Positions 1-64,000 of a DNA stretch of 64,000 nucleotides are shown here, piece by piece. Position numbers and translations under genes: made by a program. The notes below the pieces were generated by a model. The model was not told where the DNA came from. It was given only the letters and a program-made list of their open reading frames with translations, and searched no databases. The first letter of the stretch is position 1. Every line of letters starts with the position of its first letter. This DNA comes from Mesorhizobium sp. ORS 3324 (GTDB lineage Bacteria; Pseudomonadota; Alphaproteobacteria; Rhizobiales; Rhizobiaceae): NCBI GenBank assembly GCA_000824825.2, contig LM655199.1, positions 62,001 to 126,000 of the forward strand. The letters run 5' to 3'.

Positions 1-530
1 GTGCGCCGCAGCTTGGCGCGGGCGCCGCGTTGGGGACCATCGCAACAGCAGCTGGTGCATCGCTTGTCGCCGGGGGCGCGGCGCTTGCCGGCGCGCGCAT
101 GGCAACTGGCGGTGGGCTCGCCGCCATCCGAGCTGGCACGACCATGGGTTCAGCAGCTTCCACTGCATGGCAGTTGGGACATGCAACCTCACCTGACACC
201 GGCCTGGCCGGTGTGGCTGCTGGAATGCAGGGCGTAGCGGGTGCCGCCAGCGGCGCGGCGATGCGAGCAGCACGATCTGCCGCGGGAGGGTTCGGTCGCA
301 GCGCCGATGCCGGGCGCGAAGCCGCTTGGACTGCGACCGGCGGTACGCCGACTGCGTCAATGACCGAAGGTCCAGCCGGTACGGTCCCTAATACCGCGCC
401 CAATTGGGCAAGGCGGTTGCGTTCCGAACAGACCGCTCGTGCTCATCGCCACGCCGCGGTGCAGGCCGTCCGTGACGGCGACAGGCCGGGCGGCAGCGCC
501 AATCCATCTCTCAGCGACAAGGATGACTAG
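1..530 (+). CDS. trbL: TrbL conjugal transfer protein, C-terminal part (5' end outside window)
   Basis: The reading frame is open from base 3 and ends at a TAG immediately before the trbF ATG. The visible 175 or so residues are the Ala/Gly/Thr-rich, low-complexity tail typical of TrbL, the VirB6-like polytopic inner-membrane component of the P-type conjugation channel. No membrane segments of the conserved N-terminal part are in the window. The assignment rests on this composition and on the conserved trbL-trbF-trbG-trbI order downstream. The stop codon abuts the next start with no gap, so translation is probably coupled. The gene is truncated only by the window edge. Confidence 0.8.
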   Translation, partial: APQLGAGAALGTIATAAGASLVAGGAALAGARMATGGGLAAIRAGTTMGSAASTAWQLGHATSPDTGLAGVAAGMQGVAGAASGAAMRAARSAAGGFGRSADAGREAAWTATGGTPTASMTEGPAGTVPNTAPNWARRLRSEQTARAHRHAAVQAVRDGDRPGGSANPSLSDKDD

Positions 531-1262
531 ATGCTCTTCAAACGACCCGCGCAACGTTACGGCAGAACGCCCGAGCCGGTGACGCCGTATCAAAAAGCCG
601 CCCAGCTCTGGGATGAACGCATCGGCTCATCTCGTGTGCAGGCACGCAACTGGCGGCTCATGGCCCTTGGCTGCCTGGCTTTGGCGACCGGGCTCTCCGG
701 CGGACTTCTTTGGCAGTCGATGCAAAGTCGCGTCGTGCCTTACGTCGTCGAGGTTGATCGCTTCGGCGAGGCGCGCGCTATTGCGTCGGCAATTCGGGGC
801 TATGAGCCCTCCGATGCCCAGATTGCCTGGCATCTCGGCCGTTTTATTCAGAATGTCCGTTCTGTCTCAACCGATCCGGTGTTGGTGCGGCAGAACTGGC
901 TGGCGGCATACGACTTTGCCACTGACCGCGCGGCACTCTTTCTCAACGAGTACGCCAAAGCTAACGACCCCTTCGGTCAGATCGGCACGCGCAGCGTCTC
1001 GGTGCAGGTGACCAGCGTGGTCAGAGCCTCCGATAGCTCGTTCCAGGTCAAATGGACCGAGCAGGTTTTTGAGCGCGGCAGCCTGGCCAGCACGACGCGC
1101 TGGACCGGGATCCTCACCATCGTGATCCGCCCGCCAAGCAATACCGATCAACTGCGCAACAATCCGCTCGGCGTTTTCATCAATGCCATCGACTGGTCGC
1201 GCGAGCTCGATAGCGCCACGCCCACATCCGTTTCCCCGAAGGAGCCCGAAAATGACAAATAG
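531..1262 (+). CDS. trbF: TrbF, VirB8-like conjugal transfer protein
   Basis: A 243-residue protein of usual TrbF length. It has a short cytoplasmic N-terminus, one transmembrane helix at about residues 43-61, and a periplasmic VirB8-like domain containing the motif VVPYVVEVDRFGEA just after the membrane. VirB8/TrbF proteins link the inner-membrane channel to the outer-membrane core of the type IV secretion apparatus. The start follows the trbL stop directly and the end overlaps trbG by 11 bases. This tight packing indicates one polycistronic transfer (trb) operon. No frameshift is visible, so the end of the operon appears intact. Confidence 0.93.
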   Translation: MLFKRPAQRYGRTPEPVTPYQKAAQLWDERIGSSRVQARNWRLMALGCLALATGLSGGLLWQSMQSRVVPYVVEVDRFGEARAIASAIRGYEPSDAQIAWHLGRFIQNVRSVSTDPVLVRQNWLAAYDFATDRAALFLNEYAKANDPFGQIGTRSVSVQVTSVVRASDSSFQVKWTEQVFERGSLASTTRWTGILTIVIRPPSNTDQLRNNPLGVFINAIDWSRELDSATPTSVSPKEPENDK

Positions 1263-2280
1263 AGACCCATCGCTGCGTGCCGCGCTGATCCTGTCAGCGT
1301 CGGCAGCCGTCCTTTCGGCTTGCGCATCGAAGCCGGTGACGCCACCTGAGATTTCCTATGATGCTGCCGACTTCAAAGCAGCGGCAATCGAGAAGCCGCC
1401 GGAGAAGCCGGTCAGGATCGTCGAGGTGCCAAAGCCGCTGCCTTTGCCGGGCCAGCTGCAGCCCGACCCAGGCAAAGTCGTCGAGGACAAGCGCACCCCT
1501 CAAGAACGTGTCGCGGACGCCAACAAGGCGGCGACACAGCAGCCCACCAAATACGGCTATGTCAATGCGGTCCAGGTCTATCCCTTTGCCGATGGCGCGC
1601 TCTATCAGCTTTATGCCGCGCCCGAGCGCGTCACCGATATCGCTCTGCAGCCAGGTGAGAAGCTGACGTCTGTGTCGGCGGGCGATACAGTGCGTTGGGT
1701 CATTGGCGATACAGTGAGCGGCACTGGTGACAACCAGCGCACGCATGTGCTGGTAAAACCCTTCGCGCCGGGGATCAGCACCAATCTGGTGATCACCACG
1801 GAACGGCGGACCTATCACCTGCAGCTTCAAAGCACTGAGAAGACCGCCATGGCGGCGATCTCCTGGACGTACAGTGAAGACCAGATCATCGCGCTGCGCC
1901 AGCGCAACGCTCAAGTTGAGGCCTCCATGCCCGTGGCGTCGAATGTCGCGCTCGAGAATATTCGCTTCCGCTATTCGATCACGGGCGACACGCCGCCATG
2001 GAGGCCGACGCGTGCCTTCGACGACGGCAGCAAGGTCTACATCGAATTCCCGCGTCGCATCGATCAGGGCGAGGCGCCTCCGCTCTTCGTCGTCGGTGCT
2101 GATGGTAACAGCCAACTCGTCAACTACCGCATGCGCGGCAACTATTACATCGTCGATCGTCTCTTCGCCGCTGCCGAACTGCGCTTGGGCGCCAAGCAGC
2201 AGCAGGTGGTGCGCATTACAAGGACCGACGCCCGACAACCGCCGCGGCGGATCTCGCTGTTTTCTCGTTTCGGCAGGTGA
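1252..2280 (+). CDS. trbG: TrbG, VirB9-like conjugal transfer lipoprotein
   Basis: 342 residues from the ATG at 1252; the frame is open further upstream, but that would overlap trbF by 80 bases. The chosen start gives a clean lipoprotein signal: a hydrophobic stretch followed by lipobox L21-S-A-C24. TrbG/VirB9 proteins form the outer-membrane core complex with VirB7 and VirB10 homologues. The C-terminal half carries the VirB9-type beta-sandwich, seen in strings such as YSITGDTPPWRPTRAFDDG and TRTDAR near the end. The gene overlaps trbF by 11 bases and nearly abuts trbI, consistent with co-translation. Confidence 0.93.
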   Translation: MTNRDPSLRAALILSASAAVLSACASKPVTPPEISYDAADFKAAAIEKPPEKPVRIVEVPKPLPLPGQLQPDPGKVVEDKRTPQERVADANKAATQQPTKYGYVNAVQVYPFADGALYQLYAAPERVTDIALQPGEKLTSVSAGDTVRWVIGDTVSGTGDNQRTHVLVKPFAPGISTNLVITTERRTYHLQLQSTEKTAMAAISWTYSEDQIIALRQRNAQVEASMPVASNVALENIRFRYSITGDTPPWRPTRAFDDGSKVYIEFPRRIDQGEAPPLFVVGADGNSQLVNYRMRGNYYIVDRLFAAAELRLGAKQQQVVRITRTDARQPPRRISLFSRFGR

Positions 2281-2291
2281 GGGGATCGCTC

Positions 2292-3506
2292 ATGACTGAC
2301 ACGTCCCATTCCGCCGCTCCCCCGAAGCTTGATCCCGAGCAGCTGCAGTTGCGCGCTTCGCCTCGCCGTGCTGTGCGGTTCAGGCGCGGCGTGATCGTCG
2401 CGATCGCAGCAGTCGGATCTGGTGTGATATTCGGCGTCACCATGGTCGCGCTGAGGGGCCCAGCTCTGCGCATCCAAGACTTGACGGAAGATCGCTATAA
2501 CACCGAGCGCAAGCCGACAGCCGAGGGACTAGATAGCCTGCCCAAGGACTATTCCGCGATCAAGCCAAAGGCCCCAGTGCTTGGACCGCCGCTACCGGGC
2601 GACCTTGGCCGGCCCATCCTTGAGCGGCAGCGCCAGCTCGGCATCGCGCCGGGGCAGCAGGTTTCCGCGGAGGAGCAACGGCTCGCCCAGCAGGCAATTT
2701 CGGCGCGCGAGTCGCAAGTCATGTTCCGGATCGACAATCGACCGAAGCAGACCGATGGCCCGGACAACGGGCAAGCCCGCCAGCAGCCATTTGAGGTGCT
2801 TCCTCAAGCCGGTGCCGCCGCCACGTCAGCTTCCGTTGCACCAGCCGAAGGCGATCAGAACAACCAACAGCGGAAGCTCGATTTCATCAGCCAACGGAGT
2901 ACGGGCGGGATCTACAATCCGCATGCGCTGCAGACGCCCGCATCACCCTATCAACTGATGGCCGGCAGCGTGATCGCTGCAAGTCTCATCACCGGCATCA
3001 ACTCCGATTTGCCCGGTCTGGTCGTTGCGCAGGTCACTGAGAATGTGCACGACACTGTCACCGGCAGCACCTTGCTCATCCCGCAGGGATCGCGCCTGAT
3101 CGGCACCTATGACAGCGTCGTCGCCTTTGGACAGAAGCGCGCGCTGCTGGTCTGGCAGCGAATAATCCTGCCCGATGGTTCCTCGATCGAAATCGACAAT
3201 CTGCCGGCGACGGACACTGCCGGCTATGCGGGGCTCGAGGACAAGGTGGATTTCCATGTTTGGCAGTTGATCAAGGGCGTTGCGATGGCCACATTGCTAG
3301 GGGTCGGCACCGAGTTGAGCTTCGGGGAAAACGAAAGCGACCTCGTCAAGGCGATCCGAGAATCCACTCAACAGAACGTCAGCCAAGCCGGCCAACGCAT
3401 CACCGAAAAGAACCTGAATATTCAGCCCACCATCACCGTCCGCCCGGGTTGGCCGCTACGGGTGATTTTGTACAAAGACGTCTTGCTCCGGCCGTACACG
3501 GGTTGA
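2292..3506 (+). CDS. trbI: TrbI, VirB10-like conjugal transfer protein
   Basis: 404 residues from the ATG at 2292, which has a purine-rich GAGGGG ribosome site about 7 bases upstream. An in-frame GTG at 2277 would overlap trbG and is less likely. It has a cytoplasmic N-terminus, one transmembrane helix at about 33-55, a Pro/Gln-rich linker and a C-terminal VirB10/TrbI beta-barrel domain (TASPYQLMAGSVIAASLITG-type motif near residue 215). VirB10 proteins span both membranes and gate the channel. It closes the conserved trb gene order and is followed after 12 bases by the DUF2274 gene. Confidence 0.93.
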   Translation: MTDTSHSAAPPKLDPEQLQLRASPRRAVRFRRGVIVAIAAVGSGVIFGVTMVALRGPALRIQDLTEDRYNTERKPTAEGLDSLPKDYSAIKPKAPVLGPPLPGDLGRPILERQRQLGIAPGQQVSAEEQRLAQQAISARESQVMFRIDNRPKQTDGPDNGQARQQPFEVLPQAGAAATSASVAPAEGDQNNQQRKLDFISQRSTGGIYNPHALQTPASPYQLMAGSVIAASLITGINSDLPGLVVAQVTENVHDTVTGSTLLIPQGSRLIGTYDSVVAFGQKRALLVWQRIILPDGSSIEIDNLPATDTAGYAGLEDKVDFHVWQLIKGVAMATLLGVGTELSFGENESDLVKAIRESTQQNVSQAGQRITEKNLNIQPTITVRPGWPLRVILYKDVLLRPYTG

Positions 3507-3518
3507 AGAGGAATAATC

Positions 3519-3791
3519 ATGGCCAGCCTAAAACTAGGAAAGCTTCCCGACCGGACACCTGCGAAGATCACCATCACTGTCAGTGCGGCTTTGAGCCAAG
3601 CTCTCAACGACTATGCCGCACTATATCGTCAAACCTACGGCGAGTCTGAAACGGTGGCCGAGCTCATCCCGTTCATGTTGGCAGGGTTTCTGGAAGGTGA
3701 CCGAGCATTTGCCAAAGCCAGAAAGGATGGCCTTCCCGTAGCGCGCATGTCGGAGAGATCGCGACGCCTGCCTGGGTCAGGTTCCGAGTAG
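3519..3791 (+). CDS. DUF2274 family small protein, last gene of the trb operon
   Basis: A 90-residue soluble protein with no signal peptide. It matches the small DUF2274 proteins typically found directly after trbI in alphaproteobacterial transfer operons. The motif ITVSAALSQALNDYAALY followed by ELIPFMLAGFLEGDRAF resembles a ribbon-helix-helix or helical DNA-binding fold, but its function is not established. An AAGAGGAAT ribosome site precedes the ATG. It sits 12 bases after trbI and is probably cotranscribed. No gene follows for about 2 kb. Confidence 0.85.
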   Translation: MASLKLGKLPDRTPAKITITVSAALSQALNDYAALYRQTYGESETVAELIPFMLAGFLEGDRAFAKARKDGLPVARMSERSRRLPGSGSE

Positions 3792-4686
3792 CTTGGTCAA
3801 GCCGGACCCAGTGCGCGCCACCCAATCTGCCGGTTCTCCAGCCACCCCCAATCCATCGCTCGGTAGCTAGAACGTGGGCTGCCGGCGCCGAGCGATTCGT
3901 GCGTACCAAACCTTCCAACTGCACGAGCGTAAGAAATCAGTCGCACAAGATCTCGCCAGCCTCAAGCGCGGTGAATGCGGTCCTTTGAAGCCACTCACGC
4001 TTCTGTGCCAAGATGTATTGGCATATTGCGATCGGATTCGTTAAATCAATGAAAAGGTGCAGTTGATCCGCTTGCAACCAGGCCTCTAGGGAGAGGGAAA
4101 CACGTAGCCTGCAGATTGTCGAACGTTGACCGGAATCGTCCCAGAAACCAATTCGTTATTAGCCGAGCTCGAACATTATTTGCCGTGGCGGCCTATTTGG
4201 TCATCCGGCATGGCGACACCTATGCGCCCGCCTAAGCGCCTTGAAAGCGAGGTAGAGCAAACGAGGCGGCGGCTCGGAGATCGCGAACGCGCGCAGCGCG
4301 TACGTGCCGCGCTGACCCAAAGTGGCGTTATAAGCGTCGGACCTGCGTGACGCCGTTACTCGGAATGAGTGGTTGTGAAGAGTTGAGGACGAATTGAAAA
4401 GCGCGTCGCATGACCAGTCGAGAGAGAGCGGCCAAGAGCATCGACGAGCCAATGCGGAGCTTTGGTGATCGAGACGATCAACCGAGCGCTGCGCATGCTG
4501 CCTAGCCTTCCCGTCTGCCCATTTCCGATGCGACCTCTCGCCCGCTCTACCTCGTTTCCGAGCAAGAGCGGAGATCACTCTTGGCGATCGCGGGGGGCTC
4601 CACGTTGGAATTCGCCAGGCGGCCGCTCGTAAATGATGTGCCTAAAAGCGTGCATGCCGCGACTGCCACCACATTGTTGCAATCTT
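3792..4686. other. Gene-poor stretch after the trb operon
   Basis: About 900 bases with no convincing gene on either strand. The largest frames (4126-4350 plus; 4201-4578 minus) have no recognisable motif, no ribosome site and irregular codon use. The density of small in-frame interruptions and the drop in GC compared with the trb genes suggest eroded DNA, but no parent gene could be identified. Confidence 0.5.
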
Positions 4687-4740
4687 TTCAACAGTGTAAA
4701 AACTTGACGGTATTTTCGACGGTATTTTGTAATTGTTGAA
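4687..4740. repeat. Tandem 12-bp repeat inside a 7-bp inverted repeat
   Basis: Two adjacent copies of GACGGTATTTTS lie at 4706-4717 and 4718-4729. They are bracketed by TTCAACA at 4687-4693 and its exact complement TGTTGAA at 4734-4740. The segment is AT-rich against a GC-rich background. Short tandem repeats of this sort can be protein-binding iterons or transposon-end binding sites. Nothing nearby proves either role. Confidence 0.4.
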
Positions 4741-4963
4741 GGACTTATATAAATATAACAGATACATATGAGTTCTATTGACGATCGAGTGGGAATAATT
4801 CGGGCCTATCCGAACGCCGCCGAAATTGCGCTAACGTTCGATCTAAGTCGCTGAAATCAAAATAGTTTTGGCCGACAACCTTCGCCGGCTATCGGCGTGC
4901 GTCGTTTGGCGCTGCCGTACTGGTTGCCGGACCTCCGCCGTATTGCCACAATGAATTTTTGAC
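4741..4963. other. AT-rich interval with a possible 28-codon reading frame
   Basis: An AT-rich run around 4741-4770 could hold a promoter. An ATG at 4768 opens a 28-codon frame ending at 4854 (begins MSSIDDRVGIIRAYPNAAEI). No clear ribosome site precedes it and no family was recognised, so it is more likely the start of a lost gene than a functional peptide. Confidence 0.25.
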
Positions 4964-5004
4964 AGTACCGTCACGTCATCAAGGGCTTATGACGGTACTT
5001 TTTT
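4964..5004 (+). terminator. Rho-independent terminator-like hairpin
   Basis: A perfect 10-bp stem, AGTACCGTCA (4964-4973) with TGACGGTACT (4990-4999), and a 16-base loop, followed at once by TTTTT (5000-5004). This is the canonical layout of an intrinsic terminator reading left to right. It may end a transcript from the lost gene upstream. It could also be the folded end of a degraded mobile element. Confidence 0.55.
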
Positions 5005-5058
5005 CAGACTAAATGACTGAAAATTAGCGGAAATTTCTCTCATCGATCCTCCAGCTCC

Positions 5059-5175
5059 GTCGCGCCGGTTGCTCCAGTCGCGCCGGTGGCTCCGGTCGAG
5101 CCAGTGGCTCCGGTCGAGCGTGTCGCGCCGGTCGCGCCGGTTGCTCCGGTTGCTCCGGTCGAGCCAGTCGCTCCG
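5059..5175. repeat. Thirteen tandem copies of a 9-bp unit
   Basis: Bases 5059-5175 are 13 head-to-tail 9-mers of the form GTSGMKCCR, for example GTCGCGCCG, GTTGCTCCG and GTCGAGCCA, with no spacing. Read rightward in one frame the unit gives Val-Ala-Pro or Val-Glu-Pro. Read leftward it gives Gly-Ala-Thr or Gly-Ser-Thr, a collagen-like Gly-X-Y triplet. No complete gene with a credible start encloses it on either strand, so it is probably the low-complexity part of a lost gene. Confidence 0.8.
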
Positions 5176-5195
5176 ATTCCGGTGGGCGTCAAATG

Positions 5196-5543
5196 ATCCT
5201 GGGGAGATTGGCTTCGAAATGGCCGATCTTCTGCCGTCGCTGGCGCGGCACTGTCCACCCGCAGCCATTATCGACAAGCACATCTACTCGCCTTGGTTGC
5301 TCACGAGCTACTGACGGAGAGGAAAACTGACACGTTGGTGATCACCGGCGGCGAGACGACGTATGTGTGCCCGCCACCGTGCTAGGAGCCATCGACTTCG
5401 GTTTCCGTGTGGTGCTGGTAACCGACGCGGTGTGTAGCTCGTCCAACGCCACCCATGATGCACTACTGACGGTCTATCACCAGCGGTTTGCACAGCAGCT
5501 CGAAACGGTAGAAATGGAGACGATCCTGGCAAGGTGGACTTGA
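5196..5543 (+). pseudogene. Isochorismatase-family cysteine hydrolase, frameshifted C-terminal remnant
   Basis: Three consecutive frames read as the second half of an isochorismatase-fold hydrolase. The first part (from 5196) gives [18 protein letters not shown] and [11 protein letters not shown] shift near 5290 leads to HELLTERKTDTLVITGGET. A second shift near 5357 restores DVCVPATVLGAIDFGF and continues to a TGA at 5541-5543. The GGETDVCV motif normally carries the catalytic cysteine of this family, which is preserved here. The N-terminal half, with the catalytic Asp and Lys, is absent. At least two frameshifts make it inactive. The 9-bp repeat lies directly upstream, where the N-terminal half should be. 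Confidence 0.8.
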
Positions 5544-5916
5544 TGCAAGAGTCGAGGTTCCGCCTGCCGGGCTCATTGCGAAACACTTGGACAGGTCAGT
5601 GCTTCATCACTGATTTTTCTCTCAAATCCTCCAGGTTTTATTTCGTTCTTCTGACGGTCATGGTCTTTTTACACTTTGCTTTTTCCACTGACGTGATCTC
5701 CTATGCTATGTTCGTCGCCGCTCCCTTTGGATCGTGCGCGCGTTAACGTTGGCCGCTAGTGTCCTCGAACGGACGACGAGGCGCGGGGATCCGCTGGCTG
5801 TGGGCGGTCTAAGCACTGCGCCCGGCCGGGTTTTCCGGAACAGGAGAGCCCTTTCCGAGTTAATATTCTGATCAACAGTGGATGCACGGGCGCGCAAACA
5901 GAGAAAGAAAAGTCCC
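5544..5916. other. Intergenic stretch before the DUF3309 gene
   Basis: About 370 bases with no gene recognised. A 10-bp palindrome CCCGGCCGGG followed by TTTT lies near 5821-5834 and might act as a weak hairpin. The segment just upstream of 5917 must carry the promoter of the DUF3309 gene, but no clear -35/-10 pair could be assigned. Confidence 0.4.
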
Positions 5917-6081
5917 ATGAGTCTCGGCGCAATTTTGATAGTTATACTGATACTTCTATTGATTGGCGGCTTCAGTGGCCTCGGTGGTAGTCCCTTTTAC
6001 GGCACCGGCTATTATGGGGGCGGTGGCTTGGGATTGGTGTTGCTGATCATCATTATCCTGGTTTTCCTCGGTCGCCTGTAG
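5917..6081 (+). CDS. DUF3309 family small membrane protein
   Basis: A 54-residue protein with two hydrophobic helices (about residues 2-19 and 34-52) separated by a Gly/Tyr-rich loop containing FYGTGYYGGGGLG. This is the layout of the DUF3309 family, small inner-membrane proteins common in Rhizobiales and of unknown function. The ATG at 5917 is preferred because GAGAAAGAAAAG lies just upstream and family members begin MSLG. A GTG 39 bases upstream would add a charged, unrelated leader. The gene is intact although its surroundings are eroded. Confidence 0.85.
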   Translation: MSLGAILIVILILLLIGGFSGLGGSPFYGTGYYGGGGLGLVLLIIIILVFLGRL

Positions 6082-6607
6082 CGCGAATTGGGCGAACCCG
6101 GACCCGGACGGGTTCACGCGACGTGTTTTGGATCTGTAGTCCAATCGGGTCACGCCGCGGGCGCTTAGTGGCACGGGGCTGGCGAGCGCGCGTGCGGTGA
6201 GGTAGGGATTGCGAACAGCAGGTCGTTTCCGGCTTTGCGAGCGTGCCGTCGGCGACCTGGCGATCGTGCGCGGTCGGGTGGCCACAGTTGAGGCCGCCGA
6301 GCAGACCGGAAGCGCTGAACTGTAGATCGGAACCGATTCTCAGCATTACGAAATTTATGCAGATCGGCTAGCGCGAGGCATTTTGGGAACTTGTCGGGCG
6401 TGTTGCTCTTGGTTCGTAGTGACCGCAGGGGCTCTCTTCTACAATGAGGTGCTGCCTGCGGAGGCCGGCATTTCGGCACGGCCGAAAACTCTCGAGGAGC
6501 TGATCGAGCGGGCCAAGAAGTTACCTTTACGTCGAAGTCGGGCAAGCCAGTCGTCGGCACGACCTGGCAAGCGATCTCGCAGTCTCTCCGGTCATGTTCA
6601 CATGTTC
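6082..6607. other. Gene-poor stretch after the DUF3309 gene
   Basis: No intact gene was recognised. A 7-bp stem (GAACCCG 6094-6100 with CGGGTTC 6109-6115) just after the DUF3309 stop could be a weak terminator, but it has no T run. Around 6487-6525 one frame reads PKTLEELIERAKKLPL, which resembles the start of small hypothetical rhizobial proteins but is not continued as an intact gene. Confidence 0.4.
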
Positions 6608-6716
6608 GAGGTGACCGAAGCGGGGCCACCGCTCTGGCTGTGCGGGCACTGGCACGACAGCCGCGACTATCGGTTCGGAAACACTCAGGTGGTCTGCAAT
6701 CCCCGTTGGTATGGCG
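6608..6716 (+). pseudogene. Metallophosphoesterase C-terminal remnant
   Basis: This segment reads EVTEAGPPLWLCGHWHDSRD and then YRFGNTQVVCNPRWYG. That corresponds to the last metal-binding motif (GHxH) and the following VVCNPRGY signature of calcineurin-like metallophosphoesterases. The upstream metal-binding motifs are missing and no start is present, so only a fragment of about 36 codons survives. It lies in the same eroded interval as the isochorismatase remnant. Confidence 0.65.
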
Positions 6717-6879
6717 CCGCATGCCTGCGGCGTCGATGTACACTTTGGTGAGCGTCAAACAGGAACTCGTCATTCCGTCGTCGCAGGCCTAAAGGCGGGC
6801 GAGCAGCCGACCGTTCGCGAGATCAAGGCCCTGGTTTCGGATGAAACTCAGCCAAGGCCGAGTAACAGACGGTGGCGGG

Positions 6880-7128
6880 TCAGTTTGAAATTTCAGAGAT
6901 AACGACCGGCGTTCCGAATTCAATTCTGATCTGCATGATCTGACTGCCATCGATGTCGCGGACTGTGCACACTAGGTCGCGGTATCTAGTGGGGGACGGC
7001 CCGGTCACTAGTTTACGAACCATTTCGAGCGCCCTTTCCTTGGCCGTCTCAGTGCCCGGAAGGAGGGCTCCGCGTGCATCGTGATAAACATCTCCGGTAT
7101 CGGAGATATCGAAGAAAAAATGAGGCAT
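6880..7128 (-). CDS. DUF6894-like small protein
   Basis: An 82-residue protein starting MPHFFFDISDTGDVYHDARG, the pattern of the short DUF6894-type proteins that are abundant in Rhizobiales (MPxYFF at the start, D-x-G-x-x-L/A turn, then an alpha helix with ETAKERALEMVRKLV). Function is unknown. Length and reading frame look intact. No ribosome site stronger than a weak purine run is seen. It stands alone between remnants and is transcribed leftward. Confidence 0.75.
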   Translation of the reverse strand: MPHFFFDISDTGDVYHDARGALLPGTETAKERALEMVRKLVTGPSPTRYRDLVCTVRDIDGSQIMQIRIEFGTPVVISEISN

Positions 7129-7444
7129 GGGTCGGTTATAACCGCAGAACGCGGAAAGGTTCAGTTAATTTATGAACTACGCTAGCTTTTAGACCCGCGC
7201 ACCAACGCGGTTCAGCCTACTTGTCGCCTGAGGGCCGGTCGCTCAGGTCGACGAGCAGACGCCTGCAGGATTAGCTTGTATCCACCACGATACGACCTTG
7301 CGGGACAGACAGGATTGCCGCTTTCGTGACTGCGGCTTGGAGATCACCGAAGGAATTTCATCCACGACAGCCGGGAGACGCTGAGGCACTGACGGCTCGT
7401 AAGTATCGCTCGCCCGAGCCGTTCCGGACCGAGCCGCAAAGCGC
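7129..7444. other. Gene-free interval upstream of the Tn3 remnant
   Basis: About 315 bases. Bases next to 7129 should contain the promoter of the leftward DUF6894 gene. The right part may be unrecognisable sequence of the transposase remnant that becomes readable at about 7445. No gene is supported. Confidence 0.4.
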
Positions 7445-7612
7445 GGCGACATCAATCTGCATTACGGCAGCGAACCCGGCTCAAAGTTCTACAGCCACCC
7501 TTTTCGATCAGTACGGCTACTTCAGCATCCTGCCGATCAGCCCGACCGAAAGCGAGGCTGGCTATATGCTCGATGGATTATTCAATCCGCACACGTCCTC
7601 GACATCCAGGAA
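7445..7612 (+). pseudogene. Tn3-family transposase remnant, frameshifted
   Basis: Bases 7445-7501 read GDINLHYGSEPGSKFYSHP and bases 7506-7583, in another frame, read DQYGYFSILPISPTESEAGY then MLDGLF. LDIQE follows at 7598 in the first frame. Together these match the conserved DDE-catalytic region of Tn3-family transposases (GDxNxRYGSEPG, SDQYGxF, YVLDGLL, LDIxEH). At least two frameshifts are present and more than 90 percent of a transposase of about 1000 residues is missing. The remnant marks an old transposition or recombination event beside the truncated dehydrogenase gene. Confidence 0.75.
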
Positions 7613-7694
7613 TGCCCGGCGCCGGCGACGCGTTCTACCATCTGGCCTGCGAGGCCGGACTGGCAGTTATCGCGTCGAAATGGCTGGACAGGGT

Positions 7695-8009
7695 CTACCG
7701 CAGCGGCTCGACGATGAACTGGCGCAATGGCTTCTCGCAAAGCACCGCCTTGCCAGCAGTGATTGCTGCCAATGTCAACGGCACATGCGTGTCAGTCGGC
7801 GTTCCGACAATGACGGCATCGATGTCGGAACGGGAAAGCTGAGACTGGGGATCGGTGCTCCACTCGCAGCCGAGCTTCTGCGCGAGAGTTTCCGCCGCTT
7901 TTGCGATCGTATCGGCGACCGACACCAGTCGCGCAAGCGGGCTGGCCGTAACATTTGCCGCATGGATCTGTCCGATCCTTCCGGTACTCAGAACTGCCAC
8001 GTTCAGCAT
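7695..8009 (-). pseudogene. iolG: Truncated inositol 2-dehydrogenase-like gene (Gfo/Idh/MocA family)
   Basis: From the ATG at 8009 the leftward frame gives an N-terminal Rossmann domain: [20 protein letters not shown] at residues 1-20, a PTDTHV motif, and the family signature CEKPL at about residue 95. After CEKPL the sequence becomes unrelated (RQFIVEPLR) and stops at 7695. It covers 104 residues where about 330 are expected, so the catalytic C-terminal domain is gone. In [10 protein letters not shown] the canonical GxGxxG is altered (STGRIG). The break lies next to the Tn3 remnant, so truncation by insertion or deletion is likely. IolG is the best match, but other MocA-family dehydrogenases cannot be excluded. 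Confidence 0.75.
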
Positions 8010-8196
8010 GATCTTTCCCGTTCCTTTTTTCGTCGGTTTACCGTCACCACGCTTGGATTTTGGCGCTCGCGGGTTGTCGATCGGTAAGCGCAGCTCGATC
8101 GCGCCGCCGGGGTCGCTTTCGAGAGGCGCAAGGTTGCGAACGCGAGGTCCGGGGGCTATGCCGGACTTGACGTTCCCTGACGAGAAGGCAGAGTCG

Positions 8197-9033
8197 ATGA
8201 AAGTCCTTTCCTCCTCCAAATCGCATGGCGGCGTCCAGGGCGTTTATTCCCACGCCTCCGAGGTCTGTGCCTGTGACATGACCTTCGCCGTCTTCGCGCC
8301 GCCCCAGGCTGCGCAAGGCCATATGCCGGTGCTTTGGTATCTGTCGGGCCTCACCTGCACCCACGCCAATGTCATGGACAAAGGCGAATACCGCCGCATG
8401 GCGTCCGAGCTGGGGCTGGTCATCGTCTGCCCCGACACGAGCCCGCGCGGCCCTGATGTGCCTGACGAGAAGGACAATTGGCAGTTCGGCAGTGGCGCCG
8501 GCTTCTACCTCGACGCGATGCAGGAGCCTTATGCGAAAAACTACCGCATGTATTCCTACCTCACTGAGGAATTGCCGGCGCTTCTAGCCGCCAATTTTCC
8601 GGTCGACATGGCCCGCCAGGCCATCTTCGGCCATTCGATGGGCGGGCATGGCGCGCTGACGATCGCGCTGAAGAACCCGGACAGGTTCAAGAGCTGCTCG
8701 GCCTTCGCGCCGATCGTGCAGCCGACGACGGCGGGCTGGTCGCGGCCGGCGCTCGAAAAATATCTCGGGCCGGACGAGACGAGCTGGCGTGCCTATGACG
8801 CCACGCTGCTGATCGAGGACGGCTACCGCCTCGGCGAGCTGCTGGTCGACCAGGGCACCGAGGACGGCTTCCTGCAGGATGGCCTGCGCCCATGGCTGCT
8901 CGAAGAGGCCTGCAAGAAGGCCGGCATCGATCTGACGCTGCGCATGCAGGAAGGTTACGACCATTCCTACAACTTCATCTCGACCTTCATGGACGACCAT
9001 CTGAGGTGGCACGCCGCGCGGCTGGCGAGGTAG
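8197..9033 (+). CDS. fghA: S-formylglutathione hydrolase
   Basis: 278 residues, the usual length of this esterase-D family enzyme. It hydrolyses S-formylglutathione to formate and glutathione in the glutathione-dependent formaldehyde detoxification pathway, in the cytosol. The nucleophile elbow GHSMGG carries Ser147; Asp223 (GTEDGF) and His256 (YDHSYNF) complete the triad. The oxyanion segment [13 protein letters not shown] is typical. The ATG at 8197 is chosen because GAGAAGG precedes it and the homologues start at this point; the frame is open much further upstream. No glutathione-dependent formaldehyde dehydrogenase gene is adjacent. The 3' end overlaps the convergent efflux gene by 47 bases. 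Confidence 0.95.
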
Positions 9034-10675
9034 CTCGCCGGTCATTTGCCGCATCGGCTTCCGCAGGCGCTCCCCTGCCTGGCTTCGACCGGGAGGGCTT
9101 GGGCGATTGCAACAAAAGCGCGAGCGGCACGAGCAACGCGGTGATAATCGCCGAGTAGCGGAAGACGTCGACATAGGCGAGGAGCGTCGCCTGGCGGCCG
9201 ATGAGCTGCCCCACCCAGCCGACCGCCTGCGTCTTCGCCTCGATGGCTGGGGAGCCCTGCGCGGCGAAAAAGTCGCTGACCTGCCGCAGCGTCTGCTGGT
9301 AGGCGGACGACGACTGCACGGTGTTGGCAACCAAGTTCGATTGATGCAGCTGCGCATTCTGCGCGATCATCGTCGTCGTCAGCGACACGCCGATGCTGCC
9401 GCCGATGTTGCGGGCGACGTTGATCAGCGCGGAGGCCTGGTTGGTCTTCCTCGGCGGCAGGCCGATATAAGCCGCCGTGGTGATCGGGATGAACAGGAAG
9501 GGCAGGCCGATCATCATGAAGACGCGGGCGAAGGCAAAGAAGCTGAAGGTCGCATCCGGCGCCAGCGCGGTCAGATGCCAGAGCGCCAGCGCCACCACCG
9601 ACATGCCCATCATGATCAGGTATTTCGGCTGCACGAAGCCTGAGACGAAGCCCGAAACCGGCATCAGCATCAGCATGGCGATGCCGCCCGGCATCATCGA
9701 GAGTCCCGACAGCGTCGCGGTATAGTCGAACGCCGTCTGCTGCAGTTGCGGCATGAGCTGGGTCGTGCTGTACAGCGCCGCGCCTACCGACATCATGACG
9801 AGGAAGGCCGTGCCGAACTGACGCATGAAGAGCAGCCGGATGTCGACGATCGGGTCGCGGTGCGTCAGCTCCCAAGGGATCAGGACGAGCAACGAGATTG
9901 CGGAGGTCGCGGCGAAGGTGGTGATGAAGCTCGAGGAAAACCAGTCATTGCGCTGGCCCTCGTCGAGGACGACTTCCATGCATCCGAGCGCCAGCGTCAC
10001 CAGGATGAAGCCGACCCAATCCACCTTGAGGCCGTCTTTCAGCCTCTCCTGGCGCTCGCGTTTCAGCACGTCCGGCTCGACCACCAGCCATTGCACGAGC
10101 CCCAGCGAAAGAATGCCGAAGGGTACATTGATGAAGAAGATCCAGTGCCAGGAGAAATTGTCCGTCAGCCATCCCCCGATCGTCGGGCCGACCGTCGGCG
10201 CGACGATGACCGCAATGCCGTAGAGCGCGAAGGCCTGCGAGCGCTTCTCGGGCGGGAAGGTATCGGCAAGGATCGATTGCTCGCTCGGCGCCATGCCGCC
10301 GCCGCCAAGCCCCTGCAGGATGCGAAACAGGATCAGCATTTCGAGATTGGGCGCCAGGCCGCAGAGCAGCGACGCGCCGGTGAAGGTGGCGACGCAGATC
10401 ATGTAATAGCGCTTGCGGCCGACGACGTCGGCCAGCCACCCGCTGATTGGGACGATGACCGAACTGGCCACGAGATAGGTGGTGATGATCCAGGTGCTCT
10501 CATCCAGTCCGGCCGCGAGGCTGCCGGCAATGTTGCGCAACGCGACATTGGCGATCGCGGTGTCGAGCACCATCATGAAGGTCGCGATGGAAACGACGAT
10601 CGCGATGAGCCATGGGTTGCGCCCGCCGGCGGCGGAGCGGCTTTCGCCGCCATGGGCCGCTGCGGCGTCCGTCAT
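8987..10675 (-). CDS. emrB: DHA2-family multidrug efflux transporter (EmrB/QacA type)
   Basis: 562 residues with about 14 hydrophobic helices, as in the 14-helix DHA2 drug:proton antiporters of the major facilitator superfamily. The motif WLADVVGRKRYY (loop 2-3) and motif C-like GxxxGPxxGG (IVAPTVGPTIGGWL) are visible. It should export lipophilic drugs across the inner membrane, coupled with the adaptor encoded upstream. Its start overlaps the end of that gene by 4 bases (ATGA), so the two are translationally coupled. The 3' end runs 47 bases into fghA on the other strand. Substrate cannot be told from sequence. Confidence 0.92.
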   Translation of the reverse strand: MTDAAAAHGGESRSAAGGRNPWLIAIVVSIATFMMVLDTAIANVALRNIAGSLAAGLDESTWIITTYLVASSVIVPISGWLADVVGRKRYYMICVATFTGASLLCGLAPNLEMLILFRILQGLGGGGMAPSEQSILADTFPPEKRSQAFALYGIAVIVAPTVGPTIGGWLTDNFSWHWIFFINVPFGILSLGLVQWLVVEPDVLKRERQERLKDGLKVDWVGFILVTLALGCMEVVLDEGQRNDWFSSSFITTFAATSAISLLVLIPWELTHRDPIVDIRLLFMRQFGTAFLVMMSVGAALYSTTQLMPQLQQTAFDYTATLSGLSMMPGGIAMLMLMPVSGFVSGFVQPKYLIMMGMSVVALALWHLTALAPDATFSFFAFARVFMMIGLPFLFIPITTAAYIGLPPRKTNQASALINVARNIGGSIGVSLTTTMIAQNAQLHQSNLVANTVQSSSAYQQTLRQVSDFFAAQGSPAIEAKTQAVGWVGQLIGRQATLLAYVDVFRYSAIITALLVPLALLLQSPKPSRSKPGRGAPAEADAANDRRATSPAARRATSDGRP

Positions 10676-11907
10676 CGCACCCTCACCGTCGGCACCACCG
10701 ACATGCCCGGGCCGAGATAGGCGTCAGGCGGCCGGTCGAACACGATCTTCACCGGCACGCGCTGGACGACCTTGACGAAATTGCCGGTCGCGTTCTCGGC
10801 CGGCAGAAGGCTGAAGGCGGTGCCGCTGCCGGCCTGCACGCTGTCGACGCGGCCATGGAAAGTCTTTTCCGGATAGGCGTCGATGGCGATGTCGACCGGC
10901 TGGCCCGGCCGCATCAGGTCGAGCTGCGTCTCCTTGAAATTCGCCTTCACCCAGACGTTGTTCGGCACGAACATCATCAGCACCTGTCCGGGCTGCGCAT
11001 AGGTTCCTTTAGCGGCGGTGATGTTGGTCGCCCGCCCGGCCACCGGCGCCACGATGGTGGTGCGTGTGAGCCTGGTCCTGGCCTGGTCTTCGCCGGCACG
11101 CGCCTGCTGCAGCCTGGCCTCGGCGCTTTTGCCTTGTGCCTGCAGCACGGCGAGCTGGCTCTTCGCGGCCTCCACATTCGCGGTCGCGGTGTCGAGGGCT
11201 GCCTGGTCCTGGCGCAGCGTTGAAGCGGCCTGCTGCGCCTGCTGCTCGGTCGCCGTGCCTTTTGCCAGCAGCTCGCGATTGCGCTGGTCCTCGGACTTGG
11301 CGAACTCCAGCGCCGCCTGCGCCTGCGCGGCCTGCTTCTGCGCGGCGCCGATCTTGGCGTTCTGCGCTTCGGTCTGGGCCTCAACATTGGTGATCTCGGC
11401 CTGCGCCGCCACCGCGCTGGCCTCCGCCTGCTTGAGCGAGGCCTGGTAGTCGCTGTCGTCGATGCGAAGCAGGACCGCGCCCGCCTGCACAGGCTGATTG
11501 TCGGTGACGGCGACCTGCGTGATGCGGCCCGCTATTTCGGCGCCGATGGTCACCGTGCGCGCGTCGATGAAGGCATCGTCCGTCCATTCATAGTTGCGCG
11601 CGTTCAGCCACCATAGCGATGCGCCTACCGCAACCAGCAGCACGACAAGCAGGACGGCTCCTGCTGTGAACGGATGCCGCTTGATGGATCCGGACAGGGT
11701 GCGGGGTCGCTTGTCCTGCGGAGCGCGCCCCTCTTCGGGAGACGCTTCGGTCCTCTCCAGGGAGGCATCGGCCCTGGCTCTCCTTCGGGTGTTGGAGCGC
11801 TGCGGGCTTCTATGCTGCGCGTTCTTGTCGCGCTTGTCGGAGCGGCGCGCCTTGCGCTGCGTCTCGTCCACGGGTTCGGCAACTGGAGAATTCGTATCCA
11901 CCGGCAT
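10672..11907 (-). CDS. emrA: HlyD/EmrA-family membrane fusion protein
   Basis: 411 residues from the ATG at 11907, which follows a GAAAGG ribosome site; an upstream in-frame start would add 88 unrelated residues. It has a highly charged cytoplasmic tail of about 75 residues, longer than in Escherichia coli EmrA. A single membrane helix follows at about 81-101. The periplasmic part is a biotinyl-lipoyl barrel around a long Ala/Gln-rich coiled coil. It bridges the EmrB transporter to an outer-membrane channel. No TolC-like gene is nearby. The gene is divergent from the aldehyde oxidoreductase operon. Confidence 0.9.
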   Translation of the reverse strand: MPVDTNSPVAEPVDETQRKARRSDKRDKNAQHRSPQRSNTRRRARADASLERTEASPEEGRAPQDKRPRTLSGSIKRHPFTAGAVLLVVLLVAVGASLWWLNARNYEWTDDAFIDARTVTIGAEIAGRITQVAVTDNQPVQAGAVLLRIDDSDYQASLKQAEASAVAAQAEITNVEAQTEAQNAKIGAAQKQAAQAQAALEFAKSEDQRNRELLAKGTATEQQAQQAASTLRQDQAALDTATANVEAAKSQLAVLQAQGKSAEARLQQARAGEDQARTRLTRTTIVAPVAGRATNITAAKGTYAQPGQVLMMFVPNNVWVKANFKETQLDLMRPGQPVDIAIDAYPEKTFHGRVDSVQAGSGTAFSLLPAENATGNFVKVVQRVPVKIVFDRPPDAYLGPGMSVVPTVRVR

Positions 11908-12222
11908 GCCTTTCGATCGAGGTGTTTGGTCTTGCGCAATTCCGGGCGGAGATCCGCCGCCTACGTTGCTGGAATTGCTCGCATCGGAACTGGCGCGGCG
12001 GTGCCGCGCATCGCCAAGCCGAGGGTCAACCTCCCGCGTTCGGAAAAGTTCCTTTGCCTCACAACCGGAGCTGCCTCTGCCCCTCAACCACCAGCCCCAT
12101 CGGGTGCCCTTGGATGAGCTTCCGGGCTTACTCTTTCGTGACCCGTTATTGCGCAGGCAATTCCGGAACAATGCCCAGGCTGAGCGGTTAGCGCAGATGA
12201 CCAGCCAGCCAGGGAGCGAGCC
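11908..12222. other. Divergent promoter region between efflux and aldehyde oxidoreductase operons
   Basis: About 315 bases with no gene. It must contain promoters for both the leftward emrAB pair and the rightward paoABC operon. A GGGAGCGAG ribosome site lies directly before the paoA ATG. No regulator-binding palindrome stood out and no dedicated regulator gene adjoins. Confidence 0.5.
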
Positions 12223-12843
12223 ATGTTAAAAAACCCTGCATCGAGCGCGACTGGCCTCAGCCGACGAAGCTTCATGACGGGCACGGTTTCAGCCGCCGCT
12301 GCCGCGCCGTTGCTGGCCTCGGCGGCAAAGGCCGAAGAAGCGGCTGCGGTCCATTCCAGACTGAGGGAGGCGGTCGCTGTGTCGCTACGCATCAACGGGC
12401 AACCTTACGCGCTTTCGCTGGACACGCGGACGAGCCTGCTGGACGCGCTTCGCGATCATGTCGGCCTCACCGGCACGAAGAAGGGCTGCGACCACGGCCA
12501 GTGCGGCGCCTGCACCGTCCTCGTCGACGGAAAGCGCGTGCTCTCCTGTCTGAGCTTCGCCGTAATGAACCAGGGGAGCGAGGTGACGACTGTGGAGGGG
12601 CTCGCATCGAGCGACGGCAAGCTGCACCCGATGCAACAAGCCTTCATCGACCACGACGCCTTCCAGTGCGGCTACTGCACGCCGGGTCAGATCATGTCGG
12701 CGATCGGCTGCATTAACGAAGGCCACGCGAATTCCGAGGACGACATCCGCGAATTCATGAGCGGCAACATCTGCCGCTGCGCGGCCTATCCGAACATCGT
12801 CGCCGCGATCGTCCAGGCGCGCGATCAGACGAGGGGGACCTGA
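12223..12843 (+). CDS. paoA: Aldehyde oxidoreductase iron-sulfur subunit, Tat-exported (PaoA/YagT type)
   Basis: 206 residues. A twin-arginine signal SRRSFMTG (residues 13-20) precedes a hydrophobic stretch ending in AKA. This matches PaoA, the small subunit through which the folded PaoABC complex is exported to the periplasm. The plant-type [2Fe-2S] ligands are Cys89, Cys94, Cys97 and Cys109. The second cluster ligands are Cys149, Cys152, Cys184 and Cys186. The subunit passes electrons from the molybdenum centre to FAD during oxidation of aldehydes, often aromatic ones, to acids. It is followed after 3 bases by paoB. Confidence 0.92.
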   Translation: MLKNPASSATGLSRRSFMTGTVSAAAAAPLLASAAKAEEAAAVHSRLREAVAVSLRINGQPYALSLDTRTSLLDALRDHVGLTGTKKGCDHGQCGACTVLVDGKRVLSCLSFAVMNQGSEVTTVEGLASSDGKLHPMQQAFIDHDAFQCGYCTPGQIMSAIGCINEGHANSEDDIREFMSGNICRCAAYPNIVAAIVQARDQTRGT

Positions 12844-12846
12844 ACG

Positions 12847-13869
12847 ATGCGTCCCTTCGTCTATGAGCAACCGAACGACATCTCCGCCGCGGTCGCCATC
12901 GCGTCCCGGTTCACCACCGATGACGAGCAGCCGACGCGTGCGAACGCGCAGTTCATCGCCGGCGGCACCAATCTCGCCGACTATATGAAGCTTGGGGTGG
13001 CGGTGCCCAACCGGCTGCTGGACCTCAACCGGCTCGAGGAGCCGGCGCTGAGACAGATCCGGGTGAGCGATGACGGCATCCGCTTCGGCGCCCTGGTGCG
13101 GATGGGTGAGGCCGCCGACCATGCCGAAGTCAAACGCCGCTGTCCCGTCATTGCCGACAGTTTGAGGCTGGCCGCAAGCGGTCAAATCCGCAACATGGCG
13201 AGCCTCGCCGGCAACATCCTGCAGCGAACGCGCTGCGAATATTTCCGCGAGACCTCCTGGCCCTGCAACAAGCGCGTGCCGGGTTCGGGCTGCGCGGCGA
13301 TGGAAGGCTTCAACCGCCAGCACGCGGTGCTGGGCGCCAGCGATGCCTGCATCGCCACCTATCACGGCGACTTTGCCCAGGCCCTGATCGCGCTCGATGC
13401 CGTCGTTCGCGCGGAGGGCTCACGGGGAGCGCGGAAGGTTCCCTTCGCCAGGCTGCATCGGCTGCCTCGCGACACGCCTCATATCGAGACCGATCTGGCG
13501 GCAGACGAGATCATTACCGCCATCGAAGTACCCGCCGTTGCGTGGGCCCGGCGTTCTCGCTACCTGAAGATCCGCGACCGCGAATCCTATGCCTTTGCCT
13601 TGGCGTCGGCGGCCGTCGCGCTCGACCTCGACGGCGACAGCGTCCGCGAGGCGCGGATCGCTCTCGGCGGCGTGGCGACCGTGCCTTGGCGGGCCAGGGC
13701 GGCCGAAGCGGCCCTGCAGGACAAGAAGCTCGACGAGGCGTCGGCAGACGCGGCGGCGCAAGCCGCCTTTGCCGATGCCGAATCGCGCCAGCACAACGCG
13801 TTCAAGGTCGAACTCGGCAAGCGAACGCTGGTGCGCGCGCTGCTCGAAACCCGAGACATGAAGGTGTGA
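12847..13869 (+). CDS. paoB: Aldehyde oxidoreductase FAD-binding subunit (PaoB/YagS type)
   Basis: 340 residues of the CO-dehydrogenase flavoprotein fold. FAD pyrophosphate-binding motifs are FIAGGTNLADYMKLG (about residues 36-50) and SLAGNILQRTRC. It carries the PaoB-specific insertion with cysteines at CEYF, PCNKR and GSGC, which in the Escherichia coli enzyme bind an extra [4Fe-4S] cluster. It transfers electrons from the PaoA clusters to the final acceptor. The ATG lies 3 bases after paoA and the stop lies 2 bases before paoC, so the three genes form one operon. Confidence 0.92.
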   Translation: MRPFVYEQPNDISAAVAIASRFTTDDEQPTRANAQFIAGGTNLADYMKLGVAVPNRLLDLNRLEEPALRQIRVSDDGIRFGALVRMGEAADHAEVKRRCPVIADSLRLAASGQIRNMASLAGNILQRTRCEYFRETSWPCNKRVPGSGCAAMEGFNRQHAVLGASDACIATYHGDFAQALIALDAVVRAEGSRGARKVPFARLHRLPRDTPHIETDLAADEIITAIEVPAVAWARRSRYLKIRDRESYAFALASAAVALDLDGDSVREARIALGGVATVPWRARAAEAALQDKKLDEASADAAAQAAFADAESRQHNAFKVELGKRTLVRALLETRDMKV

Positions 13870-13871
13870 CC

Positions 13872-16151
13872 ATGGATGCAGCCGCTCCAAAACCCGGGGA
13901 GAACCAGGGCGAGCCGCTGCCGCGCATCGATGCGCGGCTGAAAGTCACCGGACAGGCTCATTATCCCGCAGACCTGCCGACGGCCAACATAGCCTATGGC
14001 GCGCTCTCAACCAGCAGCATCGCCAGGGGCAGGGTGACTAAGCTTCGCCTCGACGATGCGCGGGCGGTGCCCGGCCTGCTCGACATCGTCACCTATGGCG
14101 ATATGGACAAAGTCGAAAAGCCGAAATTCGGCAACTCGGGCGCGACCTCGATCGGACCGCTGCATGACCGGACGATCTTCCACGACGGACAGATCATCGC
14201 CTTGGCCGTTGCCGAGACGTTCGAGGCGGCTGAAGAGGCCGCGCAGCTGATCCGCGCCGAGTATGAGGAAGAGAAGCCGACCGCAAGCTTCGACAGTCCT
14301 GGAGCGAAGACCGTCGACGCGGCCGGCAAGAACCCGATGCACAAGGAAGACGTCAAGGCCGGCAATTTCGACGCCGCCTATGCCGCGGCTCCGGTCAGGA
14401 TCGACGCGCGCTATTCGACGCCGACCCAGCACCACAATCCGATCGAGCTGTTCTCGACCACCGCCTTCTGGCAGGGCGACCAGCTCATCGTCCATGAGCC
14501 GACGCAGAACGTCACCGGCTGGAAGGTCGAGCTTGCAAGGCAGCTGAAGATCGATCCGGCGAATGTGCGCATCCTCAGCCCCTTCATCGGCGGGGCGTTC
14601 GGCTCGAAAGGGCCGATGACGCCGCGCACCGCGATCGTTGCCGTTGCCGCCAAGCGCCTCGGACGACCCGTGCGTTGCGTGACAAGCCGCATGCAGGCCT
14701 TCGGCACGCAAACCTACCGGGCCGAAACCCGGCATCGAATCCGCATCGGCGCAGGCAGGGACGGCCGCATCACCGCCTTCGCGCATGAAGGCTGGGAGGT
14801 CACGTCGCGTGCGGATGCCTATGTGGTCGCCGGCACTTCCGCGACCGGCCGCATGTATGACTACGGCTCGGTGCTGACGCATGTGTCGCTGGTCGAGGCC
14901 GACCGCAACACGCCGGGCTACATGCGCTCGCCGCCGGAGACGCCCTACGTCTATGCCCTGGAGAACGCCATGGACGAGATGGCAGTGACGCTCGGCATGG
15001 ACCCGGTCGAGTTCCGCCGGATCAACGAACCGAAGGTGGAGCCGATCGGCAAGAAGCCCTTCTCCAGCCGCTCGCTGATCCAGTGCTACGACCAGGCGGC
15101 AGACGCTTTCGGCTGGGCGAAGCGCGACCCGAAGGTCGGCGCCATGCGCGACGGCGACTGGCTGGTCGGCATGGGCTGCGCCACGGCCATCTATCCGACC
15201 GCTGCGGCGCCTTGCGCCGCGCGCGTGCGCCTGACGTCCGACGGCGATGTGAGGGTGCAGTGCGGCTCGCACGAGATCGGCACCGGCGTCCGCACGGTGG
15301 CCGGTCAGATGGCTTCGGAACGTCTTGGCGTGCCGATCGACAAGGTGAATGTCGAGATGGGCGACAGCAGCCTGCCTCCGGCGCCGGTGTCAGGCGGCTC
15401 GATTTCCACCGCGAGCGTATGTTCGGCGGTGCTGAAGGCCTGTGATGCGATCCGGACGAAACTTTCCGTCGGAGCCACCGCTGAAGGCCGCCCGCTCGCC
15501 GGTTCCCACAACGAGGAACTGGACTTCGCCGATGGGAAGATCGTTGCGAAGGGCGGCGCCTCGGCGAAGATCGAGGATGTCTTCAAGATCATGCAGGTCG
15601 GCGCGATCGACGAATATGCCGAGTTCGCGCCGAAGGGCGCGACGCCAGGGGCGCTGAAGAAGCTCTATGCCGGCCAGCCGGAATTCCATGGCGGCGATCA
15701 CGATGAGGATTCGGTGAAATACGCCTTCGGCGCCGAATTCGTCGAAGTCCGCATCAACCGATACACCAGGGAAATCCGCGTGCCGCGCATCGTCGGCGCC
15801 TTCGCCGCCGGCCGCATCATGAACACGCGCACCGCGCGCAGCCAGCTGATGGGCGGCATGATCTGGGGCATCGGCCAGGCGCTGCAGGAAGCGACCGAGG
15901 TCGACGGCCGCTATGCCCGCTACGTCAACCGCGACCTGCAGGACTACCTCGTGCCGGTCAATGCCGATATCAGGGACTTGCAGGTGATCCTGGTCCCGGA
16001 GGTGGACCACGCGGTCAATCCGGCCGGCGTCAAAGGCTTGGGCGAGCTGGGCAATGTCGGCACGGCCGCCGCCGTTGCCAGCGCGGTCTATCACGCGACC
16101 GGCAATCGCATCCGCGATCTGCCGATCAGGATCGACCAGCTGATAGCTTGA
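13872..16151 (+). CDS. paoC: Aldehyde oxidoreductase molybdenum-binding subunit (PaoC/YagR type)
   Basis: 759 residues from the ATG at 13872. The frame is open upstream, but only inside paoB. The protein is the large, xanthine-oxidase-family subunit that binds the molybdenum cofactor and oxidises the aldehyde. Molybdopterin motifs include GGAFGSKGPMTPRT near residue 240. The C-terminal GVKGLGELGNVG contains the invariant catalytic glutamate. The complex should act in the periplasm through the Tat signal of PaoA. The XdhC-like cofactor-insertion gene that usually follows paoC is not present here. Confidence 0.93.
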   Translation: MDAAAPKPGENQGEPLPRIDARLKVTGQAHYPADLPTANIAYGALSTSSIARGRVTKLRLDDARAVPGLLDIVTYGDMDKVEKPKFGNSGATSIGPLHDRTIFHDGQIIALAVAETFEAAEEAAQLIRAEYEEEKPTASFDSPGAKTVDAAGKNPMHKEDVKAGNFDAAYAAAPVRIDARYSTPTQHHNPIELFSTTAFWQGDQLIVHEPTQNVTGWKVELARQLKIDPANVRILSPFIGGAFGSKGPMTPRTAIVAVAAKRLGRPVRCVTSRMQAFGTQTYRAETRHRIRIGAGRDGRITAFAHEGWEVTSRADAYVVAGTSATGRMYDYGSVLTHVSLVEADRNTPGYMRSPPETPYVYALENAMDEMAVTLGMDPVEFRRINEPKVEPIGKKPFSSRSLIQCYDQAADAFGWAKRDPKVGAMRDGDWLVGMGCATAIYPTAAAPCAARVRLTSDGDVRVQCGSHEIGTGVRTVAGQMASERLGVPIDKVNVEMGDSSLPPAPVSGGSISTASVCSAVLKACDAIRTKLSVGATAEGRPLAGSHNEELDFADGKIVAKGGASAKIEDVFKIMQVGAIDEYAEFAPKGATPGALKKLYAGQPEFHGGDHDEDSVKYAFGAEFVEVRINRYTREIRVPRIVGAFAAGRIMNTRTARSQLMGGMIWGIGQALQEATEVDGRYARYVNRDLQDYLVPVNADIRDLQVILVPEVDHAVNPAGVKGLGELGNVGTAAAVASAVYHATGNRIRDLPIRIDQLIA

Positions 16152-16221
16152 CGATGCCGCGAGCGGCTGCGGGCCGCGACACTGAGGCCAAGGTCGCCGT
16201 CATATCGGTCGAAAATCGTGA

Positions 16222-16704
16222 TCACCCGTCGATCTCGACCTCGGCTTCGCAGTTCACCGGTGCATTCAGAGGTATGGCCATGCCGATGGACGAGCGTGCG
16301 TGACAGCCGGCGTCGGGTCCATAGAGTTCCAATATCAGATCGGAATAGCCGTTCGTAACCAGCGGGGTCTCGTTGAAGCCCGGAGCGACATTCACCATCG
16401 CGAAGACGCGAAGCCAGGCCGTAATCCGATCGAGGTTGCCGACAGCGCGCTTGAGGCTCGCGAGATGAGCCAGGGCTACGAGTCGGGCTGAGGCATAGCC
16501 TTGCTCCGGCGAGACCTCAGCGCCTACCTTGCCGAGAGGCTTTGCAAGTGTTCCGTCAGGGTTACAGGCGACATGGCCCGAGATGTAGGCGCGGCTGCCA
16601 CGCACTCGAACCCAGGCGAAAGGCATCCGCATCCCTTCGCGGACCTTCAGCGGCTCCGGCAATTCCAGACCCATGTCGGCGAGGCGTTGTTCGATGATGG
16701 CCAT
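16222..16704 (-). CDS. RidA/YjgF family protein
   Basis: 160 residues of the YjgF/YER057c/UK114 fold, in the longer YjgF_endoribonc-like subgroup (about 150-160 residues, starting MAIIEQRLADMGLELPEP). RidA proper hydrolyses reactive enamine/imine intermediates; members of this subgroup are mostly uncharacterised. The region near residues 115-140 corresponds to the family signature, here with GCHARSSIGMA where canonical RidA has PARxxVxV. The arginine that binds the substrate carboxylate is therefore probably retained. It lies 14 bases downstream of the cupin gene and is likely cotranscribed with it. Confidence 0.85.
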   Translation of the reverse strand: MAIIEQRLADMGLELPEPLKVREGMRMPFAWVRVRGSRAYISGHVACNPDGTLAKPLGKVGAEVSPEQGYASARLVALAHLASLKRAVGNLDRITAWLRVFAMVNVAPGFNETPLVTNGYSDLILELYGPDAGCHARSSIGMAIPLNAPVNCEAEVEIDG

Positions 16705-16718
16705 GGCTGGTCTCCTGG

Positions 16719-17153
16719 TCAGGGTACGAGGTCATCGAGCTCCGGCATCAGCACCACGCTCTCGTTTGCCGCGGGATCGTTGCGCGCGCCAAGGAACTCG
16801 GCATTTTCGGTGCTACGATTGACGGCCACATGCGGAACGCCGGCCGGAATGAACAGGTAGTCGCCGGGGCGTAGCTGATCGCACCGTTCGAGCCTTGCCC
16901 CCGACCAGATCTCGATCTCCTTGCCTACGGTCATCAGCAGGGCCGTCTCGTGTCGTTCATGGCGATGGGCGCTGGTTCGCCTGCCCGCGGGCAGGGAGAT
17001 CATTCCGAGCCACAACATGGTGGACCCGACGCTCTCGGCGGCGACGCCCGAGCGATAGATGGACCCCTGCTCTGCGACATAACTGTCACGAGCGCGTACG
17101 ACCTTCGCGGTCGATGCATGGGTGGTCCTTGATTGCATTGCTTCATTCTTCAT
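16719..17153 (-). CDS. Cupin-domain protein
   Basis: 144 residues from the ATG at 17153, chosen for the GAAGAG ribosome site and because the longer frame (to 17942) runs antisense through the regulator gene. One beta-barrel cupin domain is visible. Motif 1 resembles G-x5-HxHx-E (SAHRHERHETALLM) and motif 2 is PGDYLFIPAGVPHVAVN. Metal-binding histidines and the glutamate are present, so it may be an enzyme or a small-molecule sensor. It is divergent from the winged-helix regulator and followed by RidA, suggesting a small metabolic unit with a local regulator. Substrate unknown. Confidence 0.8.
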   Translation of the reverse strand: MKNEAMQSRTTHASTAKVVRARDSYVAEQGSIYRSGVAAESVGSTMLWLGMISLPAGRRTSAHRHERHETALLMTVGKEIEIWSGARLERCDQLRPGDYLFIPAGVPHVAVNRSTENAEFLGARNDPAANESVVLMPELDDLVP

Positions 17154-17163
17154 CGCTCTTCCC

Positions 17164-17260
17164 CATTCGAATGAGGTTGCAGAGACAATGGAACCGAGTT
17201 TGCGCGCGCGGCTGCGCAATGTCCCAAATATCGGCCGAAAAATTCCGAAAAACTGCGAAA
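17164..17260. promoter_or_regulatory. Divergent control region with helically phased GAAA boxes and a palindrome
   Basis: Between the cupin gene (start 17153, leftward) and the winged-helix regulator (start 17283, rightward) lie three direct repeats with a period of exactly 10 bases: SCGAAA at 17235-17240, 17245-17250 and 17255-17260. A perfect palindrome CATTCGAATG lies at 17164-17173. Direct repeats of about one helical turn are typical for OmpR-type winged-helix binding, so the adjacent regulator may bind here. This is inference from layout only. Confidence 0.4.
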
Positions 17261-17282
17261 TCGGGCGTATGATTCCCCGATC

Positions 17283-18857
17283 ATGAGCACGCAGCACCCT
17301 GCATTCGGCCCCTTCGAGTTCATCACCGAGAACGGATGCCTTCTCCGTGACAACCGGCCTGTCGCCCTCGGTGCCCGTGGCGCGTCGCTGCTTGCCGTTC
17401 TGCTCGCGGCTGAGGGGCGGGTGGTCACCAAGTCGGCGCTGATGGACGCCGTGTGGCCTGGCCTTGCAGTCGAGGAGAGCAATCTTTCCGTCCAGATTGC
17501 CGCCCTGCGCAAACTGCTCGGCCCAGCATCGGATGGCGGCGAATGGATCGTCACAGTGCCACGCGTCGGGTACAGATTTTCCCGTCCGGCGGAGAGCCGG
17601 ACCGCAGGGCCCGGCAGCGGAGGGCAAGCGGAGGCGAAATCCAGCCCCGCGATTGCCGTGCTGCCTTTCGAGAATCTCGGCGGCGATGCCGAGAGACAAT
17701 ATCTGGCCGACGGTATCGCCGACGACCTGATCATGGCGCTCGCCCGGTTCCGATGGTTTCGCGTCGCGTCGCGCGGGGCGAGTTTCGCAAGGCGGCACGG
17801 CACGAGGGATCCGAAAACGATCGCGCAGGAACTCGGTGTCGATTTTCTGGTGGATGGAGCCATCCGGCGTACCGGGGATCGGATGCGGATATCGGTGCAC
17901 CTCGCCGATGCGATGAGGGGCGCCACGGTCTGGTCCGAACATTACGATCTCCAGGTGGCCGAGCTATTTGCCGTGCAGGACGCCATCGCCGAGCGGATCG
18001 CCGCAGCGGTCGAACCTGAGCTGCTGTTGCGCCATGGACTTCAGGTTGCTCCGCATACCGGCAACGTGACCGCCTGGGATCTCGTCCGACAAGGAACATT
18101 CAATTTTCACAAGGTAACGCAGCCGACCCACCTTCTCGCGCGGAGATTCTTTCGGGAGGCCGCTGAGCTTGATCCCATGCTTCCGGAGGCGCAGATCTGG
18201 CGGGCGCGGGTCAACGCAGGCCTCATCGCCTATGGCTGGACGGAAAATCCCCTCGCGGACGGAAGGGAGGGACTCGATGCGGCCCTGCGGGCGATATATC
18301 TCGACGCCCGCAATCCGTATGCGCACTATGCGCTGGCGATCGTGTCGGCTTACACAGGCAGGGCAGATCAGGCGATCCTCGCAGCGGAACGGTCCATCGA
18401 ACTCGGTCCGAGTTTCGCCTTGGGGTATCTCGTCCTCGGCATGGCCCGTCTTTTCGCGGGCGATGCGGCCAGCGCGCGAAAGCCACTGGCGTGCGGCCTC
18501 GAGCTCAACCCCCACGATCCGCAAAACGCGGTTTGGTTCAGCCTTTTGATGCTTGCGCTGTTCTTTTCGGGCGACGTCGAGGGCGCGCTCGAGACCGGGC
18601 GCGCGGCACTGAAGGCGCGGCCCGACTGGTCGGCGCTGCTCCGCATTCAGGCGTGCTGCCACGCGGCTTTGGGACATAGACAGGAGGCCCACCGCTTCGC
18701 CGCCGCCGCAAGCGATCTCCCGGAGCCTGCCGGCGACGCGCTCGGCCCATTCAGGGTTGGCAACAGGGAATGGGCGAGCCGCCTCGAAAGCCTGCTGCGC
18801 GAGGCGCAAGATCAAACGACCGCTTCCGGCGGCAACGCCATCCTTTCCGAGGACTAG
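17283..18857 (+). CDS. Winged-helix (OmpR-type DNA-binding) regulator with TolB-like and TPR regions
   Basis: 524 residues. Residues about 8-100 form a Trans_reg_C winged helix (VVTKSALMDAVWPGLAVEES, then VPRVGYRF). A TolB N-terminal-like segment follows from about 120 (IAVLPFENLGGDAERQYLADG to about 235). The C-terminal half is TPR-like helical repeats with the ELGPSFALGYLVLG and ELNPHDPQNAV pattern. This architecture (CadC/adenylate-cyclase-type regulator family) is common in rhizobia. There is no receiver domain or cyclase catalytic domain, so signal input is probably protein or ligand binding by the TPR part. It is divergent from cupin-RidA, its likely targets. Confidence 0.85.
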   Translation: MSTQHPAFGPFEFITENGCLLRDNRPVALGARGASLLAVLLAAEGRVVTKSALMDAVWPGLAVEESNLSVQIAALRKLLGPASDGGEWIVTVPRVGYRFSRPAESRTAGPGSGGQAEAKSSPAIAVLPFENLGGDAERQYLADGIADDLIMALARFRWFRVASRGASFARRHGTRDPKTIAQELGVDFLVDGAIRRTGDRMRISVHLADAMRGATVWSEHYDLQVAELFAVQDAIAERIAAAVEPELLLRHGLQVAPHTGNVTAWDLVRQGTFNFHKVTQPTHLLARRFFREAAELDPMLPEAQIWRARVNAGLIAYGWTENPLADGREGLDAALRAIYLDARNPYAHYALAIVSAYTGRADQAILAAERSIELGPSFALGYLVLGMARLFAGDAASARKPLACGLELNPHDPQNAVWFSLLMLALFFSGDVEGALETGRAALKARPDWSALLRIQACCHAALGHRQEAHRFAAAASDLPEPAGDALGPFRVGNREWASRLESLLREAQDQTTASGGNAILSED

Positions 18858-19171
18858 GGCTCCGGAGCTCGCGGGGGGCAGTGGTCCCGTTATCACGTGG
18901 GCGTAGTCTTAACTGCGGTTCGATCCCTTGGCACAAAGCGCCAGCTGCGCGATCGGATGACAACGCGCATCCGGCCGTGTCGCGATCCGCAGCATCATTG
19001 CGGCGCCTGCGCCTCTGGAGTATTTTAGAACTTGATTGGATAAGACGCATGCCCGCCGTCGTTATGCATGCGTTCTGCTCCCGTCTCGGCAGATTGTGAA
19101 CTCTTTAACAGACCCATGCGCCGCAAGCTGCGTTCTTGTGGGGGACAGGTCATAGCAGTTAAGGATTTGCC
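18858..19171. other. Intergenic region upstream of the caspase-fold gene
   Basis: 314 bases without a gene. It separates the regulator from the first gene of the T6SS-associated region and should contain the promoter of the caspase-fold gene. Apart from the inverted repeat at 19045-19073, nothing distinctive was seen. Confidence 0.5.
19045..19073. promoter_or_regulatory. Inverted repeat upstream of the caspase-fold gene
   Basis: ACGCATGC (19045-19052) is matched exactly by GCATGCGT (19066-19073) across a 13-base spacer, about 100 bases before the start at 19172. The arms are themselves rich in the GCATGC palindrome. This could be an operator or the left part of a terminator for the upstream regulator gene, but no T run follows. 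Confidence 0.3.
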
Positions 19172-21721
19172 ATGCTGCGGTGCTGCGCGTTCCTTGCAGC
19201 CTTGATCTTCGTGGGCTTCACGACGTTCGAAGCCCATGCCGATCGCAGGGTTGCCTTTGTCATTGGCAATTCCGAATACCGCGACATCCCCGCCCTCAAG
19301 AATCCGGATAAGGATGCCGAGGATGTGTCGAACACGTTTCGGCTGGCCGGCTTCGACGTGTTCGTCGCCAAGGATCTCACCAAGCTTCAGTTCGAAGAGC
19401 AATTTCGCAATTATCTTGCCGCGGCGGACGGCGCCGATCTCGCCGTCGTCTACTATTCTGGTCACGGCTTCCAGATCGGCGGCGAGAATTTCCTCATCCC
19501 GGTCGACGCCTCGCTGAAGGACGCTGCCGACATCGAGGTCCAGGCGATCAAGCTCGACGACGTGCTGCAGCAATTGCGCGCCAAATCGAAGATCCAGGTG
19601 ATCATCCTCGATGCCTGCCGCAACAATCCGTTCCCGCGCAAGGACTACTGGCTGCGCGACCAGCTGATCGCGACCGGCGGCGCCGGCCTTGCGCAGGTGA
19701 AGAGCTCGCTGAACACGCTGATCGCCTTCGCCACCGAGCCCGGTGCGGTCGCCTATGACGGCACGGGTGCCCTCAGCCCGTTCTCGTCGGCCTTTTCGCG
19801 CCGCGCGCTGGCGCCGAACCAGGAGATCCGCACGGTGATGGCCGCCGTTCGCCGCGACGTGGTCCAGGCCACCGACGGCAAGCAGGTTCCCTGGGAGAAT
19901 TCCTCGCTGATCGACGAGGTGGTGCTGATGCGCCGCGCCAGCCGCCCGGCGCTGCCGCCGGTGCTGGAGAAAGTCGTGCCGTCGGGTGTCGGTCCCGTGG
20001 CGCTCGACCTGCCGGAGCCGGTCGATGTCGATGGCGGCGCGGTCACCGTCAGCGTCGAAAGGCCGCCGGCGCTAGGCCGCCTGATGCTCGACGGCAAGCC
20101 TGTCGCGGCGGGCGAGCCGATCGCCGGCAAGGACCTGCCGCGCCTCCAGATGGATGTGCCGAAAGGCGCAGGCGCGCAGGAGGAGGTCGACATGCTGGCC
20201 TATGCCACGCGCGACAATTGGGGCGGCGAATCCCACGGCATCCTGGTGTTCCGGGTCAAGAACGGCGAGGGCGCCGAAGGCAAGCAGCTTGTGGCCTCGC
20301 TCGAGGCCGAGCAGAAGCAGCAAGTGCTGGAGCGCGGCATCCACATCACCGGCGCCGCCGAGGCGATCGAAAACCGTGACGTCAGTGTGCCAGTCGGCGT
20401 CGGCCCTGTGCCTCTGAAGCTGGACTTCCCGACCAAGGATCCGGCGGTCAGCCTGAAGGTCGCCAGCTATCCGGCAACGGGTACGCTGTCGCTGCCGGAT
20501 CGGACCTTGTCCCCGGATTCCAGTCTGATGGCCGATGAGGTCGACCATCTGCGCTACGAGCCGCAGATCGGCGCCGCCAAACCACTGATAGTAGGTTTCG
20601 AAATCCGGGCCGACAATACGTCGCCCAAGCCGGCAACGATGAAGCTGTCGCCAAGCGTCGAGCCCTGCGACAGGGAGGCCGGCGAGCCTCTCGACCTGCA
20701 GGGCGTTGTGCCCGGCCTGCTGCCGAACGAAATCAGCAGCAACGCCGTGGATGTCTGCCGGGCGGCGGTGAAAGCCTATCCGGATGTCGCCCGCTTCCGC
20801 TACGAGCTCGGGCGGGCGCTGCTTGCTGTCGGCAAGGTCGAGGAGGCGAAGAAGGCGATCCAGGAGGCCGCCGACAAAGGCCATGTCCGCGCGGTGTTCG
20901 AGCTTGGCTACCTCAACGCGACGGGAACGGGAATGCCCGCCAACCGCAAGCAGGCCAACAGCTTCTACGCCGCGGCGTCCGACAAGGGCGATCCCTATGG
21001 GATGACGTCCTGGGGCCGCGCCTTATTCAATGGCTACGGCGTAGAGCGCGATACCGGCAAGGGGCTCGACCTGCTGCTCAAGGCGGCTGCGATGGGCCAC
21101 ACCTACGCCATGAACGATCTTGCAGCGATCTTCACCGAGGGCCGCAACGGCGTGCCTGCCGACCCGGCCCGCGCTGTCGCATTCCTCAAGGCAGGTGTGG
21201 AGCGGCAGGACATGTATTCGATGAACCTGCTCGGCCGCAATTATCTCGCCGGTACCGGCGTCGAGAAGGATCCGAAGCAGGCGCAGGCGCTTTTCCAAAA
21301 GGCGATGGATCTCGGCCAACCTTACGCCCCCGGCAGCCTTGCGCGCATGTACAGGGACGGCATCGGCGTAGAGCGGGATCTTGCCGAGGCGCAAAAGCTG
21401 TTCGAGCTGGCGACCGGTCGCGGCGATCAGTCCGCCGCATACGATCGCGCGGCTCTGGAACTGCAGCGGGGCGACAAGGCGGACCAGTCTGTCGCCGTGC
21501 GTTACCTCGCTTTCGCGGCCGCGCTCGATCTTCGCAACGAAATTCCGGATGCAAAGGCCACGTTGGCGAAGTTCGGAGCCAAGGCGAAAACCGCAGCCCT
21601 GAAACAACTGCGTGGGGAACTCAAATCGAAGATTTCGGCGGGCGGCTCGGTGGACGACCAACTGGTCAAGACGGCCAGGGCGGTCTGGGAACAAGCCAAT
21701 CCGCGTCGGGACTTGTTCTGA
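19172..21721 (+). CDS. Exported caspase-fold (peptidase C14) protein with Sel1 repeats
   Basis: 849 residues. A Sec signal peptide (about 1-23, ending AHA) precedes a caspase-like domain at 25-250. The catalytic dyad is His98 in YYSGHGFQ and Cys149 in LDACRNNPF, both intact. A central region follows with two SVERP/VGVGPVPLKLDF-like beta segments. From about residue 540 there are at least five Sel1-type tetratricopeptide-like repeats (for example AVFELGYLNATGTGMPANRK and NLLGRNYLAGTGVEKDPKQA). Bacterial proteins of this class are predicted Arg/Lys-specific proteases or scaffolds, and the signal peptide puts it in the periplasm. It heads a rightward pair with the lipoprotein gene and borders the T6SS locus. 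Its target is unknown. Confidence 0.88.
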   Translation: MLRCCAFLAALIFVGFTTFEAHADRRVAFVIGNSEYRDIPALKNPDKDAEDVSNTFRLAGFDVFVAKDLTKLQFEEQFRNYLAAADGADLAVVYYSGHGFQIGGENFLIPVDASLKDAADIEVQAIKLDDVLQQLRAKSKIQVIILDACRNNPFPRKDYWLRDQLIATGGAGLAQVKSSLNTLIAFATEPGAVAYDGTGALSPFSSAFSRRALAPNQEIRTVMAAVRRDVVQATDGKQVPWENSSLIDEVVLMRRASRPALPPVLEKVVPSGVGPVALDLPEPVDVDGGAVTVSVERPPALGRLMLDGKPVAAGEPIAGKDLPRLQMDVPKGAGAQEEVDMLAYATRDNWGGESHGILVFRVKNGEGAEGKQLVASLEAEQKQQVLERGIHITGAAEAIENRDVSVPVGVGPVPLKLDFPTKDPAVSLKVASYPATGTLSLPDRTLSPDSSLMADEVDHLRYEPQIGAAKPLIVGFEIRADNTSPKPATMKLSPSVEPCDREAGEPLDLQGVVPGLLPNEISSNAVDVCRAAVKAYPDVARFRYELGRALLAVGKVEEAKKAIQEAADKGHVRAVFELGYLNATGTGMPANRKQANSFYAAASDKGDPYGMTSWGRALFNGYGVERDTGKGLDLLLKAAAMGHTYAMNDLAAIFTEGRNGVPADPARAVAFLKAGVERQDMYSMNLLGRNYLAGTGVEKDPKQAQALFQKAMDLGQPYAPGSLARMYRDGIGVERDLAEAQKLFELATGRGDQSAAYDRAALELQRGDKADQSVAVRYLAFAAALDLRNEIPDAKATLAKFGAKAKTAALKQLRGELKSKISAGGSVDDQLVKTARAVWEQANPRRDLF

Positions 21722-21735
21722 TCAACAAGGAGGCA

Positions 21736-21999
21736 ATGGTGGGCAGGGCATTGAAACTGGCAATCGTCGCATCGTTCCTATCCGGTATTCTGGCTGTCGC
21801 GGGGTGCACCACCCTGATGCCCAAGGCCGAGCCGGCGCCGACGACGAAGCAAAAGGTCGTCCGTACGACGACCGCACCAAAGGTCGTCAAGCAGAAGAAG
21901 GTCACGGGCAAGAAGCTGATCACGCCCGTGCAGACCGAAACCGCACCTGTTGTCGCACCTCTAGGCGGTGGTGGTGGAGGCGGAGGCGGTTGGGGATGA
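21736..21999 (+). CDS. Small lipoprotein with glycine-rich tail
   Basis: 87 residues. The N-terminus is a lipoprotein signal (hydrophobic stretch ending L-A-V-A-G-C at residues 19-24). The mature part is Lys/Thr/Pro/Val-rich (TTAPKVVKQKKVTGKKLITP) and ends with nine glycines, then Trp-Gly. It follows the caspase-fold gene by 14 bases with an AAGGAGG ribosome site, so the two are cotranscribed. The basic low-complexity chain could contact peptidoglycan or an anionic surface. No family was recognised. Confidence 0.75.
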   Translation: MVGRALKLAIVASFLSGILAVAGCTTLMPKAEPAPTTKQKVVRTTTAPKVVKQKKVTGKKLITPVQTETAPVVAPLGGGGGGGGGWG

Positions 22000-22094
22000 G
22001 CGCTCGCTAGCAGGCAACTCCACCTGCGACCGGCAGATGTCTTCATCCCCGGCAGAGCAAGGCGGCTGTAAGTGAACGCCTGAAGCGCTCGGGC

Positions 22095-22661
22095 CTAATA
22101 AGCGTCGGCCGACTGCTGCTGCGCCTCCATCTCGGCCATCTGAATGCCCATTTCGGCGAAGGCGGAAAGAACGGCGAAACGGTCGGCGAGCGATACGCGC
22201 GCAAGACCGGCCAGGATCCCCGCGCTGACGGCACGGGCGGCAGAAAATCCGGTCCCTGCCTGGTCGATGGCCACACCGGCGTCGCGCCAACCGGCCGCCA
22301 GGACGAGCCAGGAAACGGGCGTCGCGGGCGGCACCTCCACGGCCTGGGCTACCGCCGCGCGATGGTCGGGACTGCCAGGCTCGCCGACCCAGTCGCGCAC
22401 GAGCGCCAGCAATTCGAGGTCCCTGTCGCCGAGCAGCTCTGCAAGGTTGCTCAGGCACTCATGCGCCCACCAGATCGCGGCCCGCTCGGGCAGCAGATAG
22501 GCGCAGAAGGTGATCGCCTCCTCGGGCACCCGCCCGGCGAGCAGCGCGCGGCAAAACTCGATCGAAGGCTGATCGGTGGGCGCCGCTTTCATGTCGCGGG
22601 CGACGGCTGGGCAAGCGCCGAACAAATCCCGCGCCGTCCTGAACCGGAGCCCGTTGGCCAT
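22095..22661 (-). CDS. DUF6931-like protein associated with the T6SS locus
   Basis: 188 residues, soluble, largely alpha-helical and Ala-rich, with no signal peptide or metal motif. The sequence FCRALLAGRVPEEAITFCAY followed by ERAAIWWAHECL resembles the DUF6931 proteins seen beside T6SS genes in rhizobia; this family call is from memory and moderate. It is encoded between the lipoprotein gene and ompA on the opposite strand, alone. It ends QMAEMEAQQQSADAY. A cytoplasmic accessory or regulatory role is possible but not shown. Confidence 0.6.
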   Translation of the reverse strand: MANGLRFRTARDLFGACPAVARDMKAAPTDQPSIEFCRALLAGRVPEEAITFCAYLLPERAAIWWAHECLSNLAELLGDRDLELLALVRDWVGEPGSPDHRAAVAQAVEVPPATPVSWLVLAAGWRDAGVAIDQAGTGFSAARAVSAGILAGLARVSLADRFAVLSAFAEMGIQMAEMEAQQQSADAY

Positions 22662-22829
22662 GGCTGCCCGCCCTCGCTAATAGAGGTACTGAAGCCCCGG
22701 CGGAGGCGCTGGTCAAGTCTTAGCTTAGCAAAGGGCGGCTGCTCCCAGCGTGCGTTTGTTCACAGACAAGCGCCGGGAAATTTGGTAATTTTAGCCGTAG
22801 CGAAATTCGCCCAAACAGGAGTAAAGGTC

Positions 22830-23363
22830 ATGCGGTGGGCCAGTTCAGCCTTTGCATTGGCGGCCGTGCTTTTTTCGACGCACGTTTCCGCTGATCCGCT
22901 TCAGAAATCCGAAGACATCGTCAAGTTCTTCACCGGCCAGGGCAATCTCGGCGCGTCGCGCGGCATCTGCGTCGGCACCGAGGAAGAGTGCAAGAGCAAG
23001 AGCGAGAAGAACGCGGCCCCCACCAAGACCGGGCTCGACATGATGATCAATTTCGCGCTGGATTCCGCCCAGCTCGACCAGACCGCGCGCACGGAGCTCG
23101 ACGAGTTCGCCAAGGCGCTGAAGGACAATCGGCTGAGCACGTTCAGCTTCGTCGTCGAAGGCCATACCGATGCGTCCGGCTCGGATCGCCACAATCAGGA
23201 TCTGTCGGAACGAAGGGCGCAGTCGGTGGCCGCTTTCCTGACAGCCAACGGCGTCCAGGCCACCCGGCTCGAAGCGATCGGCCTCGGCAAATCGCACCCG
23301 CGCGTCGCCAATCCCTACGATCCGGTCAACCGCCGCGTGGAGATGCGGATCAGGACCGAGTAG
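22830..23363 (+). CDS. OmpA-family peptidoglycan-binding protein
   Basis: 177 residues from the ATG at 22830 (AGGAGTAAAGG upstream). A Sec signal peptide ends about residue 22 (STHVSA/DP). After a short linker with one cysteine pair (GICVGTEEEC) comes an OmpA C-terminal domain. It includes FVVEGHTDASGSDRHNQDLS and LSERRAQSVAAFL, the peptidoglycan-binding signature, and ends NRRVEMRI. It has no beta-barrel, so it is a periplasmic peptidoglycan anchor. Position beside the cell-wall hydrolase gene (convergent, 38 bases apart) fits a role at the cell wall around the secretion apparatus. Confidence 0.88.
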   Translation: MRWASSAFALAAVLFSTHVSADPLQKSEDIVKFFTGQGNLGASRGICVGTEEECKSKSEKNAAPTKTGLDMMINFALDSAQLDQTARTELDEFAKALKDNRLSTFSFVVEGHTDASGSDRHNQDLSERRAQSVAAFLTANGVQATRLEAIGLGKSHPRVANPYDPVNRRVEMRIRTE

Positions 23364-23401
23364 GGCGCCGGCGCAGCGGGACACGACGCACGGTCCCGCG
23401 T

Positions 23402-25813
23402 TCAAAGCGCCGCCTGGACCGAGCTTATGAGGGCCGTGACGGCCTGCTTGTATTTAGCGAATTCCGGCGAGGTCTGGCGGATTTCGGTCGTGGTCGTCTG
23501 CTGCCCCTGATCGGACGCCATGCGGATCACCTTCTGCCCCATCTTCCGCTCGGCCCAGTCGATGACGTAGCTGGCCGTCTTGCCGGTGAGGAACGGATTG
23601 GCCTGGATCACGGCCGATCCCAGCACGGCGCTCAATTGCGTCGAGCCCTGCGCCGCCAGCACCTGGGCTGCGCCTTCCATGCCGAGGAAATGGCAGAGAT
23701 AGAGCCGCCCGGCGGTGATCTGGTGGCCGCGGGCGCGCAGATAGGCTTCGCCCTCGCGCGCAAGGTTGCGCACCATCTCGCGCGACAGCGTGGCGTCGTA
23801 GCGGAGCGCGAGCAGGTCGGTGGTCGACAGCGTGCGGGCAAGATCTGGCCGGTAGGTATTCATCATCCGGATCCAGGTCTTGGAGATGAACTGGCCGGCG
23901 CCCGTCGCCGAGGAAAGCGGGTTCTTGGCCCGCGCGCTGCCGCCGCTTTCGACATGGACGATGCGGTCGGTCAGCGTCTCGACGGCGGAATCGCCCGAAC
24001 CACCAGACGCATAGGTGGCAACCGTGGTGACCGTCCCCAGCGGGTCGATTGCTTCCCCGTTCTGGTAGAGTTCGAAATGCAGATGCGGGCCCGTCGAAAG
24101 CCCCGTGGTGCCGACATAGCCGATGACGTCGCCGGCCTTCACCTTGGTGCCGACGCCGCTCGCGATGGCGAATTTCTGCATATGGGCGTAGCGCGTCTCC
24201 CGCCCGTTCGCGTGAGAAATCTTCACCAGATTGCCATAGCCGCCGCCATCGCCCTGGAAGCTGATCTCGCCGTCGAAGGCCGCCACGACCGGGGTGCCGA
24301 TGGGAGCCGCCCAGTCCACGCCCTTGTGAATGCGAACTGTTTCGAGGATCGGATGCTTGCTCGGCCCGAAGGTCGAGATCATCACCCCGGCGACCGGCGT
24401 GACCATGCCGTTGGTCACGGTTAGCGATCGAACCTCGTCATTGCCGGTGACGCATGCATACTGGCCGTTGTTCTGCTGGTAGACGAAACAGTCGAGGTTC
24501 TTCTCCGTGCCCTGGACGCCGACATAGAGGACCCGCCCCGACGATGCGTCCTGACCACGCGGCGTCTGCGAATAGATCAGCACCAGGCGCTGGTCCTCGC
24601 TGGCGAAAGCGTCGAGGTCCTGTCCCCTGGACAGATACATGATCGCTTCGCCGATCACGCTGGTCGGGACCTTGTTGCGCGCGGCCGTCGAATAGATCGC
24701 ATCGAGCAGGCGATATTGCCGCTTGGGTCCGCCTTCGTCGGCGGCGCCTGAATAGTTGAACAGGTCCTCGCGCACCCAGGGGTCTACGCCCGACACGAAC
24801 GCGCCCGCCGCGTTGCGCGTCAGCGTGCCGACATAGACGTTCCTGGCATAGATCGAGACCTGCATCAGCGACATGGTCGTCGCCTGGCGGCTCGGCCTGA
24901 AGCCGCGCATGGCCACCACATAGCCCGCCTCCAGGCCGTCGCGGTTGAACAGCGCCTTCAGCGCCTCACCGGCAAGCTTCGCGTCGTCGGCGGAGAAATG
25001 CGCCTCGGCGACGACGCTGTCCAGGCTGCGGTCGTTGAGGATCTTCACGAAGCTATCCTCGGTCGCCTCGAAGCGCTGGTACTCGCCGGTGACGGTCGCA
25101 ACCGTCGTGTTGTTCTCGACTTCGGTCTTCTTGAAAGCGGGAAGGGCGGCTTCGCCCTGATCGACGGTCTCACCCCAGCCGGCCTCCGGATCGTCGGCAT
25201 CCGCCTTGGATGCCGAAGCGGCTGGCGGGCCGCTCTCATCGGGCACCGGCTGGAGGTCGTTCGCCAGATCGCCCTGCTGATCGTCCGCTGCAGCCGGGGC
25301 GGGCGGGGCCACTTGCTGATTGTCAGGCGCCGGCACCGGAGATTTTGACGCGGTCTGCCGCTGCGCCTGGAAGAAGGCGAAATCCTCCTGCGTCGACGGG
25401 ATCGTCGTCATGAATTTCTCGCTGGCGCTCAGCATCACGTCGGAGAGAATTTCGATCTGCGGCGAGGCGCCGGAACTGTCGAGCTCGGCCGGTCGCGCGA
25501 CGGTGTGGCCCTTGGTTGCGGTGTCAGCGTCCGGCGCCAGGGTGATCCACATCGGGTCGCCGGCAAGGTCGATGATGGCCGGCACATAGACCGCCGCATC
25601 GGGCGGCACGTCCTCCATGCCTTCGACGGGATGCAGCTCCTCGTCCTCGTCACCGAACGACCAGTAGTCGCGTGTGAGGTAGAAACCCGTGGCTGCCGAG
25701 ACGACGGCGAGCGCGGCAACACCGGACAGAACCCAGGCCCAGAGCTTGCGCCGGCGCTCGGCCAGGCGCGCCTGCTTCTTCAGCTTGAAGCTCGTGTCGA
25801 TGCTGTGCGTCAC
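23402..25813 (-). CDS. Membrane-anchored M23 endopeptidase with C-terminal lytic-transglycosylase-like domain
   Basis: 803 residues from a GTG at 25813 that overlaps the preceding stop (GTGA), so translation is coupled. One N-terminal membrane helix (about 25-47) anchors it in the inner membrane with the rest in the periplasm. After a Pro/Ala-rich region, a LytM-type M23 domain lies at about 485-600. Zinc ligands are His496 and Asp500 (RIHKGVDW) and His579; His544 and His577 (GPHLHF) are the other conserved histidines. From about 611 to 760 a lysozyme-fold transglycosylase-like domain follows, with candidate catalytic Glu622 in IVHVESGG and the motif SSATGAGQFISKTW. It could therefore cut both peptides and glycan strands. 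It is the last gene of the kinase/phosphatase/TssM operon. Confidence 0.85.
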   Translation of the reverse strand: MTHSIDTSFKLKKQARLAERRRKLWAWVLSGVAALAVVSAATGFYLTRDYWSFGDEDEELHPVEGMEDVPPDAAVYVPAIIDLAGDPMWITLAPDADTATKGHTVARPAELDSSGASPQIEILSDVMLSASEKFMTTIPSTQEDFAFFQAQRQTASKSPVPAPDNQQVAPPAPAAADDQQGDLANDLQPVPDESGPPAASASKADADDPEAGWGETVDQGEAALPAFKKTEVENNTTVATVTGEYQRFEATEDSFVKILNDRSLDSVVAEAHFSADDAKLAGEALKALFNRDGLEAGYVVAMRGFRPSRQATTMSLMQVSIYARNVYVGTLTRNAAGAFVSGVDPWVREDLFNYSGAADEGGPKRQYRLLDAIYSTAARNKVPTSVIGEAIMYLSRGQDLDAFASEDQRLVLIYSQTPRGQDASSGRVLYVGVQGTEKNLDCFVYQQNNGQYACVTGNDEVRSLTVTNGMVTPVAGVMISTFGPSKHPILETVRIHKGVDWAAPIGTPVVAAFDGEISFQGDGGGYGNLVKISHANGRETRYAHMQKFAIASGVGTKVKAGDVIGYVGTTGLSTGPHLHFELYQNGEAIDPLGTVTTVATYASGGSGDSAVETLTDRIVHVESGGSARAKNPLSSATGAGQFISKTWIRMMNTYRPDLARTLSTTDLLALRYDATLSREMVRNLAREGEAYLRARGHQITAGRLYLCHFLGMEGAAQVLAAQGSTQLSAVLGSAVIQANPFLTGKTASYVIDWAERKMGQKVIRMASDQGQQTTTTEIRQTSPEFAKYKQAVTALISSVQAAL

Positions 25814-26220
25814 GGGCTGTTTCCGGTCAGGAAATAGGTCCAGCGCACCTGCTCGAGCGTGTCGACCTCGACGAAGCGCGCCGCGATATGGCCGCGCTGC
25901 CAGCATTCGTCGACGCCGCGGATCGAGAAGCGGCGCCGGTCGATACACATCTCGGTCGATCCGGCGAGGATCGCGTGGCCGAAAACGTCAGTGGCGTAGA
26001 TGTAGATGTAGCGGTTGGTCAGCTCCTCGCGGATGACGTTGACGCACTGGTTGGCGCCGATGGTCCACCAGCCGTCGGTCTGGTCGGCGTCGTCGACCTT
26101 CTGTCCGACGGCGAGGTTGACGACGTCGAGCGTCTGGTTGCAGACGGTGAATTCGGCATGGGCGCGGTCGGTCAGGAAGATCGAGAGCAGCGCCGCGCCG
26201 ACAAGCGCGGCAAATCTCAT
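25810..26220 (-). CDS. DUF1036 family exported protein
   Basis: 136 residues from the ATG at 26220; a longer frame adds 26 unrelated residues. A Sec signal peptide ends at AHA/EF (about residue 22). The mature domain (FTVCNQTLDVVNLAVGQKVD onward) is DUF1036, a small periplasmic beta-rich domain with conserved cysteines and Trp, function unknown. It lies 90 bases after ppkA, and its stop overlaps the start of the M23/transglycosylase gene by 4 bases. A role in handling or folding that large periplasmic enzyme is a reasonable guess from the coupling. Confidence 0.85.
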   Translation of the reverse strand: MRFAALVGAALLSIFLTDRAHAEFTVCNQTLDVVNLAVGQKVDDADQTDGWWTIGANQCVNVIREELTNRYIYIYATDVFGHAILAGSTEMCIDRRRFSIRGVDECWQRGHIAARFVEVDTLEQVRWTYFLTGNSP

Positions 26221-26310
26221 CGGGTCAGGCAGAATGAGCCATCCACACCTCTTGCGTGGCGGCGGCTCGAACAATGAACGCGGGCGGCGGAGTTCCATCG
26301 GCGTCCATGT

Positions 26311-28995
26311 CTATCCGCCGAGGCGGAAATACTTGGCGGTGGCGGAGAACTGGGAACCGTCGGCCGCGATCTCCTCGAGGATCTTGGGCAACAGCTCCGA
26401 GGCCGGCATCGGCTGCGAGAACATCGCAGCCTGGATGTCCTTGGGCCCGGTGATCGCCAGCATGATCTGCGGCACCGCCTTGCCGGCCGCCTTGTCGGCG
26501 TCGGCGAGACCGATAGGGAAGTTGAACGTCGCCTTGTCCGCCTGCGCCACCATGCGGTCGTCGAGGTTGAAGGCGATGCCCTTGTGGTCGATCAGCATTA
26601 CGTTGGAAACGAGCCCGCCGTGCGTCACCAGCGTGCCGCTGATCGGCGAGCCGTCCGGCACGGACGTCCGGTCGAGAACGAGCTGCGGCCTTTCGGCCCC
26701 GCTCCGGTCGAGGAAACGCAGGAAGCTGGTCACCTCGCATTGCGGCGGGTCGATGAGGCGAACACTGATGTCTGGCTCGAGATGGAATTTCGACTTGAAG
26801 TCGTTGAGCAACTGCTCGAAGGGCTGCACCGCCGTCGCGAAGCCTTCGATCGCGGCGGCGCTGTCCGTTGCCGATGTCAGCGTCGCATAGAAGCAGTCGC
26901 CGCCGCTGAAGTCGCGCACCCAGGAGGCGCGCTGCGCCAGTTCGTCGGGTTTCTTTGCCGGTGGCGGAACCACGGGCTTCGGGAGGTTGATGGCGACGTC
27001 GGTGTTCTGAGGTTGCTTGTTGGCAGGCGGTGCCTGCGGCAGTGGTGCCGGTTGTTTCGACGCGCTCGGCGTTGTCGGCGGGCTGGCCGGCGTCTTGGAC
27101 GCTGCCGGCTGGCTGGAAGGCGGCGTCGGCGGCTGGTTTTCCGGAGCCTGAGGCGAGGCGGTCTTCGTCTTGGTCAACTTGGACAGGGCATCGACGAGGT
27201 CCGACGCGTTTGGCTTGGTCGCCGGCGGTTTTGCTTCCGGTGCCGGAGTGCTTTCCGCTTTCGTCTGGCTCGGCTCCGATGCCTTGATCGCCGGCGTCTG
27301 GCTGGCTGATTGCGCAGGTTTCTGACTTTCCGCAGCCTTCGGCAAGGGAGCGAGCGTCGGCGATTTTTGGATCGGTGGCTGCGTGGGTTCGACCTCGGTC
27401 GACTGCGGGACTTGCGCCTGATGGTTGTCAGCCAGGCTCTCGGGCTGGAGGGCGGGCTGCGTCTTTTGAGTGGGCTGCGGTTGGGCCTCCGTTGCCGGTG
27501 GCATCGTGGGCCTGGGGGGCGGAACGGGAGTTTCGGCGGACGGTGATTCTGTATTCTGTTCGGTATTGGCTTCCGCCTGCTTTTGGACGGGTGGTGCCTT
27601 GTCCTGCGTTTGCGGCGGAGCGGGTAGGGCGGGCTTCGCCGGCTCAACGGTGGCTGAGTTGTCCGCTTTCGGTGACTGCGGCTGAGGTTCGGCCGGCGCT
27701 TGCGGCTGAGGCTTTGGTGCTGACGGCTGAGGCTTCGATGCCTCTGCCACCGGCTTGGGTGCTTCCGCTGCAGGTTTTGCTGCCGGCTTCGGCGTGAGAG
27801 GTTCGGGTTTTTCCATGGCGGGCGGAGGCGTCAAGGCGCCGCTGAAATAGACGCCTGCCGCCGCCAGGACTGCCAATACCGCGACGCCGCCTGCTATTGC
27901 CGGAATCCGCGAAGCCTTGCGCCGCGCAGGTGGCGTGGGCGTGCCGGCCGGAGCAGCCGCCGGCGTAGGCCGCGGCTCCGACAGATACGCCGGTCGCACA
28001 TGCGCAACGAAGCGCTGCTCGCCGGGAACGGTCGCAGTCGGGGGACTTGAGGTCGGCAACGCGGTCCAGCCGGCGCGCGGCAAGCCCGAGCGCTCGCGCG
28101 GAGCAAAAGATGCAGGCGGCGGCAAGGTCGCGTCGAGGTCCTCGTCGCGCGTTGCCCTGGCGATCTCGGCCATGCTTGCCGGCCGGTCGCGCGGATCCGG
28201 CTGCAGCATCGCTTCGATGAGCGCGCGGAAATCGGGATCGATATCGGAAAGGTCCGGCACGGTCCGGCGCTTCTCGACGACCTCATACTGCGAGCCGCTC
28301 ATGTCGAGCGGCTTGCCGCGCAGCGCGGCGGCCAGCACCAGTCCGAGGCTGTAGATGTCGGACTGCTCGCTGACCTCGCCGCCGTAGAGGCCGAGCTGTT
28401 CGGGCGAGACGTAATTGTATTTGCCGGCGAACTTTCCGCCGATCAGCGTCTCGCCGCCGACATTCGCCGAGCGCGCGATGCCGAAATCGATGATCTTGGC
28501 CCGCTCCACCCGGCCGCCCGGCAGGATGATGTTGTCGGGCGAGAGGTCGCGGTGAACCGCGCCGGCCTGATGCACGGCGCTCAGGCCGGATGCGAGGCGA
28601 TGGCAAAGCCGGCGCACATCCGGCGGTGCCATCGGGCCGCGGCGCATCACGTCGAACAGCGACTGGCCGTCCACGAACTCCATGGCGAGGTAGGGGCGGC
28701 CGATCCCCGGATCGATGGTGAAGACGTGGTAGCGCACCACCGCGTCATGCGACAGGTGGTTGAGGATCGACGCTTCCTTGCGAAACAGGGACAGGATCGT
28801 CTGGTCGCGGGCGAATTCGGGCAGCACGATCTTGATCGCGACATGGTCGCCTGTCTGAATGTTGTGGCCGCGATAGACCTCGCCCATCCCGCCGGACGCG
28901 ATGCGCTCGTCAAGCTCGTATATGCCGCTGAGCTGCGTGCCGACGCCTGCATAGGCGAGGTTCGGCGAAATCCGCGTCTTGTCGTCGTCGCTCAT
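26311..28995 (-). CDS. ppkA: PpkA-type Ser/Thr protein kinase with large C-terminal domain
   Basis: 894 residues from the ATG at 28995, which overlaps the pppA stop (ATGA). A Hanks-type kinase domain occupies about 25-290: Gly loop ASGGMGEVYRG, Lys55, catalytic Asp150 in HRDLSPDN, Asp170 in DFGIARS. One membrane helix follows near 400-420. Then comes about 260 residues of Pro/Ala/Gln/Lys low-complexity sequence and a globular C-terminal domain of about 200 residues that should be periplasmic. In T6SS, PpkA phosphorylates Fha in the threonine phosphorylation pathway that triggers assembly. Here it is cotranscribed with the cognate phosphatase, TssM, TssL and an FHA protein. Confidence 0.9.
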   Translation of the reverse strand: MSDDDKTRISPNLAYAGVGTQLSGIYELDERIASGGMGEVYRGHNIQTGDHVAIKIVLPEFARDQTILSLFRKEASILNHLSHDAVVRYHVFTIDPGIGRPYLAMEFVDGQSLFDVMRRGPMAPPDVRRLCHRLASGLSAVHQAGAVHRDLSPDNIILPGGRVERAKIIDFGIARSANVGGETLIGGKFAGKYNYVSPEQLGLYGGEVSEQSDIYSLGLVLAAALRGKPLDMSGSQYEVVEKRRTVPDLSDIDPDFRALIEAMLQPDPRDRPASMAEIARATRDEDLDATLPPPASFAPRERSGLPRAGWTALPTSSPPTATVPGEQRFVAHVRPAYLSEPRPTPAAAPAGTPTPPARRKASRIPAIAGGVAVLAVLAAAGVYFSGALTPPPAMEKPEPLTPKPAAKPAAEAPKPVAEASKPQPSAPKPQPQAPAEPQPQSPKADNSATVEPAKPALPAPPQTQDKAPPVQKQAEANTEQNTESPSAETPVPPPRPTMPPATEAQPQPTQKTQPALQPESLADNHQAQVPQSTEVEPTQPPIQKSPTLAPLPKAAESQKPAQSASQTPAIKASEPSQTKAESTPAPEAKPPATKPNASDLVDALSKLTKTKTASPQAPENQPPTPPSSQPAASKTPASPPTTPSASKQPAPLPQAPPANKQPQNTDVAINLPKPVVPPPAKKPDELAQRASWVRDFSGGDCFYATLTSATDSAAAIEGFATAVQPFEQLLNDFKSKFHLEPDISVRLIDPPQCEVTSFLRFLDRSGAERPQLVLDRTSVPDGSPISGTLVTHGGLVSNVMLIDHKGIAFNLDDRMVAQADKATFNFPIGLADADKAAGKAVPQIMLAITGPKDIQAAMFSQPMPASELLPKILEEIAADGSQFSATAKYFRLGG

Positions 28996-29831
28996 CCCTC
29001 GGCCCTTGTTCTGGTCTGAACCGATTGGAGCGATCCGTTGCGTCCGTCGCCGATCCTCACCAGCACAACGGTGACATTGTCCGTTCCGCCGCGCGCCAGC
29101 ACCATTTCCAGCAGCCTCTCGCACGCCGCCTGCGGCGGCGAGGACTTAACCGCCGCTTCGATCTCAGCGTCGCTGACATGGGCGGTTAGTCCGTCGGTGC
29201 TCAGGACGAAAATATCGCCCGGCATCAGCTCGCCTTGCTGGAAATCGATCTCGAGCTCATCGCTGACCCCGACGGCATGGGTGATGACATTGCGGCGTGG
29301 CCATATCAACGCTTCCTCGGCGCTGATCATGCCGCGGTCGAGGAGCTCCTGGACTTCGGTATGGTCCCTCGAAATCTGCGAGATCGCGCCGCCGCGTACC
29401 AGATAGATGCGGCTGTCGCCGGCCCACAGGCCGGCGAACCGCCCGTCCATGGCGAGCAGCGCGGCGAATGTCGAGCCGATGGTGATGCCGCGCGATCGCG
29501 ATATGTTGCGGATCTCGGCATTGGCGCGGCTCAGCCGGTCCTCGAAGCGCGCGCGAAGGTCCGGCGCCGAGCTGGCGATGCCGATCGTCGCCAGATGATC
29601 GACGATGCTGGCCGAAGCGACTTCCCCCGCCTCGTGTCCGCCCATCCCGTCGGCCACCACCCAAAGGCCAGCTTGCGGCTCGACGAGGTAGTTGTCCTCA
29701 TTGAGGTCGCGGACACAGCCCTTGTGGCTCACGCCGAAGCTCTCGATGGGAAGGGCGACAGTGCTCAAATTGCCACCAAGCGCTTCGCGAGCGTCCTCTG
29801 TGACGAACCATGGGCCGCGTGCCCATGCCAC
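28992..29831 (-). CDS. pppA: PppA-type PP2C Ser/Thr phosphatase
   Basis: 279 residues. All PP2C motifs are present: RDLNEDNY (Glu45, Asp46), VADGMGGHEAGE (Asp61), GSTFAALL, WAGDSRIYL, STDGLT and GGTDNVTVVLV. In T6SS, PppA reverses PpkA-dependent phosphorylation of Fha and so allows disassembly and relocation of the machine. No membrane segment is seen, so it is cytosolic. The gene lies 72 bases after tssM and its stop overlaps the ppkA start by 4 bases, ensuring balanced synthesis of the opposing enzymes. The start at 29831 is the first in frame; a GTG 10 codons in is possible. Confidence 0.92.
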   Translation of the reverse strand: MAWARGPWFVTEDAREALGGNLSTVALPIESFGVSHKGCVRDLNEDNYLVEPQAGLWVVADGMGGHEAGEVASASIVDHLATIGIASSAPDLRARFEDRLSRANAEIRNISRSRGITIGSTFAALLAMDGRFAGLWAGDSRIYLVRGGAISQISRDHTEVQELLDRGMISAEEALIWPRRNVITHAVGVSDELEIDFQQGELMPGDIFVLSTDGLTAHVSDAEIEAAVKSSPPQAACERLLEMVLARGGTDNVTVVLVRIGDGRNGSLQSVQTRTRAEG

Positions 29832-29903
29832 TTTGCCACAAGCGCATACATTAGAGTACCGAAATGAAGACTCCTGTCCGCACTGATATTGAACGGAGCC
29901 ATG

Positions 29904-32900
29904 TCAGAACGCCTTCGGACAGCTGAACCCGGACAGCGCCGGGAGCAGGAGGGGATTGGCCCCCGAAACGGTCTGCATCGTGTAGGCGACGTCGCGCCCC
30001 CCGATCACGAAGCGTGCCTCGGTGTTTCCGCCATTGCTGGTGACGCTCGCCTTGTCCAGCAGGCGCTTCAAGGCCCATGGCCCCTGGAATTTGAGGGCCG
30101 ATTCGCGGCCCGGCATTTGCGGTGTCAGGCTGAGGCTTGCGGATCCGGAAGCGGCGCCGCTCGGCCATGTCACCGTGCTCGGCGCGTTGCCGGCCTGCGT
30201 GCTCTCAACGGTCTGTCCGTCGACGTCGAGCACCGCGCTGTCGGCCTCGCTGTTCAGCGAGGTAGGCGTGAAGGTGATCGCGACCTGCGGCACCGAACCG
30301 CCGGACGGGAAGAAGGCGCTGCGGATTTCCGCCGCCGACTGGAACGCCTTCAAGGTCGACTTGGCGAGGTCGCGGCCGGAGCGGGTATCCTGCTTCCAGG
30401 TCCATTCCTGGCCAGTCATATCGATCAGCGGCGCCAGGTTCTGCGCGAAGAACCGGTCCATCAGCCCGCCCGGCGCGAACAGCTTGGCGAAATCGGCCAT
30501 GGAGATTTCCTGCGTGCTGTCACCGGCGAAGGGATAGTGGCCGTTGACGGCCTCCTCGCAGGGGCGCGTGACCGTCTCGTCGAGCGTCTGGTTGAGGTTG
30601 GCGACCGAGGTCTCCGCGACGTTGCCTTCGAATTCGTCCGCCGCCGCATCGACCATGCGCGCAAGCGGCTTGGGCAGGCGCGAGGCATTGGCGCGCATCG
30701 TCGAAATCTGCAGCTTTAGGTTCGCGTTGACGCGTTCCGTTTGCGAGGGGACATCCGCCGCCAGCTTCACGCTCTGGTAGATATCGTGGAAATTCTGCGT
30801 CAGCGCATCGAGCGGGCGGCGCCCGGCGGAGCCGCTCACCAGTGCCTGAAACGGCCTGAACTGCGCCTCCACCGTGGCGCCGGCATTCCGGGTGGCGGAC
30901 GAGCTTGTGCCGGCACGGCTTTGCGACTTGCCGCCGGCGATCTGCAGGCCGATGCGGGCCAGGCCCTTGGCCATGCCGGCGGGGTCTTCGCTCGCGGAGG
31001 CCGTGCTGCCCTGTGTCAACGCGGTTTCGTCGGCGATCGCCGTGAACAGCCGATCCAGCGGCGAGTCCGGCGAAGCGGCGGCGGAGAGCGCGATATATTG
31101 CGGCTTGTCCTTCAGCATCGCCTTCAGCTTCAGCTGGTCGAGCGCGCCGTTCCAGGCGGAAGCGAATTCCTTGCCGTAGCGGTCGATGAGCTCGGGTCCG
31201 AGCTTGGGCAGGTCCTGGCCGATGCCGCCCTGCTCGCCGCCGCCGCCGAGAACCCATTGGTCGTCGACGAGCATCTGCGCCATGCGCGAGAGCTGCGGCA
31301 GGTAGAAGCCGTTGAAGCCGGCCCGGGTGTAGAGGCCGGGAACGCGAAGGTCGGAAAGCTCGCTGCCGTCCATGCGTTCGAACAGCAGCTGCGCCTCCGG
31401 GCCGGCTTTCGCGGAGACGGAAAAGTCCTCCAACCTCGCGCCGTAGACCGCCGACTTGATCAGCGCCGATGCGCGGTCGGCAAGGCTCATGCGACCGAGC
31501 GAGCGCTGCGCCGCCTCGACCAGCGGCTGGTTGAGCTCGAAAACCGGATCGTAAGCATCGTCGAGCGCGAGCATGGCGCGCAGATGCTTTTCGAGCTGCG
31601 CGCGGCCTTCGCGGTTGTTCTCTCCCGGATAGCGGTTTTCCTCCCAATCCTGATTCATCCAGGAGACGACCAGCTCGTCGTCGACCTTCGGCGCCTTGCC
31701 GCCCAGCATGAGATAGATCTTCAGCGGCTCGTAGAGCGCGATCGGATCGGCCATCCTGGCCTGGATCGTCCGCTCCGCCTGCACCAGCAGACGGGAGCGG
31801 AAGCTTCGCTCCAGCGCCTGCCGGTAAGCGGTTTTGGATGCTGACAGAAGCCTCTCCCGCTGGCTGAGCCCGAACGTTTCCTCGATCGGCTTCGTCTGGT
31901 CTGCGGTCTCGAACCCGGCCGGCAGGTTGCGCAATTGGTCGAGCGGGCCGATGACGTTTTCGAGATCGACGTCGGTCACCGTCGAGCTCTTGAGCAGCGA
32001 ATCCGCGCTGTCGCGATAATGCGCCATCGCCTGCCTGGTGGAGTCGATCAGCGACCGGTTGGCCGCGAAGCTGAGGCCAAGCACGCCGAGCGCCGCACAA
32101 GCCGCCAGCCCGATCGCGGCAAGGCCCGCAAATCTGGCCAATGCGGCGCGCCGTTCGGCGGTCCTGTCGAACGAGACCCATCCGGCCTCTGGGAAGATCA
32201 CCTTCGCCAGAAGATCATGCAGGAAGAAGCTTTTGCCGGTGCCCGAAAGATGCGCCTGTGAAGCGCTGCCGAAACTGCGGCCGATCGCGCCCAGCAGCTG
32301 ATCGATAGGCGTTCCTTCCTGTGTGCCCGAGGAGAAATAAAGCCCGCGCAGGCTGACATTCACTTGCGCCCGCGACGGGTCGAACAGGCTGGTGACGAAA
32401 CGCACCACGCGGGTCCGCAGCGCCCCGAACTGCGCCGGAAAGCCGAAGAGCGCGATGCGCGCCACCGGGTCGGTCTCATCCTGCAGATGGTCGGCGATCT
32501 CCTCTGCCAGCTGCCTGGCCAATGCGTCGAACTCGGCCGCAGCCTCGCCGACCATGTTCCTGTTGCGGTCAGTGGTCCGGAAGGTCGCGCCCCACACTTT
32601 GCGCCGGCGGGCTTCTTCGAAATCGCCGAAATAATCCATGAAGCCGGCGACGAGGTCCGCCTTGGTGAAGAGCAGGTAGACCGGAAACTGGATCTTCAGC
32701 GTCTCGTGCAGCTCCCGCAACCGGCTTCTTATTTCGGTGACATGCGCGTCGAGCTGCTGGTCGTCGAGGCCGATCAGATCGGCAAGGCTGATGGCGAGGA
32801 TCACGCCGTTGATCGGCTGCCTGGTGCGATACTTCTTGAGCAGTCCGAGGAAGGCGAGCCAGCTCGCCCTGTCGCGCTCGCGGTCCGACTCCTGCGTGGT

Positions 32901-33416
32901 ATAGCGGCCGGCGGTATCGATCAGCACCGCATCGTCGGTGAACCACCAGTCGCAGGACCGCGTGCCGCCGATCCCGGCCACCGGCTGCGCCTTGCCCGAG
33001 CCGGCAAGCGGAAACTTCAGCCCCGAATTGACCAGCGCCGTCGTCTTGCCGGCGCCCGGCGGACCGATGATGATGTACCAGGGGATCTCATAGAGGAAGT
33101 TGCGCTTGCCGCTCGACCGCTTCAGCGTCGCAATCGCCTCGCCCATGCGCGCCTCGAGCAGCTGTGAATCGTCGTTGCGCTCGTCGCTGTGCGCAATGGC
33201 CTTTTCGAGCGCCTTCTGCGCCTTGTGTCCCTGCCAGAAGCGGACGCCGTAGAAGAGCGCCAAGATGGCAACGGTCACGCCGATGATCGCTGCTCTCAGC
33301 CAGACAGGTCCGAGCGGACGGGTGTCTGCATAGCGGATCAGCGGCCCGGCGTACCAGACCGCCGCCGAGAACCCGGCAAGCGCGAGCAGGCTGAAGATCC
33401 TGAGCGCCCAGCGCAT
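29904..33416 (-). CDS. tssM: TssM (IcmF) inner-membrane protein, second copy
   Basis: 1170 residues, normal for TssM. Two N-terminal membrane helices (about 5-25 and 41-60) precede a cytosolic GTPase-like domain. Its Walker A is GPPGAGKTT (118-126) and Walker B LIDTAGRY (165-172). A third membrane helix lies near 415-440 and a large periplasmic region follows to the C-terminus. TssM spans the envelope and joins TssL and TssJ to form the T6SS membrane complex. This copy differs clearly from the one at 47028-50570. It sits in the phosphosignalling operon directly after a TssL-OmpA gene, with no TssJ gene beside it. Confidence 0.93.
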   Translation of the reverse strand: MRWALRIFSLLALAGFSAAVWYAGPLIRYADTRPLGPVWLRAAIIGVTVAILALFYGVRFWQGHKAQKALEKAIAHSDERNDDSQLLEARMGEAIATLKRSSGKRNFLYEIPWYIIIGPPGAGKTTALVNSGLKFPLAGSGKAQPVAGIGGTRSCDWWFTDDAVLIDTAGRYTTQESDRERDRASWLAFLGLLKKYRTRQPINGVILAISLADLIGLDDQQLDAHVTEIRSRLRELHETLKIQFPVYLLFTKADLVAGFMDYFGDFEEARRRKVWGATFRTTDRNRNMVGEAAAEFDALARQLAEEIADHLQDETDPVARIALFGFPAQFGALRTRVVRFVTSLFDPSRAQVNVSLRGLYFSSGTQEGTPIDQLLGAIGRSFGSASQAHLSGTGKSFFLHDLLAKVIFPEAGWVSFDRTAERRAALARFAGLAAIGLAACAALGVLGLSFAANRSLIDSTRQAMAHYRDSADSLLKSSTVTDVDLENVIGPLDQLRNLPAGFETADQTKPIEETFGLSQRERLLSASKTAYRQALERSFRSRLLVQAERTIQARMADPIALYEPLKIYLMLGGKAPKVDDELVVSWMNQDWEENRYPGENNREGRAQLEKHLRAMLALDDAYDPVFELNQPLVEAAQRSLGRMSLADRASALIKSAVYGARLEDFSVSAKAGPEAQLLFERMDGSELSDLRVPGLYTRAGFNGFYLPQLSRMAQMLVDDQWVLGGGGEQGGIGQDLPKLGPELIDRYGKEFASAWNGALDQLKLKAMLKDKPQYIALSAAASPDSPLDRLFTAIADETALTQGSTASASEDPAGMAKGLARIGLQIAGGKSQSRAGTSSSATRNAGATVEAQFRPFQALVSGSAGRRPLDALTQNFHDIYQSVKLAADVPSQTERVNANLKLQISTMRANASRLPKPLARMVDAAADEFEGNVAETSVANLNQTLDETVTRPCEEAVNGHYPFAGDSTQEISMADFAKLFAPGGLMDRFFAQNLAPLIDMTGQEWTWKQDTRSGRDLAKSTLKAFQSAAEIRSAFFPSGGSVPQVAITFTPTSLNSEADSAVLDVDGQTVESTQAGNAPSTVTWPSGAASGSASLSLTPQMPGRESALKFQGPWALKRLLDKASVTSNGGNTEARFVIGGRDVAYTMQTVSGANPLLLPALSGFSCPKAF

Positions 33417-33441
33417 CAGTGCTGATCCCCGCCGCGCCCGC

Positions 33442-34944
33442 TCACAGCGTCTCCTCCTTCGGGATCATCACGTCGACGCGGCGGTTCTTGGCGCGGCCGT
33501 CCGGCGTCGCATTGTCGGCGATCGGCTCGTCCTCGCCCTTGCCGTCGACACTTATCCGCGACGGGTCCTTGAGCGCCTTCGCCATCATCTCCTGGACGGC
33601 CTTGGCGCGGGCAACGGACAGGTCGAAGTTGGATTTGAACTGGCTCGACTTCTTCGGCTTCACATTGTCGGTGTGGCCGACGATGCGGATCGGCCCGGGC
33701 TCGGCATCGAGCGCGGCGGCGATGCCTGCCGCGATGGGCTGGAATTCCGGCTTCAGCTCCGCCTGGCCGGACGCGAAAAGAAGCTGATTGCTGACCTCGA
33801 CGACGATGAAATTGCCTTTCGTGCCGACCGTCAGCCCGCCGCCGGCGATCTCCTTGGCGAGCGCTGCGCTGATGCGGTCTATCTGGGTGGTGGTGGCAGT
33901 AGTTGTGGCGGCTGGGGGCGGCGGCGGTGCGGCTTCCGCGGGTTCAGCCGGCGCGGCCACACTGGCGCGCTCGATGGTGACCGGCGTTGGCGGATTGAGC
34001 GCCAGAAGCTCGCCGGCGGTCGCGTCGCCTTCATTGGTGATGAGCACCCGCAGCGCGAAGAATGCCCCCGTCACCAGCGTCGCCGCGGCGGCCGCCACCG
34101 CCCAAAGCGGCAGCCGGGCCCTTGGCTTTGACAGCACCGCCGCCATGCCTTGCCAATGGGGCGAGATGTCGTCCCCGGCACGCGGCCTGAAATAGCGGAT
34201 CGTATCATAGACGTCGCGCCGCACGCGTTCGAGATTGTCATGTTCGCCGGCCCGCCCGCGATACTGGCCTTCGAACCCGAGCGACAGGCAGGCATGCATC
34301 AGCTCGAGCAGGTCGTGATGGCCTTCCGGGCTGCCCAGGATATTGTTTAGCGCCGCATAGAAACCGGCGCCGGTGGGTTTGGTGTGGAAGACCTTTGCCA
34401 CCAGGCTGTGCCCGCTCCAGCCGCCGTCCTTCGGCCAGGGCAGGTTGCCGACGAGATCGTCCGCTGTCTCGCAAAGCACGAATTTCGCGATTCTGCCGTC
34501 CTCCTCGGCAATGCCGGCCTTCGCTATCTGCCGGTCGAACGTTTCGATCGCTTGGGCGATATGCTCCGCAAGAGGTGTCGCCTGCCGCTCGACCGGCATC
34601 AGCCGCAACTGGCCGAACAGCATCAGCAAAGGTGCCGCCGCAGCGAGGATCGGATTTGCGGCGGCGTATTTCACGCCATCCGTGGCATCGAGCAGGATTT
34701 CCTGTTGCAGCGCCGGTGTCGGCGCAGCGGGAGGGGCACCCTGATAGATCATGGTTCCGGACGACCAGCCGGTCGGGATCTGCCGGCCGACGCCGGGGTC
34801 GAATACCGTCGATTCCCTTCCGGCCGATGGAGCCTGCCCACCCGGAGCAGCGCCTACCGGCGGCGCAGGCGAGCGTTGTCTTGGCCGTGGCGCGCGGATC
34901 ACGGTCTTGTCCGCCGGCCGGGAGGGATCGTCCTTCGAGCTCAT
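33442..34944 (-). CDS. tssL: TssL (DotU) fused to OmpA domain, second copy
   Basis: 500 residues. An unstructured Pro/Ala-rich N-terminus of about 90 residues precedes the DotU/TssL cytoplasmic domain (about 95-265, NPILAAAAPLLMLFGQLR). One membrane helix follows at about 275-300. The C-terminal periplasmic OmpA domain (GQAELKPEF, then RIVGHTDNVKPKKSS and GRAKNRRVDVMI) binds peptidoglycan and gives the complex a fixed point in the wall. It ends 25 bases before tssM, the usual tssL-tssM order. It is a paralogue of the 444-residue TssL at 50572 with a longer N-terminus. Confidence 0.92.
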   Translation of the reverse strand: MSSKDDPSRPADKTVIRAPRPRQRSPAPPVGAAPGGQAPSAGRESTVFDPGVGRQIPTGWSSGTMIYQGAPPAAPTPALQQEILLDATDGVKYAAANPILAAAAPLLMLFGQLRLMPVERQATPLAEHIAQAIETFDRQIAKAGIAEEDGRIAKFVLCETADDLVGNLPWPKDGGWSGHSLVAKVFHTKPTGAGFYAALNNILGSPEGHHDLLELMHACLSLGFEGQYRGRAGEHDNLERVRRDVYDTIRYFRPRAGDDISPHWQGMAAVLSKPRARLPLWAVAAAAATLVTGAFFALRVLITNEGDATAGELLALNPPTPVTIERASVAAPAEPAEAAPPPPPAATTTATTTQIDRISAALAKEIAGGGLTVGTKGNFIVVEVSNQLLFASGQAELKPEFQPIAAGIAAALDAEPGPIRIVGHTDNVKPKKSSQFKSNFDLSVARAKAVQEMMAKALKDPSRISVDGKGEDEPIADNATPDGRAKNRRVDVMIPKEETL

Positions 34945-35338
34945 CGGCGGTCCACCGTCGAATTGCTGCGAATGTCTCTTCGAAGCGGCAAGAAGGCCGC
35001 TGTGCGCCTTTCACGGCAAGATTTGGCGGCGGGCCGGATGGAAAGGCTCATCTCGCCGAAACATGACATTGCTGCACACGCCCCAAGCCACGCCGCTTTG
35101 CCCGCCAGGCAAGCTTCCATCCGCTATCCTAAAGCATGTCTCCCGAAAGTGGGAACCGGTTTCGGGACAAAGACATGCGCAAAATCAAAAACTAAAGCGC
35201 ATGAGCGAATCTGAAAGATCGCGACGCGCTTTAGTCGCCCAATCACCCAATTGAAATCGGAAGCAGGATGCTCGAAGCCGCGGTTTCTTCTGTGAGACAC
35301 GTCACATAGCGCCCCGTTCGGTCTGGCTGACAGGCCAG
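34945..35338. other. Interval between FHA gene and tssL, containing a mobile palindromic repeat
   Basis: 394 bases without a gene, unusual inside an otherwise tightly packed leftward operon. About 100 bases of it are the two-part palindromic repeat described separately. The remainder shows no gene. The gap may carry an internal promoter for tssL onward. Confidence 0.5.
35131..35234. repeat. Rhizobial-type intergenic palindromic repeat (two tandem stem-loops)
   Basis: Left hairpin: GCATGTC (35134-35140) with GACATGC (35172-35178) and, inside it, CCCGAAA (35142-35148) with TTTCGGG (35160-35166). Right hairpin: CTAAAGCGC (35192-35200) with GCGCTTTAG (35226-35234). The arrangement, with AAAGCATG at the left end and the CATGCGCAAAATCAAA junction, is a familiar type of dispersed intergenic palindrome in Rhizobiales. 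It lies between tagH and tssL and could form RNA hairpins affecting downstream expression. Confidence 0.65.
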
Positions 35339-36424
35339 CTACTTCTGCTTGCTCGCCTTGGCGTAGGCTTCGCTGAAATAGGCGAGGAAGACGTCGAGCA
35401 TGCCGTTCTCGTGCGTCTCCTCCATGGTGCGCCACGTGCTGACGAGGGCATCCCAGGCCTGACTTTTCTTGGATGAGAACGAAGCCGGCGGCAGTTTCTT
35501 GGCGATCGCCTCGGGCGACAGGTCGTCAAGCAGCCTGGAGAGCGCGGCCTGCATGGCCGCGTAGGTTGCGAATTCATGCGTCTTGAGGTCCCGGAAGGCG
35601 TCCTCGACGCTGCGCGCGGCGTCGAGATAGCCGGCCCTGCGTTTGGCGAACATGATCTCCAATATGTCGTCGGTGCCGGGAACGAATTTCAGCGGATTGT
35701 TGTTCTCGGCGCCGATCATCGTGCGATGCGCGCTCTTGGCGAGCACCTTGGCCGCCGCGCGCGCCTTGAGCAGCAGCGACAATTGCTCGACCGTAGTTCT
35801 GAGCACCGAGCCGATCTCGGTAGCCACCTCATGCGGATCGCGCGACTGAAGCAGGTCCGGCGAAATGCCGGCGGACCTCGCGATGTCGCGCAACAGCGCG
35901 TCGGCGTCCGCGAGACGGCCAGCTGGAGCTGCCGGGGCCGGTGCTGACTGCAGCGCCGAGGACGTCGACACCGGCGCTCCCTGCACGGGGCGCTGCTCCC
36001 TCCGACCGAAGAACGGCTCATTGCCCAACTCCAGCGGCCTGCCCGTCGATGGGGGCAGCTCTCGTTGTGTCGATCCTGTCCTGGTCTGCGGATGTCCGGC
36101 GGCAATACGCTCTTCATCGATCGAAACCGAAATGACATAGCGGCCGATCAGCAGCCGGTCGCCATGTGCCAGCCGGTGCGGGCCGGCCATGCGCTGGCTG
36201 GAGCCGTTGATGAAGGTGCCGTTGCGCGAGATGTCGTAGAGCCAGAAGGCGCCCGCCTGGAAGCGGACCTCGCAGTGCCGGCCCGAGATGAACTTGTCCG
36301 GATCGGCGAGCGTCCAGTCGCAATTCTCGCGGCCGATCTCGAAGCTGCGGTCGCGCGCGGCATAGCTCGTCGCGTTGCCCGGGGGCAGCCTGTCGACATT
36401 GCTGATCTGGAGCGAGATGAACAT
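35339..36424 (-). CDS. tagH: FHA-domain protein of the T6SS phosphorylation pathway (TagH/Fha), second copy
   Basis: 361 residues. The N-terminal FHA domain (about 1-95) has the phosphothreonine-binding motifs GREN (31-34), SGRH (47-50) and NGTF (68-71). A Pro/Ala-rich linker follows. The C-terminal domain (about 170-340) is the TagH/Fha C-terminal region, with ENNPLKFVPGTDDILEIMF-like sequence. Fha binds phosphorylated partners after PpkA action and promotes T6SS assembly. It is the first gene of the second leftward operon and is divergent from vgrG. It is a paralogue of the 486-residue FHA protein at 53739, with a shorter linker. Confidence 0.9.
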   Translation of the reverse strand: MFISLQISNVDRLPPGNATSYAARDRSFEIGRENCDWTLADPDKFISGRHCEVRFQAGAFWLYDISRNGTFINGSSQRMAGPHRLAHGDRLLIGRYVISVSIDEERIAAGHPQTRTGSTQRELPPSTGRPLELGNEPFFGRREQRPVQGAPVSTSSALQSAPAPAAPAGRLADADALLRDIARSAGISPDLLQSRDPHEVATEIGSVLRTTVEQLSLLLKARAAAKVLAKSAHRTMIGAENNNPLKFVPGTDDILEIMFAKRRAGYLDAARSVEDAFRDLKTHEFATYAAMQAALSRLLDDLSPEAIAKKLPPASFSSKKSQAWDALVSTWRTMEETHENGMLDVFLAYFSEAYAKASKQK

Positions 36425-36733
36425 CCGGAAGCGTCGCCGAACTTGGTAAACGGATACCTATTTTCACGCAATTCCGGACGGAAGACCGTCACGCGCCTTT
36501 CCCGGAATTGCTCCGGCATTCTAGCAGCTTGCGGGAACGGTGGGAGAGGAGCGTTTCACACCCATGCGTGGGGTATGGTTAAGCTGTGGCTGTTATTTGG
36601 CCGCGGTCAAACATGTGCTAGGCTGAACCCGTCCGGTGCGGTGAATTCGAAAACTTGCCCAACGTGATGCAGTTAACAGAGCGGGGGTTTCAATCCATCA
36701 CACTGGCGGCCGCGTCCAGGAGGGGCACGACCC
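36425..36733. promoter_or_regulatory. Divergent promoter region between tagH and vgrG
   Basis: 309 bases without a gene. It must drive vgrG to the right and the second T6SS operon to the left. An exceptionally strong ribosome site AGGAGGGG (36718-36725) lies 8 bases before the vgrG ATG, fitting high expression of the spike protein. No sigma-54 (GG-N10-GC) element or palindrome could be assigned with confidence. Confidence 0.5.
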
Positions 36734-39061
36734 ATGCCGAACGAACGTGCCACGGTTGTGCAGACGCCCGTTGCCGGCGATGTGCTGACCTTCACCCATC
36801 TCGTCGGGCGTGACGAGATCAGCCGTTGCTTCGCCTATACCGTCGGCTTCGTCTCGAAGAGCCACGAAGTCGATCCGCTGAAGATGCTGGGCGGCGTCGT
36901 TTCCGTCGAAGGCGAATCCGATCCGAAGCGCTGGTTCAGCGGCCTGGTGTCGGAGTTCAAGCTGACCCGCATCGAGGACCGGCTGGCCTACTATGAGGCA
37001 GTCGTCAGGCCGTGGCTCTGGTTCCTCGGCAACACCACCGACTGCCGCATCTTCCAGAACATGACCGCGGTCGAGATCGTCGAGAAGATCTTCTCCAAAT
37101 ACGGCATCGCGAAATTCGAGAAGCGCCTGCAGGGCTCCTATCCCTCGCGCGAATACTGTGTGCAGTATGACGAGAGCGATCTGGATTTCGTGCAGCGGCT
37201 GCTGGAGCACGAAGGCATCTTCTATTTCTTCGAGCACGACGAGGGCAAGCATACGCTGGTGCTCTGCGATGCGATGAGCAAGCTGAAGCCGGCTCCGGGC
37301 TACGAGAAGGTGCTCTATAACTTCGAGGGGCAGGCCTCGCGGCGCGATGTCGAATACATCACCGAATGGATTCCGGGCAGCGCGGTGCGGCCGGGCGCCT
37401 ACGCCCATACCGACTATGACTTTCAGAAGCCGGGCGCCGACCTGATGGCGAAGTCCGCGCAGCCGTTCAGCCACAAGGAGGCTTCCGGCGAAAACTACCG
37501 CCAGCCCGGTGCGCATCTCGATGTCGGGCGGGGCGACACGATTGCGGGGATACGGCGCGAGGAACTTCAGGCGGTGCACCAGCGCTGCACGGCGGTGGGC
37601 ACCGTGCGCGGGCTCTTTTCCGGCTGCAAGTTCAAGCTGGAAAGCTTTCCACGTGACGACCAGAACCAGGACTATCTGGTGCTCAGCGCCGAATACAGGC
37701 TGTTCGATCCGGGCTACCGAACCCAGAACGAGGCCTACACCGAGAACTTCAGGGTCGTGCTCGGCGTCGCGCCCACCAAATTGCCTTATCGCCCGCCGCG
37801 CATCACGCCGCGGCCGATCATGCGCGGGCCGCAGACGGCGACGGTGGTCGGTCCCTCGGGCGAGGAAATCTTCACCGACAAATATGCGCGCGTGAAGGTC
37901 CAGTTCCATTGGGACCGCCTCGGCAAGAAGGACCAGAACTCCTCCTGCTTCGTGCGCGTGTCGCAGACCTGGGCCGGCAGCGGCTGGGGCTTTATCCAGA
38001 TCCCGCGCATCGGCCAGGAGGTGATCGTCGATTTCATCGAAGGCGACCCGGACCTGCCGATCATTACCGGCCGCGTCTACAACGCCGCCGAGATGCCGCC
38101 TTACGGTCTGCCCGCCAATGCCACGCAGTCGGGCTGGAAGTCGAACTCCTCGAAAGGCGGCGGCGGTTACAACGAGCTGATGTTCGAGGACAAGGCCGGC
38201 TCCGAGCTGGTCAATTTCCAGGCGCAGAAGGACCACCACCTGCTGATCAAGCACGATCGCAACAAGACGGTACAGCACGACCAGTCCGACCGCATCGACC
38301 ACGACGCCAAGCATTCCGTCGGCCACAACCTCGACGAGGACGTCGGCAACAACAAGACGGTCAAGATCGGCGTCGACCAGACCACCAACATCGGCAGCAA
38401 CGACGCCGAGACGGTCGGCGCGAACCGCTCTTTGACGGTCCAGGCGAATGAGACGATCCACGTCGTTGCGAACTCGACGGAAAATATTGACGCGAACCAT
38501 TCGCAGACGGTTGGCCTGGTGCAGACGATCACGGTGGGGGCTGCGCGTGTAGACTCAGTAGGTGCCGCCGAGACCAGGACGGTGGGCGGCCTGCAGGCAA
38601 ACACGATCGGCGCTACGCGGTCAGTCTCTGTTGGGCTGAGCCAGACCCACGAGATTGGCACGGCAGACAATTGGACTGTTGGAGCCAGCCAAAACGTAAA
38701 GGTCAGCGCCGACCAGAATTTTGACGTTGGCGGAGCCCACGCCTCGCAGATCGGCAAATCCAGGACGGCAAAAATTGCTGCCGATGATGCGACCGATGTC
38801 GGCGGCGGACACAATCTGAAGGTGGGCAAGTCCAGCGCCGTGGATGTCGCCGAGGACGGCAGTTTCAAGATCGGCAAGAATTTTGCCATCGACGCCGGCG
38901 ACTCGATTTCATTGACCTGCGGCAGCGCCTCGATCACGATGAAAAAGGACGGAACCATCTTGATCAAGGGAAACGACATCACGGTCAGCGGATCGGGCAA
39001 GATCAATATCAAGGCGTCGAGCGACGTCACCATCAAGGGATCGCAGATCCACGAGAACTAA
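36734..39061 (+). CDS. vgrG: VgrG, T6SS spike protein (TssI)
   Basis: 775 residues. Residues about 1-480 are the gp27/gp5-like VgrG core. The OB-fold gp5 part carries ARVKVQFHWDRLGKKDQNS and SGWGFIQIPRIGQEVIVDF, and GDPDLPIITGRVYNA follows. From about 520 the chain is a beta-helical spike built of short repeats of the form T-V-G-x-N or T-I-G-x (for example ETVGANRSLTV and TENIDANHSQTVG), ending INIKASSDVTIKGS. No extra enzymatic domain is fused. VgrG trimers sit on the Hcp tube and receive a PAAR-like tip and effectors. The codon bias changes visibly at about base 38430, inside the spike repeats. Confidence 0.95.
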   Translation: MPNERATVVQTPVAGDVLTFTHLVGRDEISRCFAYTVGFVSKSHEVDPLKMLGGVVSVEGESDPKRWFSGLVSEFKLTRIEDRLAYYEAVVRPWLWFLGNTTDCRIFQNMTAVEIVEKIFSKYGIAKFEKRLQGSYPSREYCVQYDESDLDFVQRLLEHEGIFYFFEHDEGKHTLVLCDAMSKLKPAPGYEKVLYNFEGQASRRDVEYITEWIPGSAVRPGAYAHTDYDFQKPGADLMAKSAQPFSHKEASGENYRQPGAHLDVGRGDTIAGIRREELQAVHQRCTAVGTVRGLFSGCKFKLESFPRDDQNQDYLVLSAEYRLFDPGYRTQNEAYTENFRVVLGVAPTKLPYRPPRITPRPIMRGPQTATVVGPSGEEIFTDKYARVKVQFHWDRLGKKDQNSSCFVRVSQTWAGSGWGFIQIPRIGQEVIVDFIEGDPDLPIITGRVYNAAEMPPYGLPANATQSGWKSNSSKGGGGYNELMFEDKAGSELVNFQAQKDHHLLIKHDRNKTVQHDQSDRIDHDAKHSVGHNLDEDVGNNKTVKIGVDQTTNIGSNDAETVGANRSLTVQANETIHVVANSTENIDANHSQTVGLVQTITVGAARVDSVGAAETRTVGGLQANTIGATRSVSVGLSQTHEIGTADNWTVGASQNVKVSADQNFDVGGAHASQIGKSRTAKIAADDATDVGGGHNLKVGKSSAVDVAEDGSFKIGKNFAIDAGDSISLTCGSASITMKKDGTILIKGNDITVSGSGKINIKASSDVTIKGSQIHEN

Positions 39062-39171
39062 CGGTGGTCATGTTCACGCGCCGGGTAGCGCCGCAAGCCT
39101 GAAGAGCTTCTTCGCTGTTCGCCTGCCTCACTTCAGCTTTGCGCGCCGCAACAGGTCGGCTGGTTGTCCAA

Positions 39172-40212
39172 ATGACGGTCCTGGAAAACATTGTTGGGAA
39201 ACATGCCGAGCGATCGGCTGCGCTGTGGGCGCAGAGGCACAGCTTGGCGCTCGACGATCCTCCGGATCTGGATGCCGTGAGCGCCATAGACGGCAGGTTG
39301 GAAATTAATCTCGACGGCTTGAGGATCGCTGGCCGGGCTGCTTGGCCAAGCGTCCTCGTTCTCCATGAGCAAGCGCCCGGGAAGGGCGAGCTCTTCGTAG
39401 TGGCTTGGACGGCGCTCGAAATCGAAAGCGCCGACCACGTCGCGCAGGCCGTTGAGATCGGTCGCGCTGCGGTCGATGGTCCGGGCGGGTTGGTTGGCGC
39501 CCTGGCTTGGCACGAGACTCGCAAGATTGCACCATGGGTGCGTGCTTGGATTGATGCGCCCGATCCTTTCAAGCGGTTTCTTGGCGTGTCGGCTTGCACA
39601 GAGCACAGTGTCGATCCAAAGCAGGCACTTTTGCCGAGGCTTCGCGACCCCGACACATCAGTGCGCGCCGCGAGCCTTCGGCTGGCCGCAAAGCTCCGTC
39701 GCGCCGATCTGACGGCGGAAGTCAGGAATGCAATTGCGGATGGAGAGCCGCAAGTGCGTTTCTGGGCGGCCTGGGCCTTGTGCGAACACGGCCAGGGTGA
39801 CCTAGGCATTTCCGAGCTCAGAAAAGCGGTCGAACGGGGCGGCCCCAATGCGCTGGTCGCCCTCCGGGCTGTCGTGAAAGCAGCGCCCGTCAGGGAGGTG
39901 CGAAGCTGGATCGGCACATTGCTCCGTCTACCGCGAAGCGCCCATTTTGGCGTAAGAGCCGCAGGCATGCTTGGGGATCGCACCGTCCTGCAATGGCTGA
40001 TCGAGCAGATGAAGAATCCCGCCGTTGCCGAGGCCGCGGGTGCGTCGCTTCTGGAGCTGTTTCCGGAGGCTCGGCTGGAAGGCACTCTCTTTACAAACGA
40101 TCCAGGCGTGGCGGGCACTCGCTTCGAGGAATATTTCGCTGACAGGATCGCCAGGGTGCCGCTTGCGGATAGGGTCCTGGAATGGGGGCAGCGGCACGGC
40201 TACGTCAAATGA
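39172..40212 (+). CDS. TIGR02270 family HEAT-like repeat protein, copy 1
   Basis: 346 residues from the ATG at 39172, which aligns with the start of its paralogue; a TTG 33 bases upstream is in frame. The family (TIGR02270) is found almost only in T6SS effector loci and its role is not established. The N-terminus MTVLENIVGKHAERSAALWA matches the paralogue at 40241-41473. HEAT-like helical repeats follow (VRAASLRLAAKLRRADLTAE and QVRFWAAWALCEHG). It lies 110 bases after vgrG on the same strand and is probably cotranscribed. It faces the second copy tail to tail, 28 bases apart. A chaperone or adaptor role for VgrG-linked cargo is plausible. Confidence 0.85.
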   Translation: MTVLENIVGKHAERSAALWAQRHSLALDDPPDLDAVSAIDGRLEINLDGLRIAGRAAWPSVLVLHEQAPGKGELFVVAWTALEIESADHVAQAVEIGRAAVDGPGGLVGALAWHETRKIAPWVRAWIDAPDPFKRFLGVSACTEHSVDPKQALLPRLRDPDTSVRAASLRLAAKLRRADLTAEVRNAIADGEPQVRFWAAWALCEHGQGDLGISELRKAVERGGPNALVALRAVVKAAPVREVRSWIGTLLRLPRSAHFGVRAAGMLGDRTVLQWLIEQMKNPAVAEAAGASLLELFPEARLEGTLFTNDPGVAGTRFEEYFADRIARVPLADRVLEWGQRHGYVK

Positions 40213-40240
40213 TTGAGTATCGCCCGCCGCGGATGTAGCC

Positions 40241-41473
40241 TTAATCCGCCAACGCGAAGCGCCCAAACCGGCGTGCGGAGCTGTTGGCCAGCGGGGCGTC
40301 GGGGGCGGTTAGCGCCAAGTCCAGAGCGGCACCTCGCCTCTGGCGCAGCGTCCCCTCCACATACATCTGCGACAGAGCCTCCTCTGACAGAGGCTTGCCT
40401 TGCAGATATCTCTTGCCCTGATGGAACTTCACTTGGTTCTGCCGCCACCATTCCCGGACCTTGCGGACGTCGGGCCAGACAAGGTTCTCGTCGCTGGCGG
40501 AATAGCCGACCGGCTCGTCCACATTGTCCATGTCCGCAGGTGCTCCGACGTCCATCCCTTGGTCTTCCAACGAAATGCCGGTTATAGTTGCAAAGCTCTC
40601 GCCGGCAAGTCGCGACAGTCCCGGGTCGCGCATGCGTGTAGTCAGCCACGGCACGAAGACGGGGTCTCCGACTATGCCTGCCCCTGCGGCAATCAGCCTT
40701 TCCTTTGAGCGATCGCCACGCCAACCCAGCAGCCGATCTACGACCCTTTGATGATCGGTGGCGCGCAACAGAAGCTGAAAACCCTTCCAACCAATCCCAT
40801 CCACGCCGGCATACGTCCACAGGACCTCCAATGCGTGATGCCTATCGCCTAGTAGCACGCATGACCATGCTGCCCAGAACCGACATGTCCCGTGCGGGTC
40901 GTCCAGGGCCGCCCTGACGTCGCAGAGCAGGTCGACGCGCCCGATCTCCCCGGCGAGGCGCAAGGCCCTGGCGCGAACCGCTGGAACATCGTTGAGCAAC
41001 TGTGAAAGACGGGCCGCCGGATCGATGCGCCTGACTGAACATGCGGCCAAACCAAGCAGGCGCCTGGCGGGGAGCGGATCCTCCAAGAGCGAGCAGATCC
41101 ACTCCTGGAGACGATAAGCTTCGACCCAGCCCAGGGCCGATATCGTGGCGCGCAACAGCTCTGGCGATGCCTCGGCGAGATTCAGGACGTAACCGATCCT
41201 GTTCTCCGACAGGCTCTCGAAAGCCAGAACAGCGGCCACGAAAGTCTCGCCGGGCTCCTGAAATCGGTCGAAAGCCGTCTCGGCGGCCTGCCAGCCCCAC
41301 TCGCCCGCCACACGCAGGCCATCGATATGCGCCTCGAGGCGATCGTCCAGCCGGCGCAAATTCTTGAGATGCTGGTCGGGGGCGTCGGTCGCCCTGTTGC
41401 GCTGCAGCCAAAGAAACGCCGCGTCTTCGGCATGTTGCTCGACAATATGCTCAATAACGCGGCGCGGCATCAC
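40241..41473 (-). CDS. TIGR02270 family HEAT-like repeat protein, copy 2
   Basis: 410 residues. It shares with copy 1 the N-terminal pattern IVEQHAEDAAFLWLQR, the middle ARALRLAGEIGRVDLLCDV and CRFWAAWSCVLLG, but has a C-terminal extension of about 70 residues (REWWRQNQVKFHQGKRYLQG onward). It is the last gene of the long leftward effector cassette, 5 bases after DUF6484. The family accompanies DUF4150, DUF6484 and DUF2169 genes in T6SS loci of many proteobacteria. Its HEAT-like helical fold suggests protein-protein contacts. Having two divergent copies on opposite strands within one locus is unusual. Confidence 0.85.
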   Translation of the reverse strand: MMPRRVIEHIVEQHAEDAAFLWLQRNRATDAPDQHLKNLRRLDDRLEAHIDGLRVAGEWGWQAAETAFDRFQEPGETFVAAVLAFESLSENRIGYVLNLAEASPELLRATISALGWVEAYRLQEWICSLLEDPLPARRLLGLAACSVRRIDPAARLSQLLNDVPAVRARALRLAGEIGRVDLLCDVRAALDDPHGTCRFWAAWSCVLLGDRHHALEVLWTYAGVDGIGWKGFQLLLRATDHQRVVDRLLGWRGDRSKERLIAAGAGIVGDPVFVPWLTTRMRDPGLSRLAGESFATITGISLEDQGMDVGAPADMDNVDEPVGYSASDENLVWPDVRKVREWWRQNQVKFHQGKRYLQGKPLSEEALSQMYVEGTLRQRRGAALDLALTAPDAPLANSSARRFGRFALAD

Positions 41474-41478
41474 GGCCT

Positions 41479-41931
41479 CTAGTTAAGCTGGATCGAGCCC
41501 CCTTTGATCTTGTTGGGACCGGACGAGCGACTGAGAATATAGGTACCTCGTAAGATGATTTTGCCGGTGCGGGTCAGTGTGATGCTGGCCTTGCCGCAGC
41601 GAAGTACGATCTCGCGCTCGGCGGAAAGTTCCAGTCGCTCGCCATCAAGGGTCGCGGCGACGTTCTCCGCGCGCACCGGCTTTGGATGAAGAAGACGCCC
41701 AAGGATGATCACCCGGTCCGGATCGCCGCCCTCGAACATCACCACAACGTCGGCACCGAAATCCGAAGCCTCGAGCATGGTTGCCGCCCGGGCGGTTACC
41801 AGTCTGTTTTCGATTCCGTCGGGAACAGACACGATGGCATCGCCAGACCGGTCGCGTCCGACGAAGGTGCCGATGACGAGGCCGTTGCTGAGGCTGCTTC
41901 CTGCGCGCGAGAAGTCGGGCCGGTCATTCAT
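41479..41931 (-). CDS. DUF6484 family T6SS-associated protein
   Basis: 150 residues from the ATG at 41931; a longer frame adds 24 unrelated residues. An N-terminal small beta barrel (GLVIGTFVGRDRSGDAIVSV) resembles the OB-like DUF6484 domain. The C-terminal half reads SAEREIVLRCGKASITLTRT and GKIILRGTYILSRSSGPNKI, which is the same short beta-helix pattern that caps VgrG and DUF2345 spikes. It may therefore be a small spike-like or cargo-docking piece. It lies between the candidate immunity genes and TIGR02270 copy 2 in the same transcript. Function is not established; the family call is from memory. Confidence 0.7.
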   Translation of the reverse strand: MNDRPDFSRAGSSLSNGLVIGTFVGRDRSGDAIVSVPDGIENRLVTARAATMLEASDFGADVVVMFEGGDPDRVIILGRLLHPKPVRAENVAATLDGERLELSAEREIVLRCGKASITLTRTGKIILRGTYILSRSSGPNKIKGGSIQLN

Positions 41932-41999
41932 CGTGCTCACCCCTTTCTTACCTGTCCAAAGCGTAGTCGCCCATGGAAAACGAGGCAATTCGGCAAGGT

Positions 42000-42974
42000 T
42001 CACGCGGACAACGTGGCACCCAGCGCCATTTGTACACAGAGAACGTAGTTTTCCATTGTGCTGTATTTCACTTGTAGTGAATATTCCACGAAATGCCAGG
42101 TTGCGTAACCCTCGAACTCTTCGTCCAGCAGATGGTCTGGAGGCCGGCCGATCTTGTGGGTCACCTGTTCAGGCGAGTCGTCAAACAAAAGGCCCTTGGG
42201 AAGCTGCCCGGGCCAGCGTGCGCCTTCGGCTTCGTGCTCGCGATAAAACAGAACGTTTGCGAGCACCTGGTCGCGGCCTCCATCGAGATAGCGAAATCGC
42301 AGCTCAATTCCGAGATGCCTCGTAAGCGCGGCGATTGATCCGGTTTCGTCCTCTTCCAGATTCTGCTCCAGGCGTAACGGTGCAAAGGTCAACCGAAGCT
42401 CCGGATCGGCCAAAGGCTTGCCCATGACGTGCGCGATCTGGGCGATGCTCGGCACTACGGCTGCATCATCGGCATCGGCGGGCATGGCGGGTGGGCGCAG
42501 CAGACACAGAACAAAGCCGATCCGCGCGCCGTCGTCGACGTAGCTGACGGTCAACCGGCACTCCGGCATCTCCCATGTGTCGCGCAGATAGGAGCGCCTG
42601 GTCGGTTCGTAGGCCGCGAGTTTCGCCCGCACGCCGGTCCTCCCATCGTCGAGCCCAATGCTGAAGGGCAGCCGCCCTCGATACGGCTTCACTTCGGGAT
42701 GGTTGCGGTAAAAATACACCTGCGAGAGAACCATGGGTTCCGTGTTGGGATCGAAATCATCCTCTCCAAGTAGATGCGCGCGTGCCTCGAACCCGAGTTC
42801 TATGCCAAGCTGCCGATTGATCAACCAGTCTTCCGCCGAAAGAACCCGGTCGTCGTCATTTTCGTCGACATCCACCGAGGGTTGACGAATGATCTTCAGG
42901 CTCGCGAGAAGCGCCTGCACGTCGGGGTCGGTCGATGGCCGGCCAAGAAGGGAGACTGACCTGCTGAAGTCCAT
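42000..42974 (-). CDS. Two-domain protein related to the adjacent 155-residue protein; candidate immunity protein
   Basis: 324 residues, acidic, no signal peptide or membrane helix. It looks like an internal duplication. The first half has LLGRPSTDPDVQALL, VYFYRNHPEVKPYRGRLPF and a final beta strand LTVSYVDDGARIGFV. The second half repeats the plan with VMGKPLADPELRLTF, VLFYREHEAEGARWPGQLP and LQVKYSTMENYVLCV. The 155-residue neighbour has a single copy. The family was not recognised. Location directly downstream of a candidate effector and the acidic, cytosolic character fit an immunity protein. An effector chaperone is the alternative. Confidence 0.6.
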   Translation of the reverse strand: MDFSRSVSLLGRPSTDPDVQALLASLKIIRQPSVDVDENDDDRVLSAEDWLINRQLGIELGFEARAHLLGEDDFDPNTEPMVLSQVYFYRNHPEVKPYRGRLPFSIGLDDGRTGVRAKLAAYEPTRRSYLRDTWEMPECRLTVSYVDDGARIGFVLCLLRPPAMPADADDAAVVPSIAQIAHVMGKPLADPELRLTFAPLRLEQNLEEDETGSIAALTRHLGIELRFRYLDGGRDQVLANVLFYREHEAEGARWPGQLPKGLLFDDSPEQVTHKIGRPPDHLLDEEFEGYATWHFVEYSLQVKYSTMENYVLCVQMALGATLSA

Positions 42975-42994
42975 GAATGTGATCGCAATCGCGG

Positions 42995-43462
42995 TTAGTC
43001 GGGCTCTGGCAGACTTAGCATCAAGGCCTCGAGCGAGGCTCTATCGCCGGTATATTGGGCGGTAAGCGTAAGATTGTCCGCAACGACCCAGCGATCCCAG
43101 CCGATGTCGCCTTCCGATTCACTCGGTTTTCCAAACCGAGCGCGCAGATCGGCCTGGGACGATTCCCTTTTGATGTCGTAGGGCAGAGGCCCCGTGTACG
43201 CGGCCGTCTTGTCCTTCTCCAGTCGCAGAACCACGCCGGTAAGGACGCAATTGCCCGACCCCACCGGGGGCAGGTCTTCAAAGAGCTCCGCGTCCTGGAA
43301 GTTCACGGTCATGCCCGGAATGTCGATGAGAAGATCCAGTTCATCGCGAGGCATGACGAGCCTTTTGGTAACCCCGGCCGATCGCAGCAAGGCTTTCACC
43401 GCCGGGTCTTCGGCCGTGTGGCCGAAAAGCCCGATCCAATCCTGATAGTTCGTCTGGGCCAT
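42995..43462 (-). CDS. Single-domain relative of the next gene; candidate immunity protein
   Basis: 155 residues, acidic (about 25 Asp/Glu), cytosolic. The layout is LFGHTAEDPAVKALLRSAGV, a beta region, TAAYTGPLPYDIKRESSQAD, RFGKPSES, WDRW and a closing beta strand LTLTAQYTG. The same order appears twice in the 324-residue protein encoded 20 bases downstream. It starts 23 bases after the candidate effector gene. In T6SS loci the gene right after an effector often encodes its immunity protein, so this is the first candidate. No known immunity family was identified. Confidence 0.6.
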   Translation of the reverse strand: MAQTNYQDWIGLFGHTAEDPAVKALLRSAGVTKRLVMPRDELDLLIDIPGMTVNFQDAELFEDLPPVGSGNCVLTGVVLRLEKDKTAAYTGPLPYDIKRESSQADLRARFGKPSESEGDIGWDRWVVADNLTLTAQYTGDRASLEALMLSLPEPD

Positions 43463-43485
43463 TGGAAGTCCACCCTGTTATGTGA

Positions 43486-43995
43486 CTATTTGCACTCGTT
43501 CACGGCGTCTCTGATCATCTGATCGAAGTCGAATTTCTTGAGTTCCTTCACCGCGGCCGCATAGGCCGGACCGCAATCCGTGGTGTTCAGGTGATCCTGC
43601 AACGCCTTTGTATCCCGGTTGACGGCGGCGGTCATGCTTTCCTTCGATTTCGCGTCCTGTCTGATCTGCGTCTTGGTGTTCTTGCTGCCGCAGGTCTTGC
43701 TGAAATTGCGATGCGATTTGCGAGGGATCACGATCGCCATGCCTCGGGATTCGATCTTTCCCTTTGCGCATTCGTAGACATCTGCCGACATAGTGTTGAA
43801 CATGACCTTGGCGCGCTTGAACAGCGTTGCCTTCGCCGGAACGTGGTCACGTTCCCAGACCCTGGACCCATCGGCTCGGCTCGCCTTGCCGCTGTTGCAA
43901 AGACTTCCATAGCTTCCAACCTCGCCGCATTTGTGCATCGGCTTGGTGTCCGGACCCTGCTTGTTTCCGGTCGAGGTGGCGGAGTTAGCTCCCAT
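43486..43995 (-). CDS. Candidate T6SS effector, possible HNH-like nuclease
   Basis: 169 residues. The start overlaps the DUF4150 PAAR-like gene by 11 bases, so the two are coupled. The segment WERDHVPAKATLFKRAK (47-63) resembles the first strand of an HNH/beta-beta-alpha-metal nuclease (D-H-x-x-P, Asp50-His51). A second motif IVIPRKSHRNFSKTCGS (88-104) supplies His95 and Arg96. There are six cysteines (23, 33, 76, 102, 141, 168), unusual for a cytosolic protein. The N-terminus (PMHKCGEVGSYGSLCN) may be a docking or metal-binding part. No established toxin family could be assigned. The nuclease call is inference from two motifs and context. Confidence 0.55.
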   Translation of the reverse strand: MGANSATSTGNKQGPDTKPMHKCGEVGSYGSLCNSGKASRADGSRVWERDHVPAKATLFKRAKVMFNTMSADVYECAKGKIESRGMAIVIPRKSHRNFSKTCGSKNTKTQIRQDAKSKESMTAAVNRDTKALQDHLNTTDCGPAYAAAVKELKKFDFDQMIRDAVNECK

Positions 43996-44377
43996 TGTTC
44001 GTCATCTGATCGCCGAGCAGTTGGATGTTCTTGCCTTCTGCCTTCACGTCCATCGAGCCGGGCGCAACGAACTCGGTCTTTCCTTGCGTGGTCGACGATA
44101 CTACGCCGCCGCCGGTGCCTTGGCTCGCCACATCAGGCGACGGCGCGCTCATGTAGTAGCTGCCCTTGATAGCGATCTTCTTGCCTTCGATCTTGACCGT
44201 TGACGTGGCGTCCGACAACCTGTCGGCGGAGCGGCCGAAATTCGGCAGCGGAACTGGCACAAACGGCGCCGGCGGTCCCGGCATCTTGCATACGTTGGGC
44301 ACGTCCGCAGGCGCCATATCCATGCTTCCCTCGGTTACCGGCGTCTTAGGTGGATTGACCCCAACGGAAACCATCAC
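43985..44377 (-). CDS. DUF4150 PAAR-like tip protein
   Basis: 130 residues. The sequence VSVGVNPPKTPVTEGSMDMA, then PDVPNVCKMPGPPAPFVPVP and PNFGRS, is the DUF4150 (PAAR-like) domain. The C-terminal part ends VDVKAEGKNIQLLGDQM-like (MDVKAEGKNIQLLGDQ). PAAR-like proteins form the sharp tip on VgrG and carry effectors. It is encoded directly before the candidate effector (11-base overlap) and directly after the ketosynthase-like gene (4-base overlap, ATGA). This places it at the centre of a loading module with DUF2169. The effector domain is separate rather than fused to it. Confidence 0.88.
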   Translation of the reverse strand: MMVSVGVNPPKTPVTEGSMDMAPADVPNVCKMPGPPAPFVPVPLPNFGRSADRLSDATSTVKIEGKKIAIKGSYYMSAPSPDVASQGTGGGVVSSTTQGKTEFVAPGSMDVKAEGKNIQLLGDQMTNNGS

Positions 44378-45474
44378 GCAGCCTTCCTTGGTGGGTTGGT
44401 AGGAAAGTCAAGCAGCGTAACCGCCCGCTGGCCGCCCTCGGAACTGGCCCAGAGCGCCGCCCGCGAGCCGTGACTGTAACCCTTGCTGGCGGCTGCGTGG
44501 GCGAGCGCCGCGAACAGGGGACCCGACGCCGCGCCGACATCGCCCCAGCAGTCGGCGGGATGCAGATAGTGGGTTGCGTCATCTGAAAGATGCTGAACTC
44601 GCAGGATTGCATAGACCAGCTCCTCGCTGCGGTAACGTTGCCCATTGAGATCGCAATAGGTATCAGTGATCTTGCGTCGGTCCCGGTCGATGGCGGGGCC
44701 AAGTCCAAGGAAGGCGGAACTCAGACCCTCGCCGACGCAAACCTCCCCCTCGCCGTGCCGCTTAATCGTAATCCGCTCGGGCGCGGTGCTGACTGCGGTC
44801 AGCCGGCCCAAGAGTTCCAGTCCCAGTTCTGATATCAGATTTCTGCGCGCCAGCAGGCAGGCGCCGGCCGCTTCTCCGGGGAAGAAGCCGTCTCGATTCA
44901 CCTCGGATTTGAGTTGCCCCGTTTCATCCATCCATTCCAGCGTTTGGTACTCCTGATAGGAATCCACGCCTGCTACCACCGCCAGATCCGTCTTGCCCTC
45001 ATCGATCGCCTTGGCGGCGACCCCAAACGCAAGCATCCCGGCAGCGTGTCCGTTGGCCAAGTACTGCACGCGTAGGTTTGTCGAGCCGAATCGTCCCATC
45101 ACGGCACGGCCGAGCATTTCGCCGACACCGTCCGGCAACCCCGGCCGCGGCTCCGGCGCACCGATGATCAGGAGCGTTCTCAGACCGGTGGCTGAAAGCG
45201 CCGCCGCTTCCGGCAGTTGCAGCAGCGTCGAAAGCAACAGTTCCTTCATACGGTCTGCCACCGGCATATCAGGACCCATGACCGCATCCTGTGCCAGACG
45301 TATGGGCTCGCCATTGCGGTCGACGAAAAACGGGTGCTCTGAGATTGCTGATATGCCCGCCCGCACCGCCGCTGCTGCGCTTTCGGCGCGCAGGCCAACC
45401 GGAGTGCGCGCTGCAAGGCCGGCCAGCCCGATTGGCGTCTGAGGGAAATATACTGCGACGTTTGGCGTGGACAT
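44374..45474 (-). CDS. Ketosynthase-fold protein of the T6SS effector cassette, catalytic Cys not seen
   Basis: 366 residues with the thiolase/beta-ketoacyl-synthase fold: DLAVVAGVDSYQ, then VNRDGFFPGEAAGACLLA (KS-like DGF-x-GE-x-AG) and HPADCWGDVGAASGP (KS-like GHxxGAAG). Where active synthases have their nucleophilic cysteine (ACxTG), this protein reads YLANGHAAGM (138-147), so the Cys appears replaced. The GH of the last histidine motif is also changed to CWGDVG. It is therefore probably not a condensing enzyme. It lies between the DUF2169 and DUF4150 genes, a recurrent position for such proteins. A role as a scaffold or acyl-binding adaptor for effector loading is inferred. Confidence 0.75.
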   Translation of the reverse strand: MSTPNVAVYFPQTPIGLAGLAARTPVGLRAESAAAAVRAGISAISEHPFFVDRNGEPIRLAQDAVMGPDMPVADRMKELLLSTLLQLPEAAALSATGLRTLLIIGAPEPRPGLPDGVGEMLGRAVMGRFGSTNLRVQYLANGHAAGMLAFGVAAKAIDEGKTDLAVVAGVDSYQEYQTLEWMDETGQLKSEVNRDGFFPGEAAGACLLARRNLISELGLELLGRLTAVSTAPERITIKRHGEGEVCVGEGLSSAFLGLGPAIDRDRRKITDTYCDLNGQRYRSEELVYAILRVQHLSDDATHYLHPADCWGDVGAASGPLFAALAHAAASKGYSHGSRAALWASSEGGQRAVTLLDFPTNPPRKAA

Positions 45475-45484
45475 CGTTATTCCA

Positions 45485-46504
45485 TCACATCAGCTTTTTC
45501 AGGCGGACAGAGGTTTGATCGAGATAGTCGATGTCCCTGTTGCACACGAGCGAGCTTTGCCAAGCCATAATCACGCGCGAATTATCCGGCTCTAGGATCA
45601 CGGTCGCCAGCGTGCCTCGGGTGTGAACCGTCTCGCCCTTGATGCGCGTGGTGAAGCCGAACACCATTCGCGGCAGATGGAAGCGCATTGGGCCGTCCGG
45701 CGAGAGATTAATGAGCTGTACGGGCTCGCCGCCGCGCAGGTAGCCCGCGACCTGTTGATCGCGCGGCGCGCAGCAATAGTAGTGGGGATCGAGATCTTCC
45801 GCCCAGAGCGGAAAGCGAGTCTTCTGCCAAGCCTCGTCGTAGGTGCCGGCCAGTTCCCGGCGCGGCGACCAATGACAGGCCACGGCGTTGAAGCCGGCTG
45901 GTGCGGGGCGGCTAGCGACCGAAGAAACCAGGTCTGCCGGATCTTCGACATTGGGAAGCGGCCGCCCGAGACAACCATTTGGGTTGGAAATGAAGCCCTG
46001 CCCGACCGGATTCCTCGCCTCCAGTCGATGATCTTTCGGATCGTTAGCAGTGCGATCCCAGCCACCGAATGCGTATTCATACCGAATCGGCATTTTGACG
46101 AACGGGTCTGGGCTCGCAATGACGCGCTGTCCGCCGAGGTTCACCGTCCACCAGCGATTGCCGAACACCCGCAGGCGCTTCTGCACCGGTCCAACCTGAA
46201 ATCCAACATCGAGCTCGGGGGTCGGTCTGCCCTTCGGCGACCAGGCAGTGCCATTGACAAGCACGTCCGTGCAGGGCTTCACTCCAAAAAAATCGGCCTC
46301 ATAGATCAGGCTTTTTTCGTAGTCGCCGTCTAAAGGCTGCCCCTGTATGAATGGCGGCACTTGGTTCTCCGAGGGGCGCGTGTTTCCGTCTGGCAGTATG
46401 TCGAAGGTGGCTTTCACGCAGACCAGCCAGATCTTGTTCGCGGCCTTGTCCTGAACCCAGCTTCCCATGGCCGGGAATCCTGTACCGTTGGATACGGCCC
46501 ACAT
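45485..46504 (-). CDS. DUF2169 T6SS effector adaptor
   Basis: 339 residues from the ATG at 46504; the longer frame to 46597 overlaps tagF. It contains the DUF2169 pattern: N-terminal WAVSNGTGFPAMGSWVQDKA, central YEYAFGGWDRTANDPKDHRL followed by RNPVGQGF, and NVEDPADL. DUF2169 proteins are effector adaptors; in Agrobacterium tumefaciens the DUF2169 protein of the Tde2 locus is needed to load that effector with its PAAR protein on VgrG. Start and the tagF stop share one base (TGATG), suggesting reinitiation. It is the first gene of the cassette with relaxed codon use, in contrast to tagF. Confidence 0.9.
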   Translation of the reverse strand: MWAVSNGTGFPAMGSWVQDKAANKIWLVCVKATFDILPDGNTRPSENQVPPFIQGQPLDGDYEKSLIYEADFFGVKPCTDVLVNGTAWSPKGRPTPELDVGFQVGPVQKRLRVFGNRWWTVNLGGQRVIASPDPFVKMPIRYEYAFGGWDRTANDPKDHRLEARNPVGQGFISNPNGCLGRPLPNVEDPADLVSSVASRPAPAGFNAVACHWSPRRELAGTYDEAWQKTRFPLWAEDLDPHYYCCAPRDQQVAGYLRGGEPVQLINLSPDGPMRFHLPRMVFGFTTRIKGETVHTRGTLATVILEPDNSRVIMAWQSSLVCNRDIDYLDQTSVRLKKLM

Positions 46505-47031
46505 CAGCTGGTCTCCCAGCTCGCGGCGAAGATCTGCTCCAGCGCCGGCTGCGGCGCCTGCGGATCGACGTCGAAAATATCCGTGCGCGCTGTCCACATG
46601 ACGAGGTGGTCGACGATATCTCCATCCTCATGGACAGGTGGCGCGGGCAGGGCCGTCAGGGTGACATCCAATTCGTCGGGCGTAAGCTCACCGCGTTGCG
46701 CCTTGAAGGCCGCGTTCTCGATGCTGTCGAACCAGCCGTCGGAATAAGCGAGCTTCAGCGGCGCCGCGGCAAGCCGTGCGACGACGCTGAGCGGGAACCG
46801 TCGGCCAACCCTGTCGGCGCTCTGCACGATGATGCCGGCCGAGATGCCAAGGAAGGCCGGGCCGGCGAGGAAGCGCAGTGCGGTATCCGTAGGCCAGGGT
46901 TCGAGGCTAAACAGCGGCACCATGTGCTGGGCCAGCCAGCGGTCCCAGATACGCACGAAGTCGCCCGGCAGCCGCCGCGTCACGAAATCGCCGGTGGCGG
47001 GCATCTTGCCGTAGAAGCCGGGCACATTCAT
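46504..47031 (-). CDS. tagF: TagF, T6SS posttranslational repressor
   Basis: 175 residues from the ATG at 47031 that overlaps the tssM stop (ATGA); an ATG at 47046 is an alternative. The N-terminus NVPGFYGKMPATGDFVTRRL and the motifs IWDRWL and DRVGRRFPLSV are diagnostic of TagF. TagF restrains T6SS firing and works alongside the PpkA-PppA-Fha pathway. In Agrobacterium it is fused to PppA, while here PppA is a separate protein encoded 17 kb away. It closes the core structural operon before the effector cassette begins. Confidence 0.9.
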   Translation of the reverse strand: MNVPGFYGKMPATGDFVTRRLPGDFVRIWDRWLAQHMVPLFSLEPWPTDTALRFLAGPAFLGISAGIIVQSADRVGRRFPLSVVARLAAAPLKLAYSDGWFDSIENAAFKAQRGELTPDELDVTLTALPAPPVHEDGDIVDHLVMWTARTDIFDVDPQAPQPALEQIFAASWETS

Positions 47032-50000
47032 ATCTGCGGCGGACATGTGAACTTCTTGAACATCTCGAGCGTGTAGGGGTTCTCGACGCTGGCCGCCTTG
47101 AGCTCGAAATCGGCATACATGCCTTTCGTGCCGAGGCGCAGAGTGTAGACGTCGGTGAGCTTGGTCCCGGCGAACTTGCCGCCGCGCAGCATCCTCAGCC
47201 ATGCCCAGCTGCCGGTCTCGTTGAGCATCACCTCGGGCGAGCCGTCGACCGGCTGGAAGGCGAGCGAGATCACGCCGGTGCCGTCCTTGCCGGGCCAAGT
47301 CATCGGCTGCGGGCGGGTCGCGTTGTTGTAGTAGACGAGGTTCTGGCCATCGAGATTGAGCGTCACGCGCGCCACGTTGGGCGAAAGGTCCTTGGGCTCC
47401 AACGTGAAGTTCATCACCGGGCCGGTGCCGCCGGGGAACAGGTCGTCGCGGATGTGCCGTGCCTGCTCGAACGCCGCCAGCGCGGCTGCGTCGAGGCCGA
47501 AATCGGCGCGCCATTTCCACGGCTCGCTGGCAGTGTCGACATAGTTGATCAGATGGTCGTTGATGAAGGCGTCGATCAGCCCGGCGGGACCGAAGAGCCG
47601 CTGGAAGTCGCGCACATTGACGTCCACCGCGCTGTCGGGGCTGAAGGGATAGCGGTTGTTGAGCGCCGCCTGGCAGAAGGGCAGGATGTCGGCGCGCCAG
47701 ATGGCGTTGAGCTCGTTGGTGACGGCCTTCTGCGACAGGCCGCTGGTGTCGCCGGCAACGCCGCCCAGCCAGTCGTTGATCGGCGAGGGCAGGATCTGCG
47801 CCTGTCTTGCCACCGCGCCCGTCAGCTCGGCGAGGCCGCCCTGCTTCTTGATGGCGTCCTGCGGGTCGGGATTGGCGGTCACCGTCTGCAGCACGTTGGA
47901 CAGCGCCGTCAGCGCCACCACGGCCGCATCGAGCGCCGGCGGCTGGCCGTCGACCTGGGCAATGGTGCCCTTCAGCGGCTTGAAATGCTCGGCCACCAGG
48001 CTGCCGGTCATGTCGACCTGGTTGGCGCCGCCAGCGCGCGGCAAAAGCTTTGCTCCGGTCGTCACCACCTTGCCAAGCTTGCCGAGCTTGGAGAGCAGCT
48101 TGGAGCCGGTCTTGGCGGCGCCGCCGCTCTTGTCGTCGGCCGGCGCCTCGTCGGACCGGGTGAGATCGAGTTCCTGCACGACCGCGGTCAGCAGCCGCTT
48201 CAGCGCCGAATCGGCGCTCGAAAGGTCCTTGAGGTTTTCGCTGGCGACGTTGAGGTCGGTCAGCGGCGCCAGCCGCATGTCGCGCAGGAAGCTGTCCCAC
48301 TGCGCGATATAGTCGTCATAGTAGAGCTTCAGGATATCCTCTGACAGCGCCGACACCGAGGTCTCCGAATTCTCCGAGCAGCCGCCGGCAAACACCGCGC
48401 GATCGAGTGCCGCCTGCGCGGCCACATCCTCGACCCGGTCAAGGATCGCGTCATGGAAGCCGGCATAGGTATAGGCGCCGGGAACGCCGACGCGCAGCGT
48501 CTTGTCGGAGCGGCGCGCGAACACTTTCGCGCCGTTGGGACCGGCGAAGTTGGCAGGGACCCATTCCTTGACTGCGGCCACTTCCGGATCGGTGAGCAAC
48601 TGCTTGTAGGCGCGCTCCGGCAGCGAGATCGTGCACACAGTCTTCAGCGCCTCGGCGACCAGCTCCTTGTCCGGCGCGATGTAGCTGTCGTCGACCGCCA
48701 TGCGGCGGATCGCGGCAAGCTGATGCTCTTCGGCGTCGGCGGTCGGGAATGGCGGGGCGGGCGCGAATTGCGGCAGGCTGTTCACCCACCAGTTCTGCAC
48801 GAAGTCGGTGTCCATCTGCGACAGGCCGGTCATCATGCGATAGGTCTTGAGCGCGCCGAGCATGAAATCCGGATCGCGGATCTGCCGCCACATCGTCGCT
48901 TCGAGCAGCGCCACCATATGCGGCTCGAGCACGTTGCGCAGCGCATGCTCGTAGGTGTCGGTCTGGGCGCGCACGAGCTCGGCAGAAGCGGTCGGCCCGA
49001 GCAGGTTGTGCGCAGCGTCCGGCGGCGTCGTGCGCGCCGTCGCCACAGCATCCATCGCCGCCAGCGCTCCATCCATCGTCGGCTGCTCCACCGATGCCGG
49101 CGTGGCGGAAACGTCGGTCAGCGGCGCCTGCAGCGCCTCGAACTGGCCGGCCTGCTCGGTGACCGCATTGCGGTTGTCGAGATAGGACCAGGTGAACAAT
49201 CCGACAGCGAGCAGGGCAGCGAGCGCGCTGGCGGCGGCCGCACCCCGCCAGATCCAGGCGCGGCGGCGTTGCGCCAGCGGATCGAACGTACCGAGGCCGG
49301 CCTCCTTGAAGATGACTTCGGTCAAGAGATTCTTGAGGAAGAAGCTGCGTTTCTCGACGCGCGGCGCCAGCATCGCGCGGCGCGGCGGCAGCCCGAAGGA
49401 GGAAGACAGCGCCGCCGTCAGCCGGTCGATCGGCGCGCCCTCCTGCGTCGCCGAGGTCAGATAGAGGCCGCGCAGCCAGGCTGCTTCCTCGTAGCGGCTT
49501 TCGCCGAACATCGCCTCGATCAGCACCTGGATCGGCTCGGAGAGGCTGGCGAGCTGCGCCGGGAAGCGGAAGATCTCGGCGCGCGCGCCAAGCTTGTCCT
49601 CGTCCTCAAGCCGCGGCACCAGCCGACGCTCGAGCTCAGCCGCGAGCGTGGCGATTTCCTTTTCGATGGTCTTGGCGTCGACGCGGGCATCGAGCGCAAA
49701 CGTCGTCCCCCACACCTGTTCGCGGGCAGTGGTCGACAAGCCGCCGAAGAAGGCTTCGAACCCCTTGATCAGATCGGCCTTGGTCAGCATCAGGTAGACC
49801 GGCAGCCGGATTTCGAGGCGGTCGTTCAGTTCCGCCAGCCGGCGGCGGATCTTGCGACCATGCGCCTTGATCGCGTCGTCGCCTTCCGAGAGCGTGTCGA
49901 TGGAGAGCGCGACGATGACGCCGTTCAACGCCCGCCGGCCCCGATGCTTCTTGAGCAGGTCGAGGAAACCAAGCCATTCGGTGGCGTCGACATCGGGCTG

Positions 50001-50570
50001 GCTCTCCTGCTGCACGTAGCGGCCGGCGGTGTCGATCAGCACCGCGGTCTCCGAGAAGAACCAGTCGCAGTTGCGCGTGCCGCCGACGCCCTGCAGATCG
50101 TCGGTGAGGTCGATCGGGAAATTGAGGCCGGACTGCCGCAGCGCCGTCGTCTTGCCGGTGGCCGGCGGTCCGACGATCACATACCACGGCATCTCGCGCA
50201 GGAATTTTCTGCCGCCGAGCTTGCGCCGCTTGAGCTCCGCCATCACCTCGGCGAACTTGGCGCCGACGGCGGCGACGCTCTCCTCGCCGGGGGTAAGCTG
50301 CTTTTCCTGCACGGGTGCCGCGATCTCGGCGACGAACATGCGGTTGGCGCGGATCGCGCGGCGCTGCGCGATGATCAGCCAGATCAGCCACAGGATGATG
50401 AGCCCGGCGACGATGGCGATGCGCACATTGTCGGCTTCGAACGGCGCGTAAGGGCCGACCTGGACGATCGGGCCGAACACCCAGATCAGGAGCGAAAGCA
50501 GCGCGATGCCGATCAGCGTCCAAAGGAAGCGCGATGTGAGAACCGCCCAGAGGAAGCGCAGGATGAACAT
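47028..50570 (-). CDS. tssM: TssM (IcmF) inner-membrane protein, core copy
   Basis: 1180 residues. N-terminal membrane helices lie at about 12-34 and 50-68. The cytosolic domain has Walker A GPPATGKTT (134-142) and Walker B VLIDTAGRY (178-186). A further membrane helix lies near 430-450, followed by the long periplasmic part. The C-terminal residues should contact TssJ. The gene is preceded by tssJ, tssK and tssL in the order usual for Imp-type clusters, so this is the canonical TssM. It is only distantly similar to the copy at 29904 (for instance ATGK against AGAGK in the loop region). Confidence 0.95.
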   Translation of the reverse strand: MFILRFLWAVLTSRFLWTLIGIALLSLLIWVFGPIVQVGPYAPFEADNVRIAIVAGLIILWLIWLIIAQRRAIRANRMFVAEIAAPVQEKQLTPGEESVAAVGAKFAEVMAELKRRKLGGRKFLREMPWYVIVGPPATGKTTALRQSGLNFPIDLTDDLQGVGGTRNCDWFFSETAVLIDTAGRYVQQESQPDVDATEWLGFLDLLKKHRGRRALNGVIVALSIDTLSEGDDAIKAHGRKIRRRLAELNDRLEIRLPVYLMLTKADLIKGFEAFFGGLSTTAREQVWGTTFALDARVDAKTIEKEIATLAAELERRLVPRLEDEDKLGARAEIFRFPAQLASLSEPIQVLIEAMFGESRYEEAAWLRGLYLTSATQEGAPIDRLTAALSSSFGLPPRRAMLAPRVEKRSFFLKNLLTEVIFKEAGLGTFDPLAQRRRAWIWRGAAAASALAALLAVGLFTWSYLDNRNAVTEQAGQFEALQAPLTDVSATPASVEQPTMDGALAAMDAVATARTTPPDAAHNLLGPTASAELVRAQTDTYEHALRNVLEPHMVALLEATMWRQIRDPDFMLGALKTYRMMTGLSQMDTDFVQNWWVNSLPQFAPAPPFPTADAEEHQLAAIRRMAVDDSYIAPDKELVAEALKTVCTISLPERAYKQLLTDPEVAAVKEWVPANFAGPNGAKVFARRSDKTLRVGVPGAYTYAGFHDAILDRVEDVAAQAALDRAVFAGGCSENSETSVSALSEDILKLYYDDYIAQWDSFLRDMRLAPLTDLNVASENLKDLSSADSALKRLLTAVVQELDLTRSDEAPADDKSGGAAKTGSKLLSKLGKLGKVVTTGAKLLPRAGGANQVDMTGSLVAEHFKPLKGTIAQVDGQPPALDAAVVALTALSNVLQTVTANPDPQDAIKKQGGLAELTGAVARQAQILPSPINDWLGGVAGDTSGLSQKAVTNELNAIWRADILPFCQAALNNRYPFSPDSAVDVNVRDFQRLFGPAGLIDAFINDHLINYVDTASEPWKWRADFGLDAAALAAFEQARHIRDDLFPGGTGPVMNFTLEPKDLSPNVARVTLNLDGQNLVYYNNATRPQPMTWPGKDGTGVISLAFQPVDGSPEVMLNETGSWAWLRMLRGGKFAGTKLTDVYTLRLGTKGMYADFELKAASVENPYTLEMFKKFTCPPQI

Positions 50571-50571
50571 C

Positions 50572-51906
50572 TCAGAGCCTCTTCTCGACCAGCACCTCGA
50601 CGCGCCGGTTGAGCGCCCGGCCTTCGCGCGTCGAGTTGTCGGCCACCGGATCGGTCTCCGCGCGGCCTTTGGAATGGATGCGCTCCTGCGGCACGCCGGA
50701 TTGCACCAGAAGGTTGGCTATGGTCTCGGCACGCGCTTCCGAAAGCCGCTGGTTGGTCGATAGCGGATTGGATTTCTGCAGGCGCACATTGTCGGTATGG
50801 CCGACGACGGTGATGTTCCCGATCAGCTCCTTATTGGCGAGGATCACCTTGGCGATCGACTCGACCAGCGGCTCGTAGCCTTCGGTGAGCGTTGCCCGTG
50901 ACGATTGGAACAGTTCGGGGTTGGAAGACTGGATGATGAGCTTGGCCAGCGAAACGCTCTCGGTGCCGCTCAGCGCCCCCTTGAGGCTATCCGGCGCCTC
51001 GGCCTTGAATTCCGGCAGCAGTGCGAAATCGACCGGTTCCGGCTGCGGCGCCTCGGGTTCGGGCGCGTCGACCTTGGGCGCGGCGCGGACGACGTCCGCG
51101 CGCTGCGGCGGCGGCAGCGTGCGCACCAGGGCGGAGAGCTCGACCGCCTGGCTGCTCAGCCCCATGGAAAGACCGACATGGGTCGCGGCGGCGATGACCA
51201 CCGCCGCAAGCGCCATCACCCAGATCGGCACGATGAAGCGTTGCGGCTCGTCGGAAGCCACGACACCCTTCCAGCGCGGCGACAGCGGCGCGTCCTCGGC
51301 GTCGGCGTTGCGCAGGAAGCGCGCCGCCGCCACCCGGACCGCATTCAGCGAGCGGTCGCCGGCGCGGCCGGGCACGCGGTATTTGCCGCGGAAGCCGAGC
51401 GCCAGGCAGTAATATTGCAGCTCCAGCAACTCGCGGTCGCGGTTCGGGTGCCGCTCCAATTCGTCGAGGCGCGAGAAGAACTGCGTGCCGGCATCGACAT
51501 CGCCGCGCAGCATGACCACCAGCGGCTGGCGCGGCCATGCGCTGGCGCCGCCCCATGGCGTGTTGAGTGCGAGGTCGTCGAGCAGCGCCGCCACCGCCCA
51601 GGCGGCCTGGTCCGCCCGTTCCAGCGACGAGCCCGCGGCCATCGCCGCATCGCGCGCCCGCACCAGCTCGTCGAGCAGGCGCGTGCGCAGCACTTCCGGA
51701 TTCTCGGGCGCCAGCGCGCTTTCGAGCTCCGGCGCGAATTCGAGCAGCGGTGCGAAGGTGTTGATCAGCGTGTTGGGATGGGCGCGCGCCCGCTTCACCG
51801 GCGCGCCCGGCGTCAGCGGCGCCATCGGCCGGGGCGCGGCGCCCGTCAGCCGGATGCGCGTGCGTTCGCGATCCTCCGACAGTCCGAAAGGATCATCCCG
51901 GCTCAT
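50572..51906 (-). CDS. tssL: TssL (DotU) fused to OmpA domain, core copy
   Basis: 444 residues. The DotU domain occupies about 45-205 (HPNTLINTFAPLLEFAPELE onward). One membrane helix lies at about 220-245 (FIVPIWVMALAAVVIAAATH). The C-terminal OmpA peptidoglycan-binding domain contains ITVVGHTDNVRLQKSNPLS and GRALNRRVEVLVEKRL at the end. TssL forms the inner-membrane base with TssM. It lies 4 bases after tssK and almost abuts tssM. Confidence 0.95.
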   Translation of the reverse strand: MSRDDPFGLSEDRERTRIRLTGAAPRPMAPLTPGAPVKRARAHPNTLINTFAPLLEFAPELESALAPENPEVLRTRLLDELVRARDAAMAAGSSLERADQAAWAVAALLDDLALNTPWGGASAWPRQPLVVMLRGDVDAGTQFFSRLDELERHPNRDRELLELQYYCLALGFRGKYRVPGRAGDRSLNAVRVAAARFLRNADAEDAPLSPRWKGVVASDEPQRFIVPIWVMALAAVVIAAATHVGLSMGLSSQAVELSALVRTLPPPQRADVVRAAPKVDAPEPEAPQPEPVDFALLPEFKAEAPDSLKGALSGTESVSLAKLIIQSSNPELFQSSRATLTEGYEPLVESIAKVILANKELIGNITVVGHTDNVRLQKSNPLSTNQRLSEARAETIANLLVQSGVPQERIHSKGRAETDPVADNSTREGRALNRRVEVLVEKRL

Positions 51907-51910
51907 GGCC

Positions 51911-53245
51911 TCACCTGTTCACCGAATAGCAATCGACCTGCGGCTCGCTCGGCAGCACGCCGGAGACGCCGATCACGAAGCCGGGAGCGTCGAGCAGCGA
52001 GGCCCAGTGCTCGCTCTTCTGGTCCAACTCCAGGCAGAGCCGGTCGCCGTCATAAGGGATCTCGCGCGGCTGCGAATGCAGCGGCTTCAGCGGAATGCCT
52101 GGCAGGCGCGACTTCCACAGGCCTTCGAACTGGTCGGCCGACCCGACGGTTGCCTGGTTGACGAAGATCTTGCGCAGCGCGTCCTCCGACAGCTCGGACC
52201 CGACCCGGATGACGATTCGGCTGGCGACCAGAAGCTTCGGATTGTCGATGCGCACCTTCCAGACATTGGTCGCATGCCGCATGACCGGCAGCGCGCGCGA
52301 TTTCGGCTCGATATAGCGCAGGCTGAGGATGAGCGAGCGCAAGGCGTCGGCAAGCGCCATGTAGGCCGGCCCGGGCGCCATGTGGTCGTAGGCCGGCAGC
52401 TCGCCGAGCCGGCGTGAGCTGGAGCCGTAGGTCGCCATCTCGCCCGCAAGACCGGCAAGCTCGAGATAAAGCTCGGCCGGATGAAAGACATCCTGCGCCA
52501 GCATGTGCGCCAGCCGTGGGCGCGCCGCATTGGCAAGGTGGAGCATCAGCAGGTCCTCGACGCTGCGGCCGGGCCCGCCCATCACCATCTTGCCGTGCGC
52601 CTCGGCGATCTGGTCGAGGCCGGTGACGACCTCCTGCAGCAGCTGCCGGTACCAGGCGACCGCGCCTGTGATCAGGGTTGGCGGCAGGAAGCTATCGTCG
52701 AGCGAGACGCCGCCGTCGGCCCGAATGCCTTTGATGTCGGCGATCGGCAGCGCGGTGTAGCCGCCGACGGATTTGCCGGGCGCCAGCAGCACCGCCTGCG
52801 GCCGGGCGACCTCGATCTCTTCCGGATCGGCGCCGCCCTGCACGGCATCGTGCACCGAAACGATCTTGCCGTGGTAGCGCGCGCCGGTCGACGCGGCATG
52901 CGCCGGATCGAACCCGACGCCGCCGGGTGGTTCGAGCGGCAGGGCGACCAGAATCGGCCCGGCGCCGGTATCGGCCGTCACCGGCATCGGCTTCGGCGCG
53001 TCCATCAGCTCAGGGATGGAGAAGGGCGTGCCGTCCGGGAAAATACCCCGTGCCGATACGATCGACACCTGGCCGGCATCGAGCAGCGACTGATCGAGCG
53101 TCAGCTGCTGGAAGCCGAACGTATGGAGTTGCCCGGCCTGCAATGCGCCGCGCACCATCGTCTCGAAGAACCGGTCCTGCTGCTGGAAGTGCTGGGTTCT
53201 CAAGAAGAGACCCTCGGACCACAGCACCCTGTTTGCGTCGCTCAT
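51911..53245 (-). CDS. tssK: TssK baseplate-membrane complex connector
   Basis: 444 residues, standard for TssK. The N-terminus VLWSEGLFLRTQHFQQQDRF is diagnostic. TssK trimers connect the baseplate wedge (TssF, TssG, TssE) to the cytoplasmic parts of TssL and TssM. No membrane segment is present. It is encoded between tssJ (37 bases upstream) and tssL. Only one tssK exists in the window, so both TssL/TssM sets would have to share it if both build secretion machines. Confidence 0.95.
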   Translation of the reverse strand: MSDANRVLWSEGLFLRTQHFQQQDRFFETMVRGALQAGQLHTFGFQQLTLDQSLLDAGQVSIVSARGIFPDGTPFSIPELMDAPKPMPVTADTGAGPILVALPLEPPGGVGFDPAHAASTGARYHGKIVSVHDAVQGGADPEEIEVARPQAVLLAPGKSVGGYTALPIADIKGIRADGGVSLDDSFLPPTLITGAVAWYRQLLQEVVTGLDQIAEAHGKMVMGGPGRSVEDLLMLHLANAARPRLAHMLAQDVFHPAELYLELAGLAGEMATYGSSSRRLGELPAYDHMAPGPAYMALADALRSLILSLRYIEPKSRALPVMRHATNVWKVRIDNPKLLVASRIVIRVGSELSEDALRKIFVNQATVGSADQFEGLWKSRLPGIPLKPLHSQPREIPYDGDRLCLELDQKSEHWASLLDAPGFVIGVSGVLPSEPQVDCYSVNR

Positions 53246-53282
53246 GCCACTGCTCTCTGCACTGCCATCAATTGTCTCGCTG

Positions 53283-53735
53283 TCAGGCGGAAATACCGCC
53301 CTTGCCGAGGCTGACGTTGATGGTGAATTTCGACCCCGGCGAGACCGACTTGGTCGTGCGCCAGTTCTTGCCGCCGGGTTCGCGGATCAACGCGACGAAG
53401 CCCAGCGCTGTCGCGTTCGGCTCGACCGTGATGGTCTTGGCGGCGGTCTTGCCCGGCGCGACGGAGATCGTGTCGGATCCGATGAGATCGGCGCCGAGCG
53501 CCGAGCCCGCATCACCCTGCAACGCGAAATAGTCGGCCGAGTTGAACTTGCCGGTGCTGGCGAGCCGCATCACCAGCACGGTTACCGGCCTGTCGCCGCC
53601 GCCCGGTCCCGGATTCATGCCGGCGCCACCGCTCACATTGACCGAGATAACCGATGGTTTCGGCGGGCCGCTCTGGCAAGCCGCAAGCAGCCCCGTCGCG
53701 CCGAGGGCAACGATGAATTCGCGTCGATCGATCAT
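53283..53735 (-). CDS. tssJ: TssJ outer-membrane lipoprotein
   Basis: 150 residues. The signal RREFIVALGATG ends in lipobox L-L-A-A-C at residues 16-20. The mature domain is the transthyretin-like beta sandwich of TssJ, with DRPVTVLVMRLASTGKFNSA and ADYFAL. TssJ anchors TssM to the outer membrane. The Arg-Arg near the start gives a Tat-like appearance, although export of TssJ is normally by Sec. It lies 3 bases after the FHA gene. No second TssJ was found in the window. Confidence 0.92.
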   Translation of the reverse strand: MIDRREFIVALGATGLLAACQSGPPKPSVISVNVSGGAGMNPGPGGGDRPVTVLVMRLASTGKFNSADYFALQGDAGSALGADLIGSDTISVAPGKTAAKTITVEPNATALGFVALIREPGGKNWRTTKSVSPGSKFTINVSLGKGGISA

Positions 53736-53738
53736 GTA

Positions 53739-55199
53739 CTACTCCTCTTCGTAAGCATCCCTGAAGTCGGCGCCGATCTCGCCCAGGAAGCTCGATTCCG
53801 CGCTTTGGGCGATGTCGCGATGGCGTTTCTGGTAAAGCTCCCACAGCTTGGCGCTGCGCCCGCCCGCAAGCAGGTTGCCGATCGCGGAATTGGATTTGAG
53901 CTCCTCCTCGATCGCCGCCGGATCGAAGCGGTCGATCATGCGCCGCAGCGCCGCCTGAACGCCGCGCCAGGCGCGCACATGATGCTGCGCGAGGTCGCGC
54001 ACCGCGTCAGAGATCGCCGCCTCGCCCGAGAGAAAGCCCGGGCTGCGCTCGGAGATGATGGTGACGATGACATCCTCGACGGTGGGCAGGAATTTGAGCG
54101 GATTGACTTCCGATGCGCCGACCATCGTCTGGGCGACGCGAGCGCTTCCCTTTTCCTCGGCGCGCTTGCGCAGAAGCTGCAGCAGGCCGTCAAGCATCAG
54201 CCGGTATTCGCGCCCGAATTTCTCCATCTCGGCGACCGGATCGCGGCCTGGGAAATCGGCTTCCTCGACACCCATGCCGCGCAGGAAAGCCGCGCGAAGT
54301 GCCATTTCCGTCGCAGGCGCCGCGTGTGCCGGGCGGGACGGCTTGGCTGCCGGGGCAGGGCGCGGCGGCGGAGGAGGTTCGACCGCCTGGTTCGGCATAT
54401 CCCACGGATGGGCGCCTTGTGGCTTTTCGGCTTGCTGCTCGCGCCGACCGGCAGCGCCAGCACCGTTGTTCGCAGCTGGCGTCGGGGCCGGCCCAAAGCC
54501 GAAATCGTCGTCGAAGCTCGCCGGTTTCGGCGCGGGCTCCGCGCTGCTGCCGCGGGATGGCATCTCGTCGAAACCAAATGGATCCGACCGGCCGGGCGCC
54601 GGCGCATCGCTGGATGGCGGCGTCGCCACCGGGTCGAGGCTGAACGGGTCGTCGAAGGCAGGCGAGCTGCGTTGGCTCGAGGCGCGCTCGTAAGCACCCG
54701 GCACCGGCCGCTCGAACGGGTCCGGAAGATCGGCCGGCCGCGGCCGCCGCGGTTCTTCCTCGACCTTGGCCGAAAAGAAGTCGTCGCCGCCGATGCCGAC
54801 CGGCGCTCGCGACTGCGGCGGCGATCGTTCGGGCGCCGAGTGGCTGGCGATGGGCATCTGCGCGGGTGACGACCGGCCTGCCGGAGGCTGAACCTCGACA
54901 TGGAGAACGTAGTCGCCCAGCCTCAGCCGCATGCCGCTTTGCAGCCGCGTCGACCTGCCGGCGCCGAGCGGGCTGTCGGAATCGTCGATGAACAGCCCGC
55001 TGCTCGACGTGTCGGTAACGAAGTAGCCGTCGCGGCCGCCGCTGATCTTGCAATGCGCCCGCGAGACGAACATGTCCGGATCGTCGATCTGCCAGCCGGC
55101 ATCGGCACTGCGGCCGATCACCAGCTCGCCCTCATCCAGCCGCGTCTGCCTGACGACCTGGCTGCGGGGGCCTTGCTCGAGCGTCAGCACCAGGCTCAT
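53739..55199 (-). CDS. tagH: FHA-domain protein (TagH/Fha), core copy
   Basis: 486 residues from the ATG at 55199, overlapping the tssG stop (ATGA). The frame continues upstream only antisense or within tssG. The FHA domain (1-100) has GRSA (29-32), SRAHC (46-50) and SSSGLF (65-70). A Pro/Ser-rich linker of about 160 residues includes repeated DPF motifs. The C-terminal TagH domain (about 280-460) contains ASEVNPLKFLPTVEDVIVTI, equivalent to the same segment in the second FHA protein. It acts in the threonine-phosphorylation pathway. Confidence 0.92.
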   Translation of the reverse strand: MSLVLTLEQGPRSQVVRQTRLDEGELVIGRSADAGWQIDDPDMFVSRAHCKISGGRDGYFVTDTSSSGLFIDDSDSPLGAGRSTRLQSGMRLRLGDYVLHVEVQPPAGRSSPAQMPIASHSAPERSPPQSRAPVGIGGDDFFSAKVEEEPRRPRPADLPDPFERPVPGAYERASSQRSSPAFDDPFSLDPVATPPSSDAPAPGRSDPFGFDEMPSRGSSAEPAPKPASFDDDFGFGPAPTPAANNGAGAAGRREQQAEKPQGAHPWDMPNQAVEPPPPPRPAPAAKPSRPAHAAPATEMALRAAFLRGMGVEEADFPGRDPVAEMEKFGREYRLMLDGLLQLLRKRAEEKGSARVAQTMVGASEVNPLKFLPTVEDVIVTIISERSPGFLSGEAAISDAVRDLAQHHVRAWRGVQAALRRMIDRFDPAAIEEELKSNSAIGNLLAGGRSAKLWELYQKRHRDIAQSAESSFLGEIGADFRDAYEEE

Positions 55200-56278
55200 G
55201 CCGCTGCCTCCGCCATTTCCGGCCGCCAGCCGACAATGGTGCGCAGCTTGAGATCGTCGGCGTCTCCCCTTTCGGCGGGCCGCGCCAGCCAGGCTGTCCG
55301 GCCAAGCTGGACGGTGCCGATCTTCGGCGGCGGCACGGCGTCGCGCGCGAGCACGATCCTGAGATCGACGTCGAGCGTTTCGCCGATCATGTCGCGTACC
55401 GCCTTCTTGAACTGTGCCAGGCGCCGGCTTCCGGGCAGGAATGCCCTGAAGTCGTCGAGGCCGAGCGGGCCGACGCGCAATTCGACCCGGCTCTGACGGC
55501 TGAAGACGCGCGGGCCGATCGTCGCCCCGCGCCCGAGCGCCGCATAGGCCTTGCCGACGCGGCTCTGCAGCGCCGCTGGTATGGTGATCCAGGCGGCCAC
55601 GAATTCCTTGATCTCGACCGGCACCTTGAAGGCCGTGGCGAGGAACAGCGTCAGCCGCTCCGGACCGTCGACCTGGTTGGCCAGCGATCCGGCCTGGCGC
55701 AGCCTCACCGTATCGAGCTCGGGATCCTGCGTGCCCGGAAGCCCGATCCCCGCCATGGCTTCGAGCATGGCGCGGACACGCCCGCCGACCGAACGTTCGA
55801 CCTGCACCGCCGGATGCGCGTCCGCCCATGCGCGGTAGTAAAGCGCAATCATACGATGCTGCAGGATGTTGACGAAGTCGACGAAGGTCGTGTCGCTGGT
55901 CTGCTCCGCTTGCGTGCCGGTGAACCAGCGCTGCGACAGCCGGTCGAGCACCCAGCGCGTCAGATGCAGCGGCATCGGTCCTTCAGGCCCGAGCAGTCCC
56001 AGATTGGCGATGGTCACCCGCGCCGGCGCCTTTTCGCTTGCCTCCTGGAATTTGACCACGTCCCTCGCCGAAAAGCTCAGGCGCACATGCTGGCCGAGCC
56101 GTGCCGGCTCGCGATTTGCCTGGCCGGAATAGCCGAACAATCCACCCCTCTGCTCCAGCCGGCGCAACAGCTCGAAGAAATCGAAGTTTTCGGACAGCGC
56201 CTCGGCTCCGCTCGGCACGGTTCCGACGGGCTCAGGCCTGCCTAGATCAGGTAGCGATTGCCGGGCGTCATCGGCCAT
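55196..56278 (-). CDS. tssG: TssG baseplate subunit
   Basis: 360 residues from the ATG at 56278; the frame open to 56449 lies within tssF. Motifs of TssG are visible: FDFFELLRRLEQRGGLFGYS, then NLGLLGPEGPMPLHLTRWV and FVDFVNILQHRMIALYYRAW. TssG forms the baseplate wedge with TssF and TssE. The start lies 37 bases inside the 3' end of tssF, and the stop overlaps tagH by 4 bases. Confidence 0.94.
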   Translation of the reverse strand: MADDARQSLPDLGRPEPVGTVPSGAEALSENFDFFELLRRLEQRGGLFGYSGQANREPARLGQHVRLSFSARDVVKFQEASEKAPARVTIANLGLLGPEGPMPLHLTRWVLDRLSQRWFTGTQAEQTSDTTFVDFVNILQHRMIALYYRAWADAHPAVQVERSVGGRVRAMLEAMAGIGLPGTQDPELDTVRLRQAGSLANQVDGPERLTLFLATAFKVPVEIKEFVAAWITIPAALQSRVGKAYAALGRGATIGPRVFSRQSRVELRVGPLGLDDFRAFLPGSRRLAQFKKAVRDMIGETLDVDLRIVLARDAVPPPKIGTVQLGRTAWLARPAERGDADDLKLRTIVGWRPEMAEAAA

Positions 56279-58116
56279 GGCACATCCTCCTGCTTCTGCA
56301 GCAGCCGCGTGCGCGTCCGCACGAAGCCGTTTATCCCGGCATGGCGGGCAAACAGCCGCGCAAGCAGGGCCGAAAGCAAAAGCGTGCTTTGCCCTGCCAG
56401 CACCGACTGGTCGACATGCAGCGTCACTTCCGTGCCCCGCCCGAAGCACATCGGCCCGTCGATCTTGAGCCGCTCGATCACCGGGCGCGAATCGATGCGG
56501 GTGATCGAATGCAGGTTGCGAGCAAGGCTCGGATCTCCGCGGTCGGCATAAAGCTCGAGCAGCGCATGCAGCGGATCGACGCCGCGGCCTTCCTTGGCGA
56601 GGCTGAGGAAGTTGAGCGACAGCTGCGCCACCAGCCGCCAGGCGAGATTGTCGGCGCGGGATTCGCCTTCGGCGCCTGCCGGCAGCGATGCCGGAATCGC
56701 CGGCTGCGGCGGCCGCAATGCGCCGAGCAGCCTGACCGCCTCGACCGGATCGGCCGTCTCCAGCGTCAGCGTCGGAGTGTCGTCCAGGATCGGAAGGTCG
56801 CGGTTGGTGCAGAGCGCCATCACGTCGAGGCGCTTGAGCGGACGGTTCGCCGGACTGCCTGCCGGACGCGAGACCGCGAGAAAGACATCGTCTCCGGTGT
56901 AGGAGGTGCGGGTCAGGCCGTCGCGCCGCTCGTCTTCGGTTGCCCGGCGCGGGCGCCGTTCGGTCGAATAGACCCAGCCGCTGCCGCGATTCTGCCCCAG
57001 GGTGAAAAGCTCGGGAATCTCGGCCTCGCTGCCTTCGGCGTCGGCGTCTTCCACCCGGGTGATGCGAAAGATCTCAAAGTCCCGCGCGCGCGTTCGGTCG
57101 GCATGCACCACCTGCCGCGTTCGGCGCGGATCGATCTCGATGACGTTGCATTCGCGCTCGAAGAGATTGATGAGCGGCGTCACGAACAGTTCGAAATCGG
57201 CCGGCGTCACATCGGCAAGCTCGGGCACCGGGCGCCGGAACAGGAAGATGATCTCTATTCCCGCCTCGCATTTGCGCACCACCGGCTGCAGGCCGCAAAT
57301 CCGCACAAAGTGGAAGCGTTCGGGGATCATGAAATATTCGCGCAGCAGCCGGTAACCCTCGAAGGTCGGGCGGGTGCGCGGCATCAGCGCCTCATCGTCG
57401 CGGATGCCGACCATCTCGGGCTCGGGCAGCGGCGACAGCGGATTGGTCTTGCCCTCCGCCCGCGCGCCGATGGCTGAGCAGGCGCCGAAGATCGCGTCGA
57501 AGAGGAGCGGCGCCTTGGTGCGCCCGGCGAAATAGAGGTCGAGCCGGTCGAGCGACAACTCACTGAGCTTGCCCTTTCCGGTCCGGGCAAGCGCGATGCG
57601 CAGCGCCGCCTCGCCGCGCACGCCGCCGACAGGCCCAATGCCTGCCGCCGCCAGGCCGCTGCGGTCCTGGAAATAGCTGACCGAGGTGATCGCGATCGGC
57701 CACAGCGTGACCTCCTGCGCGGTGGTGAAGGTCGAGCGCGTCGAAAGCCCCGGATGCAGGCTGGAGACCAGCCGCGTGCCACGCGCGACCGAATGGCCGG
57801 CGATCATCGACTGCACCTGCTGTCCAGGCTTCAGCACCGCCATCGCCGTTGCCGGCGCCGGCGTGACCAGGTCGGGGTAAAGCACATCGAGCACGGCGCG
57901 CGAGAAGCGCGAGCGCTCGGCATCGACCTTCAGCCGCGTGCGCGCAGCAAGGAAGGCCACGCCGTCGAGCAGCCTCTCGACATAGGGGTCGGGGCAGGGG
58001 ACGGTATCGAGGGAAAGATTGCGGGCGACCGCCGGATGCATATCGGCGAATTCCGCCGCCAGCGCGCGGATATGGGTCAGTTCCTCTTCGTAATATTCGA
58101 CGAAGACCCGATCCAT
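56242..58116 (-). CDS. tssF: TssF baseplate subunit
   Basis: 624 residues, normal length. The N-terminus VEYYEEELTHIRALAAEFAD followed by YVERLLDGVAFLAARTRLKV is diagnostic of TssF (VasA/ImpG). Two TssF wrap one TssG in the wedge. The gene lies 1 base after tssE and overlaps tssG by 37 bases. The C-terminus ends with FVRTRTRLLQKQEDVPWPMT-like sequence. Nothing is unusual about it. Confidence 0.95.
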   Translation of the reverse strand: MDRVFVEYYEEELTHIRALAAEFADMHPAVARNLSLDTVPCPDPYVERLLDGVAFLAARTRLKVDAERSRFSRAVLDVLYPDLVTPAPATAMAVLKPGQQVQSMIAGHSVARGTRLVSSLHPGLSTRSTFTTAQEVTLWPIAITSVSYFQDRSGLAAAGIGPVGGVRGEAALRIALARTGKGKLSELSLDRLDLYFAGRTKAPLLFDAIFGACSAIGARAEGKTNPLSPLPEPEMVGIRDDEALMPRTRPTFEGYRLLREYFMIPERFHFVRICGLQPVVRKCEAGIEIIFLFRRPVPELADVTPADFELFVTPLINLFERECNVIEIDPRRTRQVVHADRTRARDFEIFRITRVEDADAEGSEAEIPELFTLGQNRGSGWVYSTERRPRRATEDERRDGLTRTSYTGDDVFLAVSRPAGSPANRPLKRLDVMALCTNRDLPILDDTPTLTLETADPVEAVRLLGALRPPQPAIPASLPAGAEGESRADNLAWRLVAQLSLNFLSLAKEGRGVDPLHALLELYADRGDPSLARNLHSITRIDSRPVIERLKIDGPMCFGRGTEVTLHVDQSVLAGQSTLLLSALLARLFARHAGINGFVRTRTRLLQKQEDVPWPMTPGNRYLI

Positions 58117-58117
58117 C

Positions 58118-58876
58118 TCAGGTCTCCCGGAATTCGGTTCGCGCCAGGCCGTTGTCGAGATTGATCGTGGTGCGCAGCCGCATGCGTTCCGGCGTCGGCG
58201 TCATGATCAGCACGGCGTCGATCTCGATCTTCAGGCCGACGCTCTTGTCGCCGAGCGTTACATTGACCGTCGTGGCGCTCTCCTTGAGGCGCGGCTCGAA
58301 GGTAGCAAGCACCGAGCGGATCTCGCGCGCCAGCGCATCGCGGTCGAAGTCCCGCGACGAGCGGCCGGAGAAGGAAGGTACCCCGTAGTTGACCACGCTG
58401 CGCCGCACTTCCGGAAAATCGGCCAGTGACGGCAGCTCGTCCAATGGCTGCTCCTGCTCGGCATCGGAAAGCATCGGCACGGATTCAAAACGTTCGGTAT
58501 TGAACAGTGCCTCGATGTCGCGCCGGACGGCTTCCCTGAGCACCCGCGCCGACACCACCACGCCGCGGCTTTCGATCTCGGCGCGGTGCTCGCTCTGGAA
58601 GACCAGCCGGTGCAGGCGCCGCTTCTGGTCGGGCGTCAGCTCCGCATCGGCATCGATGGCGCGCGCGCTGCCGGCGAGAAGGACCTCGACGCGCTCTGCG
58701 CCGAGTTCCTCTTCCAGCAGACGGCGCAGCCGGTCTATCTCGGAGGTCAGGCCGGGCAGATCGTTGATGAGGCGGTCCCACAGGGAGGGTTGGACCGCCT
58801 CGCGCTTTGCCCGCGAGCTGCCGGCAAGCTGCGCCTTCGCGCCGGGCCGTCTGGCCTCACTTGCCGACATAGACAT
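58118..58876 (-). CDS. tssE: TssE (gp25-like) baseplate subunit with long N-terminal part
   Basis: 252 residues, against roughly 140-180 in most TssE proteins. The gp25/lysozyme-like domain is in the C-terminal half (about 110-245): VNYGVPSFSGRSSRDFDRDA, EIRSVLATFEPRL and RTTINLDNG. About 100 extra N-terminal residues contain a predicted amphipathic coiled region (TSEIDRLRRLLEEELGAERV). TssE nucleates sheath polymerisation on the baseplate. The start overlaps the end of hcp by 20 bases. Confidence 0.9.
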   Translation of the reverse strand: MSMSASEARRPGAKAQLAGSSRAKREAVQPSLWDRLINDLPGLTSEIDRLRRLLEEELGAERVEVLLAGSARAIDADAELTPDQKRRLHRLVFQSEHRAEIESRGVVVSARVLREAVRRDIEALFNTERFESVPMLSDAEQEQPLDELPSLADFPEVRRSVVNYGVPSFSGRSSRDFDRDALAREIRSVLATFEPRLKESATTVNVTLGDKSVGLKIEIDAVLIMTPTPERMRLRTTINLDNGLARTEFRET

Positions 58877-59318
58877 CCATTTCGATCTCGTCGTCCTTGT
58901 CGTAGACGAACTTGATCTTCTTATAGGCGAAGCTGACTTCTTCCTCGATCAGATCGGCCTCGTCGTCGGCCTGCTTCATGTCGTATTCCATGATCGAGGC
59001 ATCGGTGAGCGTCACGACCAGATAGTCGCTGGTCTCGCCGTCGATGGTGCGGCGCGCCGAGAACACCACTTCATCGAGGGCCTTGTTCTCGAACAGCGCC
59101 TTCTTCAGGTAGGGCGACGACTTGTCGTAGTGCTTGGTGAACTTGATCATGCCGAGCGCCACGCGGCCGCGGCGCGAGAGCGAATTGGGATCGTAAGGCG
59201 CGACCATCTTATAGTCGACGCCATGGATCTCGATCTCGTCCTCATGGCCGTCGCGTTTGCTCGGGCCCTTGATGTCCGGAACCTTCAAAAAACCATCGAT
59301 CTTCATTGTTGTCGGCAT
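58857..59318 (-). CDS. hcp: Hcp tube protein (TssD)
   Basis: 153 residues of the Hcp1 family, with PTTMKIDGFLKVPDIKG at the start and ending EMDVYVGK. Hexamers of Hcp stack into the inner tube that is expelled with VgrG. The motifs EIEIHGVDYKMVAPYD and YLKKALFENKALDEVV are family-typical. It lies 48 bases after tssC, the widest gap in this part of the operon, with a GGAGAAAG ribosome site, which may help its high expression. No effector domain is fused. Confidence 0.94.
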   Translation of the reverse strand: MPTTMKIDGFLKVPDIKGPSKRDGHEDEIEIHGVDYKMVAPYDPNSLSRRGRVALGMIKFTKHYDKSSPYLKKALFENKALDEVVFSARRTIDGETSDYLVVTLTDASIMEYDMKQADDEADLIEEEVSFAYKKIKFVYDKDDEIEMDVYVGK

Positions 59319-59366
59319 TGTCTTTCTCCACCGCTTTCAAACAAAACAGATGACTTTGCTGCGATT

Positions 59367-60875
59367 TCACCCCTTCACTGACGGCAGTTCCGACACCAGC
59401 CGAAGCGAGGCGTTGATGCCTTCCAGCTGGTAGTGCGGACGCAGATAGAAACGGGCATTGTAGTAACCGGGCCGGCCTTCGACGCTGTCGACCTGGACCT
59501 CGGCCGCGGCGAGCGGGCGCTTGGCGCGCGCCTTGTCGTCGGCGAAGGCGGGATTGGCCAGCACGTACCGGTTGATCCATTCGGTCAACCAGATCTGCAT
59601 GTCGGAGCGTTCCTTGAACGAGCCGATCTTGTCGCGCGCGATCGCCTTGAGGTAGTGCGCGAAGCGCGAGACGGGGAAAAGATAGGGCAGGTTGGCGGAG
59701 AGCCGCTCGTTCGACTGCGCGTCGGGGTCGACCAGACGCCCGGCGCGGGTCTCGTCGTCCTGCAGCGAATGCGCTCCGATGAAGGCCGCGAGATCGGTGT
59801 TCTTCCGGTGCAGGATCGGCATCAAGCCGAGCTTGGCGAGCTCCGCCTCGCGCCGGTCGTCGATGGCGACCTCCGTCGGGCATTTCATCGCGATCGAGCC
59901 GTCGTCGGTCGGGAAGGCGTGCACCGGCAGGTTGAGCACCGTGCCGCCGTTCTCGACGCCGCGGATCTGCGTGCCCCAGCCGTAGAGTTTATGGCTGCGG
60001 TTGATGTTCACGCCCATCGGGAAGGCGGCGTTCATCCAGACATATTTGTTGTGGTCGCCACCCACCTCTTCCTCGAAGGTGAACCCCTTCACCGGAACAG
60101 TCTCGCTGCCGTAGGGCAGCCGCGCCAGCACACGCGGCATGGTGAGGCCGATATAGCGGGCGTCCTCGCTCTCGCGCAGCGACTGCCATGAGGCATAGGC
60201 CGGGTTGTTCACGATCATCTGCAGGTCCTGCGGGTTCGGCAGTTCCTGCCAGCTGTCCATGCGGAACAGGCGCGGCGAGGCGGCGGCGATAAAGGGCGTG
60301 TGCGCCGAGGCGCAGATGCCCGAAATGTTGCGCAGCAGGCCGACGTCGCGCGGATGATTCGAGAATTCGTAAGCGCCGATGATGCAGCCGATCGGCTCGC
60401 CACCCAGCATCGAATACTCGTCCGTATAGACCTTCTTGAAGATCGGGCTCTGGTCCCACATCTGGCCTTCATAGTCTTCGAGCGTGTCGGCCAGCTGCTC
60501 CTTGGAGATGTTCATCACCCGGATCTTGAGGTGCTTGGCATCCGTCTCGGTGTTGTTGACGAGGTACCAGAGGCCGCGCCAGGTGCCTTCCATCTCGCGC
60601 ACTTCCGGCGCATGCAGGATCTCGTTGACCTGCGTCGTCAGCATCTTGTCGATGCCGGCGATCAGCGACTTGATCGACTTGATCGCGTTGGACGAGATCG
60701 TCGTGGTCTCCGAGCGCGACTGCGCGGCTAAAGCCAGGTTGCGCACCAGCTGCTGCAGCTTCTCGCTGTCGTCCTTCTTGACCTTGAAGTCTTTTTCCAG
60801 GAGTCCGCTGAATTCGCCAAGGTCTATCGCTTCCGCCTCGGCGGTGGCGGCTGCGGTCTTTTGCTGTTCAACCAT
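59367..60875 (-). CDS. tssC: TssC contractile sheath large subunit
   Basis: 502 residues, as usual for TssC/VipB/ImpC. Diagnostic segments include VREMEGTWRGLWYLVNNTET, AYEFSNHPRDVGLLRNISG and FRMDSWQELPNP. With TssB it forms the sheath that contracts to fire the Hcp tube and is later recycled by ClpV. It is encoded 3 bases after tssB. No anomaly is seen. Confidence 0.96.
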   Translation of the reverse strand: MVEQQKTAAATAEAEAIDLGEFSGLLEKDFKVKKDDSEKLQQLVRNLALAAQSRSETTTISSNAIKSIKSLIAGIDKMLTTQVNEILHAPEVREMEGTWRGLWYLVNNTETDAKHLKIRVMNISKEQLADTLEDYEGQMWDQSPIFKKVYTDEYSMLGGEPIGCIIGAYEFSNHPRDVGLLRNISGICASAHTPFIAAASPRLFRMDSWQELPNPQDLQMIVNNPAYASWQSLRESEDARYIGLTMPRVLARLPYGSETVPVKGFTFEEEVGGDHNKYVWMNAAFPMGVNINRSHKLYGWGTQIRGVENGGTVLNLPVHAFPTDDGSIAMKCPTEVAIDDRREAELAKLGLMPILHRKNTDLAAFIGAHSLQDDETRAGRLVDPDAQSNERLSANLPYLFPVSRFAHYLKAIARDKIGSFKERSDMQIWLTEWINRYVLANPAFADDKARAKRPLAAAEVQVDSVEGRPGYYNARFYLRPHYQLEGINASLRLVSELPSVKG

Positions 60876-60878
60876 GAC

Positions 60879-61415
60879 TTACTCCTCGCCCTTGCCGTCC
60901 GATATCGCCTGGCTGGCGATCTTGCTCAGCAGCGGCTCGTTGTTGAGAAGCTGCGCGATGCGCTTCTCGGCGTCGACGCGGCCGTCCATGAAGCCGAGCA
61001 GCTCTTCGAGCTGACGGCGCATTTTGAGGATCTCGGCCAGTTGCGGGACCTGCTCGGCGATCTTGTCCGGCGCGAAATCGCCCATCTTCGAGAAGGTGAG
61101 ATCGACCGCGAGTTCCTCGTCGCGTTCGGCGCCCTCGGCCTGCGGCAGCGTGTTCTTCACCCGCGCTTTCACCCGCGGCCCCATGGCCTCCATGAACTTC
61201 GGGAAACGGTTGGCGTCGGTTTCGATGAGCGTGCGGTCCAGAACCGACTTCATCGCTTCCTTGGTTTGTGAAGCGCCGGAAAGATCGGCCATGACGGCCA
61301 TGACGAACGGCAGTTCGATCGTCGTCGGGCTGCCGTAGGTTTCAACGTCGTAGGCGATCTGCACGCGCGGGGCGCGGTTTCTTTCGATGACCTTCGCTTT
61401 GCTCTCTGCTGGCAT
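60879..61415 (-). CDS. tssB: TssB contractile sheath small subunit
   Basis: 178 residues, typical. The N-terminus RNRAPRVQIAYDVETYGSPT and the block ELPFVMAVMADLSGA identify TssB/VipA/ImpB. The C-terminal helix region (LEELLGFMDGRVDAEKRIAQ) pairs with TssC. In many systems ClpV recognises a helix of the TssC subunit exposed after contraction. It lies 5 bases after tssA. Confidence 0.96.
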   Translation of the reverse strand: MPAESKAKVIERNRAPRVQIAYDVETYGSPTTIELPFVMAVMADLSGASQTKEAMKSVLDRTLIETDANRFPKFMEAMGPRVKARVKNTLPQAEGAERDEELAVDLTFSKMGDFAPDKIAEQVPQLAEILKMRRQLEELLGFMDGRVDAEKRIAQLLNNEPLLSKIASQAISDGKGEE

Positions 61416-61420
61416 GCTTG

Positions 61421-62620
61421 TTACCTTTCATCCTTCTGGGCCGGCTTCTTGGGATCGGGGACACCGGCAAGCAGCCGGAACTCCTTCAGCCCCGACGGGG
61501 CGAGATCTTCCATCAGTTCCACGAAATCCATGTGCACCATGCGCCGCACGCGGCGGGCGAGATGCGGTATCGGGCTCGACGGCTCGGTGCGGTCATAGAA
61601 GGCGACGACGAGGTCGAGGCATTTAACGACATCGTCGCGCGAGGTGATCCGGTCGGGCAGCCCGGCGCTCGATTCCGCGTAGCTTGCGACATTTGCCATC
61701 GTGTCGGCTCCCCTCGCTTCGGTGCCCATCCTTTCGGCACCATGACCGTTTGGGGCGGGCGCTGCCGGTTCCGCCGGCTGCGGGATTGGCTTTGCGGCCC
61801 CGTTCGCCCCGGCGCCGGCGGTCGAATTCCGCTCCAGCGTCGTCAGCAAACGCTGCAGGAAGCGCCTCAATTCCGGGATGGTGGGGCCATTGCCGTCGAT
61901 GCGCTTGTTGAGCGCGGCATCGACCTGGTCGAGCGCGGCGATCGTAGCGCGGGCATCAGCGAGCAGCGCCGTCATCGCGTCGCCCGCCTGGTCGATCTGC
62001 GCCGCGCAGCCGCTGCGTACCCGGTTCAGAAGCTGGCTGTGGGCGCTCGTCAGCGCCGCCTTCTCGGCCGCGTTCAGTCCAGAAGCCGCCTCCTGCAGCA
62101 TGACGCGCTCATCAAGCGCACCCTGTTCCAGGTCGCGTCCGCTGATCGGTCCGATCTGGCGCGGCGAGAAGAAGATTGTCTCCCTGAGGTTCGCCAGCAG
62201 GCCTTCTTGGGCGTTCTGAAGATCGAGCAGGGCATTGATGCGGCGCAAGGCGGCGTCGCGCGGCGGTGCGTTCGGCCGCAATGCCGGATGCATCGTCTCC
62301 CAATACTGGTCGAAGGTGCTGGCGATGAGGGTCAACCCTTGCGCCAGGCCGGCCAGCCTTTCCTCGTTGGCCAAGGCACGCGCGACGATGACCAGCAGGC
62401 GCAGGTCCCGGCCACGGGCGCGAAGCTCTTCCGCCTTTTCGAGGACGGCCGGCCAATCGACGGGAGTGGATTGCGACGTAGGTTTGTTGCCGTCGTGCAC
62501 AACCTTGATCTGTGGCTCGGTCAGGCGCTCCAGCTCGTGAAAGGCCGGGTCGTTGCGCAAGTCCTCTCCCGACGGATTCTCGCCGTTCAGAGGATCCAGC
62601 CAGAGTGCGAGATCAATCAC
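61421..62620 (-). CDS. tssA: TssA (ImpA N-terminal domain) assembly factor
   Basis: 399 residues from a GTG at 62620 (GGGGG upstream). The N-terminal ImpA_N domain has LDPLNGENPSGEDLRNDPAF. The middle is helical, a Pro/Ala-rich linker follows near 275-305, and the C-terminus contains DVVKCLDLVVAFYDRTEPSS, the pattern of TssA caps that prime and guide sheath growth. It is the first gene of the leftward core operon and divergent from clpV. Confidence 0.93.
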   Translation of the reverse strand: MIDLALWLDPLNGENPSGEDLRNDPAFHELERLTEPQIKVVHDGNKPTSQSTPVDWPAVLEKAEELRARGRDLRLLVIVARALANEERLAGLAQGLTLIASTFDQYWETMHPALRPNAPPRDAALRRINALLDLQNAQEGLLANLRETIFFSPRQIGPISGRDLEQGALDERVMLQEAASGLNAAEKAALTSAHSQLLNRVRSGCAAQIDQAGDAMTALLADARATIAALDQVDAALNKRIDGNGPTIPELRRFLQRLLTTLERNSTAGAGANGAAKPIPQPAEPAAPAPNGHGAERMGTEARGADTMANVASYAESSAGLPDRITSRDDVVKCLDLVVAFYDRTEPSSPIPHLARRVRRMVHMDFVELMEDLAPSGLKEFRLLAGVPDPKKPAQKDER

Positions 62621-62953
62621 ACTAACCCCCAGCCCGCGGCCCCGAGACCACTGTGTGACGCAACGTTATCACACGGCCTCACTCTACCACAATTGAGCGC
62701 CTGCTCAAAAGCTAACGGAAGCTGAACGCGACCGTCTTCGTCGCCGAAACCCATTGCGCGATTGCCGGACCGGGTATGTGAAATGGCTCGCATAGCCCGG
62801 ACAGTAATCCGGTGTTTGTTGGGTGAGTTTGCAGGGCTTGTGTAACCGGGCAGTGCCGCCTGGATGGATCCGATCGACTTATCGATCACACGGCTTTGTC
62901 AAGCAGCGGCTTATATGGCAGGGTACGGTCGGCAGATTGCGGGAGCAGGTTCG
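62621..62953. promoter_or_regulatory. Divergent control region between tssA and clpV
   Basis: 333 bases without a gene. It must contain the promoter of the very long leftward T6SS operon and the promoter of clpV. A GGGAG ribosome site (62941-62945) serves clpV. No convincing sigma-54 promoter was found. The only conspicuous element is the inverted repeat at 62653-62674. Confidence 0.55.
62653..62674. promoter_or_regulatory. Inverted repeat, candidate operator for the T6SS core operon
   Basis: GTGTGA (62653-62658) and its exact complement TCACAC (62669-62674) flank a 10-base spacer that contains the palindrome AACGTT. It lies 33-54 bases upstream of the tssA start. The half-sites resemble the CRP half-site TGTGA but the spacing (10 instead of 6) does not fit CRP. 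A dimeric regulator could bind here. Confidence 0.35.
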
Positions 62954-64000
62954 ATGGAACAGCGCCGGTCATCGCAGAGCTTCAAGCGTAAGGAACTGGT
63001 CGCCAAGCTCAACGCCACGGGGGTGCGCGCCTTCAAGGCCGCGGCCGACACGGCCAAGCTGCGCGGCAATCCCTATGTCGAGCTCGTCCACTTCATCCAG
63101 CAGCTGGTGCTGTCCGAGCGCTCCGACGTGCAGATGATCATCGCCGATGCCGGGCTGGACGTCAGCCGGCTGACGGCGGACATGACCCGCGCCATCGACA
63201 AGCTGCCATACGGCGCCACCTCGGTGGAGGAATTCTCCGACCACATCTTCCACGCCATCCAGGAAGGCTGGAACCTGGCGACGCTGGAATTCGGTGTGGA
63301 GGAGGTGCGCAGCGCCCATATCCTGCTTGCCTGCCTGAAGACGCCGGTGCTGGAAGGACTGGTCTCGAAGATCAGCGCCGAGTTCGACAAGATCGATGCC
63401 GACGGCGTCATTTCGCGCTTCGCCGATGTCACCGAAGGCTCGCTCGAAGCCGGCTCACCTGCCGTCGCAGCCGTGGCCGAGACACCAATGAAGCGCGGTC
63501 CGGGCGGGGATTCGGCGCTGGCGAAATACGCCACCGACCTCACCCAGCGTGCCCGCGACGGCAAGATCGATCCGGTCGTCGGCCGCGATCCCGAGATCCG
63601 GCAGATCGTCGACATCCTGATGCGACGCCGGCAAAACAACCCGATCCTGACCGGCGAAGCCGGCGTCGGCAAGACGGCGGTCGTCGAAGGATTTGCGCTG
63701 CGCATCGCCCAGGGCGACGTGCCGCCGACGCTGCAGAATGTCAGCGTGCGCATGCTCGATGTCGGGCTGATGCAGGCGGGCGCCAGCGTCAAGGGCGAGT
63801 TCGAGAAGCGGCTGAAGGCGGTCATCGACGAGGTGCAGGCCTCCGAGGTTCCGATCATCCTGTTCATCGACGAGGCGCATACGCTGATCGGCGCCGGGGG
63901 TGCTGCGGGCACCGGCGATGCCGCCAATCTTTTGAAGCCGGCGCTGGCGCGCGGCGAATTGCGTACCATCGCCGCCACGACCTGGGCCGAATACAAGCAG
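62954..64000 (+). CDS. clpV: ClpV (TssH) AAA+ ATPase, 5' part (continues past window end)
   Basis: 349 residues visible of an expected 880 or so. The N-terminal Clp-N domain (about 12-160, [20 protein letters not shown]) recognises contracted sheath. The first AAA+ domain begins near 190 with Walker A GEAGVGKT (234-241) and Walker [10 protein letters not shown] (301-309). ClpV extracts and unfolds contracted TssB/TssC for reuse. The ATG at 62954 has GGGAGCAG upstream; the reading frame is uninterrupted to the window edge. It is divergent from tssA and presumably under linked control. Confidence 0.95.

Follow-up and report, generated by a model that had tools for sequence, protein, structure and literature searches.

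In Mesorhizobium sp. ORS 3324, a stretch of 64,000 nucleotides of contig LM655199.1 (the window) carries, among T6SS genes, an ORF whose product joins an M23 (LytM-type) peptidase domain to a lytic-transglycosylase (LT) domain. This protein, referred to as M23-LT, is probably a wall-opening enzyme dedicated to one alphaproteobacterial T6SS subtype, in which the LT domain would form the core and the LytM domain a tunable module. Passage of the T6SS through the cell wall is understood for few species; a review names TagX in Acinetobacter and the borrowed MltE in EAEC, and regards wall enzymes of this kind as uncommon in T6SS clusters (PMC10433429). The candidate for a dedicated wall opener presented here is conserved in the T6SS-positive members of a root-nodule genus (32/32 sampled). 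Its homologues form a natural series from an intact to an absent LytM domain, through which the division of labour can be tested directly. A lead to the function of DUF1036, a domain of unknown function, is obtained as well. Plasmid records label M23-LT proteins as 'M23 family metallopeptidase', 'peptidoglycan DD-metalloendopeptidase family protein' or 'hypothetical protein', names that leave the LT domain unmentioned and conceal it.

Domains and predicted fold of M23-LT

A first-pass annotation, made from the sequence alone, had described an ORF with a membrane anchor, a LytM-type domain and a lysozyme-fold segment with a candidate catalytic glutamate, and each of these elements has been borne out (Table 1). 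The gene is read from a GTG start codon at 25813, with the stop codon ending at 23402. The first 24 residues hold 8 K/R against 2 D/E and an acidic stretch follows the membrane helix, which would place the N-terminus in the cytoplasm and the remainder of the protein in the periplasm. M23 was the sole Pfam match (E 3.7e-34, 117.2 bits, above the curated cut-off of 28.7), while no VanY-type peptidase domain, CHAP domain, PAAR, VgrG or known effector domain was found among the Pfam matches; effectors without known markers exist. Matches in NCBIfam were all below the cut-offs and nearly all of the M23 type, and the assignment of the domain is based on Pfam, sequence matches in the PDB and residues.

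Table 1. Position of M23-LT, its domains and residues, and its neighbouring genes in the window
Feature	Position	Strand	Remarks
M23-LT gene	23402..25813	-	803 aa; predicted inner-membrane anchored periplasmic wall hydrolase
M23-LT membrane helix	25673..25741	-	residues 25-47 (hydrophobic stretch about 23-47), hydropathy; single stretch
M23/LytM domain	24041..24331	-	residues 495-591, Pfam PF01551
His496 codon	24326..24328	-	Zn ligand; invariant 93/93; Asn in L156-L159
Asp500 codon	24314..24316	-	Zn ligand; invariant in 93/93 Mesorhizobium-type sequences
His544 codon	24182..24184	-	M23 site; invariant in 93/93 Mesorhizobium-type sequences
HLH motif, His577 and His579 codons	24077..24085	-	both invariant 93/93
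LT (gp144-like) domain	23543..23998	-	residues 606-757; sequence profile and fold
Glu622 codon	23948..23950	-	predicted catalytic acid/base; aligned with gp144 Glu115
M23-LT C-terminal tail	23405..23479	-	residues 779-803, after variable linker
DUF1036 gene	25810..26298	-	upstream partner; stop overlaps M23-LT start
PpkA-like Ser/Thr kinase	26311..29004	-	Pfam
PppA-like PP2C phosphatase	28992..29831	-	Pfam; start uncertain
TssM (first of two)	29904..33416	-	
TssL with OmpA domain (first of two)	33442..34944	-	
T6SS FHA protein (first of two)	35339..36424	-	

Both domains have been found in one ORF in all 110 loci of the Mesorhizobium type (L001-L110), which count some genomes twice and hold 93 distinct sequences. 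One genome (G014) shows an in-frame TGA in one alignment, yet both domains lie in one open frame there as well. The HxxxD and HxH zinc ligands (H496, D500, H579), which the first-pass annotation had already named, are present in every one of the 93 distinct sequences, as are H544, H577 and E622. Both sites of the Mesorhizobium protein look active, and its LytM domain, with an intact zinc site, probably cuts peptide cross-links too.

The LT domain has been recognised from sequence profiles and from its predicted fold. The phage transglycosylase family phrog_4067 (PHROGs) matches residues 617-792 with an E-value of 3.5e-22, a phmmer search of the PDB with one sequence returned phiKZ gp144 (3bkh, E 1.7e-7), and a 13-row profile gave the same protein at E about 1.3e-14. 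AlphaFold2, supplied with an alignment of 67 rows (the window's protein, 8 Mesorhizobium-type and 58 phage rows), yielded block-mean pLDDT values of 94-98 over about residues 616-755; the full-length model (30 close orthologues) had a mean pLDDT of 40.5, and the fold is claimed for the LT domain only. In a Foldseek search with the LT model, gp144 (3bkh, E 1.2e-5) was the sole PDB match with E <= 0.001. Superposition by VIA-align gave a Z of 16.8 over 150 residues (rmsd 2.6), followed by Cj0843 at about 12 and Slt and MltE at 9-10, a ranking which covers Foldseek's own matches, families outside that list being possible too. The position of Glu622 is unchanged across the 67 rows and corresponds to Glu115 of gp144, which we take to be the catalytic residue of that enzyme, and the SSATGAGQF motif, also noticed previously, occupies residues 634-642. 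Neither of the two results named beforehand as counting against the first-pass annotation, a fold unlike lysozyme over residues 611-760 and orthologues consistently lacking the glutamate, was obtained. The exact chemistry is a prediction, and the domain might be a hydrolytic muramidase, like the SLT domain of PrgK.

Filing M23-LT under the Pfam SLT family (PF01464) was rejected, with no SLT match at E <= 1; across eight M23-LT homologues scanned, this family was below the cut-off in three and absent in five. Beyond the LT domain, the linker was modelled with low confidence and the last 20 residues as a helix with middling confidence. The tail (residues 779-803) is strongly conserved and may constitute a docking element.

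Genomic neighbourhood and co-occurrence with the T6SS

M23-LT lies at the end of a TssM-PppA-PpkA-DUF1036 run, with PpkA, PppA, TssM and TssL upstream in the same direction and an overlap of 4 bases (GTGA) with the DUF1036 gene. This arrangement agrees with the earlier proposal that it shares a transcript with TssM, PppA and PpkA, and PpkA has been found near M23-LT in 108/110 Mesorhizobium-type loci, the exceptions (L006 and L055) being short contigs that end there. The proposal does not extend to the whole family, however, since three genomes (G381, G1045 and G1068) have M23-LT and DUF1036 at a distance from TssK, and the stretches examined around M23-LT there show no PpkA. Co-transcription with the kinase is therefore not constant, and the separate location argues against a fixed kinase link. 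A timing of wall opening by PpkA and PppA is possible and hypothetical.

The DUF1036 gene is the more constant neighbour, located beside M23-LT in 110/110 Mesorhizobium-type loci, near the divergent forms in 15 of 16 loci (the exception, L149, being an ORF running to the contig end) and near the M23-LT or LT homologue in all nine non-Mesorhizobium plasmid loci. None was detected at E <= 1e-3 in 23 T6SS stretches without the M23-LT gene; DUF1036 and T6SS neighbours were sought by tblastn with the window's own proteins, a search which distant versions can escape. An alternative start at 26220 would provide DUF1036 with a signal-peptide-like N-terminus, and this, together with its constant position, makes it the best partner candidate. 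The protein is probably periplasmic and a likely partner or regulator of M23-LT. No convincing relative of DUF1036 was found in the PDB. A second DUF1036 copy of the genome (G000:C30:13263-13601), outside the window and away from the T6SS, indicates that the domain has another use too. Genes for an ExbB/ExbD-type proton channel have been observed beside DUF1036 and the LT protein in Rhodobacterales plasmid loci (L345, L347, L348, L350, L351, L353 and L354), suggesting an energised envelope module; none were seen in the Thioclava stretch.

The same gene pair could be read as a wall-degrading T6SS effector with DUF1036 as its periplasmic immunity protein, given that a DUF1036 of periplasmic type sits directly upstream of M23-LT, overlaps it and recurs nearby in every locus whose neighbourhood is complete. 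Double-activity wall effectors have been described, namely Tse4 (PMC10433429), TseP and WHIX, and M23 effectors beside VgrG genes have been proposed in Enterobacter (PMC10763514) and Acinetobacter (PMC5061870). As the closest relatives of the LT domain outside the T6SS are phage domains and a dual-activity effector is known in Tse4, such a role is conceivable. It is nevertheless quite unlikely for a protein which has an N-terminal membrane anchor with a cytoplasmic N-terminus, which gave no PAAR, VgrG or known effector domain in Pfam and which, in the genus, occurs in 32/32 TssK-positive genomes with a conservation like that of TssM, effector genes being usually patchy.

Other features of the region have been recorded. 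A single sheath (TssC) and a single TssK are accompanied in the genome by two TssM, giving one T6SS tail with two membrane-complex sets; in the window, the second members of the pairs are TssM at 47028-50570, TssL at 50572-51906 and the FHA protein at 53739-55829 (first members in Table 1). A ketoacyl-synthase-like ORF (44374-45474) stands beside a DUF2169 ORF (45485-46597) in the T6SS region, and TsmK of the Acinetobacter T6SS has likewise been called ketoacyl-synthase-like (PMC10564176). A gene for a caspase-domain protein with Sel1 repeats (19172-21721, plus strand) adjoins the cluster, and caspase-like genes occur near several distant M23-LT loci as well.

The distribution of M23-LT follows that of the T6SS, in line with the earlier suggestion of a T6SS-related role. 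A sample of 37 genomes of the genus contained the gene in 32, all of which have TssK (32/32), and the five genomes without the gene have no TssK either. In a sample of 397 genomes of the order, TssK was found in 67 and an LT-domain match at E <= 1e-10 also in 67; a protein with both M23 and LT domains occurred in 20 genomes, eight with the window's own type and 12 with more divergent forms, and TssK was present in 20/20. No TssK-negative carrier of the two-domain protein was found in the order sample. In the wider class, where the strongest matching places were followed, five further carriers (G678, G1045, G1068, G1118 and G1120) all have TssK. Fisher's test on the co-occurrence gave 2e-17 and 2e-6, values that are too optimistic because the genomes are related, and this kinship inflates the counts themselves. 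In the 73 loci that contain all six genes, M23-LT and TssM share on average 83% and 82% identity, respectively, with their counterparts in the window, and the correlation between the two (r 0.90) is descriptive only, as related genomes are compared with one reference. M23-LT behaves as a core gene, its conservation tracking that of TssM.

These counts bear on the reading of M23-LT as a general hydrolase of growth or shape, an RgsM-type polar growth paralogue merely located in the cluster. The genome encodes a second M23 protein that shares 33% identity with residues 233-600 of M23-LT, and RgsM of Sinorhizobium meliloti has a similar layout, with a membrane helix at 32-57, a long periplasmic part and an M23 domain at 508-606 (PMC6107284). 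A growth enzyme of this kind is very unlikely, since none of the five sampled genus members that lack TssK has the gene and the order sample gave no carrier without TssK. RgsM itself differs in being essential and having a role in polar growth, and the term 'lytic transglycosylase' does not occur in the main text of its description (PMC6107284).

The order sample contained 71 LT places, of which 50 were examined (20 with M23 and LT, 30 LT-only), the other 21 being weaker and lying in open frames of 253-476 aa. No T6SS genes were detected near 32 LT-only bacterial loci (30 from the order sample and two from the class) with the window's T6SS genes as queries. Among the best 80 of 291 phage LT loci, no M23 fusion was found within 3 kb flanks, a distance at which a far M23 domain in a long ORF escapes. 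Within the samples examined, the LT domain by itself is widespread in phage and prophage-like genes, and the pair of M23 and LT domains is a T6SS feature, with TssK in all carriers and the LT-only loci without T6SS genes. The family spans at least two orders of the Alphaproteobacteria (Hyphomicrobiales and Rhodobacterales), and annotated T6SS clusters with M23-LT or an LT-only form have been found in Sagittula, Phyllobacterium, Paracoccus, Rhodovulum, Leisingera and Thioclava.

The gene is not required by every T6SS, being absent from 47 of the 67 TssK-positive genomes of the order sample. Three of the genomes without it (G135, G170 and G207) have TssM, PpkA and PppA close to those of the window, and the T6SS stretches with TssM, PpkA and PppA of the window's type but no M23-LT gene include L335, L339 and L340, so a T6SS of this subtype can do without M23-LT. 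Twenty gene-free T6SS stretches (17 from genomes without M23-LT and three second T6SS of carriers) gave no M23 match and one weak LT match (L340, E 0.003), and three further ones (L365-L367) gave neither. Pfam revealed no replacement wall enzyme among eight unassigned ORFs of three gene-free clusters; five had no Pfam match and the others matched ImpA_N, VipA and DUF6931.

Divergent homologues and proposed mechanism

Twenty-five divergent homologues, gathered as sets of 13 and 12 proteins, show that the two domains are unequally conserved. The LT glutamate is present in 25/25, while the M23 site, judged by five positions, is intact in 15, degenerate in six and missing along with its domain in four. 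In L156-L159, D500 and H579 are retained, with H496, H544 and H577 replaced by N, Y and R, and two Paracoccus proteins have lost all five positions in the alignment. The M23 domain is missing from two Rhodovulum, one Leisingera and one Thioclava protein, with the preceding region partly left in three, and a Pfam scan of three of the four gave no M23 match. These four homologues and that of P. aminophilus belong to annotated T6SS clusters and have DUF1036 nearby; for P. aminovorans, DUF1036 was seen and the 15.5 kb around it names no T6SS gene.

In a tree of LT domains, from which identical rows had been dropped (124 to 114), 18 of 22 T6SS rows fall in a supported clade (99/94). L156-L159, with their decayed M23 domains, lie outside it with an unsupported placement, and a single clade was not rejected (p-AU 0.405); one or two acquisitions of the T6SS LT domains may have taken place. 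The M23 state changes about three times on the LT tree (bootstrap 2-4), with L316 labelled intact by assumption, and well-supported branches force only one change.

The first-pass annotation had portrayed a dual cutter of peptides and glycans. Its two domains stand, with both sites intact in Mesorhizobium, but as a general reading it is revised here, the two cutting activities being of unequal weight across the divergent forms. A stricter version, an obligate dual cutter whose two cuts are needed together and timed by PpkA and PppA, would fit the 93/93 distinct Mesorhizobium-type sequences with two intact sites and the kinase and phosphatase genes in the same run. It is unlikely, given that 10 of the 25 divergent homologues keep the LT glutamate with a degenerate or missing M23 site. 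Since the glutamate is kept in 25/25 and the M23 site is intact in 15/25, glycan cutting is probably the conserved core job of the family, and the LytM domain an optional module that would be tunable as in PrgK.

From the domains, fold, residues, gene linkage and co-occurrence set out above, we infer the enzyme activities of M23-LT, its location at the membrane complex and a role for DUF1036. The single N-terminal helix would anchor the protein in the inner membrane and leave its two enzyme domains on the periplasmic side. Beside the TssM/TssL complex, the gp144-like LT domain would cut glycan strands and so let the membrane complex and tail pass through the wall. The LytM domain of Mesorhizobium would probably also cut peptide cross-links; decayed or deleted elsewhere, it may be a tunable module that cuts cross-links, binds the wall or restrains the LT domain. 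DUF1036 would act as partner or regulator. A more tentative extension, which we offer as a conjecture, is that M23-LT and DUF1036 make up a portable module of two genes for wall opening in alphaproteobacterial T6SS, comprising an LT cutter, a LytM gate which could pass from active peptidase to inert regulator to nothing, and a DUF1036 protein that might restrain or target the cutter.

Comparison with known systems

The closest structural relative, phiKZ gp144 (3bkh), shares its fold and the aligned catalytic glutamate with residues 606-757 of M23-LT. It is a phage enzyme, to our knowledge without an M23 domain or a membrane anchor, both of which M23-LT adds. No description of this M23-LT protein was found in searches of open-access literature, most subscription papers being outside that scope. 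A T6SS locus of the Mesorhizobium type has been described (PMC8546570) in a paper whose main text contains neither 'M23' nor 'transglycosylase', and neither 'peptidase' nor 'hydrolase' appears in that of a paper on the T6SS of Rhizobium etli (PMC10215855).

Known T6SS wall openers had been characterised in the first-pass annotation as usually single-activity lytic transglycosylases. The known examples are few, and this description suits MltE and not TagX, which is a peptidase; cluster-encoded lytic transglycosylases are the exception in the T6SS according to a review (PMC10433429). TagX of Acinetobacter resembles M23-LT as an inner-membrane wall enzyme encoded in the cluster, and is needed for Hcp secretion; it differs in being a VanY-type L,D-endopeptidase with two predicted membrane helices and no LT domain (PMC5061870). 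A later paper words its activity as that of a lytic transglycosylase (PMC10564176). MltE of EAEC matches the role proposed for M23-LT, as a lytic transglycosylase for assembly of the T6SS membrane complex, but it is a housekeeping enzyme encoded outside the cluster and stimulated by TssM (PMC10433429). Tse4 of A. baumannii is similar by its description, combining lytic transglycosylase and endopeptidase in one T6SS-linked protein, and differs as a secreted effector acting on prey (PMC10433429).

In domain order, M23-LT is paralleled by PrgK of the pCF10 T4SS, in which a membrane helix is likewise followed by a LytM and then an SLT-type domain (PMC11323569). PrgK serves Gram-positive conjugation and has an extra C-terminal CHAP domain, and its LytM domain is degenerate, whereas that of the window's M23-LT is intact (PMC11323569). 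Its SLT domain is described as a muramidase related to phi29 gp13, a phage protein that also unites lysozyme-like and LytM domains, in the reverse order and with no T6SS (PMC11323569). The LytM and CHAP domains of PrgK have been reported to lower the activity of its SLT domain (PMC11323569).
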